Assembly (NCBI RefSeq): GCF_000469155.1
Contig: NZ_AWXE01000003.1
Span: forward strand, 1 to 64,000
Reading direction: 5' to 3'
From: Candidatus Micropelagos thuwalensis
Lineage (GTDB): Bacteria; Pseudomonadota; Alphaproteobacteria; RS24
Length of the DNA stretch: 64,000 nt
Below the pieces are notes generated by a model. The model searched no databases, was not told the origin of the DNA, and saw only the letters and a program-made list of their open reading frames with translations. The translations under genes were made by a program, and so were the position numbers. Positions 1 through 64,000 of the stretch are shown here, piece by piece; position 1 is the stretch's first letter, and each line of letters begins with the position of its first letter.

Positions 1-67
1 GAATTATAAGGATATACATATATCTTGCGCTTTATATCAAGTAATTCAAACAAATATTTCTTAAATT

Positions 68-985
68 TCAAATTAACTCGTTAGAACTATCATCTTTAAA
101 CCTAAGATTTCCCAAAAGACTCTGCTCTAATTTTTTTAAAAATAATAAACGACAAAAAATTTTAATAATTATAGGCGGAAAGCAAAAAGATCGTAAACTG
201 TGACCAGATTGATTTGCGATAAGCTCAAAAATTTCTGATGTTGAAATATCTTTTTTTTCCTTGAAAACTCTAATTGTCGATTTTTTAGAATTATCCAATA
301 TCAGACTCTGAATACCCTCACACAGCGTGTCAACTTTAACATAGCTTCTTAAATTTTCTTTAAATCCTGCTATGGGCATCGGAATTCCCAAAGATAGTAT
401 TTTATCAAGAAGTCCCTTTTTCATATTTCCAGGCTTACCAATTACTAATGGTGGCCTGATTATATGGATTGTCATTGCAGTGGTTTTGCTTAATGCAATC
501 AATTTTTTTTCAGCTTGTCTTTTTGTATGTGCATAAAATGTTGCTGGTTGAGGTTTATCAAGAATTTTAAATGGCTGTTTATTAATTTCTGCTTCACCAA
601 ATACCTTAGCGCTACTCAAGAAAATAAACCTGCTGACCCCAGCTTCAATTGCAGAATTGGCAAGAGCGATTGTAGCGTTACAATTTGTCTGGAAAATTTC
701 GTGTTTTTTTGTTCGTCCCATTAAAAAAGGAGTTTTAGAAACCCCTGCTGCATGAACGATAACATCAACCTTATGAAGAATTTTGTTAATCCTATCATCA
801 ATAATATTAATGTTTCCTTTAATTACATTAAAGCTTGAGTCAAATTGATTGGAATCTCGAACTAAGGCTATGACTTTGTAATTCGCAGTGCTCTGAGAAA
901 GAGTTTCGATAAGCTGTCGCCCAATAAACCCTGAAGCACCAGTAACAAGTATTGTGATTGATGAGTTTTGGCTGATTTCAGTCAT
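68..985 (-). CDS. NAD-dependent epimerase/dehydratase (extended SDR), nucleotide-sugar type
   Basis: 305 aa. An N-terminal Rossmann motif TGASGFIG lies at residues 15-22, a Ser pair at 124-125, and the catalytic YxxxK at Y151-K155 (YAHTK). This is the layout of nucleotide-sugar epimerases and dehydratases of the GalE/WbpV type. It probably interconverts a UDP- or GDP-sugar in the cytoplasm for the surface polysaccharide made by this locus. It is the last complete gene of the minus-strand polysaccharide region, 146 bp after the FAD-linked dehydrogenase. The exact substrate cannot be read from the sequence. The family assignment is firm; the pathway role is inferred from the neighbours. Confidence 0.85.
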   Translation of the reverse strand: MTEISQNSSITILVTGASGFIGRQLIETLSQSTANYKVIALVRDSNQFDSSFNVIKGNINIIDDRINKILHKVDVIVHAAGVSKTPFLMGRTKKHEIFQTNCNATIALANSAIEAGVSRFIFLSSAKVFGEAEINKQPFKILDKPQPATFYAHTKRQAEKKLIALSKTTAMTIHIIRPPLVIGKPGNMKKGLLDKILSLGIPMPIAGFKENLRSYVKVDTLCEGIQSLILDNSKKSTIRVFKEKKDISTSEIFELIANQSGHSLRSFCFPPIIIKIFCRLLFLKKLEQSLLGNLRFKDDSSNELI

Positions 986-1131
986 GCAATAGGTACAAAA
1001 ATATAATATGATTTAAGGTATGTATTCCGGTTCGTTATTTAGAAACCTTATAATTTCCAAGAAACACAATAACTAAACCTGAGTGAACTTATTTGACTAT
1101 TTCATAAATAGCCTAACTACAAACAAATGAA

Positions 1132-2526
1132 TTAATTGATAACACCTTTATTAAATATATTTTGATTATCAATAGACTTTTTAATTTTTAACCGTAAATC
1201 TCTTTCTGCTTCCCCCCTTAGTTCATTGTAGATAACTTTTTTGGTCCGCCCAATTCCGTGCTCTGCAGCAAAGCTACCATTCATTTCGTTTGCTAATGCG
1301 GCAATTTTTTGGCTGAGTCCTCTTTCTTTCTCTGTGAAAGCAGCATTACCTTCAGGTGGAGATATATTAAAGTGAATATTTCCATCCCCCATATGCCCAA
1401 AATAATTTATTCGCAAATTTGGGTTTACTTCAGAACAAATTTTAATAGCGCGAGTAATAAATTCTTCTATTGAACCAATGGGAACGGATATATCGTTTTT
1501 TATCTGCTCCCCTATTAATCTCTGTCCTTCAGGCTGCTCTTCTCTAAAAAACCATATTTTACGTCTCTGTGACTCTGAATTTGCTACAATACAATCTACC
1601 AATTCTGAGGAAACTAGATTGCTTGATAAGTAATCAATCAGAGGCTTACGTATATCCAGAAGTGATGATGTAGCACCCAATTCAAACAAAACATAAATTG
1701 ATGCTCTGTCCTTTACGGGAAAATCATTATCAGTTGAAAGTTTTAAAATCAGATCAACACCAAAATCAGTAAAAAACTCAATTGCCATCAAAAAATTATG
1801 AAACTGACAACTAAAATCACGGCAAAATTTAACTGCTGTGTTTAGATCTTTAAATCCTACAAGGCCAGTTTCAACATTTGTGGATTTTGGCACTAATTTT
1901 AAAACTACTTTGGTTATCAGTCCTAGCGTACCCTCAGACCCACAAAAAAGAGACCTCAGTTGATACCCTGAATTATCTTTTTGAACCTCCCTGACACCTT
2001 CAAACACCTGCCCGTCTGGCAAAACAACTTCCAGGCCTAAAACCAAATCAGTCATCATACCGAACCTAAACGCCTGATTACCACCAGCATTCGTTGCAAC
2101 TAGACCTCCAATTCTAGCAGACCCCTCAGACCCTAGGTGCATAGGGAATTCTAAATTTGTCTCGTTTAAAGCTGCATGAACATCAGCTAAAATTACACCA
2201 GCCTCGACGACCATTAGACCACTGTCCACATCCAATTTGATTATTTTATGCATCTTTTCAAATGAAACGATAATGGATTTACCCTGACTAGGCACCGAGG
2301 CTCCCACAAGACCTGTATTTCCTCCTTGGGGGATAATTTCTATATTTTCATGAGAGCAAACCTTCACAATTTCAGAAACATCATTTGTGTTGGCAGGAAA
2401 AGCAACACCCATTGGAATGGTGCCATTAATATTTAGCCAGTCGCGATAGTATTTTTGAGCATCTTTACCATCAATCCAATTATTCTTACCTATAATGTCT
2501 GAAATCGTTTTCTTTATTTTCGTCAT
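1132..2526 (-). CDS. FAD-binding oxidoreductase, GlcD / D-2-hydroxyacid dehydrogenase type
   Basis: 464 aa, normal length for the family. The N-terminal half (about 35-220) is a PCMH-type FAD-binding domain, with the PQGGNTGLVGASVP pyrophosphate loop near residue 65 and GSEGTLGLIT near residue 200. The C-terminal half is the FAD-linked oxidase domain, with FGHMGDGNIHFN and AEHGIGRTK, the metal-binding and active-site segments of D-lactate/D-2-hydroxyglutarate dehydrogenases. It likely oxidises a D-2-hydroxyacid and passes electrons to a carrier. It sits between sugar-nucleotide genes with gaps of 196 and 146 bp, so it may have its own promoter. A link to polysaccharide synthesis, for example recycling 2-hydroxyglutarate, is only a guess. 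Confidence 0.88.
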   Translation of the reverse strand: MTKIKKTISDIIGKNNWIDGKDAQKYYRDWLNINGTIPMGVAFPANTNDVSEIVKVCSHENIEIIPQGGNTGLVGASVPSQGKSIIVSFEKMHKIIKLDVDSGLMVVEAGVILADVHAALNETNLEFPMHLGSEGSARIGGLVATNAGGNQAFRFGMMTDLVLGLEVVLPDGQVFEGVREVQKDNSGYQLRSLFCGSEGTLGLITKVVLKLVPKSTNVETGLVGFKDLNTAVKFCRDFSCQFHNFLMAIEFFTDFGVDLILKLSTDNDFPVKDRASIYVLFELGATSSLLDIRKPLIDYLSSNLVSSELVDCIVANSESQRRKIWFFREEQPEGQRLIGEQIKNDISVPIGSIEEFITRAIKICSEVNPNLRINYFGHMGDGNIHFNISPPEGNAAFTEKERGLSQKIAALANEMNGSFAAEHGIGRTKKVIYNELRGEAERDLRLKIKKSIDNQNIFNKGVIN

Positions 2527-2722
2527 TTTCGATAATCCATTACATCGGGATACCGCCCTTAGAAACCAATAAGTGTCAAACTAGTTGACGAATTAAAGGC
2601 TACAAAAAAATTCTCTTTGTGAGGGTGATGAGTTAATTTCCTTAAAGGTTTACAACAATGCGCAAAACTTAATCTGGGTCATGATGTCCATAACTTAAAT
2701 ATATATTTTTGAAGTTGCAATC

Positions 2723-3898
2723 TTAGTCAATGCCAAAAATATCTCTTGTGAAAATTTTATGTGAAACGTCACTCAGTTCATCAAATCGGCGGTTGGCGAT
2801 AATTATTTCAGATCGAGATTTAAAATCTACTAAATCTACTACTACCTCAGAATTAAAGAATTTATCAGCCTCGAGTAATGGATCGTAAATAATAACTTCT
2901 ATACCCTTAGCCTTAATACGCTTCATAATACCCTGCACAGCAGATGATCGAAAATTATCAGAACCCTTTTTCATGGCGAGGCGATATATCCCAACAGTTT
3001 TTGGGCTTTGAGCAAGAATTCTATCAGCAATGAAATCTTTTCGGGTTGTATTAGACGTGACAATCGCTTGGATTAAGTTTTGAGGAACATGTTCATAATT
3101 TGCCAGTAATTGCTTCGTATCTTTTGGTAAACAATAGCCACCATAGCCAAAACTAGGATTATTATATTGTTGACCAATTCTGTTATCTAATGAAACACCT
3201 TCAATTATAGACTTAGTATCAAGATTATGCGCCAATGCGTAGCTATCTAACTCGTTGAAAAATGAAACTCGCATTGCAAGATAGGTGTTTGAGAATAGTT
3301 TCACTGCCTCCGCTTCAGTAGGGCGCATATATAGGGTTTCAATATCGGTTTTTAATGCTGCGTCGCACAGAAGTTTCGCAAAAAATTTTCCATCTGGACA
3401 TTCACCACCAATAATAACTCTTGAAGGGTAAAGATTATCGTAGAGGGCGCGACCTTCACGCAAGAACTCGGGTGAGAAAACAATGCGCTCTGTAACGAAT
3501 TTATTTTTCATCTGCGCTGTAAAACCCACTGGAACAGTAGACTTAATAATGATTAGAGCCTTATTGTTATATTCAAGCGCGTCCGCAATAACCGTCTCAA
3601 CAGAACTCGTATCAAAATAATTTGTCTCTGTGTCATAGTCTGTAGGTGTTGCAATCACAATATAGTCAGAATCTGAATATGCCTCAGACTTATCTGTTGT
3701 CGCAACTAAAGATAATTTTGTGTCTTTAAGAGTTTTTTCAATTTCATTATCGACAACTGTTGATAACCCTTTGTTAATTTGCTCTACACGAAAGCTATCA
3801 ATATCTAATACTATGACATCATTATTCTTTGCAAGTAATACAGCTAATGACATTCCCACATATCCAGAGCCAACAATTGTTATTTTGGTATCAGCCAT
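2723..3898 (-). CDS. ugd: UDP-glucose 6-dehydrogenase
   Basis: 391 aa, the size of the short enterobacterial Ugd. NAD-binding GSGYVG lies at residues 10-15, [11 protein letters not shown] at 141-151, and the catalytic cysteine C256 in [10 protein letters not shown]. It oxidises UDP-glucose twice to UDP-glucuronate in the cytoplasm, giving an acidic sugar precursor. Seven bases separate it from gmd upstream, so the two are co-transcribed. galU, which makes UDP-glucose, lies about 50 kb away in this window. A homologue acting on another UDP-hexose is possible but less likely given the length and motifs. Confidence 0.92.
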
Positions 3899-3905
3899 TA
3901 ATCTT

Positions 3906-4988
3906 CTACCTGTATTTGTATCTCATAGCTGTGTTTTGATAGTCTTCATCGACCATTTCTTTGCACATCTGCTGGACAGATATTTGGGGTTCCCATCCAA
4001 GCATCTTTTTAGCCTTTGAAGGATCTCCCAAAAGCTTCTCGACCTCAGCAGGCCGGAAATATCGACTATCAATTCTTAAAATAACTTGACCAACTTTAAC
4101 ATTAGCAGCCCTGTCACCCTCAATTGCGGTCACAGTTCCAATTTCATCGATACCATTGCCTGTAAATTCAAGCTCTATGCCTAATGCTTTCGCTGACCAC
4201 TTGAAAAATTCTCGAACTGAGTGCTGCTTACCAGTTGCAATTACAAAGTCGTGTGGCTCGTCTTGTTGTAACATCATCCACTGCATACGCACGTAATCTT
4301 TAGCGTGCCCCCAATCCCTCAATGCATCAAGATTGCCTAAATAGAGGCACTCTTCTATACCTAGAGCAATTTGGGCAAGACCCCGTGTAATTTTTCGAGT
4401 AACGAAGGTTTCCCCCCTACGTGGGCTTTCATGATTAAAGAGAATGCCATTGCATGCAAAGATATTATATGCCTCGCGATAATTAACGGTTATCCAAAAG
4501 GAATAAAGCTTAGCAACTGCATAGGGTGAGCGTGGATAGAAAGGTGTGTTTTCTGTCTGGGGAACTTCTTGGACTAACCCATATAGCTCAGATGTAGAAG
4601 CCTGATAGAATTTAGTTTTCTTTTCTAAGCCAAGAATTCTTATACCCTCAAGCAACCTTAACGTACCAACGCCATTTACATCTGCTGTGTATTCGGGTGT
4701 TTCAAAACTGACAGCTACATGGCTCTGAGCACCTAAATTGTAAATTTCGTCAGGTTCAATATCAGATAATAGGCGTATTAAATTACTTGTATCTGTCAAA
4801 TCACCATAATGCAGCTTAAAGCGCTGATTTTCTAATTGGGGGTATTCATAAATATGATCTACCCTCTGGGTATTAAGGGAAGAAGAACGACGTTTAATTC
4901 CATGGACCTCATAACCTTTATCAAGCAGTAACTCTGCTAGATAAGAACCATCTTGTCCTGTAACTCCAGTTATTAGGGCTTTTTTCAC
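3906..4988 (-). CDS. gmd: GDP-mannose 4,6-dehydratase
   Basis: 360 aa, full length. The N-terminus carries the Gmd-type NADP motif [11 protein letters not shown] (from residue 7). The STSELYG segment and YAVAK supply the Thr-Glu-Tyr-Lys catalytic set. [16 protein letters not shown] and [10 protein letters not shown] are diagnostic of this family. It converts GDP-mannose to GDP-4-keto-6-deoxymannose, the precursor of GDP-fucose, rhamnose or perosamine. No GDP-fucose synthase follows in the window, so the final sugar is unknown. It lies 197 bp downstream of wzz on the same strand. Confidence 0.95.
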
Positions 4989-5185
4989 AAAATAACGTTT
5001 TCTAAATGTGTTGACATAATTATTAATGGAATGTTCATAAGATAGAGATCATAATCAAGAAAATTATTGATAAAAGCAATTAAATTCATATAAAGATTAA
5101 GCCTCATCCAATTAGAACTTCTGGACCTTGCATTAATAATTTTTAATATCAATAACTATTAAAATTAAACATTTGTTTCTGATGT

Positions 5186-6106
5186 TTAGTCAGATTTACG
5201 ATAACTATAAAAATAATCAATTACAAAGTATGAAATTGCAAAAAATAGACCTAAAAAAGCTCCCATTAAACTAATGATAGCCCGCGAAGGTTCAGATTTG
5301 GACTCAGGAACTGTTGCAGGGTCTATAGTTTTGAAAACATATTCTTCACGAACATTTGCCAACATCATAGTTTCAGTCTGTGACTGAATGAGATTAAAAA
5401 ATAATTTACGAAGTTCTGTAAGCGGTGTCTGATCTATTTGTTGACGTAAATAAGCTATAGAACTTTCTGCTTCCTTAATTTCTTGTTCTCGAATGGCGTT
5501 GTTAAGATCCTTGATGACCAAGCCTGTCCACTCTGCGGCAATGTCAGGACTCTCATGTTTGAACCCTATTCTGATAAAGTCAGTTGCAGTATCCTCTTCA
5601 ATCACCAAAGCATACATAAAGGCACTGTATATCTGCTCATTTGATGGTGTGTAACTCTCATTAACCCATGTTTTTGTTTTAACATCATATAAACTGGAAT
5701 TAAGCTCAAGCTTTCTTGTCCCTGCATCCCAACGTTGAACAGCCAGGAGTTGAGGAGCGATTTTATGGCGTTCGACAAATTCACGAATGAATTTTCTTGA
5801 TTTCAGAACCTCAAGCCCTAAGGAAGCCTTGTTAATCCCATCATCTGGCAATGCAACCCCAGCTAAAGAAGCGAGACCCCCGAATTGTCCTGCAATACCA
5901 GACATGCCTCCACCTTTTCCATCTTCGGCAGGGGCAACAAGCGCTTCAGCTTGGAAAAAATTAGGTAAAGTTATGGCATAAATAATAGAAATGAAGGCAG
6001 CGATAACGGTGAAGGTAGCTATTATTCTTTTTTTATCCCATAGAACTTTCATCAGTTCCAGCAGGTCTATTTCATCAGCTGGAATGTCAACCTTAGATTC
6101 AGACAT
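5186..6106 (-). CDS. Wzz/chain-length-determinant-like inner-membrane protein
   Basis: 306 aa. It has the polysaccharide co-polymerase layout: a cytoplasmic N-terminus (DEIDLLELMKVLWDKKR), a transmembrane helix at about 31-53, a periplasmic domain with a helical part around 200-245, a proline-rich PATVPESKSEPSRA motif before the second membrane helix, and a short basic tail. No Walker motifs follow, so this is the kinase-less Wzz form rather than a Wzc autokinase. It should set chain length or couple synthesis to export through the Wza-like gene two bases upstream. A glycine-rich stretch (GKGGGMSGIAGQFGG) around residues 83-97 is typical of long-loop Wzz proteins. Confidence 0.85.
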   Translation of the reverse strand: MSESKVDIPADEIDLLELMKVLWDKKRIIATFTVIAAFISIIYAITLPNFFQAEALVAPAEDGKGGGMSGIAGQFGGLASLAGVALPDDGINKASLGLEVLKSRKFIREFVERHKIAPQLLAVQRWDAGTRKLELNSSLYDVKTKTWVNESYTPSNEQIYSAFMYALVIEEDTATDFIRIGFKHESPDIAAEWTGLVIKDLNNAIREQEIKEAESSIAYLRQQIDQTPLTELRKLFFNLIQSQTETMMLANVREEYVFKTIDPATVPESKSEPSRAIISLMGAFLGLFFAISYFVIDYFYSYRKSD

Positions 6107-6108
6107 AG

Positions 6109-7965
6109 CTACAACCCACTGATAGCAGCAATCGCGACTGCCCCTTGATAAACAATAGAAATCACATCTCTCCAGAATGGCAAAGACTGACGATAGTCAT
6201 AATCCACTGGTACAATAATGGTATCACCTTCACTTAAAAGCTTGTCCGAACCATATCTAAACCAGCCGCCCTTGGGTTGTGCTACATTACCATTGGCCTT
6301 GACGATATAAATATTATCTTCATCGGCCAGTTGCGTTATACCAGCAGCCAACGTTAAGTAATCTTCGATTTCAAATTGCGAATTATAGACATATGAACTT
6401 TGACGCCTTACCTCTCCAAAAACGGTTATCGTATTACTTCTTTCAGGAATATAAAGCGCATCCCCATCTGAAAGAACTAAATTAGCATCATTCCTTCCTG
6501 CCAATGCGCGTGGCAAATCAATAATAACACGCCCTATTCCTGAGTAAGTTTCAAGCTGTTCAGTAATGAATTCAACATCTTCGACATCCAGCTGATTAGT
6601 TGACTGGGTTTGAGAGGAACTAACAACTTGCCGCCGCACTTCCTCAGCCAATTCTCTGGCCCTAAAAGCTTCTCTTTGGCGAACTTTCTCACGTGTAAAA
6701 ACAGCCCCATGCAGAAAAGAGGCTTCCGTCGGACCACCAGCACGTGCCATAAGGTCACTAATGCGCTCACCAGCAGCCATTAGATAAGTACCAGGATAAT
6801 TCACTTCACCTTGAATATTTACACGGATAGCAGAGGCTTTATTCATTACATAATTTGATTTATTCACCTTAGTGTATGACGTAGCCTTAAAATTGAAGTG
6901 GATGGCGTCACCATCAAAAAAACTAAACTTTTCGTTTTGACTAAAATTTAAAATTTTATTCGGTGAATCGGAAATCAGTGATGAATAAATAACAGCCTCG
7001 ATATCTGCCCCTGGCGCCATCCCCCCCGCATAGGAGATTATCGCCTTTGCATCATCGCCGCCCTTAAGCTCAAAAATTCCTGGACGTTTGACCGCACCGG
7101 TTATTTGTAAATTTTTATTCGACTCCCCGACCAAAATGACATCATTTGACCTCAAATTAATGTCGGAAGAATTGTCCCCATTAATGAGAAAATCATACAG
7201 ATCGACTTTACCAACGAGCTTCCCCCCCCTCTTGACCTGAATATTCCTGTAGGTACCTAGTTCAGTAATGCCACCAGCCAGATAGAGGGCATGCGTAACT
7301 CTCGAGAGGGCCGGCATTGAGTAAACACCAGGTGCCTCAACATTGCCTGCAATAAAAATATTGATGAATTTTGTTTTGCCAATTGTAACCGTCGCATTAA
7401 CGCCAACCAGTTGGGAGTTTACACGGTTACGTATGAGTTCTTGCGCCTCATATAACTTCAGACCATTAAGATTAATCGGCCCAACTTTTGGCAGTAAGAT
7501 TGACCCGTTTCTGTCAATTTCAATTGTATAGCTTACGCTTTCAGCACCATAATATTGAATGATAATTTGATCACCCAACCCCAAAAGATAATCATCGGGG
7601 GCCTGAGCATCATCTGCAATCTTGAACTCCCCCCTCTCGGAAGAAAAAAGCTCCTCCCCAAATCGTGACAAATCTCCTCGGAAGCCCAGGTAAGTTCTTA
7701 AATCCTCTTTATCTTTTTTATCAGGCAACTCGATGGTAAAATCTTCCATCTCCCGGCCGATACCGGTTTCTTTATCTTCAAAACCTCCCTTTAAATCGTC
7801 AATATCAAACCCCAGACTTTGAGCAAGTTCCTTTTGATCTCTTGTTTGTGCAAGGGTATCAGAGACAATACCTATTGAAAAAAAATTCAAAGCAAAGGCT
7901 GCGCCGAATAAGGAAAATAAAAGACAATATCTTTTAAAAATTGAATTACGAAATAAGGGAAACAT
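6109..7965 (-). CDS. polysaccharide export outer-membrane protein, Wza/GfcE-like with SLBB domains
   Basis: 618 aa, longer than E. coli Wza (about 380). A signal peptide ends near residue 40 (DTLAQ). The Poly_export domain (DYLLGLGDQIIIQYYG) starts near residue 124. Several SLBB-like segments follow (INIFIAGNVEAPGVYSMP, LQITGAVKRPGIFEL, ITVFGEVRRQSSYVY). No lipobox cysteine is present, unlike classical Wza, so outer-membrane anchoring must differ. The extra length comes from additional SLBB repeats, and the last residues are hydrophobic. It probably forms the translocon for the polysaccharide whose precursors come from gmd and ugd. It follows the small lipoprotein gene by 26 bp and precedes wzz by 2 bp. 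Confidence 0.9.
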   Translation of the reverse strand: MFPLFRNSIFKRYCLLFSLFGAAFALNFFSIGIVSDTLAQTRDQKELAQSLGFDIDDLKGGFEDKETGIGREMEDFTIELPDKKDKEDLRTYLGFRGDLSRFGEELFSSERGEFKIADDAQAPDDYLLGLGDQIIIQYYGAESVSYTIEIDRNGSILLPKVGPINLNGLKLYEAQELIRNRVNSQLVGVNATVTIGKTKFINIFIAGNVEAPGVYSMPALSRVTHALYLAGGITELGTYRNIQVKRGGKLVGKVDLYDFLINGDNSSDINLRSNDVILVGESNKNLQITGAVKRPGIFELKGGDDAKAIISYAGGMAPGADIEAVIYSSLISDSPNKILNFSQNEKFSFFDGDAIHFNFKATSYTKVNKSNYVMNKASAIRVNIQGEVNYPGTYLMAAGERISDLMARAGGPTEASFLHGAVFTREKVRQREAFRARELAEEVRRQVVSSSQTQSTNQLDVEDVEFITEQLETYSGIGRVIIDLPRALAGRNDANLVLSDGDALYIPERSNTITVFGEVRRQSSYVYNSQFEIEDYLTLAAGITQLADEDNIYIVKANGNVAQPKGGWFRYGSDKLLSEGDTIIVPVDYDYRQSLPFWRDVISIVYQGAVAIAAISGL

Positions 7966-7991
7966 ACCAATCCACTTGCTATTTACTTGGT

Positions 7992-8522
7992 CTAATTTTG
8001 TTTTGTTAATGTCATAAGTTTATTTTGTGGCTCAATATATTGTTGTATTTCAATAATTTCATCAGCATCATTAACAACAATTTTATTAATATATCTAACT
8101 TCACTTTCACAAGATTGATTAAAAATTAAGAGATTATCCTGCAAGTTTTCTTCCCATTCACCACAGTTCTTTTGAATAGAATATGCATCCTCATCATTAA
8201 GTTCTACAGAACCAACCTCGTCGCCTTGAATATCATATTCTCCTTCAAAGTCGCCAAAACCAACAATAGACACTACAGACCATCCATCAAAAAATAATGA
8301 GTTTCCAAATTTATCAGCAAATAGAGTTCCATTAGGTAATTCCATAGCTATTAATTTATAATTAAGATTGTCATAAGTCGCATCCCAATAATAGTTTTGC
8401 ATCTTAGGTTGAGGATTAGAGGAAGTAAAAGCTCCTATCTGACTAGAAGATACTGAACATGAAAAATTTATGAAAGAAATAGCAATTAAAAAAGCTAGGT
8501 ATAAGTTTGTATTTTTTTTCAT
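7992..8522 (-). CDS. small lipoprotein, possibly YjbF/GfcB-like
   Basis: 176 aa. The N-terminal signal ends in a lipobox ISFINFSC, so Cys22 should be lipidated. The mature part has the order seen in YjbF/GfcB capsule lipoproteins: an LPNGTLFADKFGNSLFFDGW strand pair, a central acidic region, and a C-terminal segment with NKIVVNDADEIIEIQQYIEP. It is shorter than E. coli YjbF (about 210 aa), so I call it family-like only. Its start overlaps the end of the YjbH-like gene by 4 bp (ATGA-type coupling) and the Wza gene follows, matching the gene content of gfc/yjb loci. Confidence 0.55.
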   Translation of the reverse strand: MKKNTNLYLAFLIAISFINFSCSVSSSQIGAFTSSNPQPKMQNYYWDATYDNLNYKLIAMELPNGTLFADKFGNSLFFDGWSVVSIVGFGDFEGEYDIQGDEVGSVELNDEDAYSIQKNCGEWEENLQDNLLIFNQSCESEVRYINKIVVNDADEIIEIQQYIEPQNKLMTLTKQN

Positions 8523-10591
8523 GGTTTCATTCTACTCTTGTTATTCGATAAAGTGTCATATCTAGCACCTCTTAAGCTATGCCACAACTCACCTGAAAAA
8601 CCCTCTAATCTTGCCCCACCATCACGTTGTATGGTTCTGAGGCGAGATTGATAATTGTTCCTTGTATCACGACCAAATAATGCATTAAGAGGAACTTTAA
8701 AGTAAAGACCTTTATCAAAACTACCCTCTCCAAAATCCTCAGCAGATACGTCTGTCTGTGTAGCCCAAACACCTACTTTCCATCCATTATCGAAAGTTCG
8801 TCGAAGTTCAAAGGTTGCCCCCTTATCCTCAGCAAGATATTGACCAACATGAAGCGCAGCATCAAAGTTATAAAGCGGTGTCGCCCAATAAGCACTCACA
8901 AATCCGGTAACAGCTTCATAATCCAGATGGTCAAACTGACGGTCATAATCTCTTTTCTTTGCCCAATGCAAACTAGCGCCCGTTGCAAACCTTGATTGAG
9001 GCTTAGAAAATAAAACTTCTCCCCCTATACCTGAAAACATTTCCTCAAAAATACCGGCCTCTAACCTGATAAAGGTGATCTTATTTATTGAATTTTGATA
9101 AGCTAAGAAAAAACTTTCAACGCCAGTTTCACCTTGTTGATAATATTTTTTCATTTCCGATCTTACCCTTGGTAATACTGAGTCACTTTCTCTAATTATT
9201 GTATCGAAGTTGTTTTCCAAATCGACTGCTATAGATGATCGAATAGTAAAATTAGCTGGAAGAGGTATTGTAGATTTTAGTTGGGCATATAACTGGTATC
9301 TTAGAGGTTCATCGGGATCCATTAATTGCAGACGGTTTTGCAATGCAATATCAACAGGTATTCTAAATTTAACAAAATTAGTCCTACGAAACGGCTTTTT
9401 AATCTGTCTAGGTAATAATATATCCAACTGATTTACAAAAGTTTCAACACTATCATTGTGAATATTCATAGGCCTTATTGTTTCCAATGTATGAAGACGG
9501 TACCCCTCCTCATTAACAGTAATTGCAATAGATTTAAAATTTTGCGGAAGGTGAAGGTCAGCCAATCTTAATGCAACGCCAATAGCATCGGGCCAACTTC
9601 TATAGTCTTTATTACTTACCTCAAGATTAATTTCTTCCCCCTCAGGCTCGTAGTCTGCAGACATTAAAATTAATCCTGCCTTGCTCATATCAAGCAATAA
9701 GCGATCATACCAACTCGAGGGATTATAGCCTTCGGGAAACTCGTTTTTTTTCATATCAAGAGTGGATTTATAGAATCTTTCAGGATATTTTGGCGAAGTT
9801 TGCTTTGTATTTAAACTCGCAGAAATCTTAAATCCAAATTCATCGTTGTGTTTGTAATTTGCAGCCAGATGAAGATCTTCAAACAACTCCCACTCTAAGC
9901 CAAAGCTGTATGGGGTATCTGGGGATTTGCTACCTCTTCCAACCTGGAAGTTATACTCGTCAGGATTGTATTCAGCTAAAATTTTCAATGGGTAATTAGG
10001 AACAGCATATGTTAGGCCTCCAAAAATTCCGGCATTTTTACCGCTGAAGAAGTTATCGAAACTAAACTCTCCACCTTGGCCAGTAACAGCACTTCGCTCT
10101 TCAAATCTATCAGAAATATTTTTTAACGGGTTATCAAAATCACCTTTTCCAGCAAGGCGGCCCCACCCAACACCTAGGGTAACATCTAGGGGACCATATT
10201 TTTTGGAACCAACAATATATTCTGAACCATAAACTCCAGTACCAGCCACATCCCTTATACCAATAGCAATTTGAGGTAAGTAATTACTTTCCTCCAACAG
10301 CCTTATTTTGGCTTCGTAACTTCTGTCATAGTAAAAAAAGTCTTCAAACCCCACATACCTAAAAGTTGTTTCAAACCAAGGTGTCGCTTGATAATTAAGA
10401 GAGTAAACGCTTACTGTGTCTTGTTTTGAGACCGTAGCACGTAGATAGCCATCTTTCATCATGCGAGCAGAAGGGATATCTATAATCCCGGTTGTTCCCA
10501 AATCCCCAGCTTTAGCACCAAAGGATATGAAAAAAGATGATAATAAGAAAAATGGCCCTAGTAGAAGGGCCATTTTAAAAATTTTATTCAT
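8519..10591 (-). CDS. YjbH/GfcD-like outer-membrane exopolysaccharide protein
   Basis: 690 aa, the size of YjbH/GfcD. After a signal peptide (cleavage near SFGAKA-GDLG) come the family's hallmarks: GTTGIIDIPSARMMKDGYLRATVS, YQATPWFETTFRY, and a long beta-strand-rich body ending in an outer-membrane-type segment (NNYQSRLRTIQRDGGARL). YjbH proteins are predicted outer-membrane barrels needed for secretion of group-4-like capsule or exopolysaccharide. The gene follows the YjbE-like gene by 17 bp and overlaps the lipoprotein gene. No clear YjbG/GfcC gene is seen nearby. Confidence 0.85.
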   Translation of the reverse strand: MNKIFKMALLLGPFFLLSSFFISFGAKAGDLGTTGIIDIPSARMMKDGYLRATVSKQDTVSVYSLNYQATPWFETTFRYVGFEDFFYYDRSYEAKIRLLEESNYLPQIAIGIRDVAGTGVYGSEYIVGSKKYGPLDVTLGVGWGRLAGKGDFDNPLKNISDRFEERSAVTGQGGEFSFDNFFSGKNAGIFGGLTYAVPNYPLKILAEYNPDEYNFQVGRGSKSPDTPYSFGLEWELFEDLHLAANYKHNDEFGFKISASLNTKQTSPKYPERFYKSTLDMKKNEFPEGYNPSSWYDRLLLDMSKAGLILMSADYEPEGEEINLEVSNKDYRSWPDAIGVALRLADLHLPQNFKSIAITVNEEGYRLHTLETIRPMNIHNDSVETFVNQLDILLPRQIKKPFRRTNFVKFRIPVDIALQNRLQLMDPDEPLRYQLYAQLKSTIPLPANFTIRSSIAVDLENNFDTIIRESDSVLPRVRSEMKKYYQQGETGVESFFLAYQNSINKITFIRLEAGIFEEMFSGIGGEVLFSKPQSRFATGASLHWAKKRDYDRQFDHLDYEAVTGFVSAYWATPLYNFDAALHVGQYLAEDKGATFELRRTFDNGWKVGVWATQTDVSAEDFGEGSFDKGLYFKVPLNALFGRDTRNNYQSRLRTIQRDGGARLEGFSGELWHSLRGARYDTLSNNKSRMKP

Positions 10592-10608
10592 TTTATTAAA
10601 TAAAGCTC

Positions 10609-10917
10609 TTAGGTACCGCCTGTACCACCTGTACCACCTGTACCGCCTGTACCGCCTGTACCGCCTGCGTCATCACCAGCAGCAGCAGGAGTGGGAGCTG
10701 GGTCGTCATCATCATCATCAGCAGCAACTGCTACACCAACAACGGCTGCGCCAATAGCAACAGCAGTAGCTACTGAGACACCAGCAATGGTTCCCGCACC
10801 AGCGGCAGCACCAGCTCCAGCACCAGCACCAGCACCACCAGCAGATGACTCAGATTGTGCATAAGCAGAACTGGTCATGATTATTGCGATTAAAGCAACA
10901 AGTAATTTTTTAAACAT
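10609..10917 (-). CDS. YjbE/GfcA-like small Ala/Gly-rich exported protein
   Basis: 102 aa from the ATG at 10917, chosen because AAGGTG lies 6 nt upstream; an in-frame GTG at 10926 lacks this. The signal peptide ends at SSAYA-QSES. The mature part is low complexity: an Ala-Gly block, a hydrophobic Ala/Val segment, an Asp run, and a C-terminal tail of six Gly-Gly-Thr units encoded by 9-bp tandem repeats at about 10611-10664. E. coli YjbE/GfcA is likewise a tiny, low-complexity exported protein encoded first in the operon. Function is unknown. Repeat-number changes would keep the reading frame. Confidence 0.65.
   Translation of the reverse strand: MFKKLLVALIAIIMTSSAYAQSESSAGGAGAGAGAGAAAGAGTIAGVSVATAVAIGAAVVGVAVAADDDDDDPAPTPAAAGDDAGGTGGTGGTGGTGGTGGT
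10611..10664 (-). repeat. 9-bp tandem repeat coding for Gly-Gly-Thr units
   Basis: Six copies of a 9-bp unit, with a third-base A/G variation in the middle codon, form the 3' end of the YjbE-like gene. The unit is a multiple of three, so slippage would change the tail length but not switch the gene off. Confidence 0.85.
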
Positions 10918-10951
10918 CTGAATCACCTTAGTAAAAAGTAACTTAAAAGCT

Positions 10952-10967
10952 AATTTATATTAGCAAA
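10952..10967 (-). terminator. weak hairpin between the MlaC-like and yjbE-like genes
   Basis: An inverted repeat GCTAAT-ATAA-ATTAGC lies in the 95-bp gap and is followed by TTTT on the minus strand. The stem is short and AT-rich, so it may be an attenuating or weak terminator at most. It separates the MipA/MlaC pair from the polysaccharide export genes. Confidence 0.3.
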
Positions 10968-11021
10968 CAAATAGAAAAAACTAAAAAACAACCTTTTGTC
11001 AAGAGGTTATTATATTAAAAA

Positions 11022-11264
11022 TTAATTTTTTAAAAAATTTATAATTTTTTCGTTTAAATGATTAATCAGACCCTCAATGTCATCTTTCTTTAAATACCTT
11101 AAATATAACCCACGCTTCATTTTTGTATATCTAAAGTCCCAAAAACCAAAATCATAAACCTTCCAGCCATGATTAGTTTTATTAATAAAAAGTTTTAAAT
11201 CCAAGTCAGGTACAATTTTCAGATTCCTCTCAACAATTAAGATTGCGCTTTTATTATTTATCAA
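11022..11264 (-). CDS. 3' part of split MlaC-like gene
   Basis: The frame is open from a TAG at 11282 down to 11022; the only apparent start is a TTG at 11264. The product carries the C-terminal half of the MlaC/Ttg2D phospholipid-binding fold: NHGWKVYDFGFWDF, matching the family's GWKVYDVxVEGxS, followed by the DIEGLINHLNEKI helix. It has no signal peptide or ribosome binding site of its own. It is in the -1 frame relative to the preceding ORF, and the switch can be made at a run of seven A (11276-11270). Fused, the two parts make a protein of about 207 aa, the normal MlaC length. It is therefore either the end of a frameshifted product or a pseudogene fragment. Confidence 0.6.
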   Translation of the reverse strand: MINNKSAILIVERNLKIVPDLDLKLFINKTNHGWKVYDFGFWDFRYTKMKRGLYLRYLKKDDIEGLINHLNEKIINFLKN

Positions 11265-11650
11265 AGTAATTTTTTTAGCCTAAGGCTAGTGTTAAGATTA
11301 CTATTTAGCCATTCATATGCATATCTTCTGAATGTATTTTTAAGAGCTTCAGTAAGTTCTGAAATTAATTTTTTGTTAATTTTAAGGAAATTTTCTTCAC
11401 CCAAAATTGTTTTTAAGGTTAATTCCGGATTACTGTGAAACAAAAAAAGTTTAGCTGGGCCTGCCTCAAATTTATAAGGATATTTGCGATAAAATTTTCT
11501 TTTCTTAGATACCTCACTACTTGAAATAATATCTTCAGCGAAAGTATCTTCAATCTCTTGGATAAGAATTTGTCTATTTTCCAAGCTATACCCAGTTGAG
11601 CAAAAGAAAAAAACAACAAAAAAGGCAGAGAGTAAAAACTTTTTTACCAT
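11261..11650 (-). CDS. 5' part of split MlaC-like periplasmic phospholipid-binding protein gene
   Basis: 129 aa with a signal peptide (cleavage near GYS-LENR). A helical region follows with ISELTEALKNTFRRYAYEWLN, which corresponds to the MlaC helix F..L...TYA..L. MlaC proteins ferry phospholipids between outer and inner membrane. The reading frame ends at 11261, just after CTA AAA AAA TTA, and the missing C-terminal half lies in the -1 frame downstream. The start overlaps the end of the MipA-like gene by 7 bp, so both are co-transcribed. No mlaD, mlaE or mlaA is adjacent. The family call is inferred from pattern, not alignment. Confidence 0.6.
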   Translation of the reverse strand: MVKKFLLSAFFVVFFFCSTGYSLENRQILIQEIEDTFAEDIISSSEVSKKRKFYRKYPYKFEAGPAKLFLFHSNPELTLKTILGEENFLKINKKLISELTEALKNTFRRYAYEWLNSNLNTSLRLKKLL

Positions 11651-12465
11651 ATTTTGAATTTGCGAACGAAACCTATCCCCCCAAGGAGATAATCATCTTT
11701 TTTGATGAGGGGGCTTAATTCGTTCTTCCCTTTAGAAAGATCAATATATTTCACATAACTCAGGATAAGCCACTTATCTGTCTCATATTTAATTGTTGAT
11801 GATAATCTATGCCCCAATAACCCGCTTCTGGCTTTATAGAATGCACGGTCGGTTGTTACAAATTCCTGATTTACCGAGAAAAACTTTGATTGATACGCCT
11901 CACTCGCCCAGATGATACCAATATCAAAATCATAAAATAGGTTTCCATTTTTGGCCTCATAATGCACCCGAGGCTCTACAAGATAACCTGCATCTTGCAC
12001 AAATTTATCATCAAAAGCCTCATCTTCACCTAAAAGCTCAAATGAGGCGCGTACAGGGATATCTAAACTAATGTAATAATTTTGTTTCTGAATGAGCCTG
12101 AGGCTAACTTCAGGACCTATTTCGACAAAAAACCCCAAATCAGGCATACCATTACGCGCGGTATTATCATCACTGGATACCGGAAAAGAACCGGTAATAT
12201 CAAAATCAAGCTGAATGATATTGGTATTAATCAATTCCGCATGTACGCCTTTATCATTGACGCTCAGTCGGTCAGACCTAAAGTCGATGTAAGGCACTGG
12301 CAGGAAATAATCATCATTCTCATCTGATCCGGGATAATGAGGTAAAGAGGCGACGCCCAGCCCAGCACCTAAGATCAGCGAGTCCTCGCTGATGCTCTCA
12401 TTTTCCGTTGCATGACTGACGTGTGGAAAGCATGAAACTGCTACCAATAAGAAAAACCTTTTCAT
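11644..12465 (-). CDS. MipA/OmpV family outer-membrane protein
   Basis: 273 aa with a signal peptide (cleavage near SHA-TENES). The mature protein shows the MipA/OmpV order: LILGAGLGVASLPHYPGSDENDDYFLPVPYIDFRSDRLSV near the N-terminus, GPEVSLRL, and a final beta-strand ending in aromatic residues (GIGFVRKFKIW). Members are outer-membrane barrels; E. coli MipA scaffolds MltA with PBP1B. It overlaps the MlaC-like gene by 7 bp. The specific role here is unknown. Confidence 0.85.
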   Translation of the reverse strand: MKRFFLLVAVSCFPHVSHATENESISEDSLILGAGLGVASLPHYPGSDENDDYFLPVPYIDFRSDRLSVNDKGVHAELINTNIIQLDFDITGSFPVSSDDNTARNGMPDLGFFVEIGPEVSLRLIQKQNYYISLDIPVRASFELLGEDEAFDDKFVQDAGYLVEPRVHYEAKNGNLFYDFDIGIIWASEAYQSKFFSVNQEFVTTDRAFYKARSGLLGHRLSSTIKYETDKWLILSYVKYIDLSKGKNELSPLIKKDDYLLGGIGFVRKFKIW

Positions 12466-12484
12466 AAACCCTCAATTAACTCCC

Positions 12485-13525
12485 TTAGGGACAAAGGTTG
12501 GATGCGCTAAGATGTATTTCTTCTATTTCCGACAATATGTCATCATTTAATTCAACATCAATTGAAGAAATGGCAATTTCTAGCTGTTCCATACTTGTCG
12601 CCCCAATAATATTGGACGTTACAAAAGGTCTGGTCGTGACAAATTGAATAGCCATTTGTGCGGGATTTAACCCATGTTTGTTTGCCAATGCAAGATACTT
12701 GTCCACCGCCTCTTCCGATCCCGCTGTTTCATAGCGGCTAAGCCGAGGCGCAATATATTTTCTAGACCCGACGGGTATTGCTCCCTTTTGGTATTTACCG
12801 GTGAGATAGCCTTGCGCGAGAGGAGAATAGGCTAATAATCCGACCTTATCGCGATGATAGATTTCCGAACCGCCAAGTTCATAAATACGATTAAGAAAAT
12901 TATAGGCATTCTGAACAGAGACAATACGAGGCAAATTCTTGGTTTCGGCATAATGCAAAAACTTCATTGTCCCCCATGGGGTTTCGTTAGAAAGACCAAA
13001 ATGGCGGACTTTGCCGGATTTTCTCAACTCATCCAAAATACCGAGCGTATCCTCGATGCGGTTAATCTCATCACCGAAATGCTGATATCCTAATCCGCCA
13101 AATAAGGGCAGAGGGCGATCAGGCCAATGGAGCTGATAGAGATCAATATAATCGGTCTTTAAACGGGCGAGGCTTTTATCAATCGCCTCCATAATCTGAG
13201 GGCGTGTTAATTCAGGCTCATCCCCATTATCCCTGAACCAGGTCATGGTTGAACGACCGACCACTTTGGTTGCAAGAATAACATCCTGTCTCTTGCCGGT
13301 CTTCTCAAACCAGTTTCCAATCATGGTTTCCGTTCTTCCCTGCGTCACAGCTTCCGGCGGAATAGGATAAAGTTCGGCGGTATCAAAAAAGTTGACGCCC
13401 TTTTCAAATGCATAATCCATCTGCTCAAAGGCTTCTTCTTCGGTATTTTGACGACCCCAGGTCATTGTACCTAGACAGATGGCACTGACCTGCACATCCG
13501 TATCTCCTAATTGTCTTCTTTCCAT
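12485..13525 (-). CDS. tas: aldo/keto reductase, Tas-like
   Basis: 346 aa from ATG 13525, chosen because GAGGGG lies a few bases upstream; an in-frame TTG at 13543 would add six residues. It closely follows the E. coli Tas pattern: LGTMTWGRQNTEEEAFEQMDYA, then the catalytic Asp/Tyr pair in FFDTAELYPIPPE, Lys in ATKVVG, and HWPDRPLPLFGGLGY. The cofactor end GATSMEQLE is also present. It is an NADPH-dependent cytoplasmic reductase with substrate unknown. It is convergent with MipA and divergent from the nitroreductase, sharing a 96-bp promoter region with the latter. Confidence 0.88.
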   Translation of the reverse strand: MERRQLGDTDVQVSAICLGTMTWGRQNTEEEAFEQMDYAFEKGVNFFDTAELYPIPPEAVTQGRTETMIGNWFEKTGKRQDVILATKVVGRSTMTWFRDNGDEPELTRPQIMEAIDKSLARLKTDYIDLYQLHWPDRPLPLFGGLGYQHFGDEINRIEDTLGILDELRKSGKVRHFGLSNETPWGTMKFLHYAETKNLPRIVSVQNAYNFLNRIYELGGSEIYHRDKVGLLAYSPLAQGYLTGKYQKGAIPVGSRKYIAPRLSRYETAGSEEAVDKYLALANKHGLNPAQMAIQFVTTRPFVTSNIIGATSMEQLEIAISSIDVELNDDILSEIEEIHLSASNLCP

Positions 13526-13621
13526 GGCACCCCTCTTCAGCAACCTAACTGTGCTGATAAGTTCAGTTGCAACGCTGAAACCAATAACATAACTTCGGGA
13601 GAGTATTGAAAAGGAGCCACA

Positions 13622-14293
13622 ATGACAACTGTTTCAGAAGCGATACTATCCCGGCGATCCATAAGAGCTTTTTTAGATAAACCTGTAGCCCCCGATTTAA
13701 TAAAAAAAATCATCACACAGTCTGCCCGTGCCCCGTCTGGTGGAAATCTACAACCTTGGTATGTCGATGTTGTAACTGGGGATAGCCATAAAAAACTTTT
13801 GGATTTGATGGATAAAAAAATCGCAGACAACCCGGCAGGGGAAACAAGAGATTATGATTTCTATCCGAGTGATTTGCCTGATAAGTATACCAACCGCAGA
13901 CGTGCAACCGGCGCCGGCCTCTATGAAGCAATGGGCATTGCTTATGATGATAAGCTGGCCAGATGGGATGCCATGAAGTTAAATTGGGAATTTTTTGGTG
14001 CGCCTGTTGGTCTGTTTTTCTCGATTGATAAATTCATGGGTAAAAATCAATGGTGTCATCTCGGCATGTTGATGCAAAACATTTCCCTCCTCGCAATTGA
14101 AAACGGTCTCGCAACCTGCATGCAAGAAGCTTGGGCCGTCTATAGTGAGACCATGCATGACTTTTTAAATCTACCTGATGAGCGTGTTTTTTACTGCGGT
14201 ATGGCACTTGGTTATGAAGACAAAACTGCACAAGTTAATAAATTCATTACTGAAAGGGAGAAATTAGTTAAATTTGTTAGTTTTATTGATTGA
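13622..14293 (+). CDS. nitroreductase family FMN oxidoreductase
   Basis: 223 aa. The N-terminal SRRSIRAFLDKPV and ARAPSGGNLQPWYVDVV motifs bind FMN. A later CHLGMLMQNISLLAIENGLATCMQEAW segment and GMALGYED near the C-terminus are typical of NfsB-like and NADH-oxidase-like nitroreductases. It is probably a homodimeric cytoplasmic flavoenzyme reducing nitro- or quinone-type compounds with NAD(P)H. A ribosome-binding GGAG precedes the start (gaaaaggagccacaATG). It is divergent from the Tas-like gene, and both could be part of the same redox-stress response. Confidence 0.9.
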   Translation: MTTVSEAILSRRSIRAFLDKPVAPDLIKKIITQSARAPSGGNLQPWYVDVVTGDSHKKLLDLMDKKIADNPAGETRDYDFYPSDLPDKYTNRRRATGAGLYEAMGIAYDDKLARWDAMKLNWEFFGAPVGLFFSIDKFMGKNQWCHLGMLMQNISLLAIENGLATCMQEAWAVYSETMHDFLNLPDERVFYCGMALGYEDKTAQVNKFITEREKLVKFVSFID

Positions 14294-14366
14294 AATAAAA
14301 CAAATAAGGCGTATGTGTATTAAAGGTATTCTGGTTGAGTGTTGCGTAAATGAGGAAATTAAGCGT

Positions 14367-14723
14367 ATGCGTAAGGAAGTAATTTTTAACGAGTGGTTGC
14401 AAGAAGTTTCCAAATATCCAAATGTAAATTACTTCAGACATTCAGGTGCTACGATGAGCCTCATGGCAACTATCGCCTCCCTAAATGGTGATTTCAACTT
14501 CGGGGTGACAGACTACATAAAAATCGCCCAGCAGCATCAAGCTTCAAAAAATCACAGCGAAAGCTCACTGCGTAATTTCTTGATGCAAGCAATTAAAGAT
14601 GGTCATTTTGTGGCGTTGGATAATCCTTTGAAGAAAACCAGAAAGACGCTCGTACTATCCGATACGCTCAAAAAAGAGTACCGAAACTGGCTCAACTCTC
14701 TATCCAAAAAATTCGCAGCCTAA
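14367..14723 (+). CDS. small MarR-like winged-helix protein (tentative)
   Basis: 118 aa from ATG 14367; the open frame extends back to 14274 but overlaps the nitroreductase, and a GAGG lies upstream of the chosen ATG. Residues about 20-110 look like a winged helix-turn-helix: a helix (SLMATIASLNGDFNFGVTDYIKIA), a second helix (ESSLRNFLMQAIKDGHFVAL), then a wing with the MarR-like KKTRKTLVLSDTLKKEY, comparable to DxRxxxLxLT. It could regulate the upstream redox genes. The assignment rests on pattern only, and a plain hypothetical is possible. Confidence 0.5.
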   Translation: MRKEVIFNEWLQEVSKYPNVNYFRHSGATMSLMATIASLNGDFNFGVTDYIKIAQQHQASKNHSESSLRNFLMQAIKDGHFVALDNPLKKTRKTLVLSDTLKKEYRNWLNSLSKKFAA

Positions 14724-14758
14724 AAACAAAAAATTTCGTGACCTTAGGCCCTCACTGA

Positions 14759-15223
14759 CTAGCCCTTAGCAGCATGGTCAACAATGTCATTCGGAAGATT
14801 ACCTTCCCAAGCGTTTTTATAAAACGCTAAATCTGCAATGAATTGCACTTGGTCATCTGTATCAATAAATGACACTGGCCCGTGTCCGAAATAAATAAAT
14901 TCAGTCACCTCCAGACCAGCAGCTTCTTCGTGAATCTCACCGATTGACTCATAGCCATACACACCCGGCCCAGCTTCACCAGTTTCAAATGTAAGTAAGC
15001 CTTTTGTGACAAAAAATTCCGCTGGGCTAATATGTTGATGTCGGCCAAATTTCACACCAGGTTGAAGCTGGACGTAAAGAACCCAGTCACCTGTGACATC
15101 GCAATATCTAAGAAGCTTAAACTTGACGCCTTCACCAAGTTCAACCCAATCAATTTTATTGATATCCGCGAGCATGCCACCTTGTACACCTGGGTCATGA
15201 ATTTCTGATATATTTCTAGCCAT
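14759..15223 (-). CDS. cupin-domain protein, 2,4'-dihydroxyacetophenone dioxygenase/ChrR-like
   Basis: 154 aa. The single cupin domain includes QLQPGVKFGRHQHISPAEFFVTKGLLTFETG, with metal ligands H and E in the HQH...E motif near residues 62-70, and FIYFGHGPVSFID supplying the second motif. It resembles acetylacetone-cleaving and dihydroxyacetophenone-dioxygenase-like cupins. Likely a metal-binding cytoplasmic enzyme; the substrate is unknown. It stands alone, convergent with the preceding small gene and 48 bp from the next membrane protein gene. Confidence 0.75.
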   Translation of the reverse strand: MARNISEIHDPGVQGGMLADINKIDWVELGEGVKFKLLRYCDVTGDWVLYVQLQPGVKFGRHQHISPAEFFVTKGLLTFETGEAGPGVYGYESIGEIHEEAAGLEVTEFIYFGHGPVSFIDTDDQVQFIADLAFYKNAWEGNLPNDIVDHAAKG

Positions 15224-15271
15224 TTCGTTACCAAATTATCCGCTACAGACGTTGTTAAATATTTATGAAAT

Positions 15272-15628
15272 CTATTCAGGTTCGCTAAATGTAACAGCTA
15301 CGAGCTTTAACATATATCCGTAGAAAAGGGTTGTGAGAGCAACAGCAAAAGCAGGGGCGACACTTTCCAAATCATTCAAGGTTTTAAATGAAGAATAAGC
15401 CATTATCGCAATAATGCCCATGATAGCGCCAATCCAACCGAAATATATCGTACCGTTACCAAATTCACTTAAGTAATTATCTGTTCTACCCTTTAACAAT
15501 GCAAAACCGATACCGCCTCCGAAAACTAAAATAAAGCTGTATAGATCTATGAAAGTATTCAAACCGAATTTGTTTGCTATGGTAGCAACAAGAAAAATAC
15601 AAATAACTAACCCTAAATATCTTTTCAC
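15272..15628 (-). CDS. small integral membrane protein, MotA-like in outline (hypothetical)
   Basis: 118 aa with about four hydrophobic segments: residues 3-20, 26-46 (IDLYSFILVFGGGIGFALLKG), 60-78 and 91-110. The first half, with DLYSFILVFGGGIGFALL, recalls the start of MotA/TolQ-like proteins, which have a D-x-x-S/T-hydrophobic-GG pattern, but the rest is too short for MotA. There is an apparent SD (GGAGGT) just before the start on the minus strand. I do not assign a function. Confidence 0.6.
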   Translation of the reverse strand: MKRYLGLVICIFLVATIANKFGLNTFIDLYSFILVFGGGIGFALLKGRTDNYLSEFGNGTIYFGWIGAIMGIIAIMAYSSFKTLNDLESVAPAFAVALTTLFYGYMLKLVAVTFSEPE

Positions 15629-15845
15629 AAGATTACCTCCAAATTTATAATCAAAATCAACATTAAAAGTTTACATAACTACTGTAAGCAATCTCAGCAT
15701 TAATTGTGCTTAATTCATAGTAGCTTTTATCCTCTTGGAAATGAAATCAATTATATATATCTCTACAAATTACTAGTTTCCTTTTTTGGGGAAATATTTT
15801 GATCTCTAGGGTAATTTATATGTATCTGAGATTTGATGTAGTGGT

Positions 15846-17906
15846 ATGACCAAAAAAAATTCTTTAGTTCCCGTTTTATTGATTTCTTTAATCGTAGTCT
15901 CATATTTTATCTTTTCATCTTCCGAAAAAGATAAAACCTCAGACTGGTTATCATATGGAAATGAGTACAACGAGCAGCATTTTAGTCATCTTAATCAAAT
16001 CAACATTAAGAATGTAAATAGTCTTAAACTTGACTGGGAACTCCCTTTACCTGATGCCATTCAACTCGGTAGCACCCCTTTAGCCATTGATGGCAAAATA
16101 TATTTCACTGGAGACAGAGCAATCGTATATGCCGTTGACGGTAGAACTGGACAATTAATTTGGGTTTATGATCCAAAAATTGGAGAAAAATCACCAAGAA
16201 AGATTGCACTGGGCTGGAATTCTAATCGGGGATTAGCCTATTTAGACGGAAAACTTTTTCTTGGTGCAACAGATGGTCGGCTCATCGCGCTGAATAAAGA
16301 CTCAGGTGAATTAATTTGGTCAGTCGATACATTTGAAAAAAATGGTGACCGGGCCATTACTGGCGCACCGCGCGCTTTTAAAGACACTGTGATTATTGGT
16401 CATGGAGGCGCTGATGCACAAGCGCGGGGTTATGTGTCCGCCTATGACGCTAATACAGGTGAATTTAAATGGCGTTTTTATCTGGTTCCCGGAGATCCCG
16501 CAAAAGGCTTCGAGAATGAGGCCATGGAAATGGCTGCCAAAACCTGGCATGGCGACTGGTGGAATAGAGGCGGCGGCGGCGGAACCGTCTGGAATGCCAT
16601 GACATTTGATGAAGAATTTAACGCAATTTATTTAGGCACCGGGAATGGAGGCGTTTGGGATCATCAACTTAGAAGTGATGGCATAGGGGATAACCTTTTT
16701 CTCGGGTCAATAGTCGCGCTGGATGCTGATACCGGCGACTATCGCTGGCATTATCAAGTCATGCCGGAAGAAAGCTGGGACTATAACGCCGCGATGGATA
16801 TTGTTTTGGCTGATTTAGAAATTAAAGGGGAAACAAAAAAGGTTTTAATGCAAGCGCCCAAAAATGGATTTTTATATGTCATAGACCGTCAAACTGGGAA
16901 GCTCATCGGCGCGGATAAATTTTCTAAATCCAATTGGGCCAGTAAAATTGATTTGGAAACCGGGCGGCCTGTAATGGGCGAGGCAGCTGATTTTCAAAAA
17001 AGTCCTAAGCATCTTTGGCCGGGCCCAATCGGGGCACATAATTGGCAGGCCATGGCTTACAGCCCGAAACAAAAACTTGTTTACATTCCCGAAATGCAGC
17101 ACGGGGCTACCTACATAAAATCTGAGATGCCAAATCTGAGAGAAAATTTTCTCAACCTCTCCATTATTACGACCTATGATCAAATAGATCCAAACGATGG
17201 CAAAGGATCAATCGTTGCGATGGATCCTGTGACATTGAAACCAAAATGGAAAGTTCAACATGATAGTTTTTGGAATGGCGGGATACTGGCCACGGAAGGT
17301 GATCTTGTTTTTCAAGGAACTGCTGATGGAGAATTTGCCGCCTACAGTGCAATTGATGGCACGAAATTATGGTTCATTGATGTTCAAAGAGGTGTAACCA
17401 GCGCGCCAATAAGTTACATGGTTGATGGTGTCCAGCGCATTGTTATACCAGTAGGATATGCTGGTGGGTATGCGGCATTCGGAATTAAAGCCACCCATGC
17501 GGGGTGGAAATATAAAGCACCTGGAATCAGACTTTTAAGCTTTAGTCTGGAGGGAGAAAAAGAACTCAAGAGGGTTGAAACCGGAAGGTATCAACTTGAT
17601 TTAGTCGACTTGAGCGATGTTGAGATTGACGAAAAACTCGCGTTAACTGGCATGGAACTATATCACAGCGCCCCCTGTGGGAGTTGTCATGGTGGTCAAG
17701 GTAATAATTCTGGTTCCGGAGCGCCGGATTTAAGGGAGTCTGCATCTCTCACAGACTTTGAGACCTTCAAATCCTTAACAAAAGACGGGCTTTTGGTTGA
17801 TAACGGTATGCCAAAATTTGATGATCTGTCTGATAGCGAGATCAATGCCATTTATGAGTATTTAAGGCAGAGAACGAAAATCGCCGCTGCGGATTTGAAA
17901 AATTAG
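15846..17906 (+). CDS. PQQ-dependent alcohol/sugar dehydrogenase with C-terminal cytochrome c
   Basis: 686 aa. A membrane anchor or signal lies at residues 7-23. The eight-bladed quinoprotein propeller follows, with repeats such as VYAVDGRTGQLIWVYD, GGGGTVWNAMTFDEEFNAIYLGTGNGG and SIVALDADTGDYRWHYQ. The catalytic Asp is probably D312 in WDYNA. A class I heme motif CGSCH lies at 611-615, with a likely axial Met in NGMPKF. It should oxidise an alcohol in the periplasm and pass electrons through its own heme to the respiratory chain. The adjacent cysteine pair normal for methanol/ethanol dehydrogenases is absent (RKIALGWNSNRG instead). N314 where lanthanide enzymes have a second Asp suggests calcium rather than lanthanide. 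Confidence 0.9.
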   Translation: MTKKNSLVPVLLISLIVVSYFIFSSSEKDKTSDWLSYGNEYNEQHFSHLNQINIKNVNSLKLDWELPLPDAIQLGSTPLAIDGKIYFTGDRAIVYAVDGRTGQLIWVYDPKIGEKSPRKIALGWNSNRGLAYLDGKLFLGATDGRLIALNKDSGELIWSVDTFEKNGDRAITGAPRAFKDTVIIGHGGADAQARGYVSAYDANTGEFKWRFYLVPGDPAKGFENEAMEMAAKTWHGDWWNRGGGGGTVWNAMTFDEEFNAIYLGTGNGGVWDHQLRSDGIGDNLFLGSIVALDADTGDYRWHYQVMPEESWDYNAAMDIVLADLEIKGETKKVLMQAPKNGFLYVIDRQTGKLIGADKFSKSNWASKIDLETGRPVMGEAADFQKSPKHLWPGPIGAHNWQAMAYSPKQKLVYIPEMQHGATYIKSEMPNLRENFLNLSIITTYDQIDPNDGKGSIVAMDPVTLKPKWKVQHDSFWNGGILATEGDLVFQGTADGEFAAYSAIDGTKLWFIDVQRGVTSAPISYMVDGVQRIVIPVGYAGGYAAFGIKATHAGWKYKAPGIRLLSFSLEGEKELKRVETGRYQLDLVDLSDVEIDEKLALTGMELYHSAPCGSCHGGQGNNSGSGAPDLRESASLTDFETFKSLTKDGLLVDNGMPKFDDLSDSEINAIYEYLRQRTKIAAADLKN

Positions 17907-17946
17907 GTTTTATGAATTTTGAAGAGAGTCGCAGGGCTTTATTGCT

Positions 17947-18336
17947 TCAGTATAAGGCTGTCGCTTCCTCCATGGCTTTTTCAAAAGTCATTAAATCAAA
18001 ATAATCTCGCCAATGGGTCATTAGACCATCTGAAAACGTCATCACTCCGCATACGGGCAACTCGACCCATTTATCGTTAATTAGAAATTTATCTGTTCGT
18101 TCGGTAAAGACGTTGCCTCTATCATCTTCCGCAATTTGATGAATATCCCAGATGATTTTCTCGCTCATCTCTAATACAGGAGCAATGAAAGTTCTAATTT
18201 TGTCGTGCCCCTTAAGCGGTTTCATAGGAATGTTATGATATCGACAACTTTCGGACATCATATTGAGAATTTTATCGAGATTTTTATTTTCCCAAGCGCC
18301 AATAAAATCTTTTGCTAGATGGGTATTATCTGACAT
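17947..18336 (-). CDS. limonene-epoxide-hydrolase/SnoaL-like protein
   Basis: 129 aa, one NTF2-like domain. The active-site pattern of limonene-1,2-epoxide hydrolases is visible: ERTDKFLINDKWVELPVCGVM supplies Arg-x-Asp, and THWRDYFDLMTF the second Asp. YHNIPMKPLKGHDKIR is also typical. It may hydrolyse an epoxide or simply bind a small hydrophobic ligand. It is convergent with the PQQ dehydrogenase (40-bp gap) and 100 bp downstream of the TetR gene, so it could be in the TetR-controlled unit. Confidence 0.8.
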   Translation of the reverse strand: MSDNTHLAKDFIGAWENKNLDKILNMMSESCRYHNIPMKPLKGHDKIRTFIAPVLEMSEKIIWDIHQIAEDDRGNVFTERTDKFLINDKWVELPVCGVMTFSDGLMTHWRDYFDLMTFEKAMEEATALY

Positions 18337-18436
18337 AGCCGGCTTTTTTTAAATCATAAAATATTATCAATTAAAAACACCTTAATTCAAATGTTTTACT
18401 TATGAAATCCATAAATCCAATATTTTTGTTTATCAA

Positions 18437-19099
18437 TTATTTTAAATCATCAATTTTTCTTAAAAGTTCTTTTTTGAAGTCCTGAGAAGCATCTGCGCAC
18501 AATGTAATTAACATCCCTGTCATCACCTGCCTTCTATAAGTTTTAAGGTCGATATAGCCATGCATCCAATCCAAACGAGCCAGCCTCTGAGAAGAGAAAA
18601 GCCTGATTGATATTTGATCTATATCTATTCGCCCCTCCAGCTTGCCAGAGGATATAGCGTGAGCACAAATTAATCTTGCTTGATTTCGTGCCTCCATAAA
18701 GACACCACTTTCTGACTGATGATCGAAAAAATTTAATCTTTCGCCAGCCATAAACGCAGCACGGTAAAAAGTTTCGTTTGTTGAGAGTAAATCAATTAGA
18801 CCATCAACAAAACTTTCTAGGGCTTCTAATGTATTTGCTGGGTCAAAATCAGTAGCTGCATTCATAATATCCGACATGGCATCTCTCACAAGTTTGCTTA
18901 AAATCTCAGAACGCTTTCCGAGAAGATTATGAACTGTTGGTATTGTAACGCCTGCACAGTCAGCAAGCCTTGCAATTGTAAAGGCGTCTAGACCATCTTT
19001 AGAGATAATGTCACCAGCACACGCCAGTAAATAATTTTTACGTTTGTATTTATTTGCTTTGCGGGTTTTTAAACCCTTAGCAGGATTTTTTTTTGTCAT
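18437..19099 (-). CDS. TetR-family transcriptional regulator
   Basis: 220 aa. After a basic N-terminus, residues about 21-68 form the TetR DNA-binding domain (DIISKDGLDAFTIARLADCAGVTIPTVHNLLGKRSEIL), with a normal recognition helix. The C-terminal ligand domain is all helical. It is divergent from the 395-aa PhyH dioxygenase gene, with 83 bp between the start codons. The gap contains inverted repeats, so it probably represses the PhyH gene and its own, and possibly the wider catabolic cluster. Confidence 0.88.
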   Translation of the reverse strand: MTKKNPAKGLKTRKANKYKRKNYLLACAGDIISKDGLDAFTIARLADCAGVTIPTVHNLLGKRSEILSKLVRDAMSDIMNAATDFDPANTLEALESFVDGLIDLLSTNETFYRAAFMAGERLNFFDHQSESGVFMEARNQARLICAHAISSGKLEGRIDIDQISIRLFSSQRLARLDWMHGYIDLKTYRRQVMTGMLITLCADASQDFKKELLRKIDDLK

Positions 19100-19128
19100 T
19101 TAAATTTCTTAACAGATATACAGCTTGA

Positions 19129-19178
19129 TTTACATTTTTTATTTTAATACAAATTTAATGTATAATAAAAACTGTAAA
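19129..19178. promoter_or_regulatory. putative TetR operator and promoter between tetR-like and PhyH genes
   Basis: The AT-rich 83-bp divergent gap holds an inner dyad ATACA-N7-TGTAT (19147-19163) and an outer dyad TTTACA (19129-19134)/TGTAAA (19173-19178). A TATAAT at 19161-19166 could be the -10 of the PhyH gene, overlapping the dyad. Repression by the adjacent TetR protein is inferred. Confidence 0.4.
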
Positions 19179-19182
19179 TATT

Positions 19183-20370
19183 ATGAAAGTGTCATTTATG
19201 TTTCAAAACGTTTCAAAATCAATAGAAGCCTGTGCAGCACATTATGGTGAAGATAGTAAAGCTATGCGTAAGTATTTGCTTAATGGAGAGAGGTTGGCTC
19301 TCGAGTTAAATAATCGTGGGCCTATTATCTTTGAACAAGACGGCTCTCTTTCTAAAGATATTCTTGAAGCTTACAACAAATATGGTTTTTATATTTTTAC
19401 GGGCGTTATTGAGGACAAGGAACTCGAAGAAATTAAGCAAGACCTTGAGCAAATGAAAAAACGTTTCCCAGTCAGCCCAGGAGCTCAAAATACAATTGAC
19501 GGCTCCCCAGCGCTAGGAGCAGATTGTTCAGCACTTACCTTAGTATGGTCTAAACCTCTCGGTGACCCTTTAGGCGGCACAGAATTAGCCAATGGTCGAC
19601 ATCAAGTAAAGCTTTTTGAACCGCAGGCAGCCGATGGAGCTCCTGAATTTATACCATTCATTTTGTTAGGTTCATTACAATTTTCTGAAACATGTTTGCG
19701 TATGTACGGACATCCTAAATTATTAAAAATTGCCGAGGAAATTAATGGTGAGGATTTTGCTCCTTTCAACGAAACCTTATTCATCAAGGAACCCGGTGTT
19801 GGAGCAGCCGTATCATGGCATCAAGACGGAGCTACTCATTGGGACAGCCCGGACTTTGATAGTGGTATTCACGGTTTCAATTTCATGGCTCAAGTTTATG
19901 GAAGCACGGCGGTAAACGGAGTATGGGTTTTGCCGGGCAGTCATATACATGGGAAAATAGATATAGCTAAGCTTGTAGAAGAGTCTGGAAGTGAACGTCT
20001 AATTGGGACTGTCCCAATAATTTGTGATCCTGGAGATGTAGTGATTTGTAATAGACAGATACTTCATGGCTCTTTCGCAAACACAGGATTTGAACCAAGA
20101 ATTACAATAAATATGGGCTTTCACCGTCGAAGTTCTGTACTAAATGTTAAAGGTGCTGGAACGCATAGCGAAGTTCAAATTTTTAATGAAGAAATAATTG
20201 ATAAAAGGTCAGAAGTTATAGGTTACGGCATTGATGCCCGCCGTCAGCATTTTCCTGGTGAAACCCCTTATGAATATAAACCATTTGTTAAAAAGGGATT
20301 AACATTTAAGTGGGATGAAGATGCCAGAGAAGCTATCCATGATTATAATAAATTGGATTTAAGTATCTAG
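19183..20370 (+). CDS. phytanoyl-CoA dioxygenase (PhyH) family protein
   Basis: 395 aa. Fe(II)/2-oxoglutarate oxygenase signature: the metal ligands are H213 and D215 in SWHQDGATHW and H295 in ILHGSFANTG, followed by the PRITINMGFHRR segment that binds 2-oxoglutarate. It should hydroxylate a small substrate in the cytoplasm. An internal Met at 19198 is an alternative start; no strong SD is visible for either. It is divergent from the TetR gene and followed by the TPP enzyme after 115 bp, so both are candidates for the same degradation pathway. Confidence 0.85.
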   Translation: MKVSFMFQNVSKSIEACAAHYGEDSKAMRKYLLNGERLALELNNRGPIIFEQDGSLSKDILEAYNKYGFYIFTGVIEDKELEEIKQDLEQMKKRFPVSPGAQNTIDGSPALGADCSALTLVWSKPLGDPLGGTELANGRHQVKLFEPQAADGAPEFIPFILLGSLQFSETCLRMYGHPKLLKIAEEINGEDFAPFNETLFIKEPGVGAAVSWHQDGATHWDSPDFDSGIHGFNFMAQVYGSTAVNGVWVLPGSHIHGKIDIAKLVEESGSERLIGTVPIICDPGDVVICNRQILHGSFANTGFEPRITINMGFHRRSSVLNVKGAGTHSEVQIFNEEIIDKRSEVIGYGIDARRQHFPGETPYEYKPFVKKGLTFKWDEDAREAIHDYNKLDLSI

Positions 20371-20485
20371 TGGAAAGCTCAAATAGTTAGAAAAAATATC
20401 TTCCATAAAAATTAAAAAAGGCCTCGATATTTTTTATTACCCTGATCAAAATTAAGTCGTTCCTCAAAAAAATTAAGGTGTTTAT

Positions 20486-22030
20486 ATGAATGGTGCTCAA
20501 AGCTTGTTAGGAACTCTTGTCAGATCTGGAATTGAAGTCTGCTTTACAAACCCTGGCACATCAGAAATGCACTTCGTTGCATCCCTTGATCGTGAGCCAG
20601 AGATGCGAGCAGTTCTGGTTCTTTTTGAAGGTGTTGCAACTGCTGCTGCCGACGGATATGCTCGGATGATAAACAAACCAGCTGCAACACTTTTACATTT
20701 GGGACCAGGCCTGGCCAATGGTCTTTCAAATTTACATAATGCCAAAAAAGCAAGATCACCGGTTGTTAACATTATTGGCGATCATGCGACCTACCATCTG
20801 CCATTTGAAGCCCCGCTTACATCGGATGTTAAGGCCTTTGCTGCACCAGTTTCTCATTGGATAAAATCAAGTCCAAATGCTGCGGATGTGGGGCAAGATA
20901 CAGCTGAAGCTGTGCGAGCAGCAAATTCGAATGGTGGACAAATCGCCTCGCTTATATTGCCTGCAGATACGGCTTGGACACCCGCCAGTGACTATGGCTT
21001 TTATCGCACACCTCCTATGCCAGACACTCCACCTCAAGCAGCAATTACTAAAGCTTCAAAGATGCTTAAAAATAGTAAAAAAACAGTAATTTTGATATCA
21101 GGTCATGCCCTTCGAGCTAAAGGGGTTAAAGCAGCAAACCGTATTGCTGTAAAATCTGGCGCACAAGTTTTTGCAGATACATTTAATGCCCGAATGGAAC
21201 GTGGTGCAGGAAGATACAACATTAAAAGGCTACCATATTTTGCTGAGCAGGTTTCTGAGATACTTGCCGGGACTGAACAACTCATAATTGTCGGTTCCAA
21301 GCCTCCAGTCTCTTTTTTTGCATATCCTGACACTCCAAATTATCTTGTTCCAGATGGGTGTCAGATACATACATTATCAACACCAGCGGAAAACTCTATA
21401 AGTGCATTAGAGGCAGTAGCTGATGAAATCGGTGCCCCCAAAAACCCTCACGGTAGAATAGATTTAATACGTCCAGAATTAGCTAGCGGTGGCGATATTG
21501 CCTCTTCAGTTTGGCAAGCCATGGCACATTTTATGCCTGATGACTCAATTGTAGTTGACGAGGCAACAACAAGTGGCATCGCATCTGAGATGTTTCTCGC
21601 AAATGCCCCCTCATTTGACTATCTACAATTGACTGGTGGAAGTATTGGTATTGGTCTACCTCTATCATTAGGCGCCTCAATCGCATGCCCTGGTCGTAAA
21701 GTTATCTGTGGCCAGGGAGACGGTGGAGCCATGTATACACTCCAAGCTCTTTGGTCACAGGCAAGAGAACAATGTGATGTCGTAAACATTATATTTAACA
21801 ATAGAAAATACCTAATTCTTGAAATTGAAATAATGCGCGTCGGAGCTGAAAATATAGGTCCAAAAGCGCTCGATATGTTTGATATTGGACGACCAGAAAT
21901 AGATTGGTGCAAACTTGCTGAGGGTATGGGAGTTCATTCCATACGCGTTTCATCAGTCCAAGAAGTGAACCACGCAATGGAATTTTGTATGAAAAATAAG
22001 GGCCCTCATATGATTGAAGTTATTCTCTAA
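20486..22030 (+). CDS. acetolactate-synthase-like thiamine-diphosphate enzyme
   Basis: 514 aa with the three TPP-enzyme domains. Catalytic Glu48 lies in LFEGVATAAADGYAR. A central domain covers about 185-320, and the C-terminal TPP motif is GDGGAMY...NIIFNN (from about 411). An AAGGTG lies 7 nt before the ATG. The sequence type (FTNPGTSEMHFVASLD, LLHLGPGLANGLSNLHNAKKARSPVVNI) is that of uncharacterised acetolactate-synthase-like proteins close to benzoylformate decarboxylase, not of biosynthetic IlvB. It probably decarboxylates or carboligates a 2-oxoacid in the neighbouring catabolic route. No regulatory small subunit is present. Confidence 0.82.
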   Translation: MNGAQSLLGTLVRSGIEVCFTNPGTSEMHFVASLDREPEMRAVLVLFEGVATAAADGYARMINKPAATLLHLGPGLANGLSNLHNAKKARSPVVNIIGDHATYHLPFEAPLTSDVKAFAAPVSHWIKSSPNAADVGQDTAEAVRAANSNGGQIASLILPADTAWTPASDYGFYRTPPMPDTPPQAAITKASKMLKNSKKTVILISGHALRAKGVKAANRIAVKSGAQVFADTFNARMERGAGRYNIKRLPYFAEQVSEILAGTEQLIIVGSKPPVSFFAYPDTPNYLVPDGCQIHTLSTPAENSISALEAVADEIGAPKNPHGRIDLIRPELASGGDIASSVWQAMAHFMPDDSIVVDEATTSGIASEMFLANAPSFDYLQLTGGSIGIGLPLSLGASIACPGRKVICGQGDGGAMYTLQALWSQAREQCDVVNIIFNNRKYLILEIEIMRVGAENIGPKALDMFDIGRPEIDWCKLAEGMGVHSIRVSSVQEVNHAMEFCMKNKGPHMIEVIL

Positions 22031-22116
22031 AACATTAATTACCGAAAAATTTTTATAATGTAATGCAAATTATAAATATTCACACTTTTCAAAAATCAAT
22101 TATTTAATATCTTTTA

Positions 22117-23436
22117 TTAACCTTGAAGTTTTTTCTTAATTATGTCCTTACATTCTGTTGGCAAAACCAAATGAGGCGACTGCTCATTGAGTAAATTGAA
22201 ATACAACTGACCACTTTTCATGACAGAAATAATTTTAGATTTATCCTGCAAGGTCTGAATTTCTTCCAACGGGTTGCCGTCAATCAAAACAATATCAGCC
22301 AGACTCCCTGCTGTCATTGTGCCAAGACTTCCATCCGGCATAAAGGCTTCACCACCATGCTTAGTCGCAGCACGCAAGGCATCAAATTGGGAGAAACCAA
22401 AAAACTTAACAAAATATTCAAGATCTTTGGCATAGGTTCCATGCGGCGTAATGTTTAGACCATAATCGCCCCCAACAAGAATCCTAATACCCAACTTCTT
22501 CATTTTTTTGACGGAGTCGATTGTCGCCTCCAATTCAGCGGCATAACCCTCAACTTCAGGACTGTCTTTCGCAAATCCGAACATCTCGTAATTTTCCAGA
22601 AAGGTAACTTCCCATGCCGTTGCTGGTCCGACAAAAACTTTATCTTTATTGGCGTCAAGCAACTCACACGCTTCATCATCCAAGTAGTTCGCATGTCCGA
22701 TATAATCGACCCCATATCTAACAGCTTGTTTAACCGCATCTGCAGAACGCGCATGACATGCAACGCGCATCCCCCTGCCATGTGCTTCGGAGACAAGAAC
22801 ATCCAACTCCTCATCCGTGAAACCAAGAACGCCAGGTTTAATACCTCCACCTGATGAAATTAACTCACCGTCAATCATGACCTTCACAACATCCACGCCG
22901 TTTTTTGAGAGGGTTCTCACAGCTTTTCGAACCTCCCAAGGGCCGTCCGTTATCATGCCGAGACCATCTATTTTCAACTGTGCATAATCCGGGTGCAAAT
23001 CGGCATTACTGCCTGTCGACCCAATATCGCGCCCACCCGCCAATAGGCGTGGGCCAATAATATCGTTATTCTCAATGCCCTGTTTTAAAAAGGCATCGAT
23101 ACGATGCACCGAGCCGAAACTAATCGCTGAGGTAAATCCCGAACCGAGCATCACCCGCGCATTATTAATCGTTTTAATCATCACCTCTTCAACAGGCGAT
23201 TTATCCAATTCTAGGGGACCGTTATTTGTGTAAGAAAGATGCGCGTGCGACTCTGTCATCCCCGGCATGGCAAATAACCCCATGCAATCAATCTCGTTGA
23301 TATCACCAGAAATATCAGGCTTATTTGCACTGTCTCCAGCATATAAAATTTTATCCTGATCAATGACCAAAGTCCCATTTTCAATAGTCTCATCTGCATC
23401 ACCGATAAAAAGATTAAGATTTTTTAATACGATCAT
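22117..23436 (-). CDS. metal-dependent amidohydrolase (imidazolonepropionase-like)
   Basis: 439 aa. The N-terminal metal motif is MTESHAHL. A later VVKVMIDGE segment may carry the bridging Lys. CHARSADAVKQAVRYGVDYIGHANYLDD supplies two His, and VGGDYGLN the final Asp. This is the layout of prolidase- or imidazolonepropionase-like amidohydrolases. Its start overlaps the stop of the next amidohydrolase gene (4 bp), so the two are translationally coupled. It probably hydrolyses a cyclic or amide intermediate; the substrate is unknown. Confidence 0.85.
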   Translation of the reverse strand: MIVLKNLNLFIGDADETIENGTLVIDQDKILYAGDSANKPDISGDINEIDCMGLFAMPGMTESHAHLSYTNNGPLELDKSPVEEVMIKTINNARVMLGSGFTSAISFGSVHRIDAFLKQGIENNDIIGPRLLAGGRDIGSTGSNADLHPDYAQLKIDGLGMITDGPWEVRKAVRTLSKNGVDVVKVMIDGELISSGGGIKPGVLGFTDEELDVLVSEAHGRGMRVACHARSADAVKQAVRYGVDYIGHANYLDDEACELLDANKDKVFVGPATAWEVTFLENYEMFGFAKDSPEVEGYAAELEATIDSVKKMKKLGIRILVGGDYGLNITPHGTYAKDLEYFVKFFGFSQFDALRAATKHGGEAFMPDGSLGTMTAGSLADIVLIDGNPLEEIQTLQDKSKIISVMKSGQLYFNLLNEQSPHLVLPTECKDIIKKKLQG

Positions 23437-24386
23437 AAAAGCCTCAACAATTTCTTGGCGTTAACAGATAAAGCGACGGCATCAGGGTGAATTGTCTCAG
23501 GCGTATCAAACCCACCAAAATTTGTCCCAAAAACAATTTTTTGATTATTCGCAAATTCATAAAGCAGGCTTTTTGCACTTTGCCCCTCAATATGCGTATC
23601 GAACCATAATTTTTTAACCATACCCAGATAATCAAAATCTTTATCTGCGAATTTAGCAAGCTTTGTCATCTTTTCTGCAAGAAAACTAAAACACCCACCG
23701 CCATGTGAGATGCATATATCCAGTTCAGGAAACCGATTTAAAACGCCCCCAAAAATAATCTGAGCAACAGCAAGCGTTTCTTCATAAGCATAGCCAAGGC
23801 TCAAAGATAAATTATAATTTTCCAGTCGATCATCCCTCAAGCCTGACCGCCCATCCGTGGAAGCAGGGTGTACAAATAAAGGAACATCCAGTTCTACCAC
23901 CTTTTCATAGAGCTGATTAAGAGGCGCCGAGTCGAAGCCCCCCGGAAAATCAGTGCCAATAGAAGCGCCTGTGAGACCCAACTCTTTCACTGCACGTTCC
24001 AACTCAAAACACGCTGCTTCAATATCTTGAAGCGGCAAGGCTGCCAGTCCCAAAAACTTATCGTTATCAATGACGGTTTTTGACATTAGGTCATTATGTT
24101 TTTTGCAAAAACGGATTGCAGTTTCAGCTTCTATACCGTGGAACATTGTCAGAGGATTGGGCGACAAAACCTGCAAATCCACACCGAGGCGGTTCATCAC
24201 ATCCATCCTTAAATCAATATCGGTAAATATTGAGTTTTCGTAATCAAGATTCTTGAAAACATATTCACCGATTTTAAAACATTTGCGGCCTTCAGAGTCT
24301 TCAAACGCCTCAGGGCCATGAATTCCGGCTTCATTATTCAGATCTTGAAATACAATATGCGCGTGAACGTCAATTATGTTCGACAT
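23433..24386 (-). CDS. amidohydrolase_2 family, ACMSD-like decarboxylase/hydrolase
   Basis: 317 aa TIM-barrel protein. The N-terminal HxH is in IIDVHAHIVF. Further ligands are in DVPLFVHPAS, the ISHGGGCFSF segment, and the Asp in FGTNFGGFDTPE. Members include 2-amino-3-carboxymuconate semialdehyde decarboxylase and related non-oxidative decarboxylases acting on aromatic or ring-cleavage products. Together with the coupled downstream amidohydrolase and the SDR/ALDH genes, this points to degradation of a ring or acyl compound. Confidence 0.85.
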   Translation of the reverse strand: MSNIIDVHAHIVFQDLNNEAGIHGPEAFEDSEGRKCFKIGEYVFKNLDYENSIFTDIDLRMDVMNRLGVDLQVLSPNPLTMFHGIEAETAIRFCKKHNDLMSKTVIDNDKFLGLAALPLQDIEAACFELERAVKELGLTGASIGTDFPGGFDSAPLNQLYEKVVELDVPLFVHPASTDGRSGLRDDRLENYNLSLSLGYAYEETLAVAQIIFGGVLNRFPELDICISHGGGCFSFLAEKMTKLAKFADKDFDYLGMVKKLWFDTHIEGQSAKSLLYEFANNQKIVFGTNFGGFDTPETIHPDAVALSVNAKKLLRLL

Positions 24387-24487
24387 TTTACGCCCCTCCC
24401 CTCCAGATAATAATATTAGGGAGAAGGAGGAAAGATGTCATTAAATTTGCGTCTTCCGTCTTAACGGCAAACAGCTTGCATATGACA

Positions 24488-25261
24488 TTACAAACTTCCT
24501 TTGATAACGCCACCATCAACCGGAATAGCTGTCCCCGTTATATAAGAAGCCTGTTGCGAGGCTAAAAAAGTAACCATACTGGCAATTTCATCTGGATACG
24601 CAAACCTTCCCAATGGAATGTCATCAATAATCGCTTGCTGTCTTTTATCGCCATCAGTACCACTTAACATTGATTTGACGCGGTCAGTCAGTGTCCACCC
24701 CGGGCAAACAGTATTAATGGTGATGCCATAAGCACCGATGTCTAATGACAGAGATTTCGCCCAACCCTGAACACCCATTCTCATAACATTTGAAAGCAGG
24801 ATTTCTGGAATAGGCTGCTTAATAGAAAATGAAGAAATATTGACTATGCGCCCCCATTGCGCCCTTTTCATATCATCTAGAACCAGCTCGGTTGTAGTCA
24901 CTGCAGAACGCAATGTCAGATGATAGGCATCCACCCAATCTTGGCTATCTACTGTTTGATAATTACCCACTTTAGGACCACCGGCATTATTGACGAGAAT
25001 ACTTACGGCCCCAAATTCACCCTGCACCTCTGAAATAAAACGCTGTATTTGCGATGCATCTGAAACATCCACAACGGAGGTAAAAATATTCACATCAACT
25101 TGAGATTGAATGTCTTGAACAGCAGCTGCAAGATTGCCTTCATCACGTCCGCAAATGGCGACATTTGCGCCTTCTTTGGCGAGAGATAAGGCAGTAGCCT
25201 TGCCAATCCCCAAACTCCCGGCAGTCACGACGGCAGTTTTTCCAGCAATTTCAAAATTCAT
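24488..25261 (-). CDS. SDR-family oxidoreductase lacking the YxxxK catalytic pair
   Basis: 257 aa classical SDR scaffold. The cofactor motif is VTAGSLGIG at residues 12-20, NNAGG at 91-95, and Ser143-144 in NISSF. Where the catalytic Tyr and Lys should be, the sequence reads S157-N-V-M-R161. A known SDR subgroup carries this LSNxxR variant and PGWTLTDRV later, so it is probably a real but mechanistically different member. It precedes the ALDH gene in gene order on the genome, 51 bp from it, on the same strand. Confidence 0.85.
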   Translation of the reverse strand: MNFEIAGKTAVVTAGSLGIGKATALSLAKEGANVAICGRDEGNLAAAVQDIQSQVDVNIFTSVVDVSDASQIQRFISEVQGEFGAVSILVNNAGGPKVGNYQTVDSQDWVDAYHLTLRSAVTTTELVLDDMKRAQWGRIVNISSFSIKQPIPEILLSNVMRMGVQGWAKSLSLDIGAYGITINTVCPGWTLTDRVKSMLSGTDGDKRQQAIIDDIPLGRFAYPDEIASMVTFLASQQASYITGTAIPVDGGVIKGSL

Positions 25262-25312
25262 AATTTAACCCGCCCAGATTAATGATTAATTGCCATTATT
25301 CCAAATTTAACT

Positions 25313-26800
25313 TTAGGTGCTTAACTTAATACTCACCGTTTTTTGCTCGGTATATGCCTTAAAGCCATCCTCGCCCAATTCCCGTCCCCAGCCAGATTGT
25401 TTGTATCCACCGAAAGGCAGGGCGGAATGCATTCCTCCATAATGATTGACCCATACATTCCCGGATTGGATTTTTGCGGCCACGGAATGGGCTTTGTTGA
25501 CATCAGTAGTGAACACCCCAGCCCCTAAACCATATTGTGTATCATTTGCTAAGCTGATGACCTCATCCAGATCTTTGAATTTTGTGGCAGCCAATACAGG
25601 ACCAAAAATCTCCTCCCGGGCGATTTTCATAGACGGGTCGATTTTAGTAAAGACCGTTGGTTTAAAAAAGTATCCGTCAGAATTATCACCATCTCCCCCA
25701 ATTATAACCTCCGCCCCTTCTTCCAGACCTTCTTGGACATATTTATTGACTTGATTAAATTGGATTTCTGAAATGAGAGGGCCGAGCATTGTATCTGGGT
25801 CAAAACCGTTTCCGACTTTCAAACCTTTACTGAATTCTGCGATACCATTCAAAAACTCGTCATAGACACCTTCTTGGACATATAAGCGTGAACCCGCAAA
25901 ACAAACTTGACCGCTATTGGTGAAAATCGCCATCGCCGCGGCAGGGATTGCCGTTTCAAGATCACAATCATCAAAAATGATACAGGGTGACTTCCCGCCC
26001 AATTCCAAAGTAATTCTTTTTAAATCATGACTGCAGGCATTGACGATTTTTTTACCTACTGAGGTTGAACCGGTAAATGAAATCTTATCAACGTCTTTGT
26101 GATGAACTAGCGCTTCCCCTGTAGAAGCATCTCCAGTTAAAACATTCAAAACGCCGGGGGGGATACCAGCTTCAAGAGCAGTCTCAGCCAGTAAAAGCGC
26201 ACTCAGAGGGGTGTCCTCAGCAGGTTTCACAACACAACTGCACCCAGCCGCTAAAGCAGGTGCGACTTTGATTAAAAATGTACCAAAGGGGCCATTCCAA
26301 GGAAGAATTAAACCCACCACGCCGATAGGCTCAAGAGAGGTGTAACTATGAAAATTCTCACCATTACCAGTCAATGCAGATGAGATATTTTTGCCCAGAA
26401 CCTTATCTGTCATCCCTGCAAAATATCGTATCCAATCAAGACCGTACTGTATGAAAGTCTTGGCAATCACAACAGGCATGCCATTGTCCAGCACCTCAAT
26501 TTCGGAAATATGATCAATTTTAGATTCTAAAAGATCAGCCCATTTCCATAATATTTTGGTACGATCCAGAGGCTTCATGCCACTCCAAACACCTCTATCG
26601 AAAGAATTTCTGGCAGATGAAACAGCTTTATCAACATCCTGACTTGATGCGAAACAAACCTCGGCGATTTTATTTTTATTGGCAGGGTTAAAAACGTCGA
26701 AGCTTTTTCCATCAGATGAATCCAACCAGTTACCATCAATCAACAATTTATGTTTGTTTGATAAGAAATTTGTTGTTTCCTCTAAAACTTGATAGCCCAT
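25313..26800 (-). CDS. NAD(P)-dependent aldehyde dehydrogenase
   Basis: 495 aa from ATG 26800; a GGGGGTG lies just upstream, and an in-frame TTG at 26815 is less likely. Full ALDH features are present: PWNGPFGTFLIKVAPALAAGC, FTGSTSVGKKI, catalytic Glu in LELGGKSP and catalytic Cys in NSGQVCFAGSR. It oxidises an aldehyde to an acid in the cytoplasm. It lies between two SDRs on the same strand, consistent with a stepwise alcohol-aldehyde-acid oxidation in the cluster. Confidence 0.92.
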   Translation of the reverse strand: MGYQVLEETTNFLSNKHKLLIDGNWLDSSDGKSFDVFNPANKNKIAEVCFASSQDVDKAVSSARNSFDRGVWSGMKPLDRTKILWKWADLLESKIDHISEIEVLDNGMPVVIAKTFIQYGLDWIRYFAGMTDKVLGKNISSALTGNGENFHSYTSLEPIGVVGLILPWNGPFGTFLIKVAPALAAGCSCVVKPAEDTPLSALLLAETALEAGIPPGVLNVLTGDASTGEALVHHKDVDKISFTGSTSVGKKIVNACSHDLKRITLELGGKSPCIIFDDCDLETAIPAAAMAIFTNSGQVCFAGSRLYVQEGVYDEFLNGIAEFSKGLKVGNGFDPDTMLGPLISEIQFNQVNKYVQEGLEEGAEVIIGGDGDNSDGYFFKPTVFTKIDPSMKIAREEIFGPVLAATKFKDLDEVISLANDTQYGLGAGVFTTDVNKAHSVAAKIQSGNVWVNHYGGMHSALPFGGYKQSGWGRELGEDGFKAYTEQKTVSIKLST

Positions 26801-26899
26801 TTCACCCCCCGACAAACCTAAACTTACTTTTAATGCCTATACACATATAAGACGGAATCCACCTTAGATACTATAATTTTGTCTAACCACTTGAACATA

Positions 26900-27673
26900 C
26901 TATAGAAAGACATCACCACCATTCGGGCTGAGGCACTGGCCTCGAAAATGAGCTGCCCCATCACTTGCAAGAAAAAGATACGCGCCGAGTATATCATCCA
27001 CTTCAGCGAGTTTGCCCCGTGGAATACCTAAGCGAATAGCTTCAAGGATATCTGCTGGAACATCGCCCAATATCGGTGTTAGGGTTGCTCCAGGGGCCAC
27101 ACAGTTCGCTGTAATATTACCTGCACCGATTTCCAAAGCCAGCGTCCGCGTGAAAGACAATATAGCGCCTTTTGCGGCAGTATAATGAGCAAAACCCGGC
27201 GCGCCTTTATATGCAAGTTGCGAGGCGGTACTGATTATTCTACCCCTATCTCGTTCCAGCATATGAGGCAGGGCAGCACGTGTGCAGAGAAATGTCCCTT
27301 TAATGTGAACCGCCATTACCATGTCCCAATCGTCTTCAGAAATATCTTGTACAGGTGCTGAACACGCAATTCCTGCATTATTGACGAGAATATCCAACTT
27401 ACCAAATTCAGAAAGGGTCGCATCCATCATGGTAGCAACTTCGTCAGATCGGCTAACATCAGCCTGAATAGCAATTGCCTTGCCGCCATTCTCGGTAATC
27501 GCATTGACGATATTATCTGCGGCAGATTGTGTTTCAGAGTCAGGATAATTAACCGCGATATGGCAGCCCTGTGCTGCAAAAGCAGACGCCAAACCCGCAC
27601 CAATGCCTGAACTGGCGCCAGTAATCAAAACAGATTGTCCGAGCAGTTCCGGATAGTTTGGGAGACTTTCCAT
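26900..27673 (-). CDS. SDR-family oxidoreductase (FabG-like)
   Basis: 257 aa classical SDR with intact motifs: TGASSGIG at 19-26, NNAG near 96, and STASQ...HYTAAKGA supplying the catalytic Ser-Tyr-Lys. The C-terminal GQCLSPNGGDVFL is the usual end. It probably oxidises a hydroxyl group in the same pathway as the ALDH downstream (99-bp gap). It is the first gene of the minus-strand set 27673-22117. Confidence 0.9.
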   Translation of the reverse strand: MESLPNYPELLGQSVLITGASSGIGAGLASAFAAQGCHIAVNYPDSETQSAADNIVNAITENGGKAIAIQADVSRSDEVATMMDATLSEFGKLDILVNNAGIACSAPVQDISEDDWDMVMAVHIKGTFLCTRAALPHMLERDRGRIISTASQLAYKGAPGFAHYTAAKGAILSFTRTLALEIGAGNITANCVAPGATLTPILGDVPADILEAIRLGIPRGKLAEVDDILGAYLFLASDGAAHFRGQCLSPNGGDVFL

Positions 27674-27824
27674 AGGACAACTCCATGATCATAAATATTA
27701 TTCATATACTGAATTTAATCTTACGCTCTACACGTAAAAAATCCAGAAACTATCGGCAAAACCACCCTATCAAATGTGATAAATGGCAAATTACTAATTA
27801 TATTTATGAATTAGATGGATAGAA

Positions 27825-28226
27825 TTATTGATCGCAATCTGAAAGTCTACACAATCTGAAATTTCGGAAATGTGCGAGGGCAAGCAATCCTGCACCCAAT
27901 AAAGTTGAATAACGCTCGCCTGATTCACCAAGCACCTCATGCCCGGTTAACGCTGTAAAAATTAATACACAAACACCTAAAACCCCTTTGAGTAAAACCG
28001 AGAGATTTCTGTGCCTTTTACAACCGAGAGAAAGGCTAAAGGCACTTAAAGGTATAAGTGCCCAAAGTAACCAAACATGAAAAGACTCCTCACCAAAAAG
28101 AGTAGTCCCAATTGCAGGAAACACACTCAAAAGAAAAGGAAGGCCAATACAGTGAACCGCACAAACGGAAGACGCAGAAACCGCAAACTTGTCAGCCAAT
28201 CCGATATGTTTCGTTGCTATGCCCAT
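27825..28226 (-). CDS. MerC-domain membrane protein
   Basis: 133 aa from ATG 28226, which has GGA nearby; an upstream in-frame ATG at 28265 adds 13 unlike residues. It has four hydrophobic helices. The first carries SSVCAVHCIGLPFL with a cysteine pair in the place used by MerC for mercury. The protein could move or bind a metal or act as a small heme/metal-related membrane protein. No mer genes accompany it, so mercury resistance is not supported. Confidence 0.75.
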   Translation of the reverse strand: MGIATKHIGLADKFAVSASSVCAVHCIGLPFLLSVFPAIGTTLFGEESFHVWLLWALIPLSAFSLSLGCKRHRNLSVLLKGVLGVCVLIFTALTGHEVLGESGERYSTLLGAGLLALAHFRNFRLCRLSDCDQ

Positions 28227-28429
28227 AAGTTTTCCATGGATTAGTATTACAGAGTGTCTTTTCAAACAGAAAAAAATGAATAATACAACTCAAAATTATT
28301 CAGCTTTTTAGAAGAAACCTATCTCTTCAAATTCGCCTTATAAATAAAATAAAAATTTGAGGTCTAAAGCTCCAATATTTTTTTAAGAAAAATTTTGGCT
28401 TTGCTCATCCCAAAATACATCTCATTCAA

Positions 28430-28732
28430 TTAATCATAGAGAGTTTGTGGGCAATCATATTCAGTGTTGGTGTGAACCGTGATTTCCGATTTATCCTGAC
28501 AAAGAAAATTACACTGACGTTGTTTATTTGCCTTCCCGTCAGATGTATAGCCAAGTTCCACAATAGGTTCGCTTATAAGATTGCACACCAAGAGACGGTC
28601 TTGGGATGTCGACTCGGCAGGAGGTGGAGATGCCTGGCGTTGATTAAAAGATACATCTAAATCTACATCCAGCCAGAAAAACAGAGCTAGCAATGCCACC
28701 AACACCGTGATTGTTATGACGAAAGCCTTCAT
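28430..28732 (-). CDS. small membrane-anchored hypothetical protein
   Basis: 100 aa. One N-terminal membrane helix (residues 4-20), then a polar domain with five cysteines (CNLISEP, CNFLCQDKSEI, YDCP), likely periplasmic and disulfide-linked. No family recognised. The start overlaps the end of the MBL-fold lipoprotein gene by 4 bp, so the two are coupled. Confidence 0.6.
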   Translation of the reverse strand: MKAFVITITVLVALLALFFWLDVDLDVSFNQRQASPPPAESTSQDRLLVCNLISEPIVELGYTSDGKANKQRQCNFLCQDKSEITVHTNTEYDCPQTLYD

Positions 28733-29838
28733 TTCAACCCCGTGTTTTCTTGGCTCATCGACAAGGCATCCAGCCCCAACGTTTCACCAATTTTCATTCT
28801 CAATGTTGCTAATCCGGCAGCTTCTCTGAAACGGGCATAAGGCTCTTCAGCAGGCTCAAGGGATAAGGTGAAAGTCCCCCAGTGCATTGGCACGAGTTTT
28901 TGACACCCAATCTCGCGGCCCAACTGCACGCCCCCTTCAGGTGTCATATGTGAGCCCTTCATCATTTTGCGGGGCGCATAAGCCCCAATACTCATTAGCC
29001 CAACATCACAGCCACCATGACGCTTGGCCATATGCTTTCCAATTTCTTTAAACACATATGAGTGGGTTTCTGTATCACCGCTGTGAAAAACAGAATGGCC
29101 ACCTGCGCTAAAACCGAAGGACATCCATAATGTTTCATTAATGTCAAAAAGTGAACGGCTAGACCAGTGAACAGCCGGATAAGCTGTCAGGCGAAAGCGA
29201 CCAGAATTCGAAGGAAGTTCAAATTCATCATACCAATCCATTTCTATAACCTTGCCGAAATTACGTTCAATAAAATATTTCCCTAACCCAAGCGGCACCA
29301 ATGCAGTAATGGTCTCCCGATTCGGCAAACGATCTAATGTGTGCGTATCCAAATGGTCGTAATGTGCATGACTGATAACCAAAATATCAATATCAGGTAA
29401 ATCTTCAATTTGAAGACCTGGGGGAAATAATCTCTCCGGCCCAGCCCAGCTCACAGGTGAAGCCCGTTTAGAAAAAATTGGATCAGTCAATACGACAATG
29501 CCGTCCAGCCGAACGAGAAAACTGGCGTGACCAATCCATGTAATCGCATCTGCTTCGCCATAAGCCTTAAAATCTTTCAAAGCCTTGCTCGAAATTTGAA
29601 CATGCTCTTGTGGGATGATGTCACCCATGCCATCGGTAAGGCCTAATACCATTTTAGAAAAAAATGAGAGCCGCGTAAAAATACTACTCTCTCTTTCAGG
29701 ACTATCAGGCGGATTTCTATAGCCGCCTTCTATATGGTGATACGGGGCGCTGGTTATGGCCCTATTTTCAAAGGTACAACTCACAAAAATTAAATCGCAA
29801 CTAACAATCAACAAAATAACTTTAATAATTTTTTTCAA
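28729..29838 (-). CDS. MBL-fold metallohydrolase lipoprotein, NAPE-PLD/UlaG-like
   Basis: 369 aa. A lipobox FVSC gives Cys21 as lipidation site. The zinc motif HAHYDH lies at 157-162, preceded by ITWIGHASFLVRLDG and TDPIFSKRASP. Later ligands are in HSGDTETH and PMHWGTF. This is the layout of bacterial homologues of N-acyl-phosphatidylethanolamine phospholipase D. It probably cleaves a phospholipid-like diester at the periplasmic face. It overlaps the small cysteine-rich membrane gene by 4 bp. Confidence 0.87.
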   Translation of the reverse strand: MKKIIKVILLIVSCDLIFVSCTFENRAITSAPYHHIEGGYRNPPDSPERESSIFTRLSFFSKMVLGLTDGMGDIIPQEHVQISSKALKDFKAYGEADAITWIGHASFLVRLDGIVVLTDPIFSKRASPVSWAGPERLFPPGLQIEDLPDIDILVISHAHYDHLDTHTLDRLPNRETITALVPLGLGKYFIERNFGKVIEMDWYDEFELPSNSGRFRLTAYPAVHWSSRSLFDINETLWMSFGFSAGGHSVFHSGDTETHSYVFKEIGKHMAKRHGGCDVGLMSIGAYAPRKMMKGSHMTPEGGVQLGREIGCQKLVPMHWGTFTLSLEPAEEPYARFREAAGLATLRMKIGETLGLDALSMSQENTGLK

Positions 29839-30048
29839 TCATCAATCTCTTTATAACAAAAGTCGATTTCGAGTTTAACATCTCATATACTGATAGTTAA
29901 TGTCCTTCCAATAAGAAACAAATTAAATGAATAATTTACATAACTGTTAGTTAAACATCTAAGAATTAGTCTCAAATCAGATTGTTTTTTTTGATTAAAT
30001 GCATATTGTGGTTTTAGTAACTTAAATATCGTGATGTAGGCGTTACAG

Positions 30049-30843
30049 ATGATTAAAAACAACAACTTATTAAAAAATATCTCTAAGTGTGCAAAAAACG
30101 AGATTGCTAATATTTATCATGGAACTCGTTCAAGGCTTGATTTCACCAGTAAGCGTCTTAATGACTGGGAAAAGCATTGTATTAAACAGATACATCTGAA
30201 TAGCGCCTTTGTAATTGAAAATTATTGGTCCAGAGAAAAAGCCTTCCGAGTTAGAGATAAGCTCGAAGAATTCCATGACAGAAATGAACCCTTTGTCCTA
30301 GGGAATTATCTGAAAGATGAATTGGTAAGAATTTATCATGTAGAAAGAATTGTGCCCGAACTAAAAGAGTTTCGTTTTGATCCCTTTGTTTTAAAAATAG
30401 CCAGCGCTTATAACGGTCAGCCTTCTTATAGTGGGGCATTAGTTTATCAATATGATACTGTTCATGGCAGAGCTAAAAGTCACTACCATGTTGATACTTT
30501 TACGCGACAATTTAAATCTATGATGTACTTGGATGACGTGAATAATGGAAATGGCCCGTTTTCATATATTCCTGGGTCTCATCGCAAAAGAAGTTTATTA
30601 ATAAAAAAACAAATAAGAGGAAATGATAACAATAAGAATAATGTATTTGATGAAGATGAGATAACTTCAATAAAAAACAAAGAGAAGCAAGTCTGCATGC
30701 CTGCTGGAAGCCTTTTAGTTTTCGATACTGCATGCATCCATAGAGGCGCACCTCAAGAAGAAAGAAGCCGTTCAGTTTTAATGAATTATATCACTCCAAT
30801 CCAAAAAGAACTTTATCTACATAAACAAATACCAAGTCTATAA
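30049..30843 (+). CDS. phytanoyl-CoA dioxygenase (PhyH)-like protein
   Basis: 264 aa. Non-heme iron ligands are H147 and D149 in SHYHVDTFTRQFK and H231 in CIHRGAP, followed by RSRSVLMNYITP, where Arg binds 2-oxoglutarate. It differs from the larger PhyH protein at 19183-20370. AT-rich, alone, and ends just 39 bp before the tRNA-Val duplication that marks the island, so it belongs to the chromosomal side. Substrate unknown. Confidence 0.8.
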   Translation: MIKNNNLLKNISKCAKNEIANIYHGTRSRLDFTSKRLNDWEKHCIKQIHLNSAFVIENYWSREKAFRVRDKLEEFHDRNEPFVLGNYLKDELVRIYHVERIVPELKEFRFDPFVLKIASAYNGQPSYSGALVYQYDTVHGRAKSHYHVDTFTRQFKSMMYLDDVNNGNGPFSYIPGSHRKRSLLIKKQIRGNDNNKNNVFDEDEITSIKNKEKQVCMPAGSLLVFDTACIHRGAPQEERSRSVLMNYITPIQKELYLHKQIPSL

Positions 30844-30882
30844 TTCAATATCTAATAAATTGAAAAAATTATTATAAATTAT

Positions 30883-30957
30883 TTTTGTCTCGTGGTGGGC
30901 GATACTGGGATTGAACCAGTGACCCCTACAATGTCAATGTAGTGCTCTCCCGCTGAG
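30883..30957 (-). repeat. left attachment repeat (attL) holding a 65-nt 3' fragment of tRNA-Val
   Basis: These 75 bases are identical to 39376-39450. They contain the last 65 nt of tRNA-Val(GAC), with its 3' CCA end at 30893, plus 10 bp downstream of it. The fragment lacks the first 10 nt of the tRNA and is not functional. It is the original chromosomal 3' end left behind when the element integrated. Confidence 0.92.
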
Positions 30958-30993
30958 AAATAGAATTAAATCAGCTGGTTAACTGCCTCTCAT

Positions 30994-31020
30994 TTTGTGA
31001 CGCCACACTCAGGTCACAAA
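30994..31020. promoter_or_regulatory. inverted repeat TTTGTGAC/GTCACAAA, putative integrase arm site at left end
   Basis: An 8-bp perfect inverted repeat with an 11-bp spacer lies between attL and the integrase ribosome binding site. The same GTCACAA motif occurs three times in tandem near the right end (39242-39269). It could bind integrase (arm-type sites) or serve as an operator for the integrase gene. Confidence 0.5.
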
Positions 31021-31030
31021 GGAGAGAGAT

Positions 31031-31999
31031 ATGGCCTCATTTCGCTTCCGTAATGGAAAGTGGCAAGCCCAAGTCAGAAGGCAGGGCTATAGAGCCACAA
31101 CCAAAAGCTTTACCAATAAAACAGATGCCCAAAAATGGGCTAGAAGGCTAGAAACCGACATAGAAAATGGAAATACGCAATCAGGGGGGCAAGAAGCCCT
31201 AAACACCCCCCTTAAAAATTATCTCCAGCGGTATCTTGTCGAAATAGCCCCCCTCAAAGCTAGCTACAGTGTTGAGAAATACATTCTCAAAATTTGGCTA
31301 GAATCCTCACTGGCAAAACACCCAATCGGGTCCATAACACCCACTCAAATCATGTCTGAACTTGATGCTAAAAAGACCCTCTGGAAACCCACGACTATCC
31401 ATCGAAACTTTGGGGTTTTAAGGCATGTTTTTAACACCTCTCAAACGCTCTGGGAGGTGCCTCTCAGGCGCAATCCTGTGCAGTATATAAAGTTACCTAA
31501 AACACCCAAAACACCTATCAGAAGACTCTCTGAGGGCTTCTTAGAGGCCTTTGAGAGCAGTCGCAGAGATAGTATTTATTGGGTCGTAAACTTTGCCCTT
31601 GAAACAGCCATGAGACGCTCTGAAATCGCCAATCTTCGGTGGGAGGATATACAAAGAGAGAAGCGGTTAGCTCTGGTTGTTAAATCAAAAACAAACCGAC
31701 CAAGATTTGTGCCGCTAACGCCTAAAGCGCTTAGCATTCTGGATGAGGTTGGGGGGCAATCTGAATATGTCTTCGCCAAATCGTCGAATGCCATCAGACT
31801 TGCTTGGTCAAGACGCAAGGCATCAATCGGACATAATGAAGTGCGGTTTCATGATTTGAGACATGAGGCGATTTCTAGATTGTTTGAAAAAGGTCTGACT
31901 GTACCAGAGGTGGCAAGCATAAGCGGTCACTCAACCCCCCAAATGCTTTTTAGATATGCTCATAGTGATGTGAGGGCATTAGTCGATAAAATGCAATAA
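31031..31999 (+). CDS. tyrosine recombinase / phage-type integrase
   Basis: 322 aa. An N-terminal arm-binding region (about 1-60) with FRFRNGKWQAQVRRQG, a core-binding SAM-like domain (about 55-150), and a catalytic domain with R195 (AMRRSEIANLRW), the Lys strand near 218-220, H274-x-x-R277 (HDLRH), H300 (SGHS) and nucleophile Y309. All catalytic residues are present, so it should be active. A GGAGAGAG ribosome binding site precedes the ATG. It sits 73 bp from attL, pointing into the island, and presumably catalyses insertion and, with a directionality factor not recognised here, excision at tRNA-Val. It is unrelated in its C-terminus to the integrase fragments at 33013 and 38483. Confidence 0.93.
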   Translation: MASFRFRNGKWQAQVRRQGYRATTKSFTNKTDAQKWARRLETDIENGNTQSGGQEALNTPLKNYLQRYLVEIAPLKASYSVEKYILKIWLESSLAKHPIGSITPTQIMSELDAKKTLWKPTTIHRNFGVLRHVFNTSQTLWEVPLRRNPVQYIKLPKTPKTPIRRLSEGFLEAFESSRRDSIYWVVNFALETAMRRSEIANLRWEDIQREKRLALVVKSKTNRPRFVPLTPKALSILDEVGGQSEYVFAKSSNAIRLAWSRRKASIGHNEVRFHDLRHEAISRLFEKGLTVPEVASISGHSTPQMLFRYAHSDVRALVDKMQ

Positions 32000-32097
32000 G
32001 TCGTATCCAATTTAGATATAGAAATACATAACAGTTCGGTGGGGGTAATAGGCGCAGTTAGAGTTTAAATAACTACATAAATAGTTTCACTAAGTGC

Positions 32098-32131
32098 AAA
32101 AAACCCCTCCAGTTAATTGCGGCTGGGGGGG
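32098..32131 (-). terminator. terminator repeat copy 1
   Basis: A 34-bp sequence identical to 38541-38574. On the minus strand it forms a GC stem (CCCC-CCAG / CTGG-GGGG with a bulge) followed by six T, an intrinsic terminator. It overlaps the end of the Adhesin_E-like gene and encodes its last residues PPSRN. Confidence 0.8.
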
Positions 32132-32529
32132 TTATTTTTTTTAGCATTTTCAAGTGCGTTGCAAATGTAGCCTAAAGCAAGAGCACTATTATCATCTGGT
32201 GGCGGATACTCCCATTTTTCCTCATCGGGAGCGACGGATTCACTATCAATTACTTTTCCAACACCCATAGGTTGCAAATACGTAACAATTTGTAATGTTT
32301 TTTGCCTTCTTAAATCGCAATCAGACTGGCGGTACATTTTTAAAGAATGAAAACGCTCCGTGGGCTTTTTCCAGTTAATTAATTCCCAGTGAAATACATA
32401 TCCATCTTTTATGCGAATACTATTTAAATCCATATAAACTTCAGCTATGGGTCCTGAAGCAAATAATTCCCACTCTGCCCAAGCAGGCGTCGAGAAAAGC
32501 AGTGCGATGGTTAGGAATAGTGGTTTCAT
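32113..32529 (-). CDS. exported Adhesin_E-like protein with island signal-peptide cassette
   Basis: 138 aa. The signal peptide MKPLFLTIALLFSTPAWA (1-18) is the island's shared leader, with TTGAG upstream as weak SD. The mature part fits the surface-adhesin E-like family: WELFASGPIAEVYMDLNSIRI, VFHWELINW, an SLKMYRQSDCDLRR segment, a central MGVGKVIDS, WEYPPPDD and a final Cys (ALGYICN). Two cysteines probably form a disulfide in the periplasm or on the surface. The C-terminal PPSRN is encoded by the terminator repeat also found at 38541. It is 10 bp downstream of the lipoprotein gene. Confidence 0.75.
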   Translation of the reverse strand: MKPLFLTIALLFSTPAWAEWELFASGPIAEVYMDLNSIRIKDGYVFHWELINWKKPTERFHSLKMYRQSDCDLRRQKTLQIVTYLQPMGVGKVIDSESVAPDEEKWEYPPPDDNSALALGYICNALENAKKNNPPSRN

Positions 32530-32539
32530 TTTTAATCAC

Positions 32540-32947
32540 TCAAGGACAATTATAATCATATGTATAGCCGTCAGTTCGTTCTCCTTTATAAAAACTATCT
32601 TTAATATATTCTCTTGTAGTTTTTATGACGTAGCAGTTTTCTTGTTGTTTTATTTCACTAAAATATCTTTCCAATACTTGTCGATAAGTAACGGATGAAG
32701 GGCTTGTATCAATATGGTCAAATGTAAATACTTCTAAAAGTGCTTTAGGTGCATCTAACATAGTTCCCCACCGCATTATATATATCTTAGATTTTTTATC
32801 GTCAAAAACAGCAAAATCCGTACCTTTATGCTTAATGTTATAAGAGGGCCACTCCGCAATGTGTCCTTTATAACCACTATGATATCCGCCGGCATTACAA
32901 CCATGCAAAAACAAACCTAGGGTTAGAATAATCATGCTTTTTTTCAT
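32540..32947 (-). CDS. small lipoprotein, hypothetical
   Basis: 135 aa. The signal ends in a lipobox FLHGC, so Cys17 should be lipidated. The mature part has mixed beta character, with ending VIKTTREYIKDSF...YDYNC. The leader differs from the MKPLLLT cassette used by its neighbours. No family recognised. It is followed 10 bp later by the Adhesin_E-like gene, so the two form an export operon with the terminator at 32098. Confidence 0.65.
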   Translation of the reverse strand: MKKSMIILTLGLFLHGCNAGGYHSGYKGHIAEWPSYNIKHKGTDFAVFDDKKSKIYIMRWGTMLDAPKALLEVFTFDHIDTSPSSVTYRQVLERYFSEIKQQENCYVIKTTREYIKDSFYKGERTDGYTYDYNCP

Positions 32948-33012
32948 AATTTAAGTCCTCATGCTGTGGAGCAGAAATAAGTTCTGTCACTAGATAATAA
33001 TCGAGCCTCCCC

Positions 33013-33183
33013 TCACCCACGAGCCCCGATAACTGCGGAAGAACCTATATTGCTCATCAAATATCTTTGCCAATTATTAAGCATTTCTGCTCTCTCTGCA
33101 AAGTAATCTGTTCTGTTATATGCGGCTTTGATACACATGATATTTTTCGGGTCGCCAGCTTTGGCTGGCGATCCGAAAATCAT
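33013..33183 (-). pseudogene. integrase C-terminal fragment carrying a palindromic repeat (remnant A)
   Basis: A 56-codon open frame from ATG 33183 to TGA 33013. Its middle, IKAAYNRTDYFAER-AEMLNNWQRYL, is the tail typical of many phage integrases (AYxRxDYxxxRRxLMxxWxDYL). The first part, FGSPAKAGDPK, is encoded by the 36-bp palindrome also found at 35253. The rest of the integrase is absent and the live integrase at 31031 does not end this way. A 35-bp part is repeated with one mismatch at 38503-38537. It is probably debris of an older element. Confidence 0.6.
33144..33179. repeat. 36-bp palindromic repeat, copy 1
   Basis: A 16-bp stem (one G-T mismatch) with a 4-nt loop: TTTTCGGGTCGCCAGC, TTTG, then the complement. 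A copy with one difference lies at 35253-35288. It stands 57 bp after the end of the prim-pol gene and could terminate it, or it is a REP-like mobile palindrome. In the minus frame it encodes FGSPAKAGDPK. Confidence 0.75.
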
Positions 33184-33235
33184 TCCTCTTCAGAAATGCA
33201 ATCAAAATACTAACTGATTTAGAATTAGAATTTCA

Positions 33236-34282
33236 TTACTGGTGCTTGGGGGGATGAAAGCTATATAGATATGCATTACGTGGACGATTGGGCACACACT
33301 TCTCGCCAACTCTGAAAATAATTTTATTATCTAATAAAACCTTCAAAGCCTCTCTCAATCTGTTTTTACCCCATCCCAAATAATTGGCAGTGGCTTCTTG
33401 TGCAATAGTATACACCTCTAAATCTCGTGTGTATTTAAGTGTTGCCAATAAGTAAAAGGCATCAGGTGTACACGAGTTGTGTTCTTTTCTGGCAAATTTA
33501 GCGAACTGTTCCCCTGGAGGAATTATTTGATTTGATATTCTGTTTTTCCATACGCTATTGACCACACTGATAACTTCACTAGCCCTCAAAGGAGGTATAT
33601 TTGTTTCGTTCATTTGAAAAGCTAAGTGCTCTAATTCATTATAAGAACCAACCTCCAGCGCTCTTTCTCTCAAATAATTAAACAGCGAATTATTTCTAGC
33701 ACCTTCAGCTGCTAAATATGTAACTGGCTCATCAGCCTCTTTAAATTGATACACATCCCTGAGGGCGGAATTTAAATTCAAAAGTCTATCTTCGGTAGTG
33801 ATTGGCAAATCTTCCAAAGTTGCATCTAAAATGGACTCATTAGGCCAAGAATAGGGTTTTTTAGTCTCAGGATGAATGCCAGCTACAACGACCTGTTGCC
33901 CAACACCTAAAATCTCTACACCCCCCGTTTGCAATTTTCTTATGGGGGTCTTTGTACGATAGAAGTATGCCTTTCTTGGTGGCCTTCCTATCCGAATAAA
34001 ATCAGAGGGACCCAAACACTGGAGCATTACCTGATTGATTATTTCAATCTTTTCTGGTTCTTCCTCATCAATATCAATTACTACGAGCTCACCAGTGCGT
34101 AATCCAATATTTTTAGTTTTATGTTTTTTTATATATTCAGCTCGCTCAAACTCATTATCTGGCATTGAAAATGTTGTCCAACCACTCATTCCCTTTTTGC
34201 CTTTCAGTGGCAATGGGTCATAACCATTTTGGTATAGTTGCTCAGCCCATCGACCATATATTTCTGCTTTTGACTCCGTCAT
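33236..34282 (-). CDS. bifunctional primase/polymerase (prim-pol) domain protein
   Basis: 348 aa. The N-terminal prim-pol domain (about 8-165) has YGRWAEQLYQNGYDPLPLKGKKGMSGW, the acidic metal motif D70-x-D72 (VVIDIDEE), and VVVAGIHPETKKPYSW, matching the family's third motif. The C-terminal part contains a winged-helix-like segment (EATANYLGWGKNRLREALKVLLDNKIIFRVG). There is no helicase domain. Such proteins prime replication of plasmids, phages and satellites. It is divergent from the exonuclease gene (122-bp gap) and probably replicates the excised island. Confidence 0.82.
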   Translation of the reverse strand: MTESKAEIYGRWAEQLYQNGYDPLPLKGKKGMSGWTTFSMPDNEFERAEYIKKHKTKNIGLRTGELVVIDIDEEEPEKIEIINQVMLQCLGPSDFIRIGRPPRKAYFYRTKTPIRKLQTGGVEILGVGQQVVVAGIHPETKKPYSWPNESILDATLEDLPITTEDRLLNLNSALRDVYQFKEADEPVTYLAAEGARNNSLFNYLRERALEVGSYNELEHLAFQMNETNIPPLRASEVISVVNSVWKNRISNQIIPPGEQFAKFARKEHNSCTPDAFYLLATLKYTRDLEVYTIAQEATANYLGWGKNRLREALKVLLDNKIIFRVGEKCVPNRPRNAYLYSFHPPKHQ

Positions 34283-34404
34283 AATTCATCCATAAAAATT
34301 TAACTTGTATAAATTTTAAGAAATCCAAAGTGAATCGCTAGAGGGTATTTTTCGAAAATAAAATCTAGTTCTGTGAATATTGTTAACTTGGTGGAAAACT
34401 AGGA

Positions 34405-35181
34405 ATGAAAATTGTTGTTATTGATTTTGAAACAGCCAATGACCACCCATCAAGTGCGTGCGCTATAGGTATTACCGAAATACACGATGGTAAAATCATA
34501 TCCTCGGAAGCTCATATCATTGAGCCCCCAACGGATATTTTTCGAAGAAGCTTTACTAAAATACACGGATTAAAATGGAAGGATTGTAAAGGCAAACCCA
34601 CCTTTAAGGATTTTTACTCTGAGAACATTAGTAGATTTGAAAATGCAGATTTTCTTGCTGCCCATAATGCTGGATTTGACAGAACGGTATTATTTTCAAC
34701 ACTTTTACATTTTGGAATCTGCCCTCCCGAAACTCCGTTCATAAACACTCTTCCGATTGCTAGGAAAGTGTTAGGTATTAAGTCGGCTCCTCTCGATAAA
34801 GTTGCTAAACTTCTAAGCGTTGAATTAAATCACCATGAAGCTGCTTCTGACTCAAAAGCATGCGCTGAAATAATAGTTTATGCGCTATCAAATGGTTTCG
34901 ATATTAGTTCGGCAGTAATGAAACCAACAATTATTGAAAAACCAGACAAACCTCCAACATGGGCAGACCATCCCGAAGAAATGAAGGAGAAATACCTATA
35001 TCCATGGCGGGAGTTTTTCATTGAGAACGGCTACCTGGATAAGTCTTACTCAGACTTTCAATTTAGAATTAGAGGTTTTGAATTAAATGAAGCAAAAGGA
35101 AAAGAAGTAGACTTTACAGTTGAAGAAATTTTAGCTGACCAATGGGTTCAAGAGTTAATTAGGAAATTAAAAGAACAGTAA
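34405..35181 (+). CDS. DnaQ-like 3'-5' exonuclease (DEDDh)
   Basis: 258 aa. Exo I motif VVIDFETAN (D7, E9), exo II HNAGFDRTVL, exo III HHEAASDSKACAE with the His and last Asp of DEDDh enzymes. The exonuclease domain covers about 1-175; the C-terminal 80 residues (DHPEEMKEKYLYPWREFFIENGYL) are unassigned. It could proofread or process DNA or RNA ends during island replication, or act as nuclease in host or phage interference. It is divergent from the prim-pol gene and convergent with the small-protein operon. Confidence 0.85.
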   Translation: MKIVVIDFETANDHPSSACAIGITEIHDGKIISSEAHIIEPPTDIFRRSFTKIHGLKWKDCKGKPTFKDFYSENISRFENADFLAAHNAGFDRTVLFSTLLHFGICPPETPFINTLPIARKVLGIKSAPLDKVAKLLSVELNHHEAASDSKACAEIIVYALSNGFDISSAVMKPTIIEKPDKPPTWADHPEEMKEKYLYPWREFFIENGYLDKSYSDFQFRIRGFELNEAKGKEVDFTVEEILADQWVQELIRKLKEQ

Positions 35182-35252
35182 TTTATCATTTCCTGGAACT
35201 CACAAAGCAAAGTAACTGGTTCTCAATTTATAGCCTAGGGTTAAGTTATACG

Positions 35253-35288
35253 TTTTCGGGTCGCCAGCTTTTGCTGGCGATCCGAAAA
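35253..35288. repeat. 36-bp palindromic repeat, copy 2, with decayed integrase-tail sequence
   Basis: Identical to 33144-33179 except one loop base. It lies between the convergent exonuclease and small-protein operon and may act as a bidirectional terminator. On the minus strand the bases after it (to about 35190) resemble remnant A (AGAAC-AG-TTACTTTGC block) but the frame is broken. Confidence 0.7.
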
Positions 35289-35344
35289 CCACTTCCCTCC
35301 AGAAATAATCTCAGACAAAAATAATTCACTAAGAGGGTTAGGAT

Positions 35345-35668
35345 TTAAATTTTATTTGTGTCTCTAAATTCTTTTTCTTTTTTATCTGCCTCTATTGTCC
35401 AATCAAGTTCTGGATTGGATGCATAAATCCCTTCTTTATTTGCCCATAGTTGTTTCTCATTATCTCTAATTTCTTCAACCTCTAAGTCGAGGATACGAAT
35501 TGAAATTACCCCAATGATATTTGAAACTAATAGTGTGGCGGGTAGTAAAGAAATGCCAATGATTGCCAAGATTGCAAGACCAAAAATCCCGTAATTTGAA
35601 GCACTGACCATGAGAGTTTTAATGCCTAAAAATAATGCGTCACCAGTAAAAAATTTCCAGATGTATTT
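35345..35668 (-). CDS. small membrane protein, hypothetical
   Basis: 107 aa from the ATG at 35668, which overlaps the stop of the preceding gene (ATGA), so it is translationally coupled. Two hydrophobic stretches (about 10-25 and 30-60, FGLAILAIIGISLLPATLLVSNIIGVISI) are followed by a charged C-terminal tail. It lacks the island leader. It is the last gene of the nine-gene minus-strand set. No family recognised. Confidence 0.6.
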   Translation of the reverse strand, partial: KYIWKFFTGDALFLGIKTLMVSASNYGIFGLAILAIIGISLLPATLLVSNIIGVISIRILDLEVEEIRDNEKQLWANKEGIYASNPELDWTIEADKKEKEFRDTNKI

Positions 35669-35952
35669 CATTTCACAGGAGAACAACTGAAAGATACATC
35701 AGGCCGCTTTGGGTCATTTTCAATCACAATCTCTCTGTCATATCTGCAATAATTAGCTATTCGCGACATCCAGTAAATTCTTTTGTCCACTTGTACTAAA
35801 ATAATATCACAATCTTGGTTTCTGATGTTTTTTTCCAGAAGCTTTCTATCCTCTGTCAAATTTGGAAAAGATATGTAGTATTGACAAAAAGAATTAAATG
35901 CTTCCGCTGGGGTCGATAAAAGCAATGAAATTGTGAGGAGTAGTGGTTTCAT
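35668..35952 (-). CDS. small exported four-cysteine protein (CRYDR family) with island leader
   Basis: 94 aa. The leader is MKPLLLTISLLLSTPAEA, then a mature domain of about 76 residues with cysteines in CQYY, QDCDI, NYCRYDREI and SFSC. The same cysteine order and the CRYDR-x-I-x motif occur in the protein at 38556-38864, so the two are paralogues with low overall identity. Probably a disulfide-bonded periplasmic protein. It follows the ADP-ribosylglycohydrolase gene by 12 bp. Function unknown. Confidence 0.7.
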   Translation of the reverse strand: MKPLLLTISLLLSTPAEAFNSFCQYYISFPNLTEDRKLLEKNIRNQDCDIILVQVDKRIYWMSRIANYCRYDREIVIENDPKRPDVSFSCSPVK

Positions 35953-35964
35953 TCTAATCTCAAT

Positions 35965-36840
35965 TTAATGAAGCATATTAAAAGGGTATTGGTTCAATTT
36001 TAACAAATCAAGCCAGTCTTTATTAATACTATCATACCCATAAAGCGCTCCAGCAAATTGACCTGTTACAGCGCCAACTGTATCCGCGTCATCTCCTAAA
36101 TTTACCGCCAACAATACCGCCTCATCAAAAGACCCTGTTTGGTTCACACACCATAAAGCTGCCTCAAGCGTGTGTATTACATACCCTGACGAGCTGATTT
36201 TATCTCTGGATTTATTCCTCCACCCTCCTGAGGGAATATCTTGCAAAAACTGCATATCATTTGGGGTTGCATCGATTGCGCTGTCCCAAGTTTTACCGTT
36301 AATTAAGTCTACAATTATGTTACAAGCAAAGGCGCAAGCCTCAGCTGCTACATTTGATGAATGCGTGGTAAAGCTTTGCTCTATAGCAATTTTAAGAGCC
36401 TTGGGCTTGTCATTCGAAAACAGAACTGGGACAGGCGCAAGCCTCATCAAACTTCCATTTCCATCGGATTTATTGTTTTGTGAAGCTGCTTCTAGAACGC
36501 CGCTTCGCCTGAACTCATTCAATGTCCAAAAAGTATTTTGGCCTATACCCACCGACTTTCCAGTGCTGGAGTATTTTCCATTTTCCATCCACTCACAAAA
36601 CTCCTGGAGTAAATGTTTTCTGTCTAAACCTTCATTAACCTTCAGACTGTGAAATAAAGCCAATGACATTGCTGTGTCATCTGTCCAAGCGCCTGCAGGT
36701 AAGTCAAAATAGCCACCAGCTTCCATCTCAGAAATTGGTTCAAAGCTATCACGCTCATTGAATTCAACTGGCGCACCAAGAGCATCGCCAACTGCCAGCC
36801 CAAGCATACATCCTATCTGTGAATTATTGAGTAATTTCAT
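35965..36840 (-). CDS. ADP-ribosylglycohydrolase (DraG) family protein
   Basis: 291 aa. Full DraG signature: GCMLGLAVGDALGAPVEF at the N-terminus, GAWTDDTAMSLALFHS with the metal-binding TDD near residue 52, and NLGDDADTVGAVTGQFAGALYG near 250-270 with the second metal site. It should remove ADP-ribose from a modified protein or nucleic acid in the cytoplasm. Its ATG overlaps the stop of a 12-codon leader (TAATG) that is a truncated copy of the island signal cassette, so its translation is probably coupled to it. No ADP-ribosyltransferase is recognised in the island. Confidence 0.92.
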   Translation of the reverse strand: MKLLNNSQIGCMLGLAVGDALGAPVEFNERDSFEPISEMEAGGYFDLPAGAWTDDTAMSLALFHSLKVNEGLDRKHLLQEFCEWMENGKYSSTGKSVGIGQNTFWTLNEFRRSGVLEAASQNNKSDGNGSLMRLAPVPVLFSNDKPKALKIAIEQSFTTHSSNVAAEACAFACNIIVDLINGKTWDSAIDATPNDMQFLQDIPSGGWRNKSRDKISSSGYVIHTLEAALWCVNQTGSFDEAVLLAVNLGDDADTVGAVTGQFAGALYGYDSINKDWLDLLKLNQYPFNMLH

Positions 36841-36878
36841 TAGAAAAGCAGTCCGATGGTGAGGAGTAGTGTTTTCAC
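36840..36878 (-). CDS. orphan 12-codon leader, truncated island signal cassette
   Basis: GTG start at 36878, product MKTLLLTIGLLF, stop TAA overlapping the ATG of the ADP-ribosylglycohydrolase gene. The GTG itself overlaps the stop codon of the upstream gene (GTGA). The DNA matches the signal cassettes of neighbouring genes up to the CTGCTTTTCT core and then breaks. It is probably a scar where a mature domain was replaced by the cytoplasmic draG-like gene, now acting only as a coupling leader. Confidence 0.6.
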   Translation of the reverse strand: MKTLLLTIGLLF

Positions 36879-37198
36879 TCTTGCTTATCTTCTAACGGCT
36901 TTTCCTCAGACTTCTTCTCACCAAAGTACTTATTTACAATCTCTAAAAGTAATAATAAAGCCTCAGGCCTAGATTTATTTTTTACGAGTTTCTTAAACCG
37001 CACTAAGTTTCGCTTTTTTTGAAGTTCTTTTCGATATTCAGTATCAAAAACTTCTCGTACTAAAGAATATAACAAGTAAACGGCAATAAATATGAACGGA
37101 CTGTAAATAAAAACAAAAAGCCAAAACCAGTTTTCATCTAACCCAGCCCAAGCTGGCGTCGAGAAAAGCAGTGCAATGGTTAGGAGTAGTGGTTTCAT
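36875..37198 (-). CDS. small exported or membrane protein with island leader
   Basis: 107 aa from ATG 37198; a TTG-started extension of three codons is less likely. The leader is MKPLLLTIALLFSTPAWA, followed by a short linker and a second hydrophobic helix (WFWLFVFIYSPFIFIAVYLLYSLV, about 24-47), then a strongly basic, later acidic cytoplasm-like tail. So it is probably anchored by the second helix after signal cleavage. It starts 9 bp after the stop of the lipoprotein gene. Not recognised. Confidence 0.65.
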   Translation of the reverse strand: MKPLLLTIALLFSTPAWAGLDENWFWLFVFIYSPFIFIAVYLLYSLVREVFDTEYRKELQKKRNLVRFKKLVKNKSRPEALLLLLEIVNKYFGEKKSEEKPLEDKQE

Positions 37199-37207
37199 TT
37201 TTATCAA

Positions 37208-37597
37208 TTATTCAACAATTGAAAAACATGGGATTATTCCAAAGAGTTTTTGTATTCTCTTTTCTGCATATTCACTGTCTTTAATAGAGTGATATTCATT
37301 AAAGGGGGGGCCAATAGACAAATGCGAACCATCAAGACAAAGGTTTTCATTTACCCCATAATTTAATTGCCCATCAAGCTTAGCCACAAATGTTTTGTTA
37401 CTTTTTGTTTTAATTAATTGGAACTTCTGTTCAGGAGTTATAGCTAAATACTTTCGGAAAAAAACCGTTTCTTTTATGGATACATATGTTGGCTTTTCTG
37501 GTTTTAAAACTTCTTCATTAAAACTCAGTCCATATGTGCAACTAGCTGTAATTCCAGAAGTTATGAGCAGTGCGATAATGAGGAGTAGTTGTTTCAT
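37208..37597 (-). CDS. small lipoprotein with island-type leader
   Basis: 129 aa. The leader MKQLLLIIALLITSGITASC is a variant of the island cassette ending in a lipobox (ITASC, Cys20). The mature part has mixed strand and turn character, with two further cysteines (NLCLDG, IIPCFSIVE). A good SD (AAGGGGTG) lies upstream, with the Sel1 gene ending 1 bp before its start. No family recognised. Confidence 0.65.
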   Translation of the reverse strand: MKQLLLIIALLITSGITASCTYGLSFNEEVLKPEKPTYVSIKETVFFRKYLAITPEQKFQLIKTKSNKTFVAKLDGQLNYGVNENLCLDGSHLSIGPPFNEYHSIKDSEYAEKRIQKLFGIIPCFSIVE

Positions 37598-37598
37598 C

Positions 37599-38294
37599 TC
37601 AACACCCCTTATAGTTGTTCTCTATACACTCAAGAGCCATTAGCATTGCTTTGTTTATCTCTTCGGTTGTCATCATACTTAAGACAATTTCTCTTTTTAT
37701 AACGGCAGAGTCATCTCCATTTAATACTGCGAGGTGAAACCACATTAAAGCGCGCATATTATCTTTTATGACACCCGCTCCTTTGGCAAACGAAATCCCA
37801 AGGTTGCCTTGGGATGGGCCATCACCTTGCTCTGCCCCTTTTCGATACCACTTCACTGAAGTTTTGAAATCCTGAGTTACACCGAGTCCATCATAATACA
37901 TATTACCTAGGTAGTATTGGGCTGAGACATTCCCTTGGTCTGCCGAAAGACGATACCACTTCGCAGCAGTTTTATAATCCTGAGTGACTCCGAGACCGTG
38001 ATAAAACATACTACCAAGGCTATATTGGGCTGCACCATCACCTTGTTTAGCTGAAAGTGAATACCACTTAAACGCTTTTTTATAATCCTGTGTTACACCT
38101 TTTCCATGTGCATACATTGTGCCTAAATTATATTGCGCAACCGCATTACCTTTTTCTGCTAAAGGTTCCCATTGAAACAATGCTTCTGCATAATCGCCCC
38201 GTTCAGATGCCTCATAACCTTTATCAAAGTCCTGCGAATAACTAACAGACAAACTACCAACAAGTAATGCGATGGTGAGGAGTAGTGGTTTCAT
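37599..38294 (-). CDS. exported Sel1-repeat (TPR-like) protein with island leader
   Basis: 231 aa. The signal peptide is MKPLLLTIALLVGSLSVSYS. Four to five Sel1 repeats of 36 residues cover about 25-190, with the A-x-x-x-L-G-x-M-Y-x-x-G-x-G-V-x-x-D pattern (AQYNLGTMYAHGKGVTQD and repeats). Sel1 proteins bind other proteins, often at the periplasm or surface. It begins 1 bp after the 64-aa gene and is followed 1 bp later by the lipoprotein gene, in one operon. It has a short Cys-containing C-terminus (ALECIENNYKGC). Confidence 0.85.
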   Translation of the reverse strand: MKPLLLTIALLVGSLSVSYSQDFDKGYEASERGDYAEALFQWEPLAEKGNAVAQYNLGTMYAHGKGVTQDYKKAFKWYSLSAKQGDGAAQYSLGSMFYHGLGVTQDYKTAAKWYRLSADQGNVSAQYYLGNMYYDGLGVTQDFKTSVKWYRKGAEQGDGPSQGNLGISFAKGAGVIKDNMRALMWFHLAVLNGDDSAVIKREIVLSMMTTEEINKAMLMALECIENNYKGC

Positions 38295-38295
38295 T

Positions 38296-38490
38296 TTATT
38301 TATCCTTTAGCTTTTTTTCGCGTTTGATAGCAGCGACTTCGCCTCTCAAAGACCGTGCGCTCCCCTCATAGGGGTCGCTATGGTCGCGCTCCAGCGCATC
38401 CACCTCAAAACCGCCAAACAAACCTTTCGGGCGACCCGACTTTAGCTTTGGAATAGCTGAAGTTTTGGATTTTTTGGAATCGCTACTCAT
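38296..38490 (-). CDS. small basic protein, hypothetical; start overlaps an integrase tail fragment
   Basis: 64 aa, highly charged (Lys/Arg/Asp), no leader or membrane segment. It has an SGRPKGLFGGFEVDALERD motif in the middle. A clear SD (AAGGGGGAAAG) precedes the ATG. The start is nested in an integrase C-terminal fragment ending NWQRYLKGESNE, so in an ancestor it probably directly followed an integrase gene. It could be a small DNA-binding or directionality-type protein, but nothing proves it. Confidence 0.6.
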   Translation of the reverse strand: MSSDSKKSKTSAIPKLKSGRPKGLFGGFEVDALERDHSDPYEGSARSLRGEVAAIKREKKLKDK

Positions 38491-38538
38491 TACTTTCCCC
38501 CTTCAAATATCTTTGCCAATTATTGAGCATTTCTGCTA
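38483..38538 (-). pseudogene. integrase C-terminal fragment (remnant B)
   Basis: Minus-strand codons read AEMLNNWQRYLKGESNE and stop at 38483. Thirty-four of 35 bases at 38503-38537 match remnant A (33057-33091). The fragment begins abruptly next to the terminator repeat at 38541-38574, so an integrase gene has been cut at this point. Confidence 0.55.
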
Positions 38539-38540
38539 AT

Positions 38541-38574
38541 AAAAAACCCCTCCAGTTAATTGCGGCTGGGGGGG
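38541..38574 (-). terminator. terminator repeat copy 2
   Basis: Identical 34 bp to 32098-32131. It ends the four-cysteine protein gene (38556-38864) and encodes its final PPSRN. The minus-strand stem is followed by six T. Genes further downstream in the operon must have another promoter or read-through. Confidence 0.8.
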
Positions 38575-38864
38575 AATTTGTCTATCTCGCAAGTAAAAAA
38601 ATGAGCATCGTCTGTTTCCGAAACTATAATTTGGCGGTCATATCGGCAAACTTCGTCCATGTAATATTGAATATGCTCGTCTTTCCCTGGGACTTTCTCG
38701 AGTCTAAAACTGAAAATATTGCAGTCTGCACGTTTAACTTCCCCTCTTATTTTTCTCCATTTTCCCCGCTCATCACTAGGGTCATATTTATAACGACACG
38801 CATAACCGAATGCCTCAGCAGGCGTCAAGAAAAGCAGTACGATGGTTAGGAAAAGTGGTTTCAT
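38556..38864 (-). CDS. small exported four-cysteine protein (CRYDR family) with island leader
   Basis: 102 aa. The leader is MKPLFLTIVLLFLTPAEA, with TTGAG before the ATG. The mature domain has cysteines in CRYKY, RADCNI, EVCRYDRQI and FTCE, matching the protein at 35668-35952 in spacing. The C-terminus PPSRN comes from the terminator repeat and is shared with the unrelated Adhesin_E-like protein. So both ends of this gene are shared with other genes while its core matches a third. It is divergent from the DUF5681 gene. Function unknown. Confidence 0.7.
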   Translation of the reverse strand: MKPLFLTIVLLFLTPAEAFGYACRYKYDPSDERGKWRKIRGEVKRADCNIFSFRLEKVPGKDEHIQYYMDEVCRYDRQIIVSETDDAHFFTCEIDKFPPSRN

Positions 38865-38900
38865 TTTAATGTCTCAATAGACTGGTTAATAGCTTACCCT

Positions 38901-38930
38901 TTGAAATGCTAATTTCATCCATTGTATAAT
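38901..38930 (+). promoter_or_regulatory. sigma-70-type promoter of the DUF5681 gene
   Basis: TTGAAA at 38901-38906 and a perfect TATAAT at 38925-38930 with an 18-bp spacer, 27 bp before the start codon of the gene. Confidence 0.65.
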
Positions 38931-38957
38931 GCAACCTCAAGTCAGGAGGCGTTCACG

Positions 38958-39275
38958 ATGCGAGATAAGACAGGCAGATTTATCAAAGGCTATTCAGGCA
39001 ACCCTGGGGGCAGACCTAAGGACGAACATAACGTCATTGAGTTAGCGAGGAGCTATACGACTGAGGCTCTTGAGACGCTGGTGAAGCTCATGCGTGATGG
39101 TAAAGATGAGCGTGTAAGAGGCACTGCTGCTCAAGCATTGCTGGATAGAGGTTGGGGTAAGCCTAAGGTTGAGGTTCTCACAGACAAGTCTGACTACCTG
39201 ACTGCGCTTCTGGAAGTGCAGAGCTCGATAATAGAGCATCGGTCACAATCTGGTCACAACTCGTCACAAATTTAA
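38958..39275 (+). CDS. DUF5681-domain protein (phage/terminase-associated family)
   Basis: 105 aa from ATG 38958, chosen because CAGGAGGC lies 9 nt upstream. The N-terminal motif GRFIKGYSGNPGGRPK (about 5-20) defines DUF5681. A helical part follows (RGTAAQALLDRGWGKPKVEV), as in small terminase-like proteins. DUF5681 proteins are common in phages and prophages of alphaproteobacteria, often next to terminase genes. Its last codons (SQSGHNSSQI) overlap three GTCACAA repeats near attR. It may help packaging or regulate the island; this is inference. Confidence 0.75.
   Translation: MRDKTGRFIKGYSGNPGGRPKDEHNVIELARSYTTEALETLVKLMRDGKDERVRGTAAQALLDRGWGKPKVEVLTDKSDYLTALLEVQSSIIEHRSQSGHNSSQI
39242..39269. 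promoter_or_regulatory. three direct GTCACAA repeats, putative integrase arm sites at right end
   Basis: GTCACAA at 39242-39248, 39253-39259 and 39263-39269, spaced 11 and 10 bp, about one helical turn. They lie 107-134 bp inside attR. The same motif forms an inverted pair inside attL (30994-31020). The arrangement resembles arm-type sites of lambda-like integrases. Confidence 0.55.
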
Positions 39276-39375
39276 GTGTATTTTTGACAATCAAGGTGCA
39301 CAGCTTGCCAGCCACCCCTGATATGTGTAATTCTATTTTCTGTCATGATTTGAGTGGTTTAAAAGGGAATTAACC

Positions 39376-39450
39376 TTTTGTCTCGTGGTGGGCGATACTG
39401 GGATTGAACCAGTGACCCCTACAATGTCAATGTAGTGCTCTCCCGCTGAG
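39376..39450 (-). repeat. right attachment repeat (attR)
   Basis: Second copy of the 75-bp perfect direct repeat. It makes up all but the first 10 nt of the intact tRNA-Val gene plus 10 bp beyond its 3' end. After integration the element supplied this 3' end, so the tRNA stays functional. Confidence 0.92.
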
Positions 39451-39460
39451 CTAATCGCCC
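39386..39460 (-). tRNA. tRNA-Val (anticodon GAC)
   Basis: 75 nt with encoded CCA. The acceptor stem is GGGCGAT/ATCGCCC, D arm GCTC...GAGC, anticodon arm CTACA-TTGACAT-TGTAG with GAC anticodon, a 5-nt variable region and T arm ACTGG-TTCAATC-CCAGT. All arms pair fully. It reads GUC valine codons. It is the integration site of the island. Confidence 0.95.
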
Positions 39461-39762
39461 CACTCACAAGAAGAATGTTTATGGCAAGAAAAAAAAGAAA
39501 ATCAACTTGATTGACCTTACCCAATATCATTTATACTAGGCACTGTCATAAAAGTTGCGAAAGTATCATGCCATGCCCAACTCAACACCAAACAGCACCA
39601 TCATCAATGCCAGCACCTTCGACTTGGTTTCAGAAGCTGAGCTTCAATTCATGGTCTCAAAATAAGTGAGATGGCTAATCAGCAATCATAAATCAATATC
39701 TAATGGAGAGGTTATACTAGGCACATTAACAGCTTAAACATTTCGATGACGGTGGGGGATAA
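39461..39762. other. 302-bp spacer between tRNA-Val and the SDR gene
   Basis: Besides the tRNA promoter it holds a 12-bp direct repeat TATACTAGGCAC at 39532-39543 and 39713-39724. Between them is a possible 30-codon plus-strand ORF (39573-39665, product starting MPNSTPNSTIINASTF and ending MVSK), without a clear ribosome binding site. It may be a short inserted or decayed segment. I see no RNA gene. Confidence 0.5.
39476..39505 (-). promoter_or_regulatory. probable tRNA-Val promoter
   Basis: On the minus strand TTGATT (39505-39500) and TAAACA (39481-39476) with an 18-bp spacer lie 15 bp before the tRNA 5' end. Confidence 0.5.
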
Positions 39763-40587
39763 ATGATAAAAAATTTTCAAAATAAATCTGTATTGATTAC
39801 TGGTGCTGCCACCGGAATCGGTCGTGCGCTGGCGCATGAACTTGCAAATCGCGGCGCGGTTGTCTATGTCACTGCCCTCACCGAAAAAGAAGCTCAGATT
39901 GAGGTTGATGAAATCACATCATCAAACGGTAAAGCTATCGCCGCCAAACTCGATGTCGGCAACTTCAAAGATATTGAGAAGATGATTGACCTCGTTGTCA
40001 GCGAGCAAGGGCAGCTTGACATCATGATTAACAATGCAGGCGTTGCTTATGTCGGCGAGAGCTATGACATGCAGGTTGAGACCATAGAGAAGCTGGCGCA
40101 TATTAATTTTACTGCCGTCAATGTCGGTGCCGTTCTGGCCTATACGCAAATGAAGAAACAAGGCTTTGGGCATATTTTAAACACGGCCTCTATGGGCGGG
40201 TTTCTGCCGACCCCCGGCATGGCTGTTTATGCTGCGACCAAGCATGGCGTGGTTGGGTTAACCACCTCACTTGCATCTGAAGGCAAAGATTTTAACATTG
40301 TCGTTAAAGCTTCCTGCCCCGGCTTCATCAAATCAGAACTAATGAATAAATCCAGTGACGTAAGCAACAATATGTCAGACTATCTTGACCTGTTACCAGA
40401 ACCGATAGATGCCAGCATTGCGGCGAAAACAATTATTGATGGACTGGGCAAAAAACCTGTCCTGATTTTCACGCCCTCTTATGCCAAAATCTCATATTTC
40501 CTGAACCGGTTTATTCCGGGTTTTCTAGCAAGAGGTGGAGACGATATTATGAATAAATATCGCCAAGCAGCAGGTATCTCAAAGTGA
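39763..40587 (+). CDS. SDR-family oxidoreductase
   Basis: 274 aa classical SDR: TGAATGIGRA at 14-23, NNAG near 90, and catalytic Ser-Tyr-Lys in TASMGGF...VYAATKHG. The C-terminal extension (FTPSYAKISYFLNRFIPGFLARGG) with a hydrophobic patch suggests a membrane-associated lipid or steroid-type substrate. GGTGGGGG lies before the ATG. Its stop overlaps the start of the BVMO gene (4 bp), so the two act together: the BVMO could oxidise the ketone made by this dehydrogenase. Confidence 0.9.
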   Translation: MIKNFQNKSVLITGAATGIGRALAHELANRGAVVYVTALTEKEAQIEVDEITSSNGKAIAAKLDVGNFKDIEKMIDLVVSEQGQLDIMINNAGVAYVGESYDMQVETIEKLAHINFTAVNVGAVLAYTQMKKQGFGHILNTASMGGFLPTPGMAVYAATKHGVVGLTTSLASEGKDFNIVVKASCPGFIKSELMNKSSDVSNNMSDYLDLLPEPIDASIAAKTIIDGLGKKPVLIFTPSYAKISYFLNRFIPGFLARGGDDIMNKYRQAAGISK

Positions 40588-42056
40588 ATGATAAATGCCA
40601 CAAACGCACTGCCATAATCGGCGCCGGTATGGCAGGCTTGCTGGCAGCTATAAATTTAAAAAAAGCCAAACGAGAATTTATGGTTTTTGAAAAAGCCGAT
40701 AGTCTCGGGGGGACATGGCGGGACAACCGTTATCCCGGGCTTACCTGCGATGTGCCAGCCCATGCTTACACATATAGCTTCGCGCCCTATGCCGAATGGA
40801 ATGCCTATCACGCGACGGGTCCAGAAATTAAGCGCTATTTTGAGAAAGTTGCTAGCGATTATGGCATCACCCCGTTCATTCATTTCAACACCGAAATAAC
40901 GGCATGTCATTTTCAGGAGGCTTCTGCTAACTGGGAACTGACAGACGCTCATGGCGAAAACCATATTTTTGATATTGTCATTGTGGCTTCAGGTGTTTTG
41001 CACCACCCGTCCACGCCGGACATCACCGGGTTAGACGATTTTCAAGGATCATGTTTTCACAGCGCACAATGGGAAGACGATCTTGTTCTAGAAAACAAAA
41101 ATATTGGCATTATCGGTTGTGGTTCTTCCGGCATCCAAATCGCAACGGCATTAACCTCGGTCGCCAATCAGCTTGTACATTTTCAACGCTCGCCACAATG
41201 GATTATGCCGGTTGAACAATTCAATTATACAGAAGAAGAAAAACAAGATTTCCGCGATAACCAACAACTAATTGATGATATCCGTTACGACAAACAATAT
41301 TGGGATAATATCTACAGATTTAACAAAGGCATTATCAATCCTGACAGCCCAGAAATGCAGATGATTGAAGATATTTGCCGCGACTATCTCGAAGCCAGTA
41401 TTCAAGACCCCGCATTGAGAGAAAAACTCCGTCCCGATTACCGCGCCGCGTGCAAGCGGCTGATATATAACTGGCAATATTATGACTGTGTGCAAAACCA
41501 AAATGTCTTTGTAGAAACAGGATCAATTGACCGTGTCATGGCTTCTGGTGTCCAAATGCAAGACGGAACGTTTCACACATTGGACATTTTGGTTTTGGCA
41601 ACCGGCTTCCATGCAGACAGATTTATCAAACCTACATCTGTAATAGGTCGCAATGGCCTATCTCTTGATACATTTTGGTCACCCCGCCCCACCGCACATT
41701 ATGCCGTTACCCTGCCCGGCTTTCCGAATATGTTTATGTTGAACGGCCCGACTGGCCCTGTCGGGAATTTCTCTCTGATTGATATTGCGGAACGTCAGTG
41801 GGAATATATTGATCAGCTTCTTAGCATCATCCATTCAGGAGATGCAGAAACCGTCGAACCTAAAATTTCAGCATTTGAAGATTATGAAAAAAGACGAATT
41901 GAAGCTGCTCAAAAAACAATTTTCAGTTCGGGATGCTCTAGCTGGTATCTTGACAATACAGGCATACCCATGACCTGGCCCTGGAGTTATCAGGATTTTG
42001 CAGACGCCATGCAACAACCTATTTTATCCGAATATGACATTAGGGGCGCTTCATAA
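40584..42056 (+). CDS. Baeyer-Villiger-type flavin monooxygenase
   Basis: 490 aa. The FAD Rossmann motif GAGMAG lies at 13-18 and the NADPH motif GCGSSG at about 177. The BVMO fingerprint F-x-G-x-x-x-H-x-x-x-W appears at F153-W163 (FQGSCFHSAQW), with Glu after the Trp instead of Pro or Asp. GGTWRDNRYPGLTCDVPAHAY is also typical. It inserts oxygen next to a ketone to give an ester or lactone, using NADPH and O2. It is coupled to the SDR upstream. Confidence 0.92.
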   Translation: MNDKCHKRTAIIGAGMAGLLAAINLKKAKREFMVFEKADSLGGTWRDNRYPGLTCDVPAHAYTYSFAPYAEWNAYHATGPEIKRYFEKVASDYGITPFIHFNTEITACHFQEASANWELTDAHGENHIFDIVIVASGVLHHPSTPDITGLDDFQGSCFHSAQWEDDLVLENKNIGIIGCGSSGIQIATALTSVANQLVHFQRSPQWIMPVEQFNYTEEEKQDFRDNQQLIDDIRYDKQYWDNIYRFNKGIINPDSPEMQMIEDICRDYLEASIQDPALREKLRPDYRAACKRLIYNWQYYDCVQNQNVFVETGSIDRVMASGVQMQDGTFHTLDILVLATGFHADRFIKPTSVIGRNGLSLDTFWSPRPTAHYAVTLPGFPNMFMLNGPTGPVGNFSLIDIAERQWEYIDQLLSIIHSGDAETVEPKISAFEDYEKRRIEAAQKTIFSSGCSSWYLDNTGIPMTWPWSYQDFADAMQQPILSEYDIRGAS

Positions 42057-42128
42057 GCTCATAAATTCAGTTGGCCTGCCTTTCATGTTGCCGCGCCATG
42101 CAGTATAAAGGCCTTATAGGAATATGAG

Positions 42129-43046
42129 ATGATGTCCAAAGATCATACGGCCCATGAGCCGGAGAAAAATTCAGAACCTAACCCTTTCACATTGACGACC
42201 CCGCAAGGAGGTGACACACCTTCAATATGGCTCATCACCTCCCCACATAGCGGGCATTATTATCCCCGCGATTTTATCGTGAAATCCCAGCTGGACAGCC
42301 AACAGCTTCGCCTATCTGAAGACATGCATATTGATGCATTACTCGCAGATGTTCCCAAAACAGGGGCAAGCTTACTTACGGCAACATACCCGCGCGCTTA
42401 TGTTGATTTGAATCGGGAACCTTATGAATTGGATGCCTCAATGTTTAGTGACCCGCTTCCCGATTTTGTAAATAAAGATTCCACACGCGTTCTGGGCGGC
42501 CTTGGCACCATCGCAAAAATCGTCACTGAACGACTTGAGATTTATGACCGCCCACTCGAATTTTCAGAGGCAGAACAACGAATAGAAAAAATTTATTTCC
42601 CTTTCCATTCATGTCTTAAGCAACAATTGGAAATGGCGCGCGATTATTGGGGAGCAGCTTATTTGCTTGATGTTCACTCCATGCCATCCAATGCCGTAAG
42701 AAAATTCAAAGGCGGCAAATCCGGCAGTGTTGACTTTGTGTTGGGAAACCGTCACGGCAGAAGCTGTGATGCCGACTATTATGATCTCGTTTACAACTTC
42801 CTGACAGATGCCGGATATTATGTTGAAAAAAATAAACCCTATGCTGGCGGCTATATTACCGAGCATTACGGCAAACCGTCAGAGGGCTTCCATACACTTC
42901 AACTTGAAGTAAACCGAAAACTATATATGAACGAAGCCAGCTACGACTTGCTGGTTAATAGCGATGAAATGAAAAATCTGTTTTCTGACCTAATATCTGC
43001 GTTGATAAACAAAACGCTTGAAAAATGCCTAAAGGCGGCTGAATGA
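42129..43046 (+). CDS. N-formylglutamate amidohydrolase family protein
   Basis: 305 aa. Family motifs: ITSPHSGHYYP near the N-terminus (zinc ligand His), SEDMHIDALL, YPRAYVDLNREPYELD, and LLDVHSMPS with another His ligand. Members hydrolyse N-formylglutamate in histidine breakdown or related N-acyl amino acids. No hut genes are present, so the real substrate may differ. It is 72 bp after the BVMO gene and overlaps the next gene by 4 bp. Confidence 0.88.
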   Translation: MMSKDHTAHEPEKNSEPNPFTLTTPQGGDTPSIWLITSPHSGHYYPRDFIVKSQLDSQQLRLSEDMHIDALLADVPKTGASLLTATYPRAYVDLNREPYELDASMFSDPLPDFVNKDSTRVLGGLGTIAKIVTERLEIYDRPLEFSEAEQRIEKIYFPFHSCLKQQLEMARDYWGAAYLLDVHSMPSNAVRKFKGGKSGSVDFVLGNRHGRSCDADYYDLVYNFLTDAGYYVEKNKPYAGGYITEHYGKPSEGFHTLQLEVNRKLYMNEASYDLLVNSDEMKNLFSDLISALINKTLEKCLKAAE

Positions 43047-43864
43047 TGAAAGAAATAGATAAAGATACAGCCTTCACATTTGCTAATGAACTTGCAGATG
43101 CGGCTGCCAAAATTACCCTACCCCTGTTTCGTCAATCTCTAGATGTATCCTCAAAAATGCAGGATGGCTTTGACCCTGTCACCAAGGCTGATAAAGACAC
43201 TGAACAAAAATTGAGGGACTTGATTAATGCGCAATACCCCGATCATGCAATTTTGGGGGAAGAGTTTGGCTTCAAAGCTGGCACTGGATATCAATGGACG
43301 ATCGATCCTATTGATGGCACACGCGCTTATATTTCAGGCATGCCAAGCTGGGGGACACTCATCGCGCTTTCAAAAATAACCGACGACGGGAATCTAACCG
43401 CCCTAATGGGGTTGGCTGACCAGCCCTATATCAAAGAACGTTATTTTGGCTGGATGTCTGGTGATGCTGCCGAAGCCAGTATGCATTCAGATGGAAGTGA
43501 TAAAAAAAATATGGCGACACGACCCTGCAAGGCCATAGAAGACGCCGTGTTGGCCACAACAGACTCAAATCTTTTCATGAACACACCCACAGAAAACATT
43601 TGGTTAAACATCAGTTCACAAACACGTTTGAATAGATATGGCGGCGACTGGTATAATTACATGCTCCTAGCAGATGGGCACATAGATGTAGTCATCGAAC
43701 AAGGACTTCAGGCCTACGACATCCAAGCCCTCATTCCTATAATTTCTGCAGCAGGGGGAATAGTGAGCGATTGGAAGGGTAATACGCCCATGCAAGGGGG
43801 TGAAGTTCTCGCTTGTGGCGACGCAGATTTACACGCGCAGATTGTTAGACTTTTATACGCTTGA
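43043..43864 (+). CDS. inositol monophosphatase family protein, HisN-like histidinol phosphatase
   Basis: 273 aa. Metal-binding motifs of the IMPase superfamily: DPVTKADKDTE, GEEFG, WTIDPIDGTRAYISGMPSWGTLIAL and the final YDIQALIPIISAAGG. TRAYISGMP and RYGGDWYNYMLLADG favour the HisN histidinol-phosphatase branch over inositol or CysQ phosphatases. It requires Mg2+. It is coupled to the N-formylglutamate amidohydrolase, so a link to histidine metabolism is possible. Confidence 0.85.
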   Translation: MMKEIDKDTAFTFANELADAAAKITLPLFRQSLDVSSKMQDGFDPVTKADKDTEQKLRDLINAQYPDHAILGEEFGFKAGTGYQWTIDPIDGTRAYISGMPSWGTLIALSKITDDGNLTALMGLADQPYIKERYFGWMSGDAAEASMHSDGSDKKNMATRPCKAIEDAVLATTDSNLFMNTPTENIWLNISSQTRLNRYGGDWYNYMLLADGHIDVVIEQGLQAYDIQALIPIISAAGGIVSDWKGNTPMQGGEVLACGDADLHAQIVRLLYA

Positions 43865-44827
43865 AGCCTTCATAAAATGGTTATCTATATCTTCAAGAAA
43901 CACCTGACGGGAGGCATCCGTTTCCATAAAAAGCTCGTGCCTAGTATCAGGATAGAGTTTTCCTTCAATGTAATCTGACAAGGCAATCGCCTTATATATC
44001 GCTTGATTAGCAACAAGCTTTTCATCCTCGGCGATACCAATAAATACAGGAATATCAAGACGTGAAAGAAAACTCTTTCTAAGCGTTTTTTGCATTGCAT
44101 TGACTGCCCCCACGGACCAACTGTGACTTTTAAACGCAATATTCACATATGGGTGGCGGTCAACAATTCTCTCATTTCTCTCAAAACGACGATCATCCAT
44201 CGTTACACGATTATAACTTGATCTGCCTGAAGCACGATCTGTAGCCGCAGATTTAAGCGGCCTATGACCCAACCAAAATAATTCATTAATACTTGTTACG
44301 ATTTTAAGAAGTGCAAGCTGAAACGGATGCTCTTTGGGACCAATCATGGGTGCAGAAAGCGCTAACGAATGAAACAATCCTTTATGAAGCACAGCTGTTC
44401 GCAAATTAATCTGACCGCCCATACTATGCGATACGCCAAAAAAAGGCGGTGGAAAACGCTGCATGATAAAATCACGCATAACGATATTCAAATCGGAAAT
44501 GTTTTTATCAAAATCTTTAAAATGTAAAACATCCCGACGAATATCTGAGCGACCACCAGAACAACCATGACTACGCCATTCAATCATGGCAACTCTGTAT
44601 CCCAAATTCAGAAAATCTTTTACGGTCTCGGCATATTTTTCCATATATTCAGCATAGCCGTGGCTCAGAACAATCGTGCCCTTTGTTTTCTCAGATGGCA
44701 GTAAGCTTTCGAATAAACCGACGCGGATAGAAACTTCTTCATCCACGGAAACCAGATAGCAATCACCCGATGGCATAGGGATATCTAAACCTTCAAGAAA
44801 CTGACTCTGTGAAACTCTTTTGGACAT
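43853..44827 (-). CDS. alpha/beta hydrolase, monoacylglycerol-lipase-like (hydrolase_4)
   Basis: 324 aa from ATG 44827; an in-frame ATG at 44872 would add 15 residues of no family character. The order is typical: VLSHGYAEYMEKYAETVKDFLNLGYRVAMIEWRSHGCSGGR, nucleophile GVSHSMGG, acid Asp in FIGIAEDEKLV and His in DTRHELFME. It likely hydrolyses monoacylglycerols or lysophospholipids (LDL or PldB-like). Its 3' end overlaps the convergent phosphatase gene by 12 bp. Confidence 0.87.
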   Translation of the reverse strand: MSKRVSQSQFLEGLDIPMPSGDCYLVSVDEEVSIRVGLFESLLPSEKTKGTIVLSHGYAEYMEKYAETVKDFLNLGYRVAMIEWRSHGCSGGRSDIRRDVLHFKDFDKNISDLNIVMRDFIMQRFPPPFFGVSHSMGGQINLRTAVLHKGLFHSLALSAPMIGPKEHPFQLALLKIVTSINELFWLGHRPLKSAATDRASGRSSYNRVTMDDRRFERNERIVDRHPYVNIAFKSHSWSVGAVNAMQKTLRKSFLSRLDIPVFIGIAEDEKLVANQAIYKAIALSDYIEGKLYPDTRHELFMETDASRQVFLEDIDNHFMKASSV

Positions 44828-44920
44828 GTGACCGCAACACCCAACTCTAATCACATGGATACAACTTTCCATTTAATCAAAACACTACTATTTATTAGAT
44901 AGCTATTGAAGGGGAAATCA

Positions 44921-46297
44921 ATGTCAGAAAATAAAAACGCCATCGGCACAGAAAATCTTGCCTGGTCATCACATATCGGATTTCTGTTGGCCTGTGTGGG
45001 TGCAGCGATTGGCCTCGGAAATATTTGGAAATTTCCTTACATGGCAGGCACACAAGGCGGCGGCGCATTCGTATTAATTTATCTGGTTACCATTTTCCTT
45101 ATCGCAATACCTGTGGCTGCGGCAGAGCTTATCACAGGTCGAATGGCAAGGCGCAACGCTGTCGACTCCGTTATTTATTTAGCGCGCGATACCAAGAACC
45201 CGGCACTTTTTGGTATTTCCGGTCTGATTGCCGTTCTTGCAAGTTTTATGTTACTGACTTTTTATCCTGTCATTTCCGGCTGGGTCATGGCCTATCTCGG
45301 CAAATCACTCATAGGTGGATTTTCGGGGTTTGACGCCGATCAAGTCGCAACAGAATTTAACAACCTTCTTGCCAATCCTGCTGAGATGATTTTCTGGCAG
45401 GTTACATTTCTGATGCTGACAGGGTTTGTTATCTCGCGTGATATCCACTCTGGCCTTGAAAAAGCAAATATATTTTTAATGCCCATTCTTTTTTTGATGC
45501 TTGTGATGGTTGTTATTTATGGCGCCATAGAGGGAGACATTGGAGCCGCAATCAGCTTTTTGTTTACGCCTGATTTTTCGAGTATCACACCTGATGTCAT
45601 TCTCTCAGCTGTCGGTCACGGATTTTTCTCGGTGGGTGTTGGAGCCGCCATGTTGATAACTTATGGAGCGTATCTAGACCATCATGTCAGCATTGGGGAA
45701 GCTGCTATCACCATCGGCATTGCAGACACAATAATAGCCTTACTTGCCGGCATTGGTATTTTTGCGATTGTCTTCGGTCAATCTCTTGAACCCGCACAAG
45801 GCCCCGGACTTATTTTCGTAACCTTGCCATTAGCGTTTTCGGATATGACCGGAGGCGGTTTTTTTGCCTCTTTATTTTTCTTGCTTGTTGTTTTTGCCGC
45901 GCTAACTTCAAATCTCGCCCTCACTGAGGTTATAGTTCGCTTTATCAGCGACAAGCTGGGGACCTCTCGCGCCAAAACAACTTTAGTTGTCTTAATGGCG
46001 TCTTTCATCATTGGCCTAACAACAATATTTTCCTTCAATATTTTGAGCGAATTCAGACTTTCTGATACTGGTGTCTTTGCCGACAAGACATTATTTGATG
46101 CTAAAGATTATGTAACATCTAATATTCTTATGCCGCTTGGGGGCTTGCTGATTGTAGCTTTTGCGGGGTGGGTTGTCCCTGCAAATACCTCACTGAAACA
46201 TTTTGGTGGAACAGCTTGGATGCACACTATTTGGCTTTGGCTGTCACGCCTCATCGCGCCATTAGGTGTTATTTGGGTTTTTATTAGCAATCTGTGA
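44921..46297 (+). CDS. sodium-dependent transporter, SNF/NSS family
   Basis: 458 aa from ATG 44921 (GAAGGGGAA just upstream). About 11-12 membrane helices. TM1 has the NSS signature HIGFLLACVGAAIGLGNIWKFPYMAGTQGGGAF with its unwound Na+/substrate site. It imports an amino acid or osmolyte with Na+. The 12-TM LeuT-like fold without a long C-terminus is typical of bacterial members. It is divergent from the lipase gene and not obviously tied to it. Confidence 0.92.
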   Translation: MSENKNAIGTENLAWSSHIGFLLACVGAAIGLGNIWKFPYMAGTQGGGAFVLIYLVTIFLIAIPVAAAELITGRMARRNAVDSVIYLARDTKNPALFGISGLIAVLASFMLLTFYPVISGWVMAYLGKSLIGGFSGFDADQVATEFNNLLANPAEMIFWQVTFLMLTGFVISRDIHSGLEKANIFLMPILFLMLVMVVIYGAIEGDIGAAISFLFTPDFSSITPDVILSAVGHGFFSVGVGAAMLITYGAYLDHHVSIGEAAITIGIADTIIALLAGIGIFAIVFGQSLEPAQGPGLIFVTLPLAFSDMTGGGFFASLFFLLVVFAALTSNLALTEVIVRFISDKLGTSRAKTTLVVLMASFIIGLTTIFSFNILSEFRLSDTGVFADKTLFDAKDYVTSNILMPLGGLLIVAFAGWVVPANTSLKHFGGTAWMHTIWLWLSRLIAPLGVIWVFISNL

Positions 46298-46531
46298 AGT
46301 ATATTTTACTAACATATTCTAAAATTTAAAACATCGAAGTCATTTATTTGTTCAGATTACTAAAGTACCTAATGAAGAATTTCTTTGATCCACTACAAAC
46401 AAGAAACTGTGACAGTTTTACTTTTGTCATATATTCAAAATAGAAAAGACATTAGGGCTATATATATATCAACCTATTACTCAAATTTACGAGTTCATTT
46501 ACACGTGGTAACCAAGGATTAAGCCAATAAA

Positions 46532-47440
46532 ATGAAAAAAATAAGTTTTCAGGCGCGTTTTTTAAAACGTATTTTTAGGCATTTCATAAAACCAATGCTT
46601 GAGAACGCAGGTGGCATTGAGGATATTAAAAGTGCTTCACGGGGGGAAGGTCCATTAAGCCGCTATTTGTCAAGGTTTATGCCTAAGCCTGATGAAAAAG
46701 TCATGATTGACCATATTTATGCTGAATGGCACGGTAAATCAGATGCTAAAGGAGCCCTTCTTTATTTGCATGGGGGGGCATTTGTGGTAGGGAGCCCCAA
46801 ATCTCATCGAGGTCTAGTTAAAAATATCACCAAATTTGCTTCATTTCGTGCATTATCAATTGATTACCGGTTGGCACCAGAACATCAATTTCCAGCTGCA
46901 CTTGAAGATGCCGAAAAAGCCTATGACTGGCTTTTGGAAAATGGCTATTCGCCTGAGAATATTGCTGTAGCGGGAGATAGTGCTGGTGGATGCTTAACTC
47001 TTGCGCTGTTGTTGAAACTTAAAGAGGTAGAGAAACCCTTACCTTCATGTGCCGTCACGATGTCGCCATGGACAGATTTGACTGGAAGTGGTGCGTCCGT
47101 TCGACTAAGAAATCATATTGACGACATGCTTGACGGCACCAAACTCAATGAAACTGCTGCACTATATCATGGTGAAACACCGGCAACGCACCCGCTTGTT
47201 TCACCACTTTTTGGTGATTTAGAAAACTTACCGCCTTTACTTATTCAGGTCGGAACTGACGAAATTCTCTGGGACGATGCATGCTCATTTGCAGAAAAAG
47301 CTAAAATGGCAGGAAATGAATGCACTCTAGAAGTATACGAAAACATGCCTCATGTTTTTCAACTCGGCGCGGATTTCGTTCCAGAGGCAAAAGTAGCGGT
47401 TAAAAAAATTACAGAATTCGTTAATACTAAAATAAAGTAG
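46532..47440 (+). CDS. alpha/beta hydrolase, hormone-sensitive-lipase family esterase
   Basis: 302 aa. Oxyanion motif LHGGAFVVGSP, nucleophile motif GDSAGGCL, acid Asp in VGTDEILWDDA and His in MPHVFQLG. These define the HSL (family IV) esterases acting on short-chain acyl esters. The 234-bp upstream region is AT-rich and has no clear promoter to my eye. It might act on the lactone or ester produced by the BVMO gene nearby, but it is separated by the transporter gene. Confidence 0.9.
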   Translation: MKKISFQARFLKRIFRHFIKPMLENAGGIEDIKSASRGEGPLSRYLSRFMPKPDEKVMIDHIYAEWHGKSDAKGALLYLHGGAFVVGSPKSHRGLVKNITKFASFRALSIDYRLAPEHQFPAALEDAEKAYDWLLENGYSPENIAVAGDSAGGCLTLALLLKLKEVEKPLPSCAVTMSPWTDLTGSGASVRLRNHIDDMLDGTKLNETAALYHGETPATHPLVSPLFGDLENLPPLLIQVGTDEILWDDACSFAEKAKMAGNECTLEVYENMPHVFQLGADFVPEAKVAVKKITEFVNTKIK

Positions 47441-47882
47441 AATTTTAATTTATATATTTAAAAAATTTTCACAAATTTATCAGAAGATTATATGGTTTGC
47501 GCCAAATGCCAAAATGGACAATTCACCATGCGACTAATCGGCGCTACAATAATTATAATGTTAAAGAAATGCGTAATAGATTGATTCTATTAAGAATAAT
47601 TTAGGTCAATAAAGCTGACATATTTACTTGTCAGTTTCCATCACAAGTGGCATATTTACATTATCAATAATGAACCTATTTAAACCTCAACTCGTAAAAT
47701 ACATGTACGTACGAGATATGGGATTATTGGCACTTTCTGGACTGTGTGTTTTTAAACATGCTTTTTGAATAAATATCATTAAGCGGTGCTTGTGGCTCCG
47801 CCCAAATATTTCCAGATACCAAAAATGGGTATTTGAATCCTTCAAATACTCAAAGCATGAATGTGAAACGAGAGTTAAATTA
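47441..47882. other. 442-bp AT-rich intergenic region before gltB
   Basis: No gene, tRNA or repeat is seen. It includes a TACGTACGA palindrome near 47704-47712. The open frame extending gltB back to 47790 lacks a ribosome binding site and coding character. The gltB promoter and any nitrogen control site probably lie here, but I cannot point to one. Confidence 0.6.
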
Positions 47883-50800
47883 ATGGATGGCAAACAAAAC
47901 CGTTATCTTTCTGATAAGAAAACAGTGTTAAAAAATGAAAAAACCTCAGGCTTGCCTGAACCTCTCGGTTTGTATAATCCGCGTCACGAACACGATGCGT
48001 GTGGCATTGGATTTGTTGCTGATATTAAAAATCGTAAGTCTCATGATATTATCTCTGACGGTCTAAAAATCCTTGATAATTTAGAACATCGAGGTGCCGT
48101 AGGTGCCGACCCCAAAGCCGGGGATGGTGTAGGTATTCTCATCCAGACACCAGATGCATTTTTCCGCAAAGTCTGCGGTGAGTCAGGGTTTGATTTACCC
48201 GAAGAAGGCAACTACGCCGTCGGTTTCTTCTTTCTACCTCCAGACACTGAAAACCGAGTTCAGATTGAGAAAATTACTGAAAAGATTGTTGGTGAAGAAG
48301 GTCACACTGTTTTGGGCTGGCGTGATGTGCCCGTCGATAACAGCGATCTTGGCGAGTCCATTTTTCCCTCGGAACCTAAATCCCGTCAGCTTTTGATTGG
48401 CAACGCGCAAGATGCTAGTGACAGAGATAAATTTGACCGTGATTTATTCGTTATCCGCCGTCGTATAGAAATTGAAGTTAAGAAAATTGATAACCCTGAC
48501 ATTAACGGGTTTTTCTACATTCCTTCGATGAACTCACGGACAGTCCTCTATAAAGGTCTTTTGCTCTCAAGCCAGCTCGGGCCCTATTACCTTGACCTCC
48601 AAGATAAAGACATGGTTTCCGCCATGGCATTGGTTCATCAACGCTTTTCAACGAACACGTTCCCAACATGGAGCCTCGCACAGCCCTTCAGAATGATTTG
48701 CCATAATGGTGAAATCAATACAGTACGCGGCAATGTCAACTGGATGGCAGCACGCCACGAGGCTCTCAAGTCTGATCTTTTTGGTGACGACCTCAAAAAA
48801 CTTTGGCCTTTGATTGAAGAAGGTCAATCCGACTCTGCATCTTTTGATAACGCTTTGGAACTAATGGTTCAAAGCGGCTATTCACTGCCGCATGCCATGA
48901 TGATGCTCATTCCAGAAGCTTGGTCTGGCAATCCTCTCATGGATGCCAAAAGACGCGCCTTTTACGAGTATAATGCCGCTTTGATGGAACCATGGGATGG
49001 CCCCGCAGCGGTTGCCTTCACCAATGGGCGCCAGATTGGTGCGACACTTGACCGGAACGGTCTACGCCCTGCCCGTTATTATGTGACCTCTGATGACCGT
49101 GTCATGATGGCATCTGAAATGGGTGTCCTGCCTGCGCCGGAAGATAAAATCACTGAGAAATGGCGTCTCCAGCCGGGCAAAATGCTTCTGATAGACCTTG
49201 AACAGGGGCGCATCATTGAAGATAATGAAATTAAAGAAGAGCTTGCTTCTGCCCAGCCCTATCAAGATTGGCTTAATCAGGCGCAAATCAAATTGTCTGA
49301 GTTGCCAGAGAGTACTGCACCTGCCCATGTCGGTTTGCATGCGCCGGTTTTAGATTTACAACAAGCATTTGGTTACACGCAGGAAGATTTAAAATTCTTG
49401 CTTTCGCCAATGGTCGAGAAAAGTGAAGAGGCAATCGGTTCCATGGGAACTGACACACCTATTTCAGCCCTCTCCGACAAATCCAAGCTTCTTTATACCT
49501 ATTTTAAACAGCTTTTTGCTCAGGTAACCAATCCGCCAATTGACCCGATTAGAGAAGAGTTGGTTATGTCTCTGGTCTCTTTTATTGGCCCGCGACCCAA
49601 TTTGCTTGAACTTGAAGATACAGCCAAACAAAAACGTCTCGAAGTCGATCAGCCAGTCCTTACAAATGCAGATTTAGAGAAAATCAGAACCATCAGCGAC
49701 ATTGAAGATAACAACTTCCATGCCAAAACTTTGGATATTTGCTGGCCTGCCGATCAGGGTGCAGACGGCATGGCTCAAAGACTTACCGCCTTGTGTGAAG
49801 AAGCTGAGATTGCGATTACGCAAAATCACGAAAATATTATTATTCTTTCAGACAGGAATTTGTCTGCGGACAAAGTTGCTATCCCTGCATTGCTCGCAAC
49901 CTCAGCTGTGCACCATCACCTGATCCGTAAAGGCCTTCGTACATCAACGGGTCTTGTGGTTGAAACTGGTGAGGCACGCGAAGTTCATCACATATGTTGT
50001 CTTGCAGGTTATGGCGCAGAAGCAGTTAATCCTTACCTCGCTTTCGAGACACTTGAGCATATGTGCTTAGAGAATGAAGAGACGCGGGATTTAACATCTG
50101 ACGAGATTGCACAGCGCTATATCAAAGCTATGGGCAAAGGTATCCGTAAAGTGATGTCCAAAATGGGGATCTCAACCTACCAGTCCTATTGCGGCGCTCA
50201 GATTTTTGATGCCATCGGCCTCTCCGGAGATTTCGTAGACGCTTATTTCCGCGGCACAGCCACAACGATTGAAGGCATTGGCCTTGAAGAAGTTGCACTT
50301 GAGACCGTTCAACGCCATACCGACGCCTTTGGGGATAAAGCCATTCTGCGTAGTAGTCTCGAAGTCGGTGGTGAATATGCGGTTCGAACACGCGGTGAAG
50401 ACCACATGTGGAATGCTGATACGGTCAGCACACTTCAACATGCTGTACGCGGTGAGGACTCAAAAACATATAAGGAATATGCCGATAAGGTAAACGTGCA
50501 GAACGAGAAATTGTTAACCTTGCGCGGTCTTTTCAAATTGAAAAAAGCCGCGGAGACTGGTCGTCAAGAAATCTCCATAGACGATGTCGAACCGGCCTCC
50601 GAAATTGTGAGGCGCTTCGCAACGGGTGCGATGTCCTTCGGCTCTATCAGCCCAGAAGCCCACCAAACCCTTGCCCTTGCCATGAACCGAATTGGCGGCA
50701 AGTCCAACACCGGTGAAGGTGGTGAAGAAGCCCAACGTTTTACGCCTCTTGAAAATGGTGATAGCATGCGCTCCGCCATTAAACAGGTCGCATCAGGACG

Positions 50801-52556
50801 CTTTGGTGTGACAACAGAATATCTTGTTAATTCAGATATGATTCAAATCAAAATGGCACAGGGTGCAAAACCCGGTGAAGGGGGGCAGTTGCCCGGTCAT
50901 AAGGTAGACCGGCGTATTGCTGCCGTACGTCATTCAACACCCGGTGTTGGCCTTATATCACCGCCACCGCACCATGACATTTATTCTATCGAAGACCTTG
51001 CACAGCTTATCTTCGACCTTAAAAACGCCAATAGTGCAGCAGACATTTCAGTTAAACTTGTCTCCGAGGTTGGGGTTGGCACTGTGGCTGCAGGGGTATC
51101 AAAAGCCCGCGCAGACCATGTAACCATCTCAGGTTTTGAAGGCGGCACAGGCGCAAGCCCGCTGACCTCCATCAAGCATGCGGGTAGCCCATGGGAAATC
51201 GGTCTTGCCGAGACGCATCAGACATTGGTACTGAACCGCTTACGGACTCGGATTTCCGTTCAGGTTGATGGTGGCCTCCGGACAGGTCGTGATGTTGTGA
51301 TTGGTGCTCTACTGGGTGCCGACGAATTTGGCTTTGCCACCGCGCCGCTCATTGCTTCAGGCTGTATTATGATGCGTAAATGTCATCTTAATACCTGCCC
51401 TGTCGGTATCGCTACACAAGATGAAACACTGCGGAAACGTTTCACCGGTACACCCGAGCATGTAATTAATTACTTCTTCTTCGTTGCCGAAGAGGTGCGT
51501 GAAATTATGGCTGAAATGGGTGTGCGGTCTTTAAACGATCTTATCGGTCAAACCGATATGCTAGATACGGATGAAGCCATCGCACACTGGAAAGCCAAGG
51601 GGTTAGATTTCAGCAAGCTGTTCGCCAAAATCGACAGCCAGGGTGAGGCTGTTTACCGCAGTCAGAATCAAGAGCATCCAATTGTCGACATTCTTGACCG
51701 CAAGCTGATTGCTGAAGCGAAGGATGCGTTGGAAAACAAAAAACCAGTCAGCATCGAGACACCAATTACAAATATTGATAGAACAGCTGGTGCCATGCTC
51801 TCAGGCGCAGTCGCCAGGAAATATGGTCATGAAGGCCTTGCTGAGGATACAATCTCTGTCCGTCTGAGCGGGACTGCCGGTCAAAGCTTCGGAGCATTTC
51901 TCGCGCATGGCGTATCTTTCGAATTGGTCGGAGAAGCCAATGACTATGTCGGGAAGGGGTTGTCGGGTGGTCGAATTGCGATTTACCCACCTGAGGAAAG
52001 CGGCATTGTCCCTGAAAAAAGCATCATTGTCGGTAATACCGTACTTTATGGCGCAATTACCGGTGAGTGTTATTTCCGCGGAGTCGCTGGAGAACGCTTC
52101 GCGGTAAGAAACTCAGGCGCATTTGCGGTTGTTGAAGGTTCTGGCGACCATTGTTGTGAATATATGACGGGTGGCTGTGTTGTTGTGTTGGGCGAAACAG
52201 GGCGTAATTTTGCAGCCGGTATGTCAGGCGGTATTGCCTATGTTTTAGATGAAAACGACGCGTTTGAATCCAAATGCAACATGTCAATGGTTGAGCTTGA
52301 AAGCATTGATGCGACAATGACGAATGAATTGTCAAACTTACGTGAGAATATGTCAGGCAATGATGCCGAGCGCCTTTATAAGTTGCTGGAAAATCATGCT
52401 CGTTACACCAATTCTGCAAAAGCAAAAACGATTCTTGTTGATTGGGACAACTGGCTGCCAAAATTTGTTAAAGTCATGCCGTCAGAATATCGTCGTGCTT
52501 TGAAAGAACTTGAAGTTGAAACAACGGACAAAGAGTCCGCACTGCCGGGAGAGTAA
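47883..52556 (+). CDS. gltB: glutamate synthase (NADPH) large subunit
   Basis: 1557 aa from ATG 47883 (GAGAG upstream); the frame opens at 47790 but that part is not conserved. C40 in HDACGIGF is the N-terminal nucleophile of the glutamine amidotransferase after removal of a 39-residue propeptide. A central domain, an FMN-binding synthase domain (GEGGEE, GAKPGEGGQLPGHKV, GGTGASP) and the 3Fe-4S motif CIMMRKCHLNTCPVG follow, ending with a beta-helix domain (SGGRIAIYPP). It makes glutamate from glutamine and 2-oxoglutarate with GltD, 3 bp downstream. Confidence 0.97.
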   Translation: MDGKQNRYLSDKKTVLKNEKTSGLPEPLGLYNPRHEHDACGIGFVADIKNRKSHDIISDGLKILDNLEHRGAVGADPKAGDGVGILIQTPDAFFRKVCGESGFDLPEEGNYAVGFFFLPPDTENRVQIEKITEKIVGEEGHTVLGWRDVPVDNSDLGESIFPSEPKSRQLLIGNAQDASDRDKFDRDLFVIRRRIEIEVKKIDNPDINGFFYIPSMNSRTVLYKGLLLSSQLGPYYLDLQDKDMVSAMALVHQRFSTNTFPTWSLAQPFRMICHNGEINTVRGNVNWMAARHEALKSDLFGDDLKKLWPLIEEGQSDSASFDNALELMVQSGYSLPHAMMMLIPEAWSGNPLMDAKRRAFYEYNAALMEPWDGPAAVAFTNGRQIGATLDRNGLRPARYYVTSDDRVMMASEMGVLPAPEDKITEKWRLQPGKMLLIDLEQGRIIEDNEIKEELASAQPYQDWLNQAQIKLSELPESTAPAHVGLHAPVLDLQQAFGYTQEDLKFLLSPMVEKSEEAIGSMGTDTPISALSDKSKLLYTYFKQLFAQVTNPPIDPIREELVMSLVSFIGPRPNLLELEDTAKQKRLEVDQPVLTNADLEKIRTISDIEDNNFHAKTLDICWPADQGADGMAQRLTALCEEAEIAITQNHENIIILSDRNLSADKVAIPALLATSAVHHHLIRKGLRTSTGLVVETGEAREVHHICCLAGYGAEAVNPYLAFETLEHMCLENEETRDLTSDEIAQRYIKAMGKGIRKVMSKMGISTYQSYCGAQIFDAIGLSGDFVDAYFRGTATTIEGIGLEEVALETVQRHTDAFGDKAILRSSLEVGGEYAVRTRGEDHMWNADTVSTLQHAVRGEDSKTYKEYADKVNVQNEKLLTLRGLFKLKKAAETGRQEISIDDVEPASEIVRRFATGAMSFGSISPEAHQTLALAMNRIGGKSNTGEGGEEAQRFTPLENGDSMRSAIKQVASGRFGVTTEYLVNSDMIQIKMAQGAKPGEGGQLPGHKVDRRIAAVRHSTPGVGLISPPPHHDIYSIEDLAQLIFDLKNANSAADISVKLVSEVGVGTVAAGVSKARADHVTISGFEGGTGASPLTSIKHAGSPWEIGLAETHQTLVLNRLRTRISVQVDGGLRTGRDVVIGALLGADEFGFATAPLIASGCIMMRKCHLNTCPVGIATQDETLRKRFTGTPEHVINYFFFVAEEVREIMAEMGVRSLNDLIGQTDMLDTDEAIAHWKAKGLDFSKLFAKIDSQGEAVYRSQNQEHPIVDILDRKLIAEAKDALENKKPVSIETPITNIDRTAGAMLSGAVARKYGHEGLAEDTISVRLSGTAGQSFGAFLAHGVSFELVGEANDYVGKGLSGGRIAIYPPEESGIVPEKSIIVGNTVLYGAITGECYFRGVAGERFAVRNSGAFAVVEGSGDHCCEYMTGGCVVVLGETGRNFAAGMSGGIAYVLDENDAFESKCNMSMVELESIDATMTNELSNLRENMSGNDAERLYKLLENHARYTNSAKAKTILVDWDNWLPKFVKVMPSEYRRALKELEVETTDKESALPGE

Positions 52557-52559
52557 GAT

Positions 52560-53978
52560 ATGGGTAAGCCAACGGGTTTTCTCGAATATAACAGACATGA
52601 CCGAAGCTATGTTGACCCAGAGGAACGGGTTCAACATTTCCGTGAGTTTGTTGTACCATTAGAAGCTGATGAGCTGAAAAAGCAGGCATCCCGCTGCATG
52701 GATTGTGGGGTTCCCTATTGCCATAATGGCTGTCCAGTGAACAACCAAATTCCTGATTGGAATGACCTGACCTATAATGGCAAATGGCAGGAAGCACTCC
52801 AAAACCTACATTCAACAAATAACTTCCCTGAATTTACAGGTCGTATCTGTCCTGCGCCTTGCGAAGCAAGTTGCACGCTTAACCTTATTGATGAGCCGGT
52901 AACAATTAAGTCAATAGAATGCGCCATCATTGACAAGGGCTGGGAAGAAGATTGGATTAAACCACTTGTTCCTGAAGCTAAAACCGGCAAATCTGTTGCG
53001 GTTATCGGCTCTGGCCCTGCAGGACTTGCAGCATCTCAGCAGCTTGCCCGTGCCGGTCATGATGTTCATCTTTATGAAAAAAATGCCAAAGCTGGCGGTC
53101 TTCTGCGATATGGCATTCCAGATTTTAAAATGGAAAAACATCTCATTGACCGCCGTGTTGAGCAATTAGAAGCTGAGGGTGTCACCTTCCATTTAAACAC
53201 ACATGTCGGTGTTGATATCACTGGCGATGAGCTTCAGGCAAAATATGATGCAGTTGTATTGGCAGGCGGCTCTGAGTCCCCACGTGACTTGCCTGTTCCA
53301 GGTCGTGAGCTTGACGGTATTCACTTTGCGATGGATTTTTTACCTCAGCAAAATCGCCGTGTCGGGCAAGAGCCAATTGGCGATATTGAACCCATTACGG
53401 CAACTGATAAACATGTTGTTGTGATTGGTGGCGGTGATACGGGGTCTGATTGCATCGGCACCAGTTTTAGACAAGGCGCACTTTCAGTTACACAACTTGA
53501 GATTATGCCTATGCCACCCGAAAAAGAAGATAAAGGTATGACGTGGCCAAATTGGCCCCTGAAACTCCGAACCTCCAGTTCTCAGGAGGAAGGTGCTGTT
53601 CGGGACTTTTCAGTAACGACCAATGAACTGATTGGTGACAACGGTAAAGTTTCTGCCCTGAAATGCGCGCGTGTTGATAATAATTTTAAACCAGAGCCGG
53701 GTAGTGAATTTGAAATCAAAGCAGATTTGGTTTTACTCGCAATGGGCTTTGTTCACCCCATCCATAAAGGTTTATTGGAACAACTTGGCGTTGATCTCGA
53801 TGAAAGAGGCAATGTAGCTGCAGACACAGAAAGCTACACCAGCACGCAAAATAAGGTTTTTGCCTGTGGTGATATGCGCCGTGGTCAGTCACTTGTGGTA
53901 TGGGCAATTCGCGAAGGTCGCCAATGCGCCAGAGAGGTCGATATGTTCCTTATGGGCGAAACAGCACTACCAAGATAA
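52560..53978 (+). CDS. gltD: glutamate synthase (NADPH) small subunit
   Basis: 472 aa. N-terminal 4Fe-4S cysteines in [17 protein letters not shown] and [12 protein letters not shown] motif [10 protein letters not shown] at about 147-156, and NADPH motif GGGDTGSDC near 289. It transfers electrons from NADPH to GltB. Start is 3 bp after gltB with GGGAGAG before the ATG, so the pair forms an operon. Confidence 0.97.
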
Positions 53979-53990
53979 ATCAGGTGCGCA

Positions 53991-55193
53991 TTATTTCATC
54001 ATATTGAGCAAGGCTGGCGTCGCATAGCCGTCGGGTTTAAGATTGTTCTTTTTTTGATAAGCACGTATCGCATCTCGCGTTTTCTTTCCCATCATGCCAT
54101 CTGGTTTACCCGTTGGATATCCAGCCGTGTTCAGCAATGATTGTAACTCACGCAATTCAGACGGGTGCAAGGGACGTTCAGATTTTGGCCAAGCTGTTTT
54201 AACCCCTTCGCCACCAGCGAGTCGGTCAGATAAAATACCAATCGCCAATGCATAAAATGGTGCGGTGTTATAACGCAAAATAGCACGGAAATTATCGGTC
54301 ACCAGAAATGCTGGGCCGGAATATCCTGCAGGCAAATAAAGCGCTGCGTTTTCTTTATTTTGCGGCAGATGTGTTTTAAGTCCCCTTACCCCAAGCCTAT
54401 ACCATTGCCTGAGCTCCTTTTGATGAGCTAAATCCGCCTGTGCAAAATCAAACCCCTCTGGCAAAGTGACCTCAAACCCCCATCTAATGTAATCCCGCCA
54501 ACCCGAAACTTTCAGATAGTTAGCAGCTGAGCCCAGCGCATCTTCTCGGCTGTTCCAAATATCACGTTTGCCGTCGCCTGTCGCATCAACGGCATAATCC
54601 AAATAGGTCGTCGGAATAAATTGCGTCTGCCCCATCGCTCCCGCCCATGAGCCAAACATTTTATCTGATGGAATATCTCCAGCTTCTATAATCTTCAGGG
54701 CAGCAATGAGTTGCTGGCGACCGAATGCCTTACGTCGCCCACCATCATAGCCAAGCGTAGCCAAAGCTCTAAGAACATGCTTTTTACCTTGGTAGCTACC
54801 ATAGTTGGTTTCCATGCCCCAGATAGCCGTCAGTAAATATCTGTGAACGCCGTAAGTTTTTTCTAGCTTGTCAAAAATAGCTTGATTGGAGGCAAGCATA
54901 GCCAGCCCCTTATTGAGTCGTGTGTCCGATACCATGGTATCGAGATATTCCCATGCCGGTTTTACATATTCGGGTTGACGCGCAGCAAGGGCTAAAATCT
55001 CCGGATCCATCTTCAATCCGGTCAAATTTTTAATGGTCTCCTCTGAAAGCCCTTCCGCCCGAGCAGAGACCTCCACATCTGACAGCCATTTATCAAAGCT
55101 CGTAGCAGATGCGACATTTGTCGCAGGGGACATATTGGTTAAAATAAAACCAAGCATTAAACTAAGCATGAAATTGACGAGGCGCATGGACAT
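53991..55193 (-). CDS. lytic murein transglycosylase (MltB family) with peptidoglycan-binding domain
   Basis: 400 aa. A signal peptide is followed by SFDKWLSDVEVSARAEGLS, the SLT_2 catalytic domain with catalytic Glu128 (WGMETNYGSYQG), GAMGQTQFIPTTYL and DGKRDIWNSREDALGSAANYL, and a C-terminal PG_binding_1 domain (about 340-400, LQSLLNTAGYPTGKPDGMMGKKTRDAIRAYQ). It cleaves peptidoglycan with 1,6-anhydro ring formation in the periplasm. It lies convergent with gltD and divergent from galU (78 bp). Confidence 0.93.
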   Translation of the reverse strand: MSMRLVNFMLSLMLGFILTNMSPATNVASATSFDKWLSDVEVSARAEGLSEETIKNLTGLKMDPEILALAARQPEYVKPAWEYLDTMVSDTRLNKGLAMLASNQAIFDKLEKTYGVHRYLLTAIWGMETNYGSYQGKKHVLRALATLGYDGGRRKAFGRQQLIAALKIIEAGDIPSDKMFGSWAGAMGQTQFIPTTYLDYAVDATGDGKRDIWNSREDALGSAANYLKVSGWRDYIRWGFEVTLPEGFDFAQADLAHQKELRQWYRLGVRGLKTHLPQNKENAALYLPAGYSGPAFLVTDNFRAILRYNTAPFYALAIGILSDRLAGGEGVKTAWPKSERPLHPSELRELQSLLNTAGYPTGKPDGMMGKKTRDAIRAYQKKNNLKPDGYATPALLNMMK

Positions 55194-55271
55194 TTTTGTT
55201 AGAATCCCTTCTTTTAAGTTATGCTAAACGAGTTCTTTAACAGATAAAACTATTTATCGAGGTTAAAACTG

Positions 55272-56144
55272 ATGAGTCAGAAAATAAGTAAAGTTGTTTT
55301 CCCTGTAGCAGGTATGGGTACCCGGTTTCTACCAGCCACCAAAGCTGTACCCAAGGAAATGCTGCCGGTTTTCAGCAAACCACTCATTCAATGGAGTGTT
55401 GAGGAAGCAACCGCAGCCGGCATTACTGAATTTATATTTGTGACCTCGCCTGAAAAACCTTCCATTATTAGCCATTTTCAGTCATCTCCTGCCTATGAGG
55501 CGATGCTTAAAGAAAGAAATAAGACCGATGAGCTTGAATTATTAAAGGCCGGATTACCAGATAATGCTAAAATTACCGAGGTTTCTCAAGATAAACCCCT
55601 CGGGCTCGGGCACGCCATTTGGTGCGCCAAAGAGGTGGTCGGAAATGAACCCTTCGCTGTAATTCTACCCGATGACATGGTTCTACATACAACTGGTTGT
55701 TTAAAACAAATGGTTGAGACCTATGAGAAGACAGGGGGTAATCTCGTTGCAGTTGAAAATGTACCGGCAGACCAGACTTTTCGTTATGGGATATTAGACC
55801 CAGAAACAGATGACGGACAGATCGTAAAGATCCGAGGCATGGTAGAAAAACCTGCTCCGGAAGACGCACCTTCCGATTTGGCAATTATTGGCCGCTATAT
55901 TCTCGACCCAATGATTATGGTGACCCTGGATAAAGGTAAGAAAGGTGCTGGTGGTGAAATTCAAATCACTGACGCAATGGCTGATTTAATCGGTACATGC
56001 CCTTTACATGGCCTCAGATTTAAAGGTACACGATATGATTGCGGTAATAAGGCGGGCTTCCTTGCCGCCAATATAGCTTATGCAGCACTTGACCCTGAGC
56101 TTGTTGATGGACTGCAAGAACAAATCAGGACAATATTTAAATGA
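55272..56144 (+). CDS. galU: UTP-glucose-1-phosphate uridylyltransferase
   Basis: 290 aa. Nucleotidyltransferase motif GMGTRFLPATKAVPKEMLPV at about 14-33, plus DDMVLHTTGCLKQM, FRYGILDPE, MVEKP and TRYDCGNKAGFL. It makes UDP-glucose, the substrate of Ugd in this window's polysaccharide locus. Its stop overlaps kdsD by 4 bp, grouping two surface-sugar precursor enzymes. Confidence 0.96.
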   Translation: MSQKISKVVFPVAGMGTRFLPATKAVPKEMLPVFSKPLIQWSVEEATAAGITEFIFVTSPEKPSIISHFQSSPAYEAMLKERNKTDELELLKAGLPDNAKITEVSQDKPLGLGHAIWCAKEVVGNEPFAVILPDDMVLHTTGCLKQMVETYEKTGGNLVAVENVPADQTFRYGILDPETDDGQIVKIRGMVEKPAPEDAPSDLAIIGRYILDPMIMVTLDKGKKGAGGEIQITDAMADLIGTCPLHGLRFKGTRYDCGNKAGFLAANIAYAALDPELVDGLQEQIRTIFK

Positions 56145-57124
56145 CTCTTGAAGAGAACACCAAGATAAAGCCAATCGACCCACTGGACTCTGCGGCGCGT
56201 ACACTGGACGCCGAGATTGCTGGCCTGGAAAAACTTAAATCAACCCTATCAAAGGATTTTGAGAAAGCTGTTGAGATGCTGGCAGGTGTTGGCGGACGCA
56301 TTATCGTATCCGGTATGGGAAAAAGTGGACATATAGGTCGTAAAATTGCTGCTACCCTCGCCTCAACGGGGACACCAGCTCAATTTGTACATCCCGGCGA
56401 AGCCAGTCACGGCGATTTAGGTATGATTACAGCTCAGGATGTTGTGATAGGACTCTCTTGGTCTGGTGAAACACCTGAACTTGGCAATCTACTCTCCTAT
56501 GTTAAACGCTTCAAAATTCCGCTTATTGGTATGACTTCAAATGTGGACAGTGCATTAGGCGTTGCCGCAGATGTTTGCCTGACATTACCTAAAGCTGAGG
56601 AAGCCTGCCCCTATGGGCTGGCCCCCACCACATCCACCACAATGCAACTCGCTATGGGAGATGCATTGGCAGTAGCGCTTTTACAGCGACGCGGCTTTAC
56701 CAATATGGATTTCAAAAGCTTCCATCCCGGTGGCAAGCTCGGCTCAGGATTAATGATTTTGAACGACATCATGGTTAAGTCGGACATGCTTCCTCTATGT
56801 GAAGACTCTATGCAAATGTCAGAAGCGCTAATGATTATGACCGGCAAGGGCTTTGGGTGCTTGGGTGTTATTAACTTAGAAGGCGATCTAATCGGAGTCA
56901 TAACTGATGGTGACTTGCGACGTCACATGGGGACTGATTTACTGGATAAAACTGCGGCGGATATCATGACTAAAGACCCAAAAACAGTCGTTGATACAAT
57001 GCTCGCCGCTGAAGCACTCGCCATGATGAATGACAATAAAATTCAAAGTCTTTTCATTTGTGAGGAGTCAAAACCAATTGGTTTTATCCATCTGCATGAT
57101 TTACTCCGTGCTGGGGTTGGTTAA
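56141..57124 (+). CDS. kdsD: D-arabinose 5-phosphate isomerase (KpsF/GutQ)
   Basis: 327 aa. SIS domain (about 45-185) with GMGKSGHIGRKIAATLASTGTPAQFVHPGEASHGDLGMI, then two CBS domains (about 205-327; IMVKSDMLPL and DIMTKDPKTV). It converts ribulose-5-phosphate to arabinose-5-phosphate for KDO synthesis, which shows the cell makes LPS or a KDO polysaccharide. It is translationally coupled to galU. Confidence 0.94.
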   Translation: MTLEENTKIKPIDPLDSAARTLDAEIAGLEKLKSTLSKDFEKAVEMLAGVGGRIIVSGMGKSGHIGRKIAATLASTGTPAQFVHPGEASHGDLGMITAQDVVIGLSWSGETPELGNLLSYVKRFKIPLIGMTSNVDSALGVAADVCLTLPKAEEACPYGLAPTTSTTMQLAMGDALAVALLQRRGFTNMDFKSFHPGGKLGSGLMILNDIMVKSDMLPLCEDSMQMSEALMIMTGKGFGCLGVINLEGDLIGVITDGDLRRHMGTDLLDKTAADIMTKDPKTVVDTMLAAEALAMMNDNKIQSLFICEESKPIGFIHLHDLLRAGVG

Positions 57125-57133
57125 GTTTTTAAA

Positions 57134-57790
57134 CTAACTTTCGACACCTATGGGACATGTCACTCCCGTTCCGCCCAGCCCGCAATAACCATTAGGGTTT
57201 TTACCTAGATATTGCTGATGGTAATCTTCCGCATAATAAAAATTCGGCGCATCAATTATTTCCGTTGTGATGGGACCATAGCCTGCCTGTTGAAGTTTTT
57301 TCCCAAACTGTGCTTTAGACTCAAGCGCCAATTTTTTTTGTGCCTCGGAGAATGTGTAAATGCCTGAGCGATATTGCGTGCCAAAATCATTTCCCTGTGC
57401 CATGCCCTGAGTCGGATCATGATTTTCCCAGAAGATTTGTAACAACTTCTCATAACTAACTGTGTCAGAGGCAAATACAACTCTGACTACTTCATTATGA
57501 CCCGTCAGGCCTGAGCACACCTCTTCATAAATCGGATTAGGCGTTAGGCCAGCAGCATAACCCACTTGAGTAGAGAACACCTTCGCCCCTTCCCAGAATT
57601 TGCGCTCGGCTCCCCAAAAACATCCCATACCGAACATGGCAAATTCTAAGCCCTCTGGCCAAGGGGATACCAAAGGCGTATCGAGAATAAAATGCTTACC
57701 CGACACATTTAATGGCATATCACGACCCGGCAATGCCTCATCCGGGCTTGGTAACTCAGTCTTTTTTCTTATCAAATTAAACACCATCAT
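57134..57790 (-). CDS. msrA: peptide methionine sulfoxide reductase A
   Basis: 218 aa. Catalytic C57 in [12 protein letters not shown], with recycling cysteines C203 and C212 near the C-terminus ([12 protein letters not shown]). [27 protein letters not shown] and the Glu/Tyr residues of the active site are present. It reduces methionine-S-sulfoxide with thioredoxin. The first 30 residues form an N-terminal extension typical of longer MsrA. Its start lies 5 bp from the end of the MlaF-like ATPase gene, so it is the last gene of the B12 operon by position. Confidence 0.95.
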
Positions 57791-57795
57791 TTACC

Positions 57796-58578
57796 TCAAA
57801 CTGTCTCGCAGATGCTTATATCCGACTGTATTGTTTCAATAGGGCCATCCCTTCGCCCCTCAAGTAGCTGTCTTAGCCAAGGGTTTTGATCTTCCCGCGC
57901 TTGTTCAGAATTGCCATGCCAGCGCAAACATCCTTCGTGCAAGACGGCAATTTCATCATAAGCCTCATGAATATTAACCATGTTTCCGGTAACAGAAATC
58001 ACAGTCGCACCTTTTTTATCGACAAGCCCTTTGATCATACGATCTATTTTCGCCGCCAAAATCGGATCAAGACCAGCAGTTGGGTTATCAAGCAATAAAA
58101 TATCCGGATCCGTGGCAATCGCACGTGCTAGCCCGACTCTTTTTTGCATACCCCCTGATAAGTCAGCAGGAGTTAAAATGGCATTTTCCTCTGGAAGGCC
58201 GACTTTGGGCAATAAAGCTTCGGCCTGTGCGCGTGCCGCACGTCGTCCCAACCCGTCTGCCATTAGTCTGAAAGCAATATTTTCCCAAACTGTCAAACTG
58301 TCAAAAAGGGCATTTTGTTGAAACAACATGCCAATACGATGACTAAGTGCTTTTGGTCTTTGTGCTGCTGTCCCAACCTCTTGACCATCAATTCTAATGA
58401 CACCCTCTGAAGGGGCATAAAGACCAACAAGACATTTTAAAAGTACAGACTTACCCGCCGCCGCTGGCCCGATAAGTGCAAGCGAGCGCCCTTGTTTTAA
58501 AGACAAATCAACCTTGTCTAATGCAACGAGGTCATCAAACGTCTTGGTGACAGCTTCAACCTGCAACATTTTTTTCAT
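57796..58578 (-). CDS. ABC transporter ATP-binding protein, MlaF-like, with altered catalytic residues
   Basis: 260 aa from ATG 58578 (or ATG 58569, which is better placed relative to GGAG). Walker A GPAAAGKS at 37-44, Q-loop MLFQQN, signature LSGGMQ at 140-145, Walker B LLLD with N165 where the catalytic Glu should be, D-loop GLDP, and T197-G198-N199 where the H-loop His should be. The C-terminal NPWLRQLLEGRRDGPI matches the Mla/Ttg2A subfamily (NPxxxQFLxGxxxGP). With Glu and His both missing, ATP hydrolysis is likely poor. It overlaps btuD by 23 bp in the cobalamin operon, with no MlaE or MlaD partner. Confidence 0.85.
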   Translation of the reverse strand: MKKMLQVEAVTKTFDDLVALDKVDLSLKQGRSLALIGPAAAGKSVLLKCLVGLYAPSEGVIRIDGQEVGTAAQRPKALSHRIGMLFQQNALFDSLTVWENIAFRLMADGLGRRAARAQAEALLPKVGLPEENAILTPADLSGGMQKRVGLARAIATDPDILLLDNPTAGLDPILAAKIDRMIKGLVDKKGATVISVTGNMVNIHEAYDEIAVLHEGCLRWHGNSEQAREDQNPWLRQLLEGRRDGPIETIQSDISICETV

Positions 58579-59395
58579 CTCCAGTGACTTTTATTGATGG
58601 TATAATATAAGGCCCTTTATCGGTCCTGCCAAATTCTGCATTTACATTAAATACAGATGATAAGTTTTTCTCAGACAAAACATTTTCAGGGTTACCCATT
58701 GCTTCAACTCTGCCTTTATTCATCAATACAAGCCGGTCACTTAAACGCGCAGCAAGGGTAAGGTCATGGACAATGGTCACGACAAGCTTGCCTCTATGCA
58801 CTTCTTCTTGCAAAAGCGCTGAAAGGTGTAATTGGCGCTCTGGGTCAAGCGAAGTAAACGGCTCATCCACCAACAAAACATCTGCATCAGTGGCGAGCAG
58901 ACGCGCCATCAAAATCATAGCCTGCTCTCCTCCAGATAATGACAGAACGGATTTATCCGCATAGGCATCTGCTCCGCAACGTTGCATGGCCTCATAAATT
59001 TTTATCTCATCATTTTGACGCGCTTGGAAACTCTCTCCATGCGGTAAGCGTCCGAGGGCGACAAGTTCTCGCGCCAAAACAGGCCAATGCAAAGCTTGAA
59101 ATTGGGGTAGATAGGCAATCATTTTGGCGCGCTTATAGGAATCGGACAAAACATCCTCACGCCCATCATATAAAATTTGCCCCGCATCAGGTGTCAACAA
59201 ACCTGCAAGACATTTAAGTAAAGTTGTTTTACCCGCCCCATTCGGGCCAATTAAACTGACAAGCTCTCCAGCTTCTAAGCTAAGGGATACGCCATCAAGA
59301 GTTTTATGTGTTAAATCGCCATTGTTTGTATAGCGATGACACAACTCAACAACATCTACAGTCTTTAGAGTTTCACGCGCTACCATTTCTGCCAT
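58556..59395 (-). CDS. btuD: ABC transporter ATP-binding protein of cobalamin/iron-siderophore type
   Basis: 279 aa. Complete motifs: Walker A GPNGAGKTT, signature LSGGEQA, Walker B LLVDEPF, H-loop VHD. YLPQFQALHWPVLARELVALGR is typical of FecE/HmuV/BtuD. It should power the FecCD permease at 62510-63529. It overlaps btuF-like by 16 bp. Assignment to cobalamin, not siderophore, rests on the riboswitch-led operon. Confidence 0.88.
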   Translation of the reverse strand: MAEMVARETLKTVDVVELCHRYTNNGDLTHKTLDGVSLSLEAGELVSLIGPNGAGKTTLLKCLAGLLTPDAGQILYDGREDVLSDSYKRAKMIAYLPQFQALHWPVLARELVALGRLPHGESFQARQNDEIKIYEAMQRCGADAYADKSVLSLSGGEQAMILMARLLATDADVLLVDEPFTSLDPERQLHLSALLQEEVHRGKLVVTIVHDLTLAARLSDRLVLMNKGRVEAMGNPENVLSEKNLSSVFNVNAEFGRTDKGPYIIPSIKVTGDEKNVAG

Positions 59396-60297
59396 CTTTC
59401 AGGATTATCAATTTTTGGCACACAATTAGGGTTTAAAATCTCAGCAATAATGATGGCCGACTCCAGCAAGCGTGGGCCTGGTCGATTATAAAAATGGTTG
59501 CCATTAGCAATATAAACTTCGCCATCCTGTACAGCCCTTAAAGACTGCCACGAAGAGTTATCTGTCAAAGATCTGAGTTCCTCGCGCGCCCGCTCTACAT
59601 CAAAACCGCACGGGCCAACAATAATCACATCCGGATCAGCAGCATGAATATCATCCCACACCACTGCTGGCGAATGATGCCCGCTTTCACCCAACACAAC
59701 ATCTCCACCACCATATGAAATAATTTCCGGCATCCAGTTACCTGCTCCCATAAGCGGCGCAGTCCATTCCATGAAGAAAACAGATTTTCTTTCCTCACCA
59801 GAGACCGCTTCAGCGAGGTTCTTGAACCCTAAACTCATCTTCTTAACAAGCGCTTCCCCGCGTGCTTCACATTTCAGAGCTACGGATAGGTTTCGAATAT
59901 CCGTCATCACATCATCAAGCGTCATTGGCTCAAGTGATACCAGCTTTGGCGGCACGCGATGCGATCCCATCCAATCTTTTAAAGCTGTCTCAACCTCATC
60001 AAGACTGACGGCACAAAGCTCACATTGAGACTGAGTGACAATCACATCCGGCGCCAAATCAGCAAGCTTATCAGCATCCAGCATATAAACAGAAACACCC
60101 TGTTCCACGAGACGCCTGACATCAGCATCTATCGTAGCGGCACGCGCCATGGGGTTCATTTTTGGCTGGGTTAGAATCGGCAGATTATTCAGGCCGAGGG
60201 GCCAGTCACATTCATGTGACCGGCCCACAAGGTTTTGCTGAAACCCCAAAGCACAAACCAATTCCGTTGCGCTTGGGAGAAGGGAAACAATTCTCAA
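59380..60297 (-). CDS. btuF: cobalamin-binding protein, BtuF-like, without signal peptide
   Basis: 305 aa. It starts directly with the mature fold (MRIVSLLPSATELVCALG), so it has no signal peptide. VIVTQSQCELCAVS and a GPCGFDVERA segment fit the cobalamin-binding COG0614 family. Either it works in the cytoplasm or an upstream start is missed, but the btuB stop lies just 23 bp upstream and no signal fits. A second, signal-bearing paralogue starts at 63628. It overlaps btuD by 16 bp. Confidence 0.85.
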   Translation of the reverse strand: MRIVSLLPSATELVCALGFQQNLVGRSHECDWPLGLNNLPILTQPKMNPMARAATIDADVRRLVEQGVSVYMLDADKLADLAPDVIVTQSQCELCAVSLDEVETALKDWMGSHRVPPKLVSLEPMTLDDVMTDIRNLSVALKCEARGEALVKKMSLGFKNLAEAVSGEERKSVFFMEWTAPLMGAGNWMPEIISYGGGDVVLGESGHHSPAVVWDDIHAADPDVIIVGPCGFDVERAREELRSLTDNSSWQSLRAVQDGEVYIANGNHFYNRPGPRLLESAIIIAEILNPNCVPKIDNPERWQKW

Positions 60298-60320
60298 AAA
60301 TGCCTCCTTACTATCAGCAT

Positions 60321-62165
60321 TTAGAAGTCAAAACGAATCCCAACCTTAAACGACCTGTCTGATGTACCAAAGCCGAAAGCAGTCTGGTAATCCTCGTCCA
60401 AAAGATTGGTAATCTTACCCTGAATTTTTGAATAGTCATTAATTTGATAATGAACGCCAAAATTCAAGAGATTGTAATCCTCTAAATCCACCTGAGAAGA
60501 CGGAAATGCGTTGAAATTGGTATCAATAACGTCACGCACCGACAATACAGACAGGTTACTGGTGAGTTTGTCGTTCAAATTGGCTTTGATATTCATATTA
60601 AGTGTGTGACGTGGTCGTCTAATCTCACGGCTACCATTTGACAGTCTAGGGTCCTGATAGGTGTAATTCGCATCAATATTGACCCGATCTCCCAGCGCCC
60701 AATCGGCGGTCAGTTCAACCCCCTCATAAGTGCTTTCGCCAGGTTGTTGAATATATTTACCATTTGAATAACCAATGAGGTTATCAAGCGTAATTTTGAA
60801 AATACTCGCCGATAAAAATACGCCGTCCCCATTATCATAGATAATGCCGATATCCTCACTCACGCTTTCTTCGGGTTCAAGATTAACATTCCCGCAAAGA
60901 CCGTCCTGACAAAAAATACTTTTACCAAACTGCTCATATAAACTCGGGGAGCGGAAACCTGTTCCGTAATTTGCACGTAACTTTAATTCCGGTGTCAGAT
61001 TTTTCAAAATAGTCACACGACCTGTTTCGTGCCGACCAAACTCTTCCTGATCATCAATACGGGCAGCAAAAGTCAAAAATAAATCCGACATTGGCCTGGT
61101 CTGCCACAAAATATGAGCCGACTGATTATCAGCTTCATAAGTTTCCGAACCGTCATTATATTCCTCGGTTTCCATTTCTAAACCGAAGAGAAATTGATTT
61201 GCTTCACTCAGCGTAAATTGCCCTAGATAGGTAAACATTTCACGTGTCCCCTCGGTTGAAAGTGTCGAGAAGGCTGAAATGGATTTGTTTTCATCTTTAG
61301 ATGTTAATAAGTTTATTTCATGACGCAGATTATCAACCTGATAGGCAAGGCCAAGTTTGGCGTTTAGGCTCTCAAAAGCAGTTGTATCGTTAGAGTCGAC
61401 AGGGACATAATTATCATGGTTCACATCACTATCGACATAACGGACTGATAAATTTAAGTCGAGATTGTCAGAGAGTGCTAACCCGAACCGCCCAACAGCT
61501 GACATATATTCGTAGCCGTCATCTTCCGTATTGCCATCATCTTCATCAGCCGAGGAAAAGCCATCACTTTCTGAAAAATTGAGTGCAACGCCATAATCTA
61601 AACTGGAAAGACTTCCTGCCGCAAAACCGGACGCACTATAACTGTCATAGCTGCCGGCTTCCAAAGACAAGCTCTGCCTCGTTGGGCCACCATAAGCCGT
61701 AAACATGCTCACGACACCACCAACGGACTCACTGCCGTACAGCACACCATGTGATCCGCGTAATACTTCAATGCGCTCAAGACCCAATGTCGTGATATGC
61801 GCCCATTCAGCCTGTTGACTGACTGGGCTGTTCAGTTGAATTCCGTCAAGTTGTACGACCGTATATTTTCCTGTCAGACCACGCAGAAAGACATTCGAAC
61901 TTGTACCTGGACCACCAGATGAATAAGTGCTCACCCCGCTGACACGTTGTAAGACATTTTGTAAATGACGTTCCTGATAGTTCAGGAAGTCTTCCTCATC
62001 CAACACTGAGATTGATGATCCGATTTGATCGATTTTGGTCGGTATACCAGTTGCGGAAACGACAACTTCATCAACCGACTCCGCATACGCACCGGGTGAT
62101 AAAAGCAAAACAAAAAAGCAGGGTAAAAAACAAATTAAAAACAAATAACAACGTGAGTGTATCAT
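60321..62165 (-). CDS. btuB: TonB-dependent vitamin B12 receptor
   Basis: 614 aa from ATG 62165, which has GGAG 6 nt upstream; ATG 62177 is also in frame. Signal peptide ends near GAYA-ESVDEV. TonB-box region DEVVVSATG, a plug domain (LQNVLQRVSGV, LRGLTGKYTVVQLDGIQLN, IEVLRGSHGVLYGSESVGGVV) and a 22-strand barrel follow. The end is LDEDYQTAFGFGTSDRSFKVGIRFDF with a terminal Phe. It brings cobalamin across the outer membrane. It is preceded by the B12 riboswitch, which supports the substrate. Confidence 0.94.
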   Translation of the reverse strand: MIHSRCYLFLICFLPCFFVLLLSPGAYAESVDEVVVSATGIPTKIDQIGSSISVLDEEDFLNYQERHLQNVLQRVSGVSTYSSGGPGTSSNVFLRGLTGKYTVVQLDGIQLNSPVSQQAEWAHITTLGLERIEVLRGSHGVLYGSESVGGVVSMFTAYGGPTRQSLSLEAGSYDSYSASGFAAGSLSSLDYGVALNFSESDGFSSADEDDGNTEDDGYEYMSAVGRFGLALSDNLDLNLSVRYVDSDVNHDNYVPVDSNDTTAFESLNAKLGLAYQVDNLRHEINLLTSKDENKSISAFSTLSTEGTREMFTYLGQFTLSEANQFLFGLEMETEEYNDGSETYEADNQSAHILWQTRPMSDLFLTFAARIDDQEEFGRHETGRVTILKNLTPELKLRANYGTGFRSPSLYEQFGKSIFCQDGLCGNVNLEPEESVSEDIGIIYDNGDGVFLSASIFKITLDNLIGYSNGKYIQQPGESTYEGVELTADWALGDRVNIDANYTYQDPRLSNGSREIRRPRHTLNMNIKANLNDKLTSNLSVLSVRDVIDTNFNAFPSSQVDLEDYNLLNFGVHYQINDYSKIQGKITNLLDEDYQTAFGFGTSDRSFKVGIRFDF

Positions 62166-62276
62166 ATTAATCTCCATACAGCATTAGCCGGAAAATTCCG
62201 GTGTTATTATTCGTCGTCTGTAACGGAAATACCGTCCTCCACAGTGCATCCCGCCTGTAGAAAGTAACGACCATAT

Positions 62277-62432
62277 ATGGCAGGTTTCCTGGCTTGCGGA
62301 TCAGCATGTTTTGCCGCCTTCCCCTTGCGGGTGGCATATGACAAACACTTCTCGCCTACAGTTGCGGGAGCAGCTACAGAGTTGGTAAACGACCTTACTG
62401 TATTCCCTTTTACCCCCTTCACGGGGCACCAA
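62277..62432 (-). ncRNA. cobalamin (AdoCbl) riboswitch
   Basis: Minus-strand sequence from GGTGCC (near 62430) holds all class markers: AAAGGGAATACAGT, GCTGCTCCCGCAACTGTAG, CACCCGCAAGGGGAAGGC and the B12 box AAGCCAGGAAACCTGCC (62279-62297). It lies about 110 bp before btuB and should switch off btuB expression when cobalamin is plentiful. A 88-codon frame across it is not a gene. Confidence 0.96.
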
Positions 62433-62509
62433 ATATGCACCTTTCTAGTAACCTGATTGAAAATTTCAGTCAAGTTTATGGAAATTGTCCAAGCATTTAG
62501 AGTGGTTCA

Positions 62510-63529
62510 TTAGGCTGATCTGGCGAGTCCATGCCCTCTTAAAAGCAAATAGATGAAAAATGGCACACCTAACAATGCCGTTACGACGCCAAGTTTTAAT
62601 TCCGTCATTGTTGGTAAGAGACGGATAAGTAAATCGGCGGCAACCAGCAGAATTGACCCCAAAATGGCAGATGGCAAAAGCGCACGGGACGGCATGTAAC
62701 CAAAAAACGGGCGTATAATATGCGGCGCAACCAGCCCAACAAATCCAACAACACCGGCAACAGCCACCGCACCCCCAATTGCTAGTGCCATGCCAAATGC
62801 AAGTTGCACTCTGATCCGCATAATATTCGCACCAAGGCTGAAAGCAGTATCATCACCTAAAATAAGCGCATCAAGTTGTTTTCCGACTGAAAGCATCATA
62901 CCGCACCCAATAAGGATTAAAGGCAGTACCAGACCTACATGACTCCATGAGCAATTTTCCAAAGATCCAAGCAGCCAATAGGTGATTTCAAGTGCAGCAA
63001 AATAATTGTCCGATAAGTTAAGAGTGAGAGAAATGCCTGACCCAGCAAAGGCACTAATTGCAAATCCTGCCAAAATTAGACGCAAAGTATCACCCCGCTT
63101 ACCCGCAAGAATGAAAAGCAGGACGACAGATATCAACGCTCCGGCGCTAGCCATAAGCGGCACCGCAAAAGAGAGCGTTCCCGTCAAACCAATATAAATA
63201 GCCAGTACTGCACCTAATGCAGCGCTGTTAGCGGCACCTAATATGGACGGTTCGGCAAGACCATTTTGTAAAAGTCCCTGTACTGCCGCGCCGCTCACCC
63301 CCAACGCAAACCCTATGAGCACAGCTAATACAAGGCGCGGAGCGCGTATCTCTGATAATATCAAAGCATTCAGGGTTTCATCAGCACTAACAGCACCATC
63401 TCGATAGATAAGCCAACGCATCATGTCCCCAAGAGGAATGTACTCGCCCCCAAACATTAAAGACGCAAATCCCACCAGCAATAATACGCCGATAAGAATA
63501 ATCATGTTAAAAGACTCTTTGCGTTGCAT
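62510..63529 (-). CDS. btuC: FecCD-family ABC permease (BtuC-like)
   Basis: 339 aa with about 9-10 membrane helices. Family motifs: RAPRLVLAVLIGFALGVSGAAVQGLLQNGLAEPSILG, FVGLVAPHIIRPFFGYMPSRALLPSAILGSILLVAADLLIR, and ELKLGVVTALLGVPFF. It probably moves cobalamin across the inner membrane with BtuD. It lies upstream of the riboswitch on the same strand, so it is not under that switch unless its transcript reads through. It is divergent from the second BtuF-like gene. Confidence 0.92.
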   Translation of the reverse strand: MQRKESFNMIILIGVLLLVGFASLMFGGEYIPLGDMMRWLIYRDGAVSADETLNALILSEIRAPRLVLAVLIGFALGVSGAAVQGLLQNGLAEPSILGAANSAALGAVLAIYIGLTGTLSFAVPLMASAGALISVVLLFILAGKRGDTLRLILAGFAISAFAGSGISLTLNLSDNYFAALEITYWLLGSLENCSWSHVGLVLPLILIGCGMMLSVGKQLDALILGDDTAFSLGANIMRIRVQLAFGMALAIGGAVAVAGVVGFVGLVAPHIIRPFFGYMPSRALLPSAILGSILLVAADLLIRLLPTMTELKLGVVTALLGVPFFIYLLLRGHGLARSA

Positions 63530-63627
63530 GTCGTGACCCTAATCGTCTCTATTTTTCACTTCAAGTTTAAATGCGCTTTCGTGACTTCATGCTGGACAAT
63601 CGTTTCTGAAAATGCCAACAAAAAATC

Positions 63628-64000
63628 ATGGTAAACCGAAAACGTGAAACTCTTATTACTCTACTGGCTGTGATAATTATTTTTTTTCACACCACTGGCA
63701 TGGCTGATCAGTCAGAAAATTTGAGAAACAATAAAACACACCTACCGCGTGTAGTTAGCCTCAACCTTTGCGCTGATGCCTATTTAATGGCCTTTGCCAA
63801 GCCCGAGCAAATTTTAGGTCTTACACAACAATCCTCAGACCCAACACTATCAGCTTTTGTTGAAGAGGCTTCAAACTTCCCTGTTTCTGGCGATCGCATG
63901 TCAAATATCATTGAGCAACATCCGGATATCATTATCATTAATAATTATTCGCCACCGCCCAACAAGGCATTGATGGATAGGCTCGGTATAAAAATTGTTA
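63628..64000 (+). CDS. second BtuF-like periplasmic binding protein (truncated by window end)
   Basis: 124 residues visible; runs off the right edge. A signal peptide (LITLLAVIIIFFHTTGMA-DQ) precedes RVVSLNLCADAYLMAFAKPEQILGLTQQSSDP, the beginning of the COG0614 periplasmic binding fold. It is divergent from btuC with 98 bp between. It is probably the real periplasmic partner of the permease. Confidence 0.82.
   Translation, partial: MVNRKRETLITLLAVIIIFFHTTGMADQSENLRNNKTHLPRVVSLNLCADAYLMAFAKPEQILGLTQQSSDPTLSAFVEEASNFPVSGDRMSNIIEQHPDIIIINNYSPPPNKALMDRLGIKIV

Follow-up and report, generated by a model that had tools for sequence, protein, structure and literature searches.

Two overlapping open reading frames (ORFs) on the reverse strand of Candidatus Micropelagos thuwalensis DNA make up a single protein-coding gene that is interrupted by a frame break at a poly-A run, and the break is very probably (at a probability of roughly 0.86) the product of a one-base change in the length of that run, either through an assembly miscall or through a recent mutation. 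Positions are given in the window, the 64,000-nucleotide stretch that was analyzed. ORF1 (11261–11650, reverse strand) encodes the N-terminal half of the protein, 129 aa, and the C-terminal half (82 residues; 11022–11276, reverse strand) lies in the −1 frame, which is open from the run of seven A residues (A7) to a TAA stop. The A7 itself (11270–11276, reverse strand) sits at the frame change and carries an in-frame A_AAA_AAA heptamer in the correct phase: in the first frame the coding strand reads CTT AGG CTA AAA AAA TTA CTT TGA, with the TGA stop of ORF1 three codons past the heptamer. These coordinates and frames, the position of the A7, and the in-frame heptamer are all as described in the first-pass annotation. 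Its statement that ORF1 has a signal peptide is better worded more weakly, as a signal-peptide-like start judged by eye; and while its proposal of a fusion through a −1 step stands, its figure of about 207 aa does not, as read-through gives 127 + 82 = 209 aa, against 212 aa for the intact ortholog.

That ortholog belongs to IMCC14465, a PS1-clade alphaproteobacterium by taxonomy, where it occupies one unbroken 212-aa frame. The same 212-aa protein aligns to residues 2–129 in one frame (E = 4.6e-39) and to residues 127–208 in the other (E = 5.6e-29), and the two matches are adjacent and on the same strand. Because one protein matches both ORFs, the two are one gene, beyond chance, and the earlier view that a gene is divided at the A7 by a −1 step is supported. 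The second half contains no stops in its own frame, compared with 12 and 12 in the two other sense frames, and it stayed open in only 6 of 20000 dinucleotide-chain simulations. The codons of IMCC14465 at the corresponding site contain no A7. The first-pass annotation had suggested a comparison with relatives, and had named an uninterrupted frame without the A7 as evidence against its own reading; this is what IMCC14465 has. The close-ortholog comparison covers this one genome, the only one found by the contig scan.

The order of the flanking genes is identical in IMCC14465. Just upstream, a MipA-family gene (11644–12465, reverse strand) overlaps the start of ORF1 by 7 nt; the next gene downstream (10609–10926, reverse strand) encodes a small Gly/Thr/Asp-rich protein that is probably secreted, and it is followed by a gene for a YjbH-family exopolysaccharide protein (8519–10591, reverse strand). 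The tail of the small protein is a Gly-Gly-Thr repeat here and poly-Thr in the IMCC14465 counterpart, which indicates that the tail is a fast-changing repeat. With the split gene as the query, direct matches were obtained in 3 of the 28 family genomes, one of them just 28% identical, and with a distant member as the query, matches were obtained in 4 of the 28; a class-wide sample yielded the gene in 2 of 385 genomes. YjbH was found in 2 of the 12 genomes examined for it. The sparseness of these matches (3/28 and 2/385), taken with that of YjbH, indicates that the locus is accessory. A search of plasmids for a relative found none.

Both halves of the gene have been conserved to the same extent. 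Identity to the ortholog is ~60% in the N-terminal half and 59% in the C-terminal half, and the differences at codon positions 1, 2, and 3 are 0.31, 0.23, and 0.60 versus 0.29, 0.20, and 0.54 across the halves, the third position being the most variable. Long decay of the gene is not indicated, as the halves are alike in identity and codon pattern and there is no extra stop; the equal conservation and the open C-terminal frame imply that the protein was under constraint until recently, or that the sequence is misread, or that the second half is still translated. A recent loss leaves no trace at 60% identity, and conservation therefore reads the same under recent loss, misreading, and translation. 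The gene as a whole is 60% identical to its ortholog, compared with a median of 88.9%, and only 1.7% of 542 ORFs are at or below 60%. Its GC3 is nearly the lowest (rank 2 of 542 ORFs) and has changed by −0.138 relative to the ortholog, compared with a median of −0.048 (a drop of this size is seen in 9 of 525 pairs). The low identity and the drop in GC3 are compatible with weak constraint, without proving it.

The first-pass annotation called the gene MlaC-like, after the periplasmic phospholipid carrier MlaC. The likeness lies in sub-threshold matches to the MlaC family (PF05494) in two members, namely the C-terminal half (16.4 bits) and a distant member from another genome (G041; 13.1 bits), and in a similar length and a GWKVYD stretch. 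It is offset by the curated cut-off of 26 bits, below which both scores fall, and by the true MlaC, which sits elsewhere in the genome. The intact IMCC14465 ortholog gave no hit to the MlaC family profile, and a profile comparison with 25 canonical MlaC proteins of the family genomes gave no match. The best PDB profile match, an entry named "Exported protein", was not significant (E = 0.15), and the AlphaFold model had a mean pLDDT of 45, too low for a structure search. Canonical MlaC membership was thus examined by Pfam, NCBIfam, profile comparison, PDB sequences, and a structure model, and the gene fell below the cut-off; "MlaC-like" may be kept as a faint, sub-threshold lead and does not denote membership of the family. 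Canonical MlaC scores above the cut-off in all 28 family genomes, including this one (contig C1, position 561979), and so loss of the split gene would leave an Mla carrier in place.

We surveyed 850 kb of this genome against 1.23 Mb of IMCC14465 for other genes that match in two frames, using a match threshold of at least 45% identity. In the forward direction, 586 of 1155 IMCC14465 ORFs were matched and nine two-frame candidates emerged, four of which were judged genuine by eye: the target gene at its A7, a ribonuclease D (the NCBIfam name) at a C7, a FAD-dependent oxidoreductase that breaks beside short A runs, and, at an A5, a 360-aa ORF without a known family. All four breaks step to −1 and lie at or near short homopolymers, and the agreement in direction (4/4) is weak (p = 0.125). 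The other three genes lie outside the window, with the ribonuclease D and the oxidoreductase at ~483150 and ~694744 of contig C1, respectively, and the 360-aa ORF at ~94065 of contig C3. The five candidates dropped by eye were a 293-aa HAD-type upstream extension, a 166-aa ORF without a family assignment that steps in the opposite direction, doubtful ORFs of 158 aa and 85 aa, and an ORF over a cobalamin riboswitch; the 166-aa ORF is ambiguous, and counting it would give five genes, four of which step to −1. The reverse comparison matched 577 of 796 ORFs and gave eight rows, of which two were judged by eye to be genuine breaks in IMCC14465 (an aminotransferase and, less certainly, a 263-aa ORF assigned to no family). 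Of the six rows set aside, one was an upstream extension of 349 aa, three were short ORFs of doubtful standing, and two were riboswitch rows. Because the forward and reverse rates are low and similar, the assembly is not proven to be error-prone. Breaks of this kind are not special to the target gene.

Programmed −1 ribosomal frameshifting at A_AAA_AAA, which the first-pass annotation listed as a possible origin of the split, would produce both the full-length and the truncated protein, at a regulated ratio. The phase of the heptamer and the −1 direction are right for it, with an X_XXY_YYZ sequence in the zero frame within the overlap and a stop three codons on; the C-terminal half is still constrained, and PMC4066793 gives A_AAA_AAA as a programmed −1 site of insertion sequences. 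The heptamer and the direction are shared with frameshifting in those elements (A_AAA_AAA / A_AAA_AAG), whereas here there is no stimulator, no conservation, and no mobile element. Screening the 30 nt that precede the heptamer with the motif list of PMC4066793 found no SD-like motif. A downstream stimulatory structure had also been proposed as something to look for, and the downstream RNA folds worse than shuffled sequence in all three stretches analyzed (z = +1.24, +0.49, and +0.91). A short palindrome, TAGCC-TTA-GGCTA (11276–11288, reverse strand), abuts the A7 directly upstream and forms a weak hairpin that does not outperform shuffled sequence (z = −0.12). SD-like or RNA-structure stimulators are not always present at bacterial programmed −1 sites. 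In-frame A_AAA_AAA windows number 85 in the 577 conserved ORFs of the genome, a count that takes in the target gene, whereas the two remaining frames have 75 and 63; an in-frame heptamer is thus common in intact genes, and its presence at the break is weak evidence for recoding. A heptamer precisely at the break is nevertheless also what recoding would require, and it is the one positive support for recoding. With the site not conserved in the one close ortholog, which is intact, with similar −1 steps in unrelated genes, and with a truncated form that has no functional reason, programmed frameshifting appears highly improbable. We likewise consider it very unlikely that the A7 is a lineage-specific recoding site through which an accessory MlaC-like lipid carrier is made only by a −1 slip, at a low or tunable dosage; if true, this would be recoding of a kind seldom found outside mobile elements.

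Slippage need not be programmed, and a true mutation might be softened if RNA polymerase or the ribosome slipped on the A7 at times. Runs of A permit slips in principle, and disrupted genes with slippage-prone A9 runs are described as rescued in PMC1088944. According to the same source, selection against slippage shows itself in a substantial proportion of bacteria only once a run reaches about nine A/T, whereas the run here has seven A; and the conserved ORFs of this genome hold 154 runs of seven A, 33 of eight, and 1 of nine, so that such runs are evidently tolerated. Rescue of this kind is unlikely. Polymerase slippage as an origin of the split, also raised in the first-pass annotation, finds no support in an ortholog without the A7, an ordinary heptamer, and similar −1 steps elsewhere in the assembly. 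The two ORFs could instead yield separate polypeptides, the second begun by termination-reinitiation at the overlapping TTGA, in which TTG and TGA share two bases (11264–11261). Both halves align to one continuous ortholog, however, the second part would be half a fold and would lack a signal peptide, and no SD-like sequence was seen by eye before the TTG, which makes reinitiation extremely improbable.

A change in the length of the homopolymer is favored over these alternatives because it explains all observations at the least cost. Homopolymers readily gain and lose bases, both in replication and in sequencing, and a replication slip or a misread at the poly-A run would change its length by one base and break the frame. 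We infer this cause from what the sequence shows: one gene spread over two frames, an ortholog that is intact and lacks the run, halves that are equally constrained, and similar breaks in other genes of the assembly. Recent mutation and homopolymer error were both among the options first put forward, and together they form the explanation retained here: an erroneous run length in the assembly is the form toward which we lean, at about even odds, and a recent true indel in the strain is somewhat less likely. If the break is true, a 129-aa truncated protein would be made and the gene would be effectively lost, a loss that may be tolerable in an accessory, fast-evolving locus. Singleton frameshifted genes have been described in prokaryotic genomes (Antonov et al., 2013; PMC3711429), and the present gene resembles them with no essential difference: a protein match confirms the frame break, and the break is not conserved in relatives. 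As an ordinary frame break at a homopolymer, this one is of importance mainly for annotation, where the pair of ORFs is best recorded as a single frameshifted gene.

Elsewhere in the window, a probable integrated island (30888–39460) lies at a tRNA-Val(GAC) gene. The full tRNA gene is at 39386–39460, and at least 59 of its bases recur as an exact direct repeat at ~30888–30957, beside an ORF (31031–31999) that was named by eye as a phage-type integrase. A cobalamin riboswitch (62262–62448, reverse strand; Rfam, 104 bits) lies upstream of a TonB-receptor-like ORF (60321–62177), which, named by eye, is probably BtuB.
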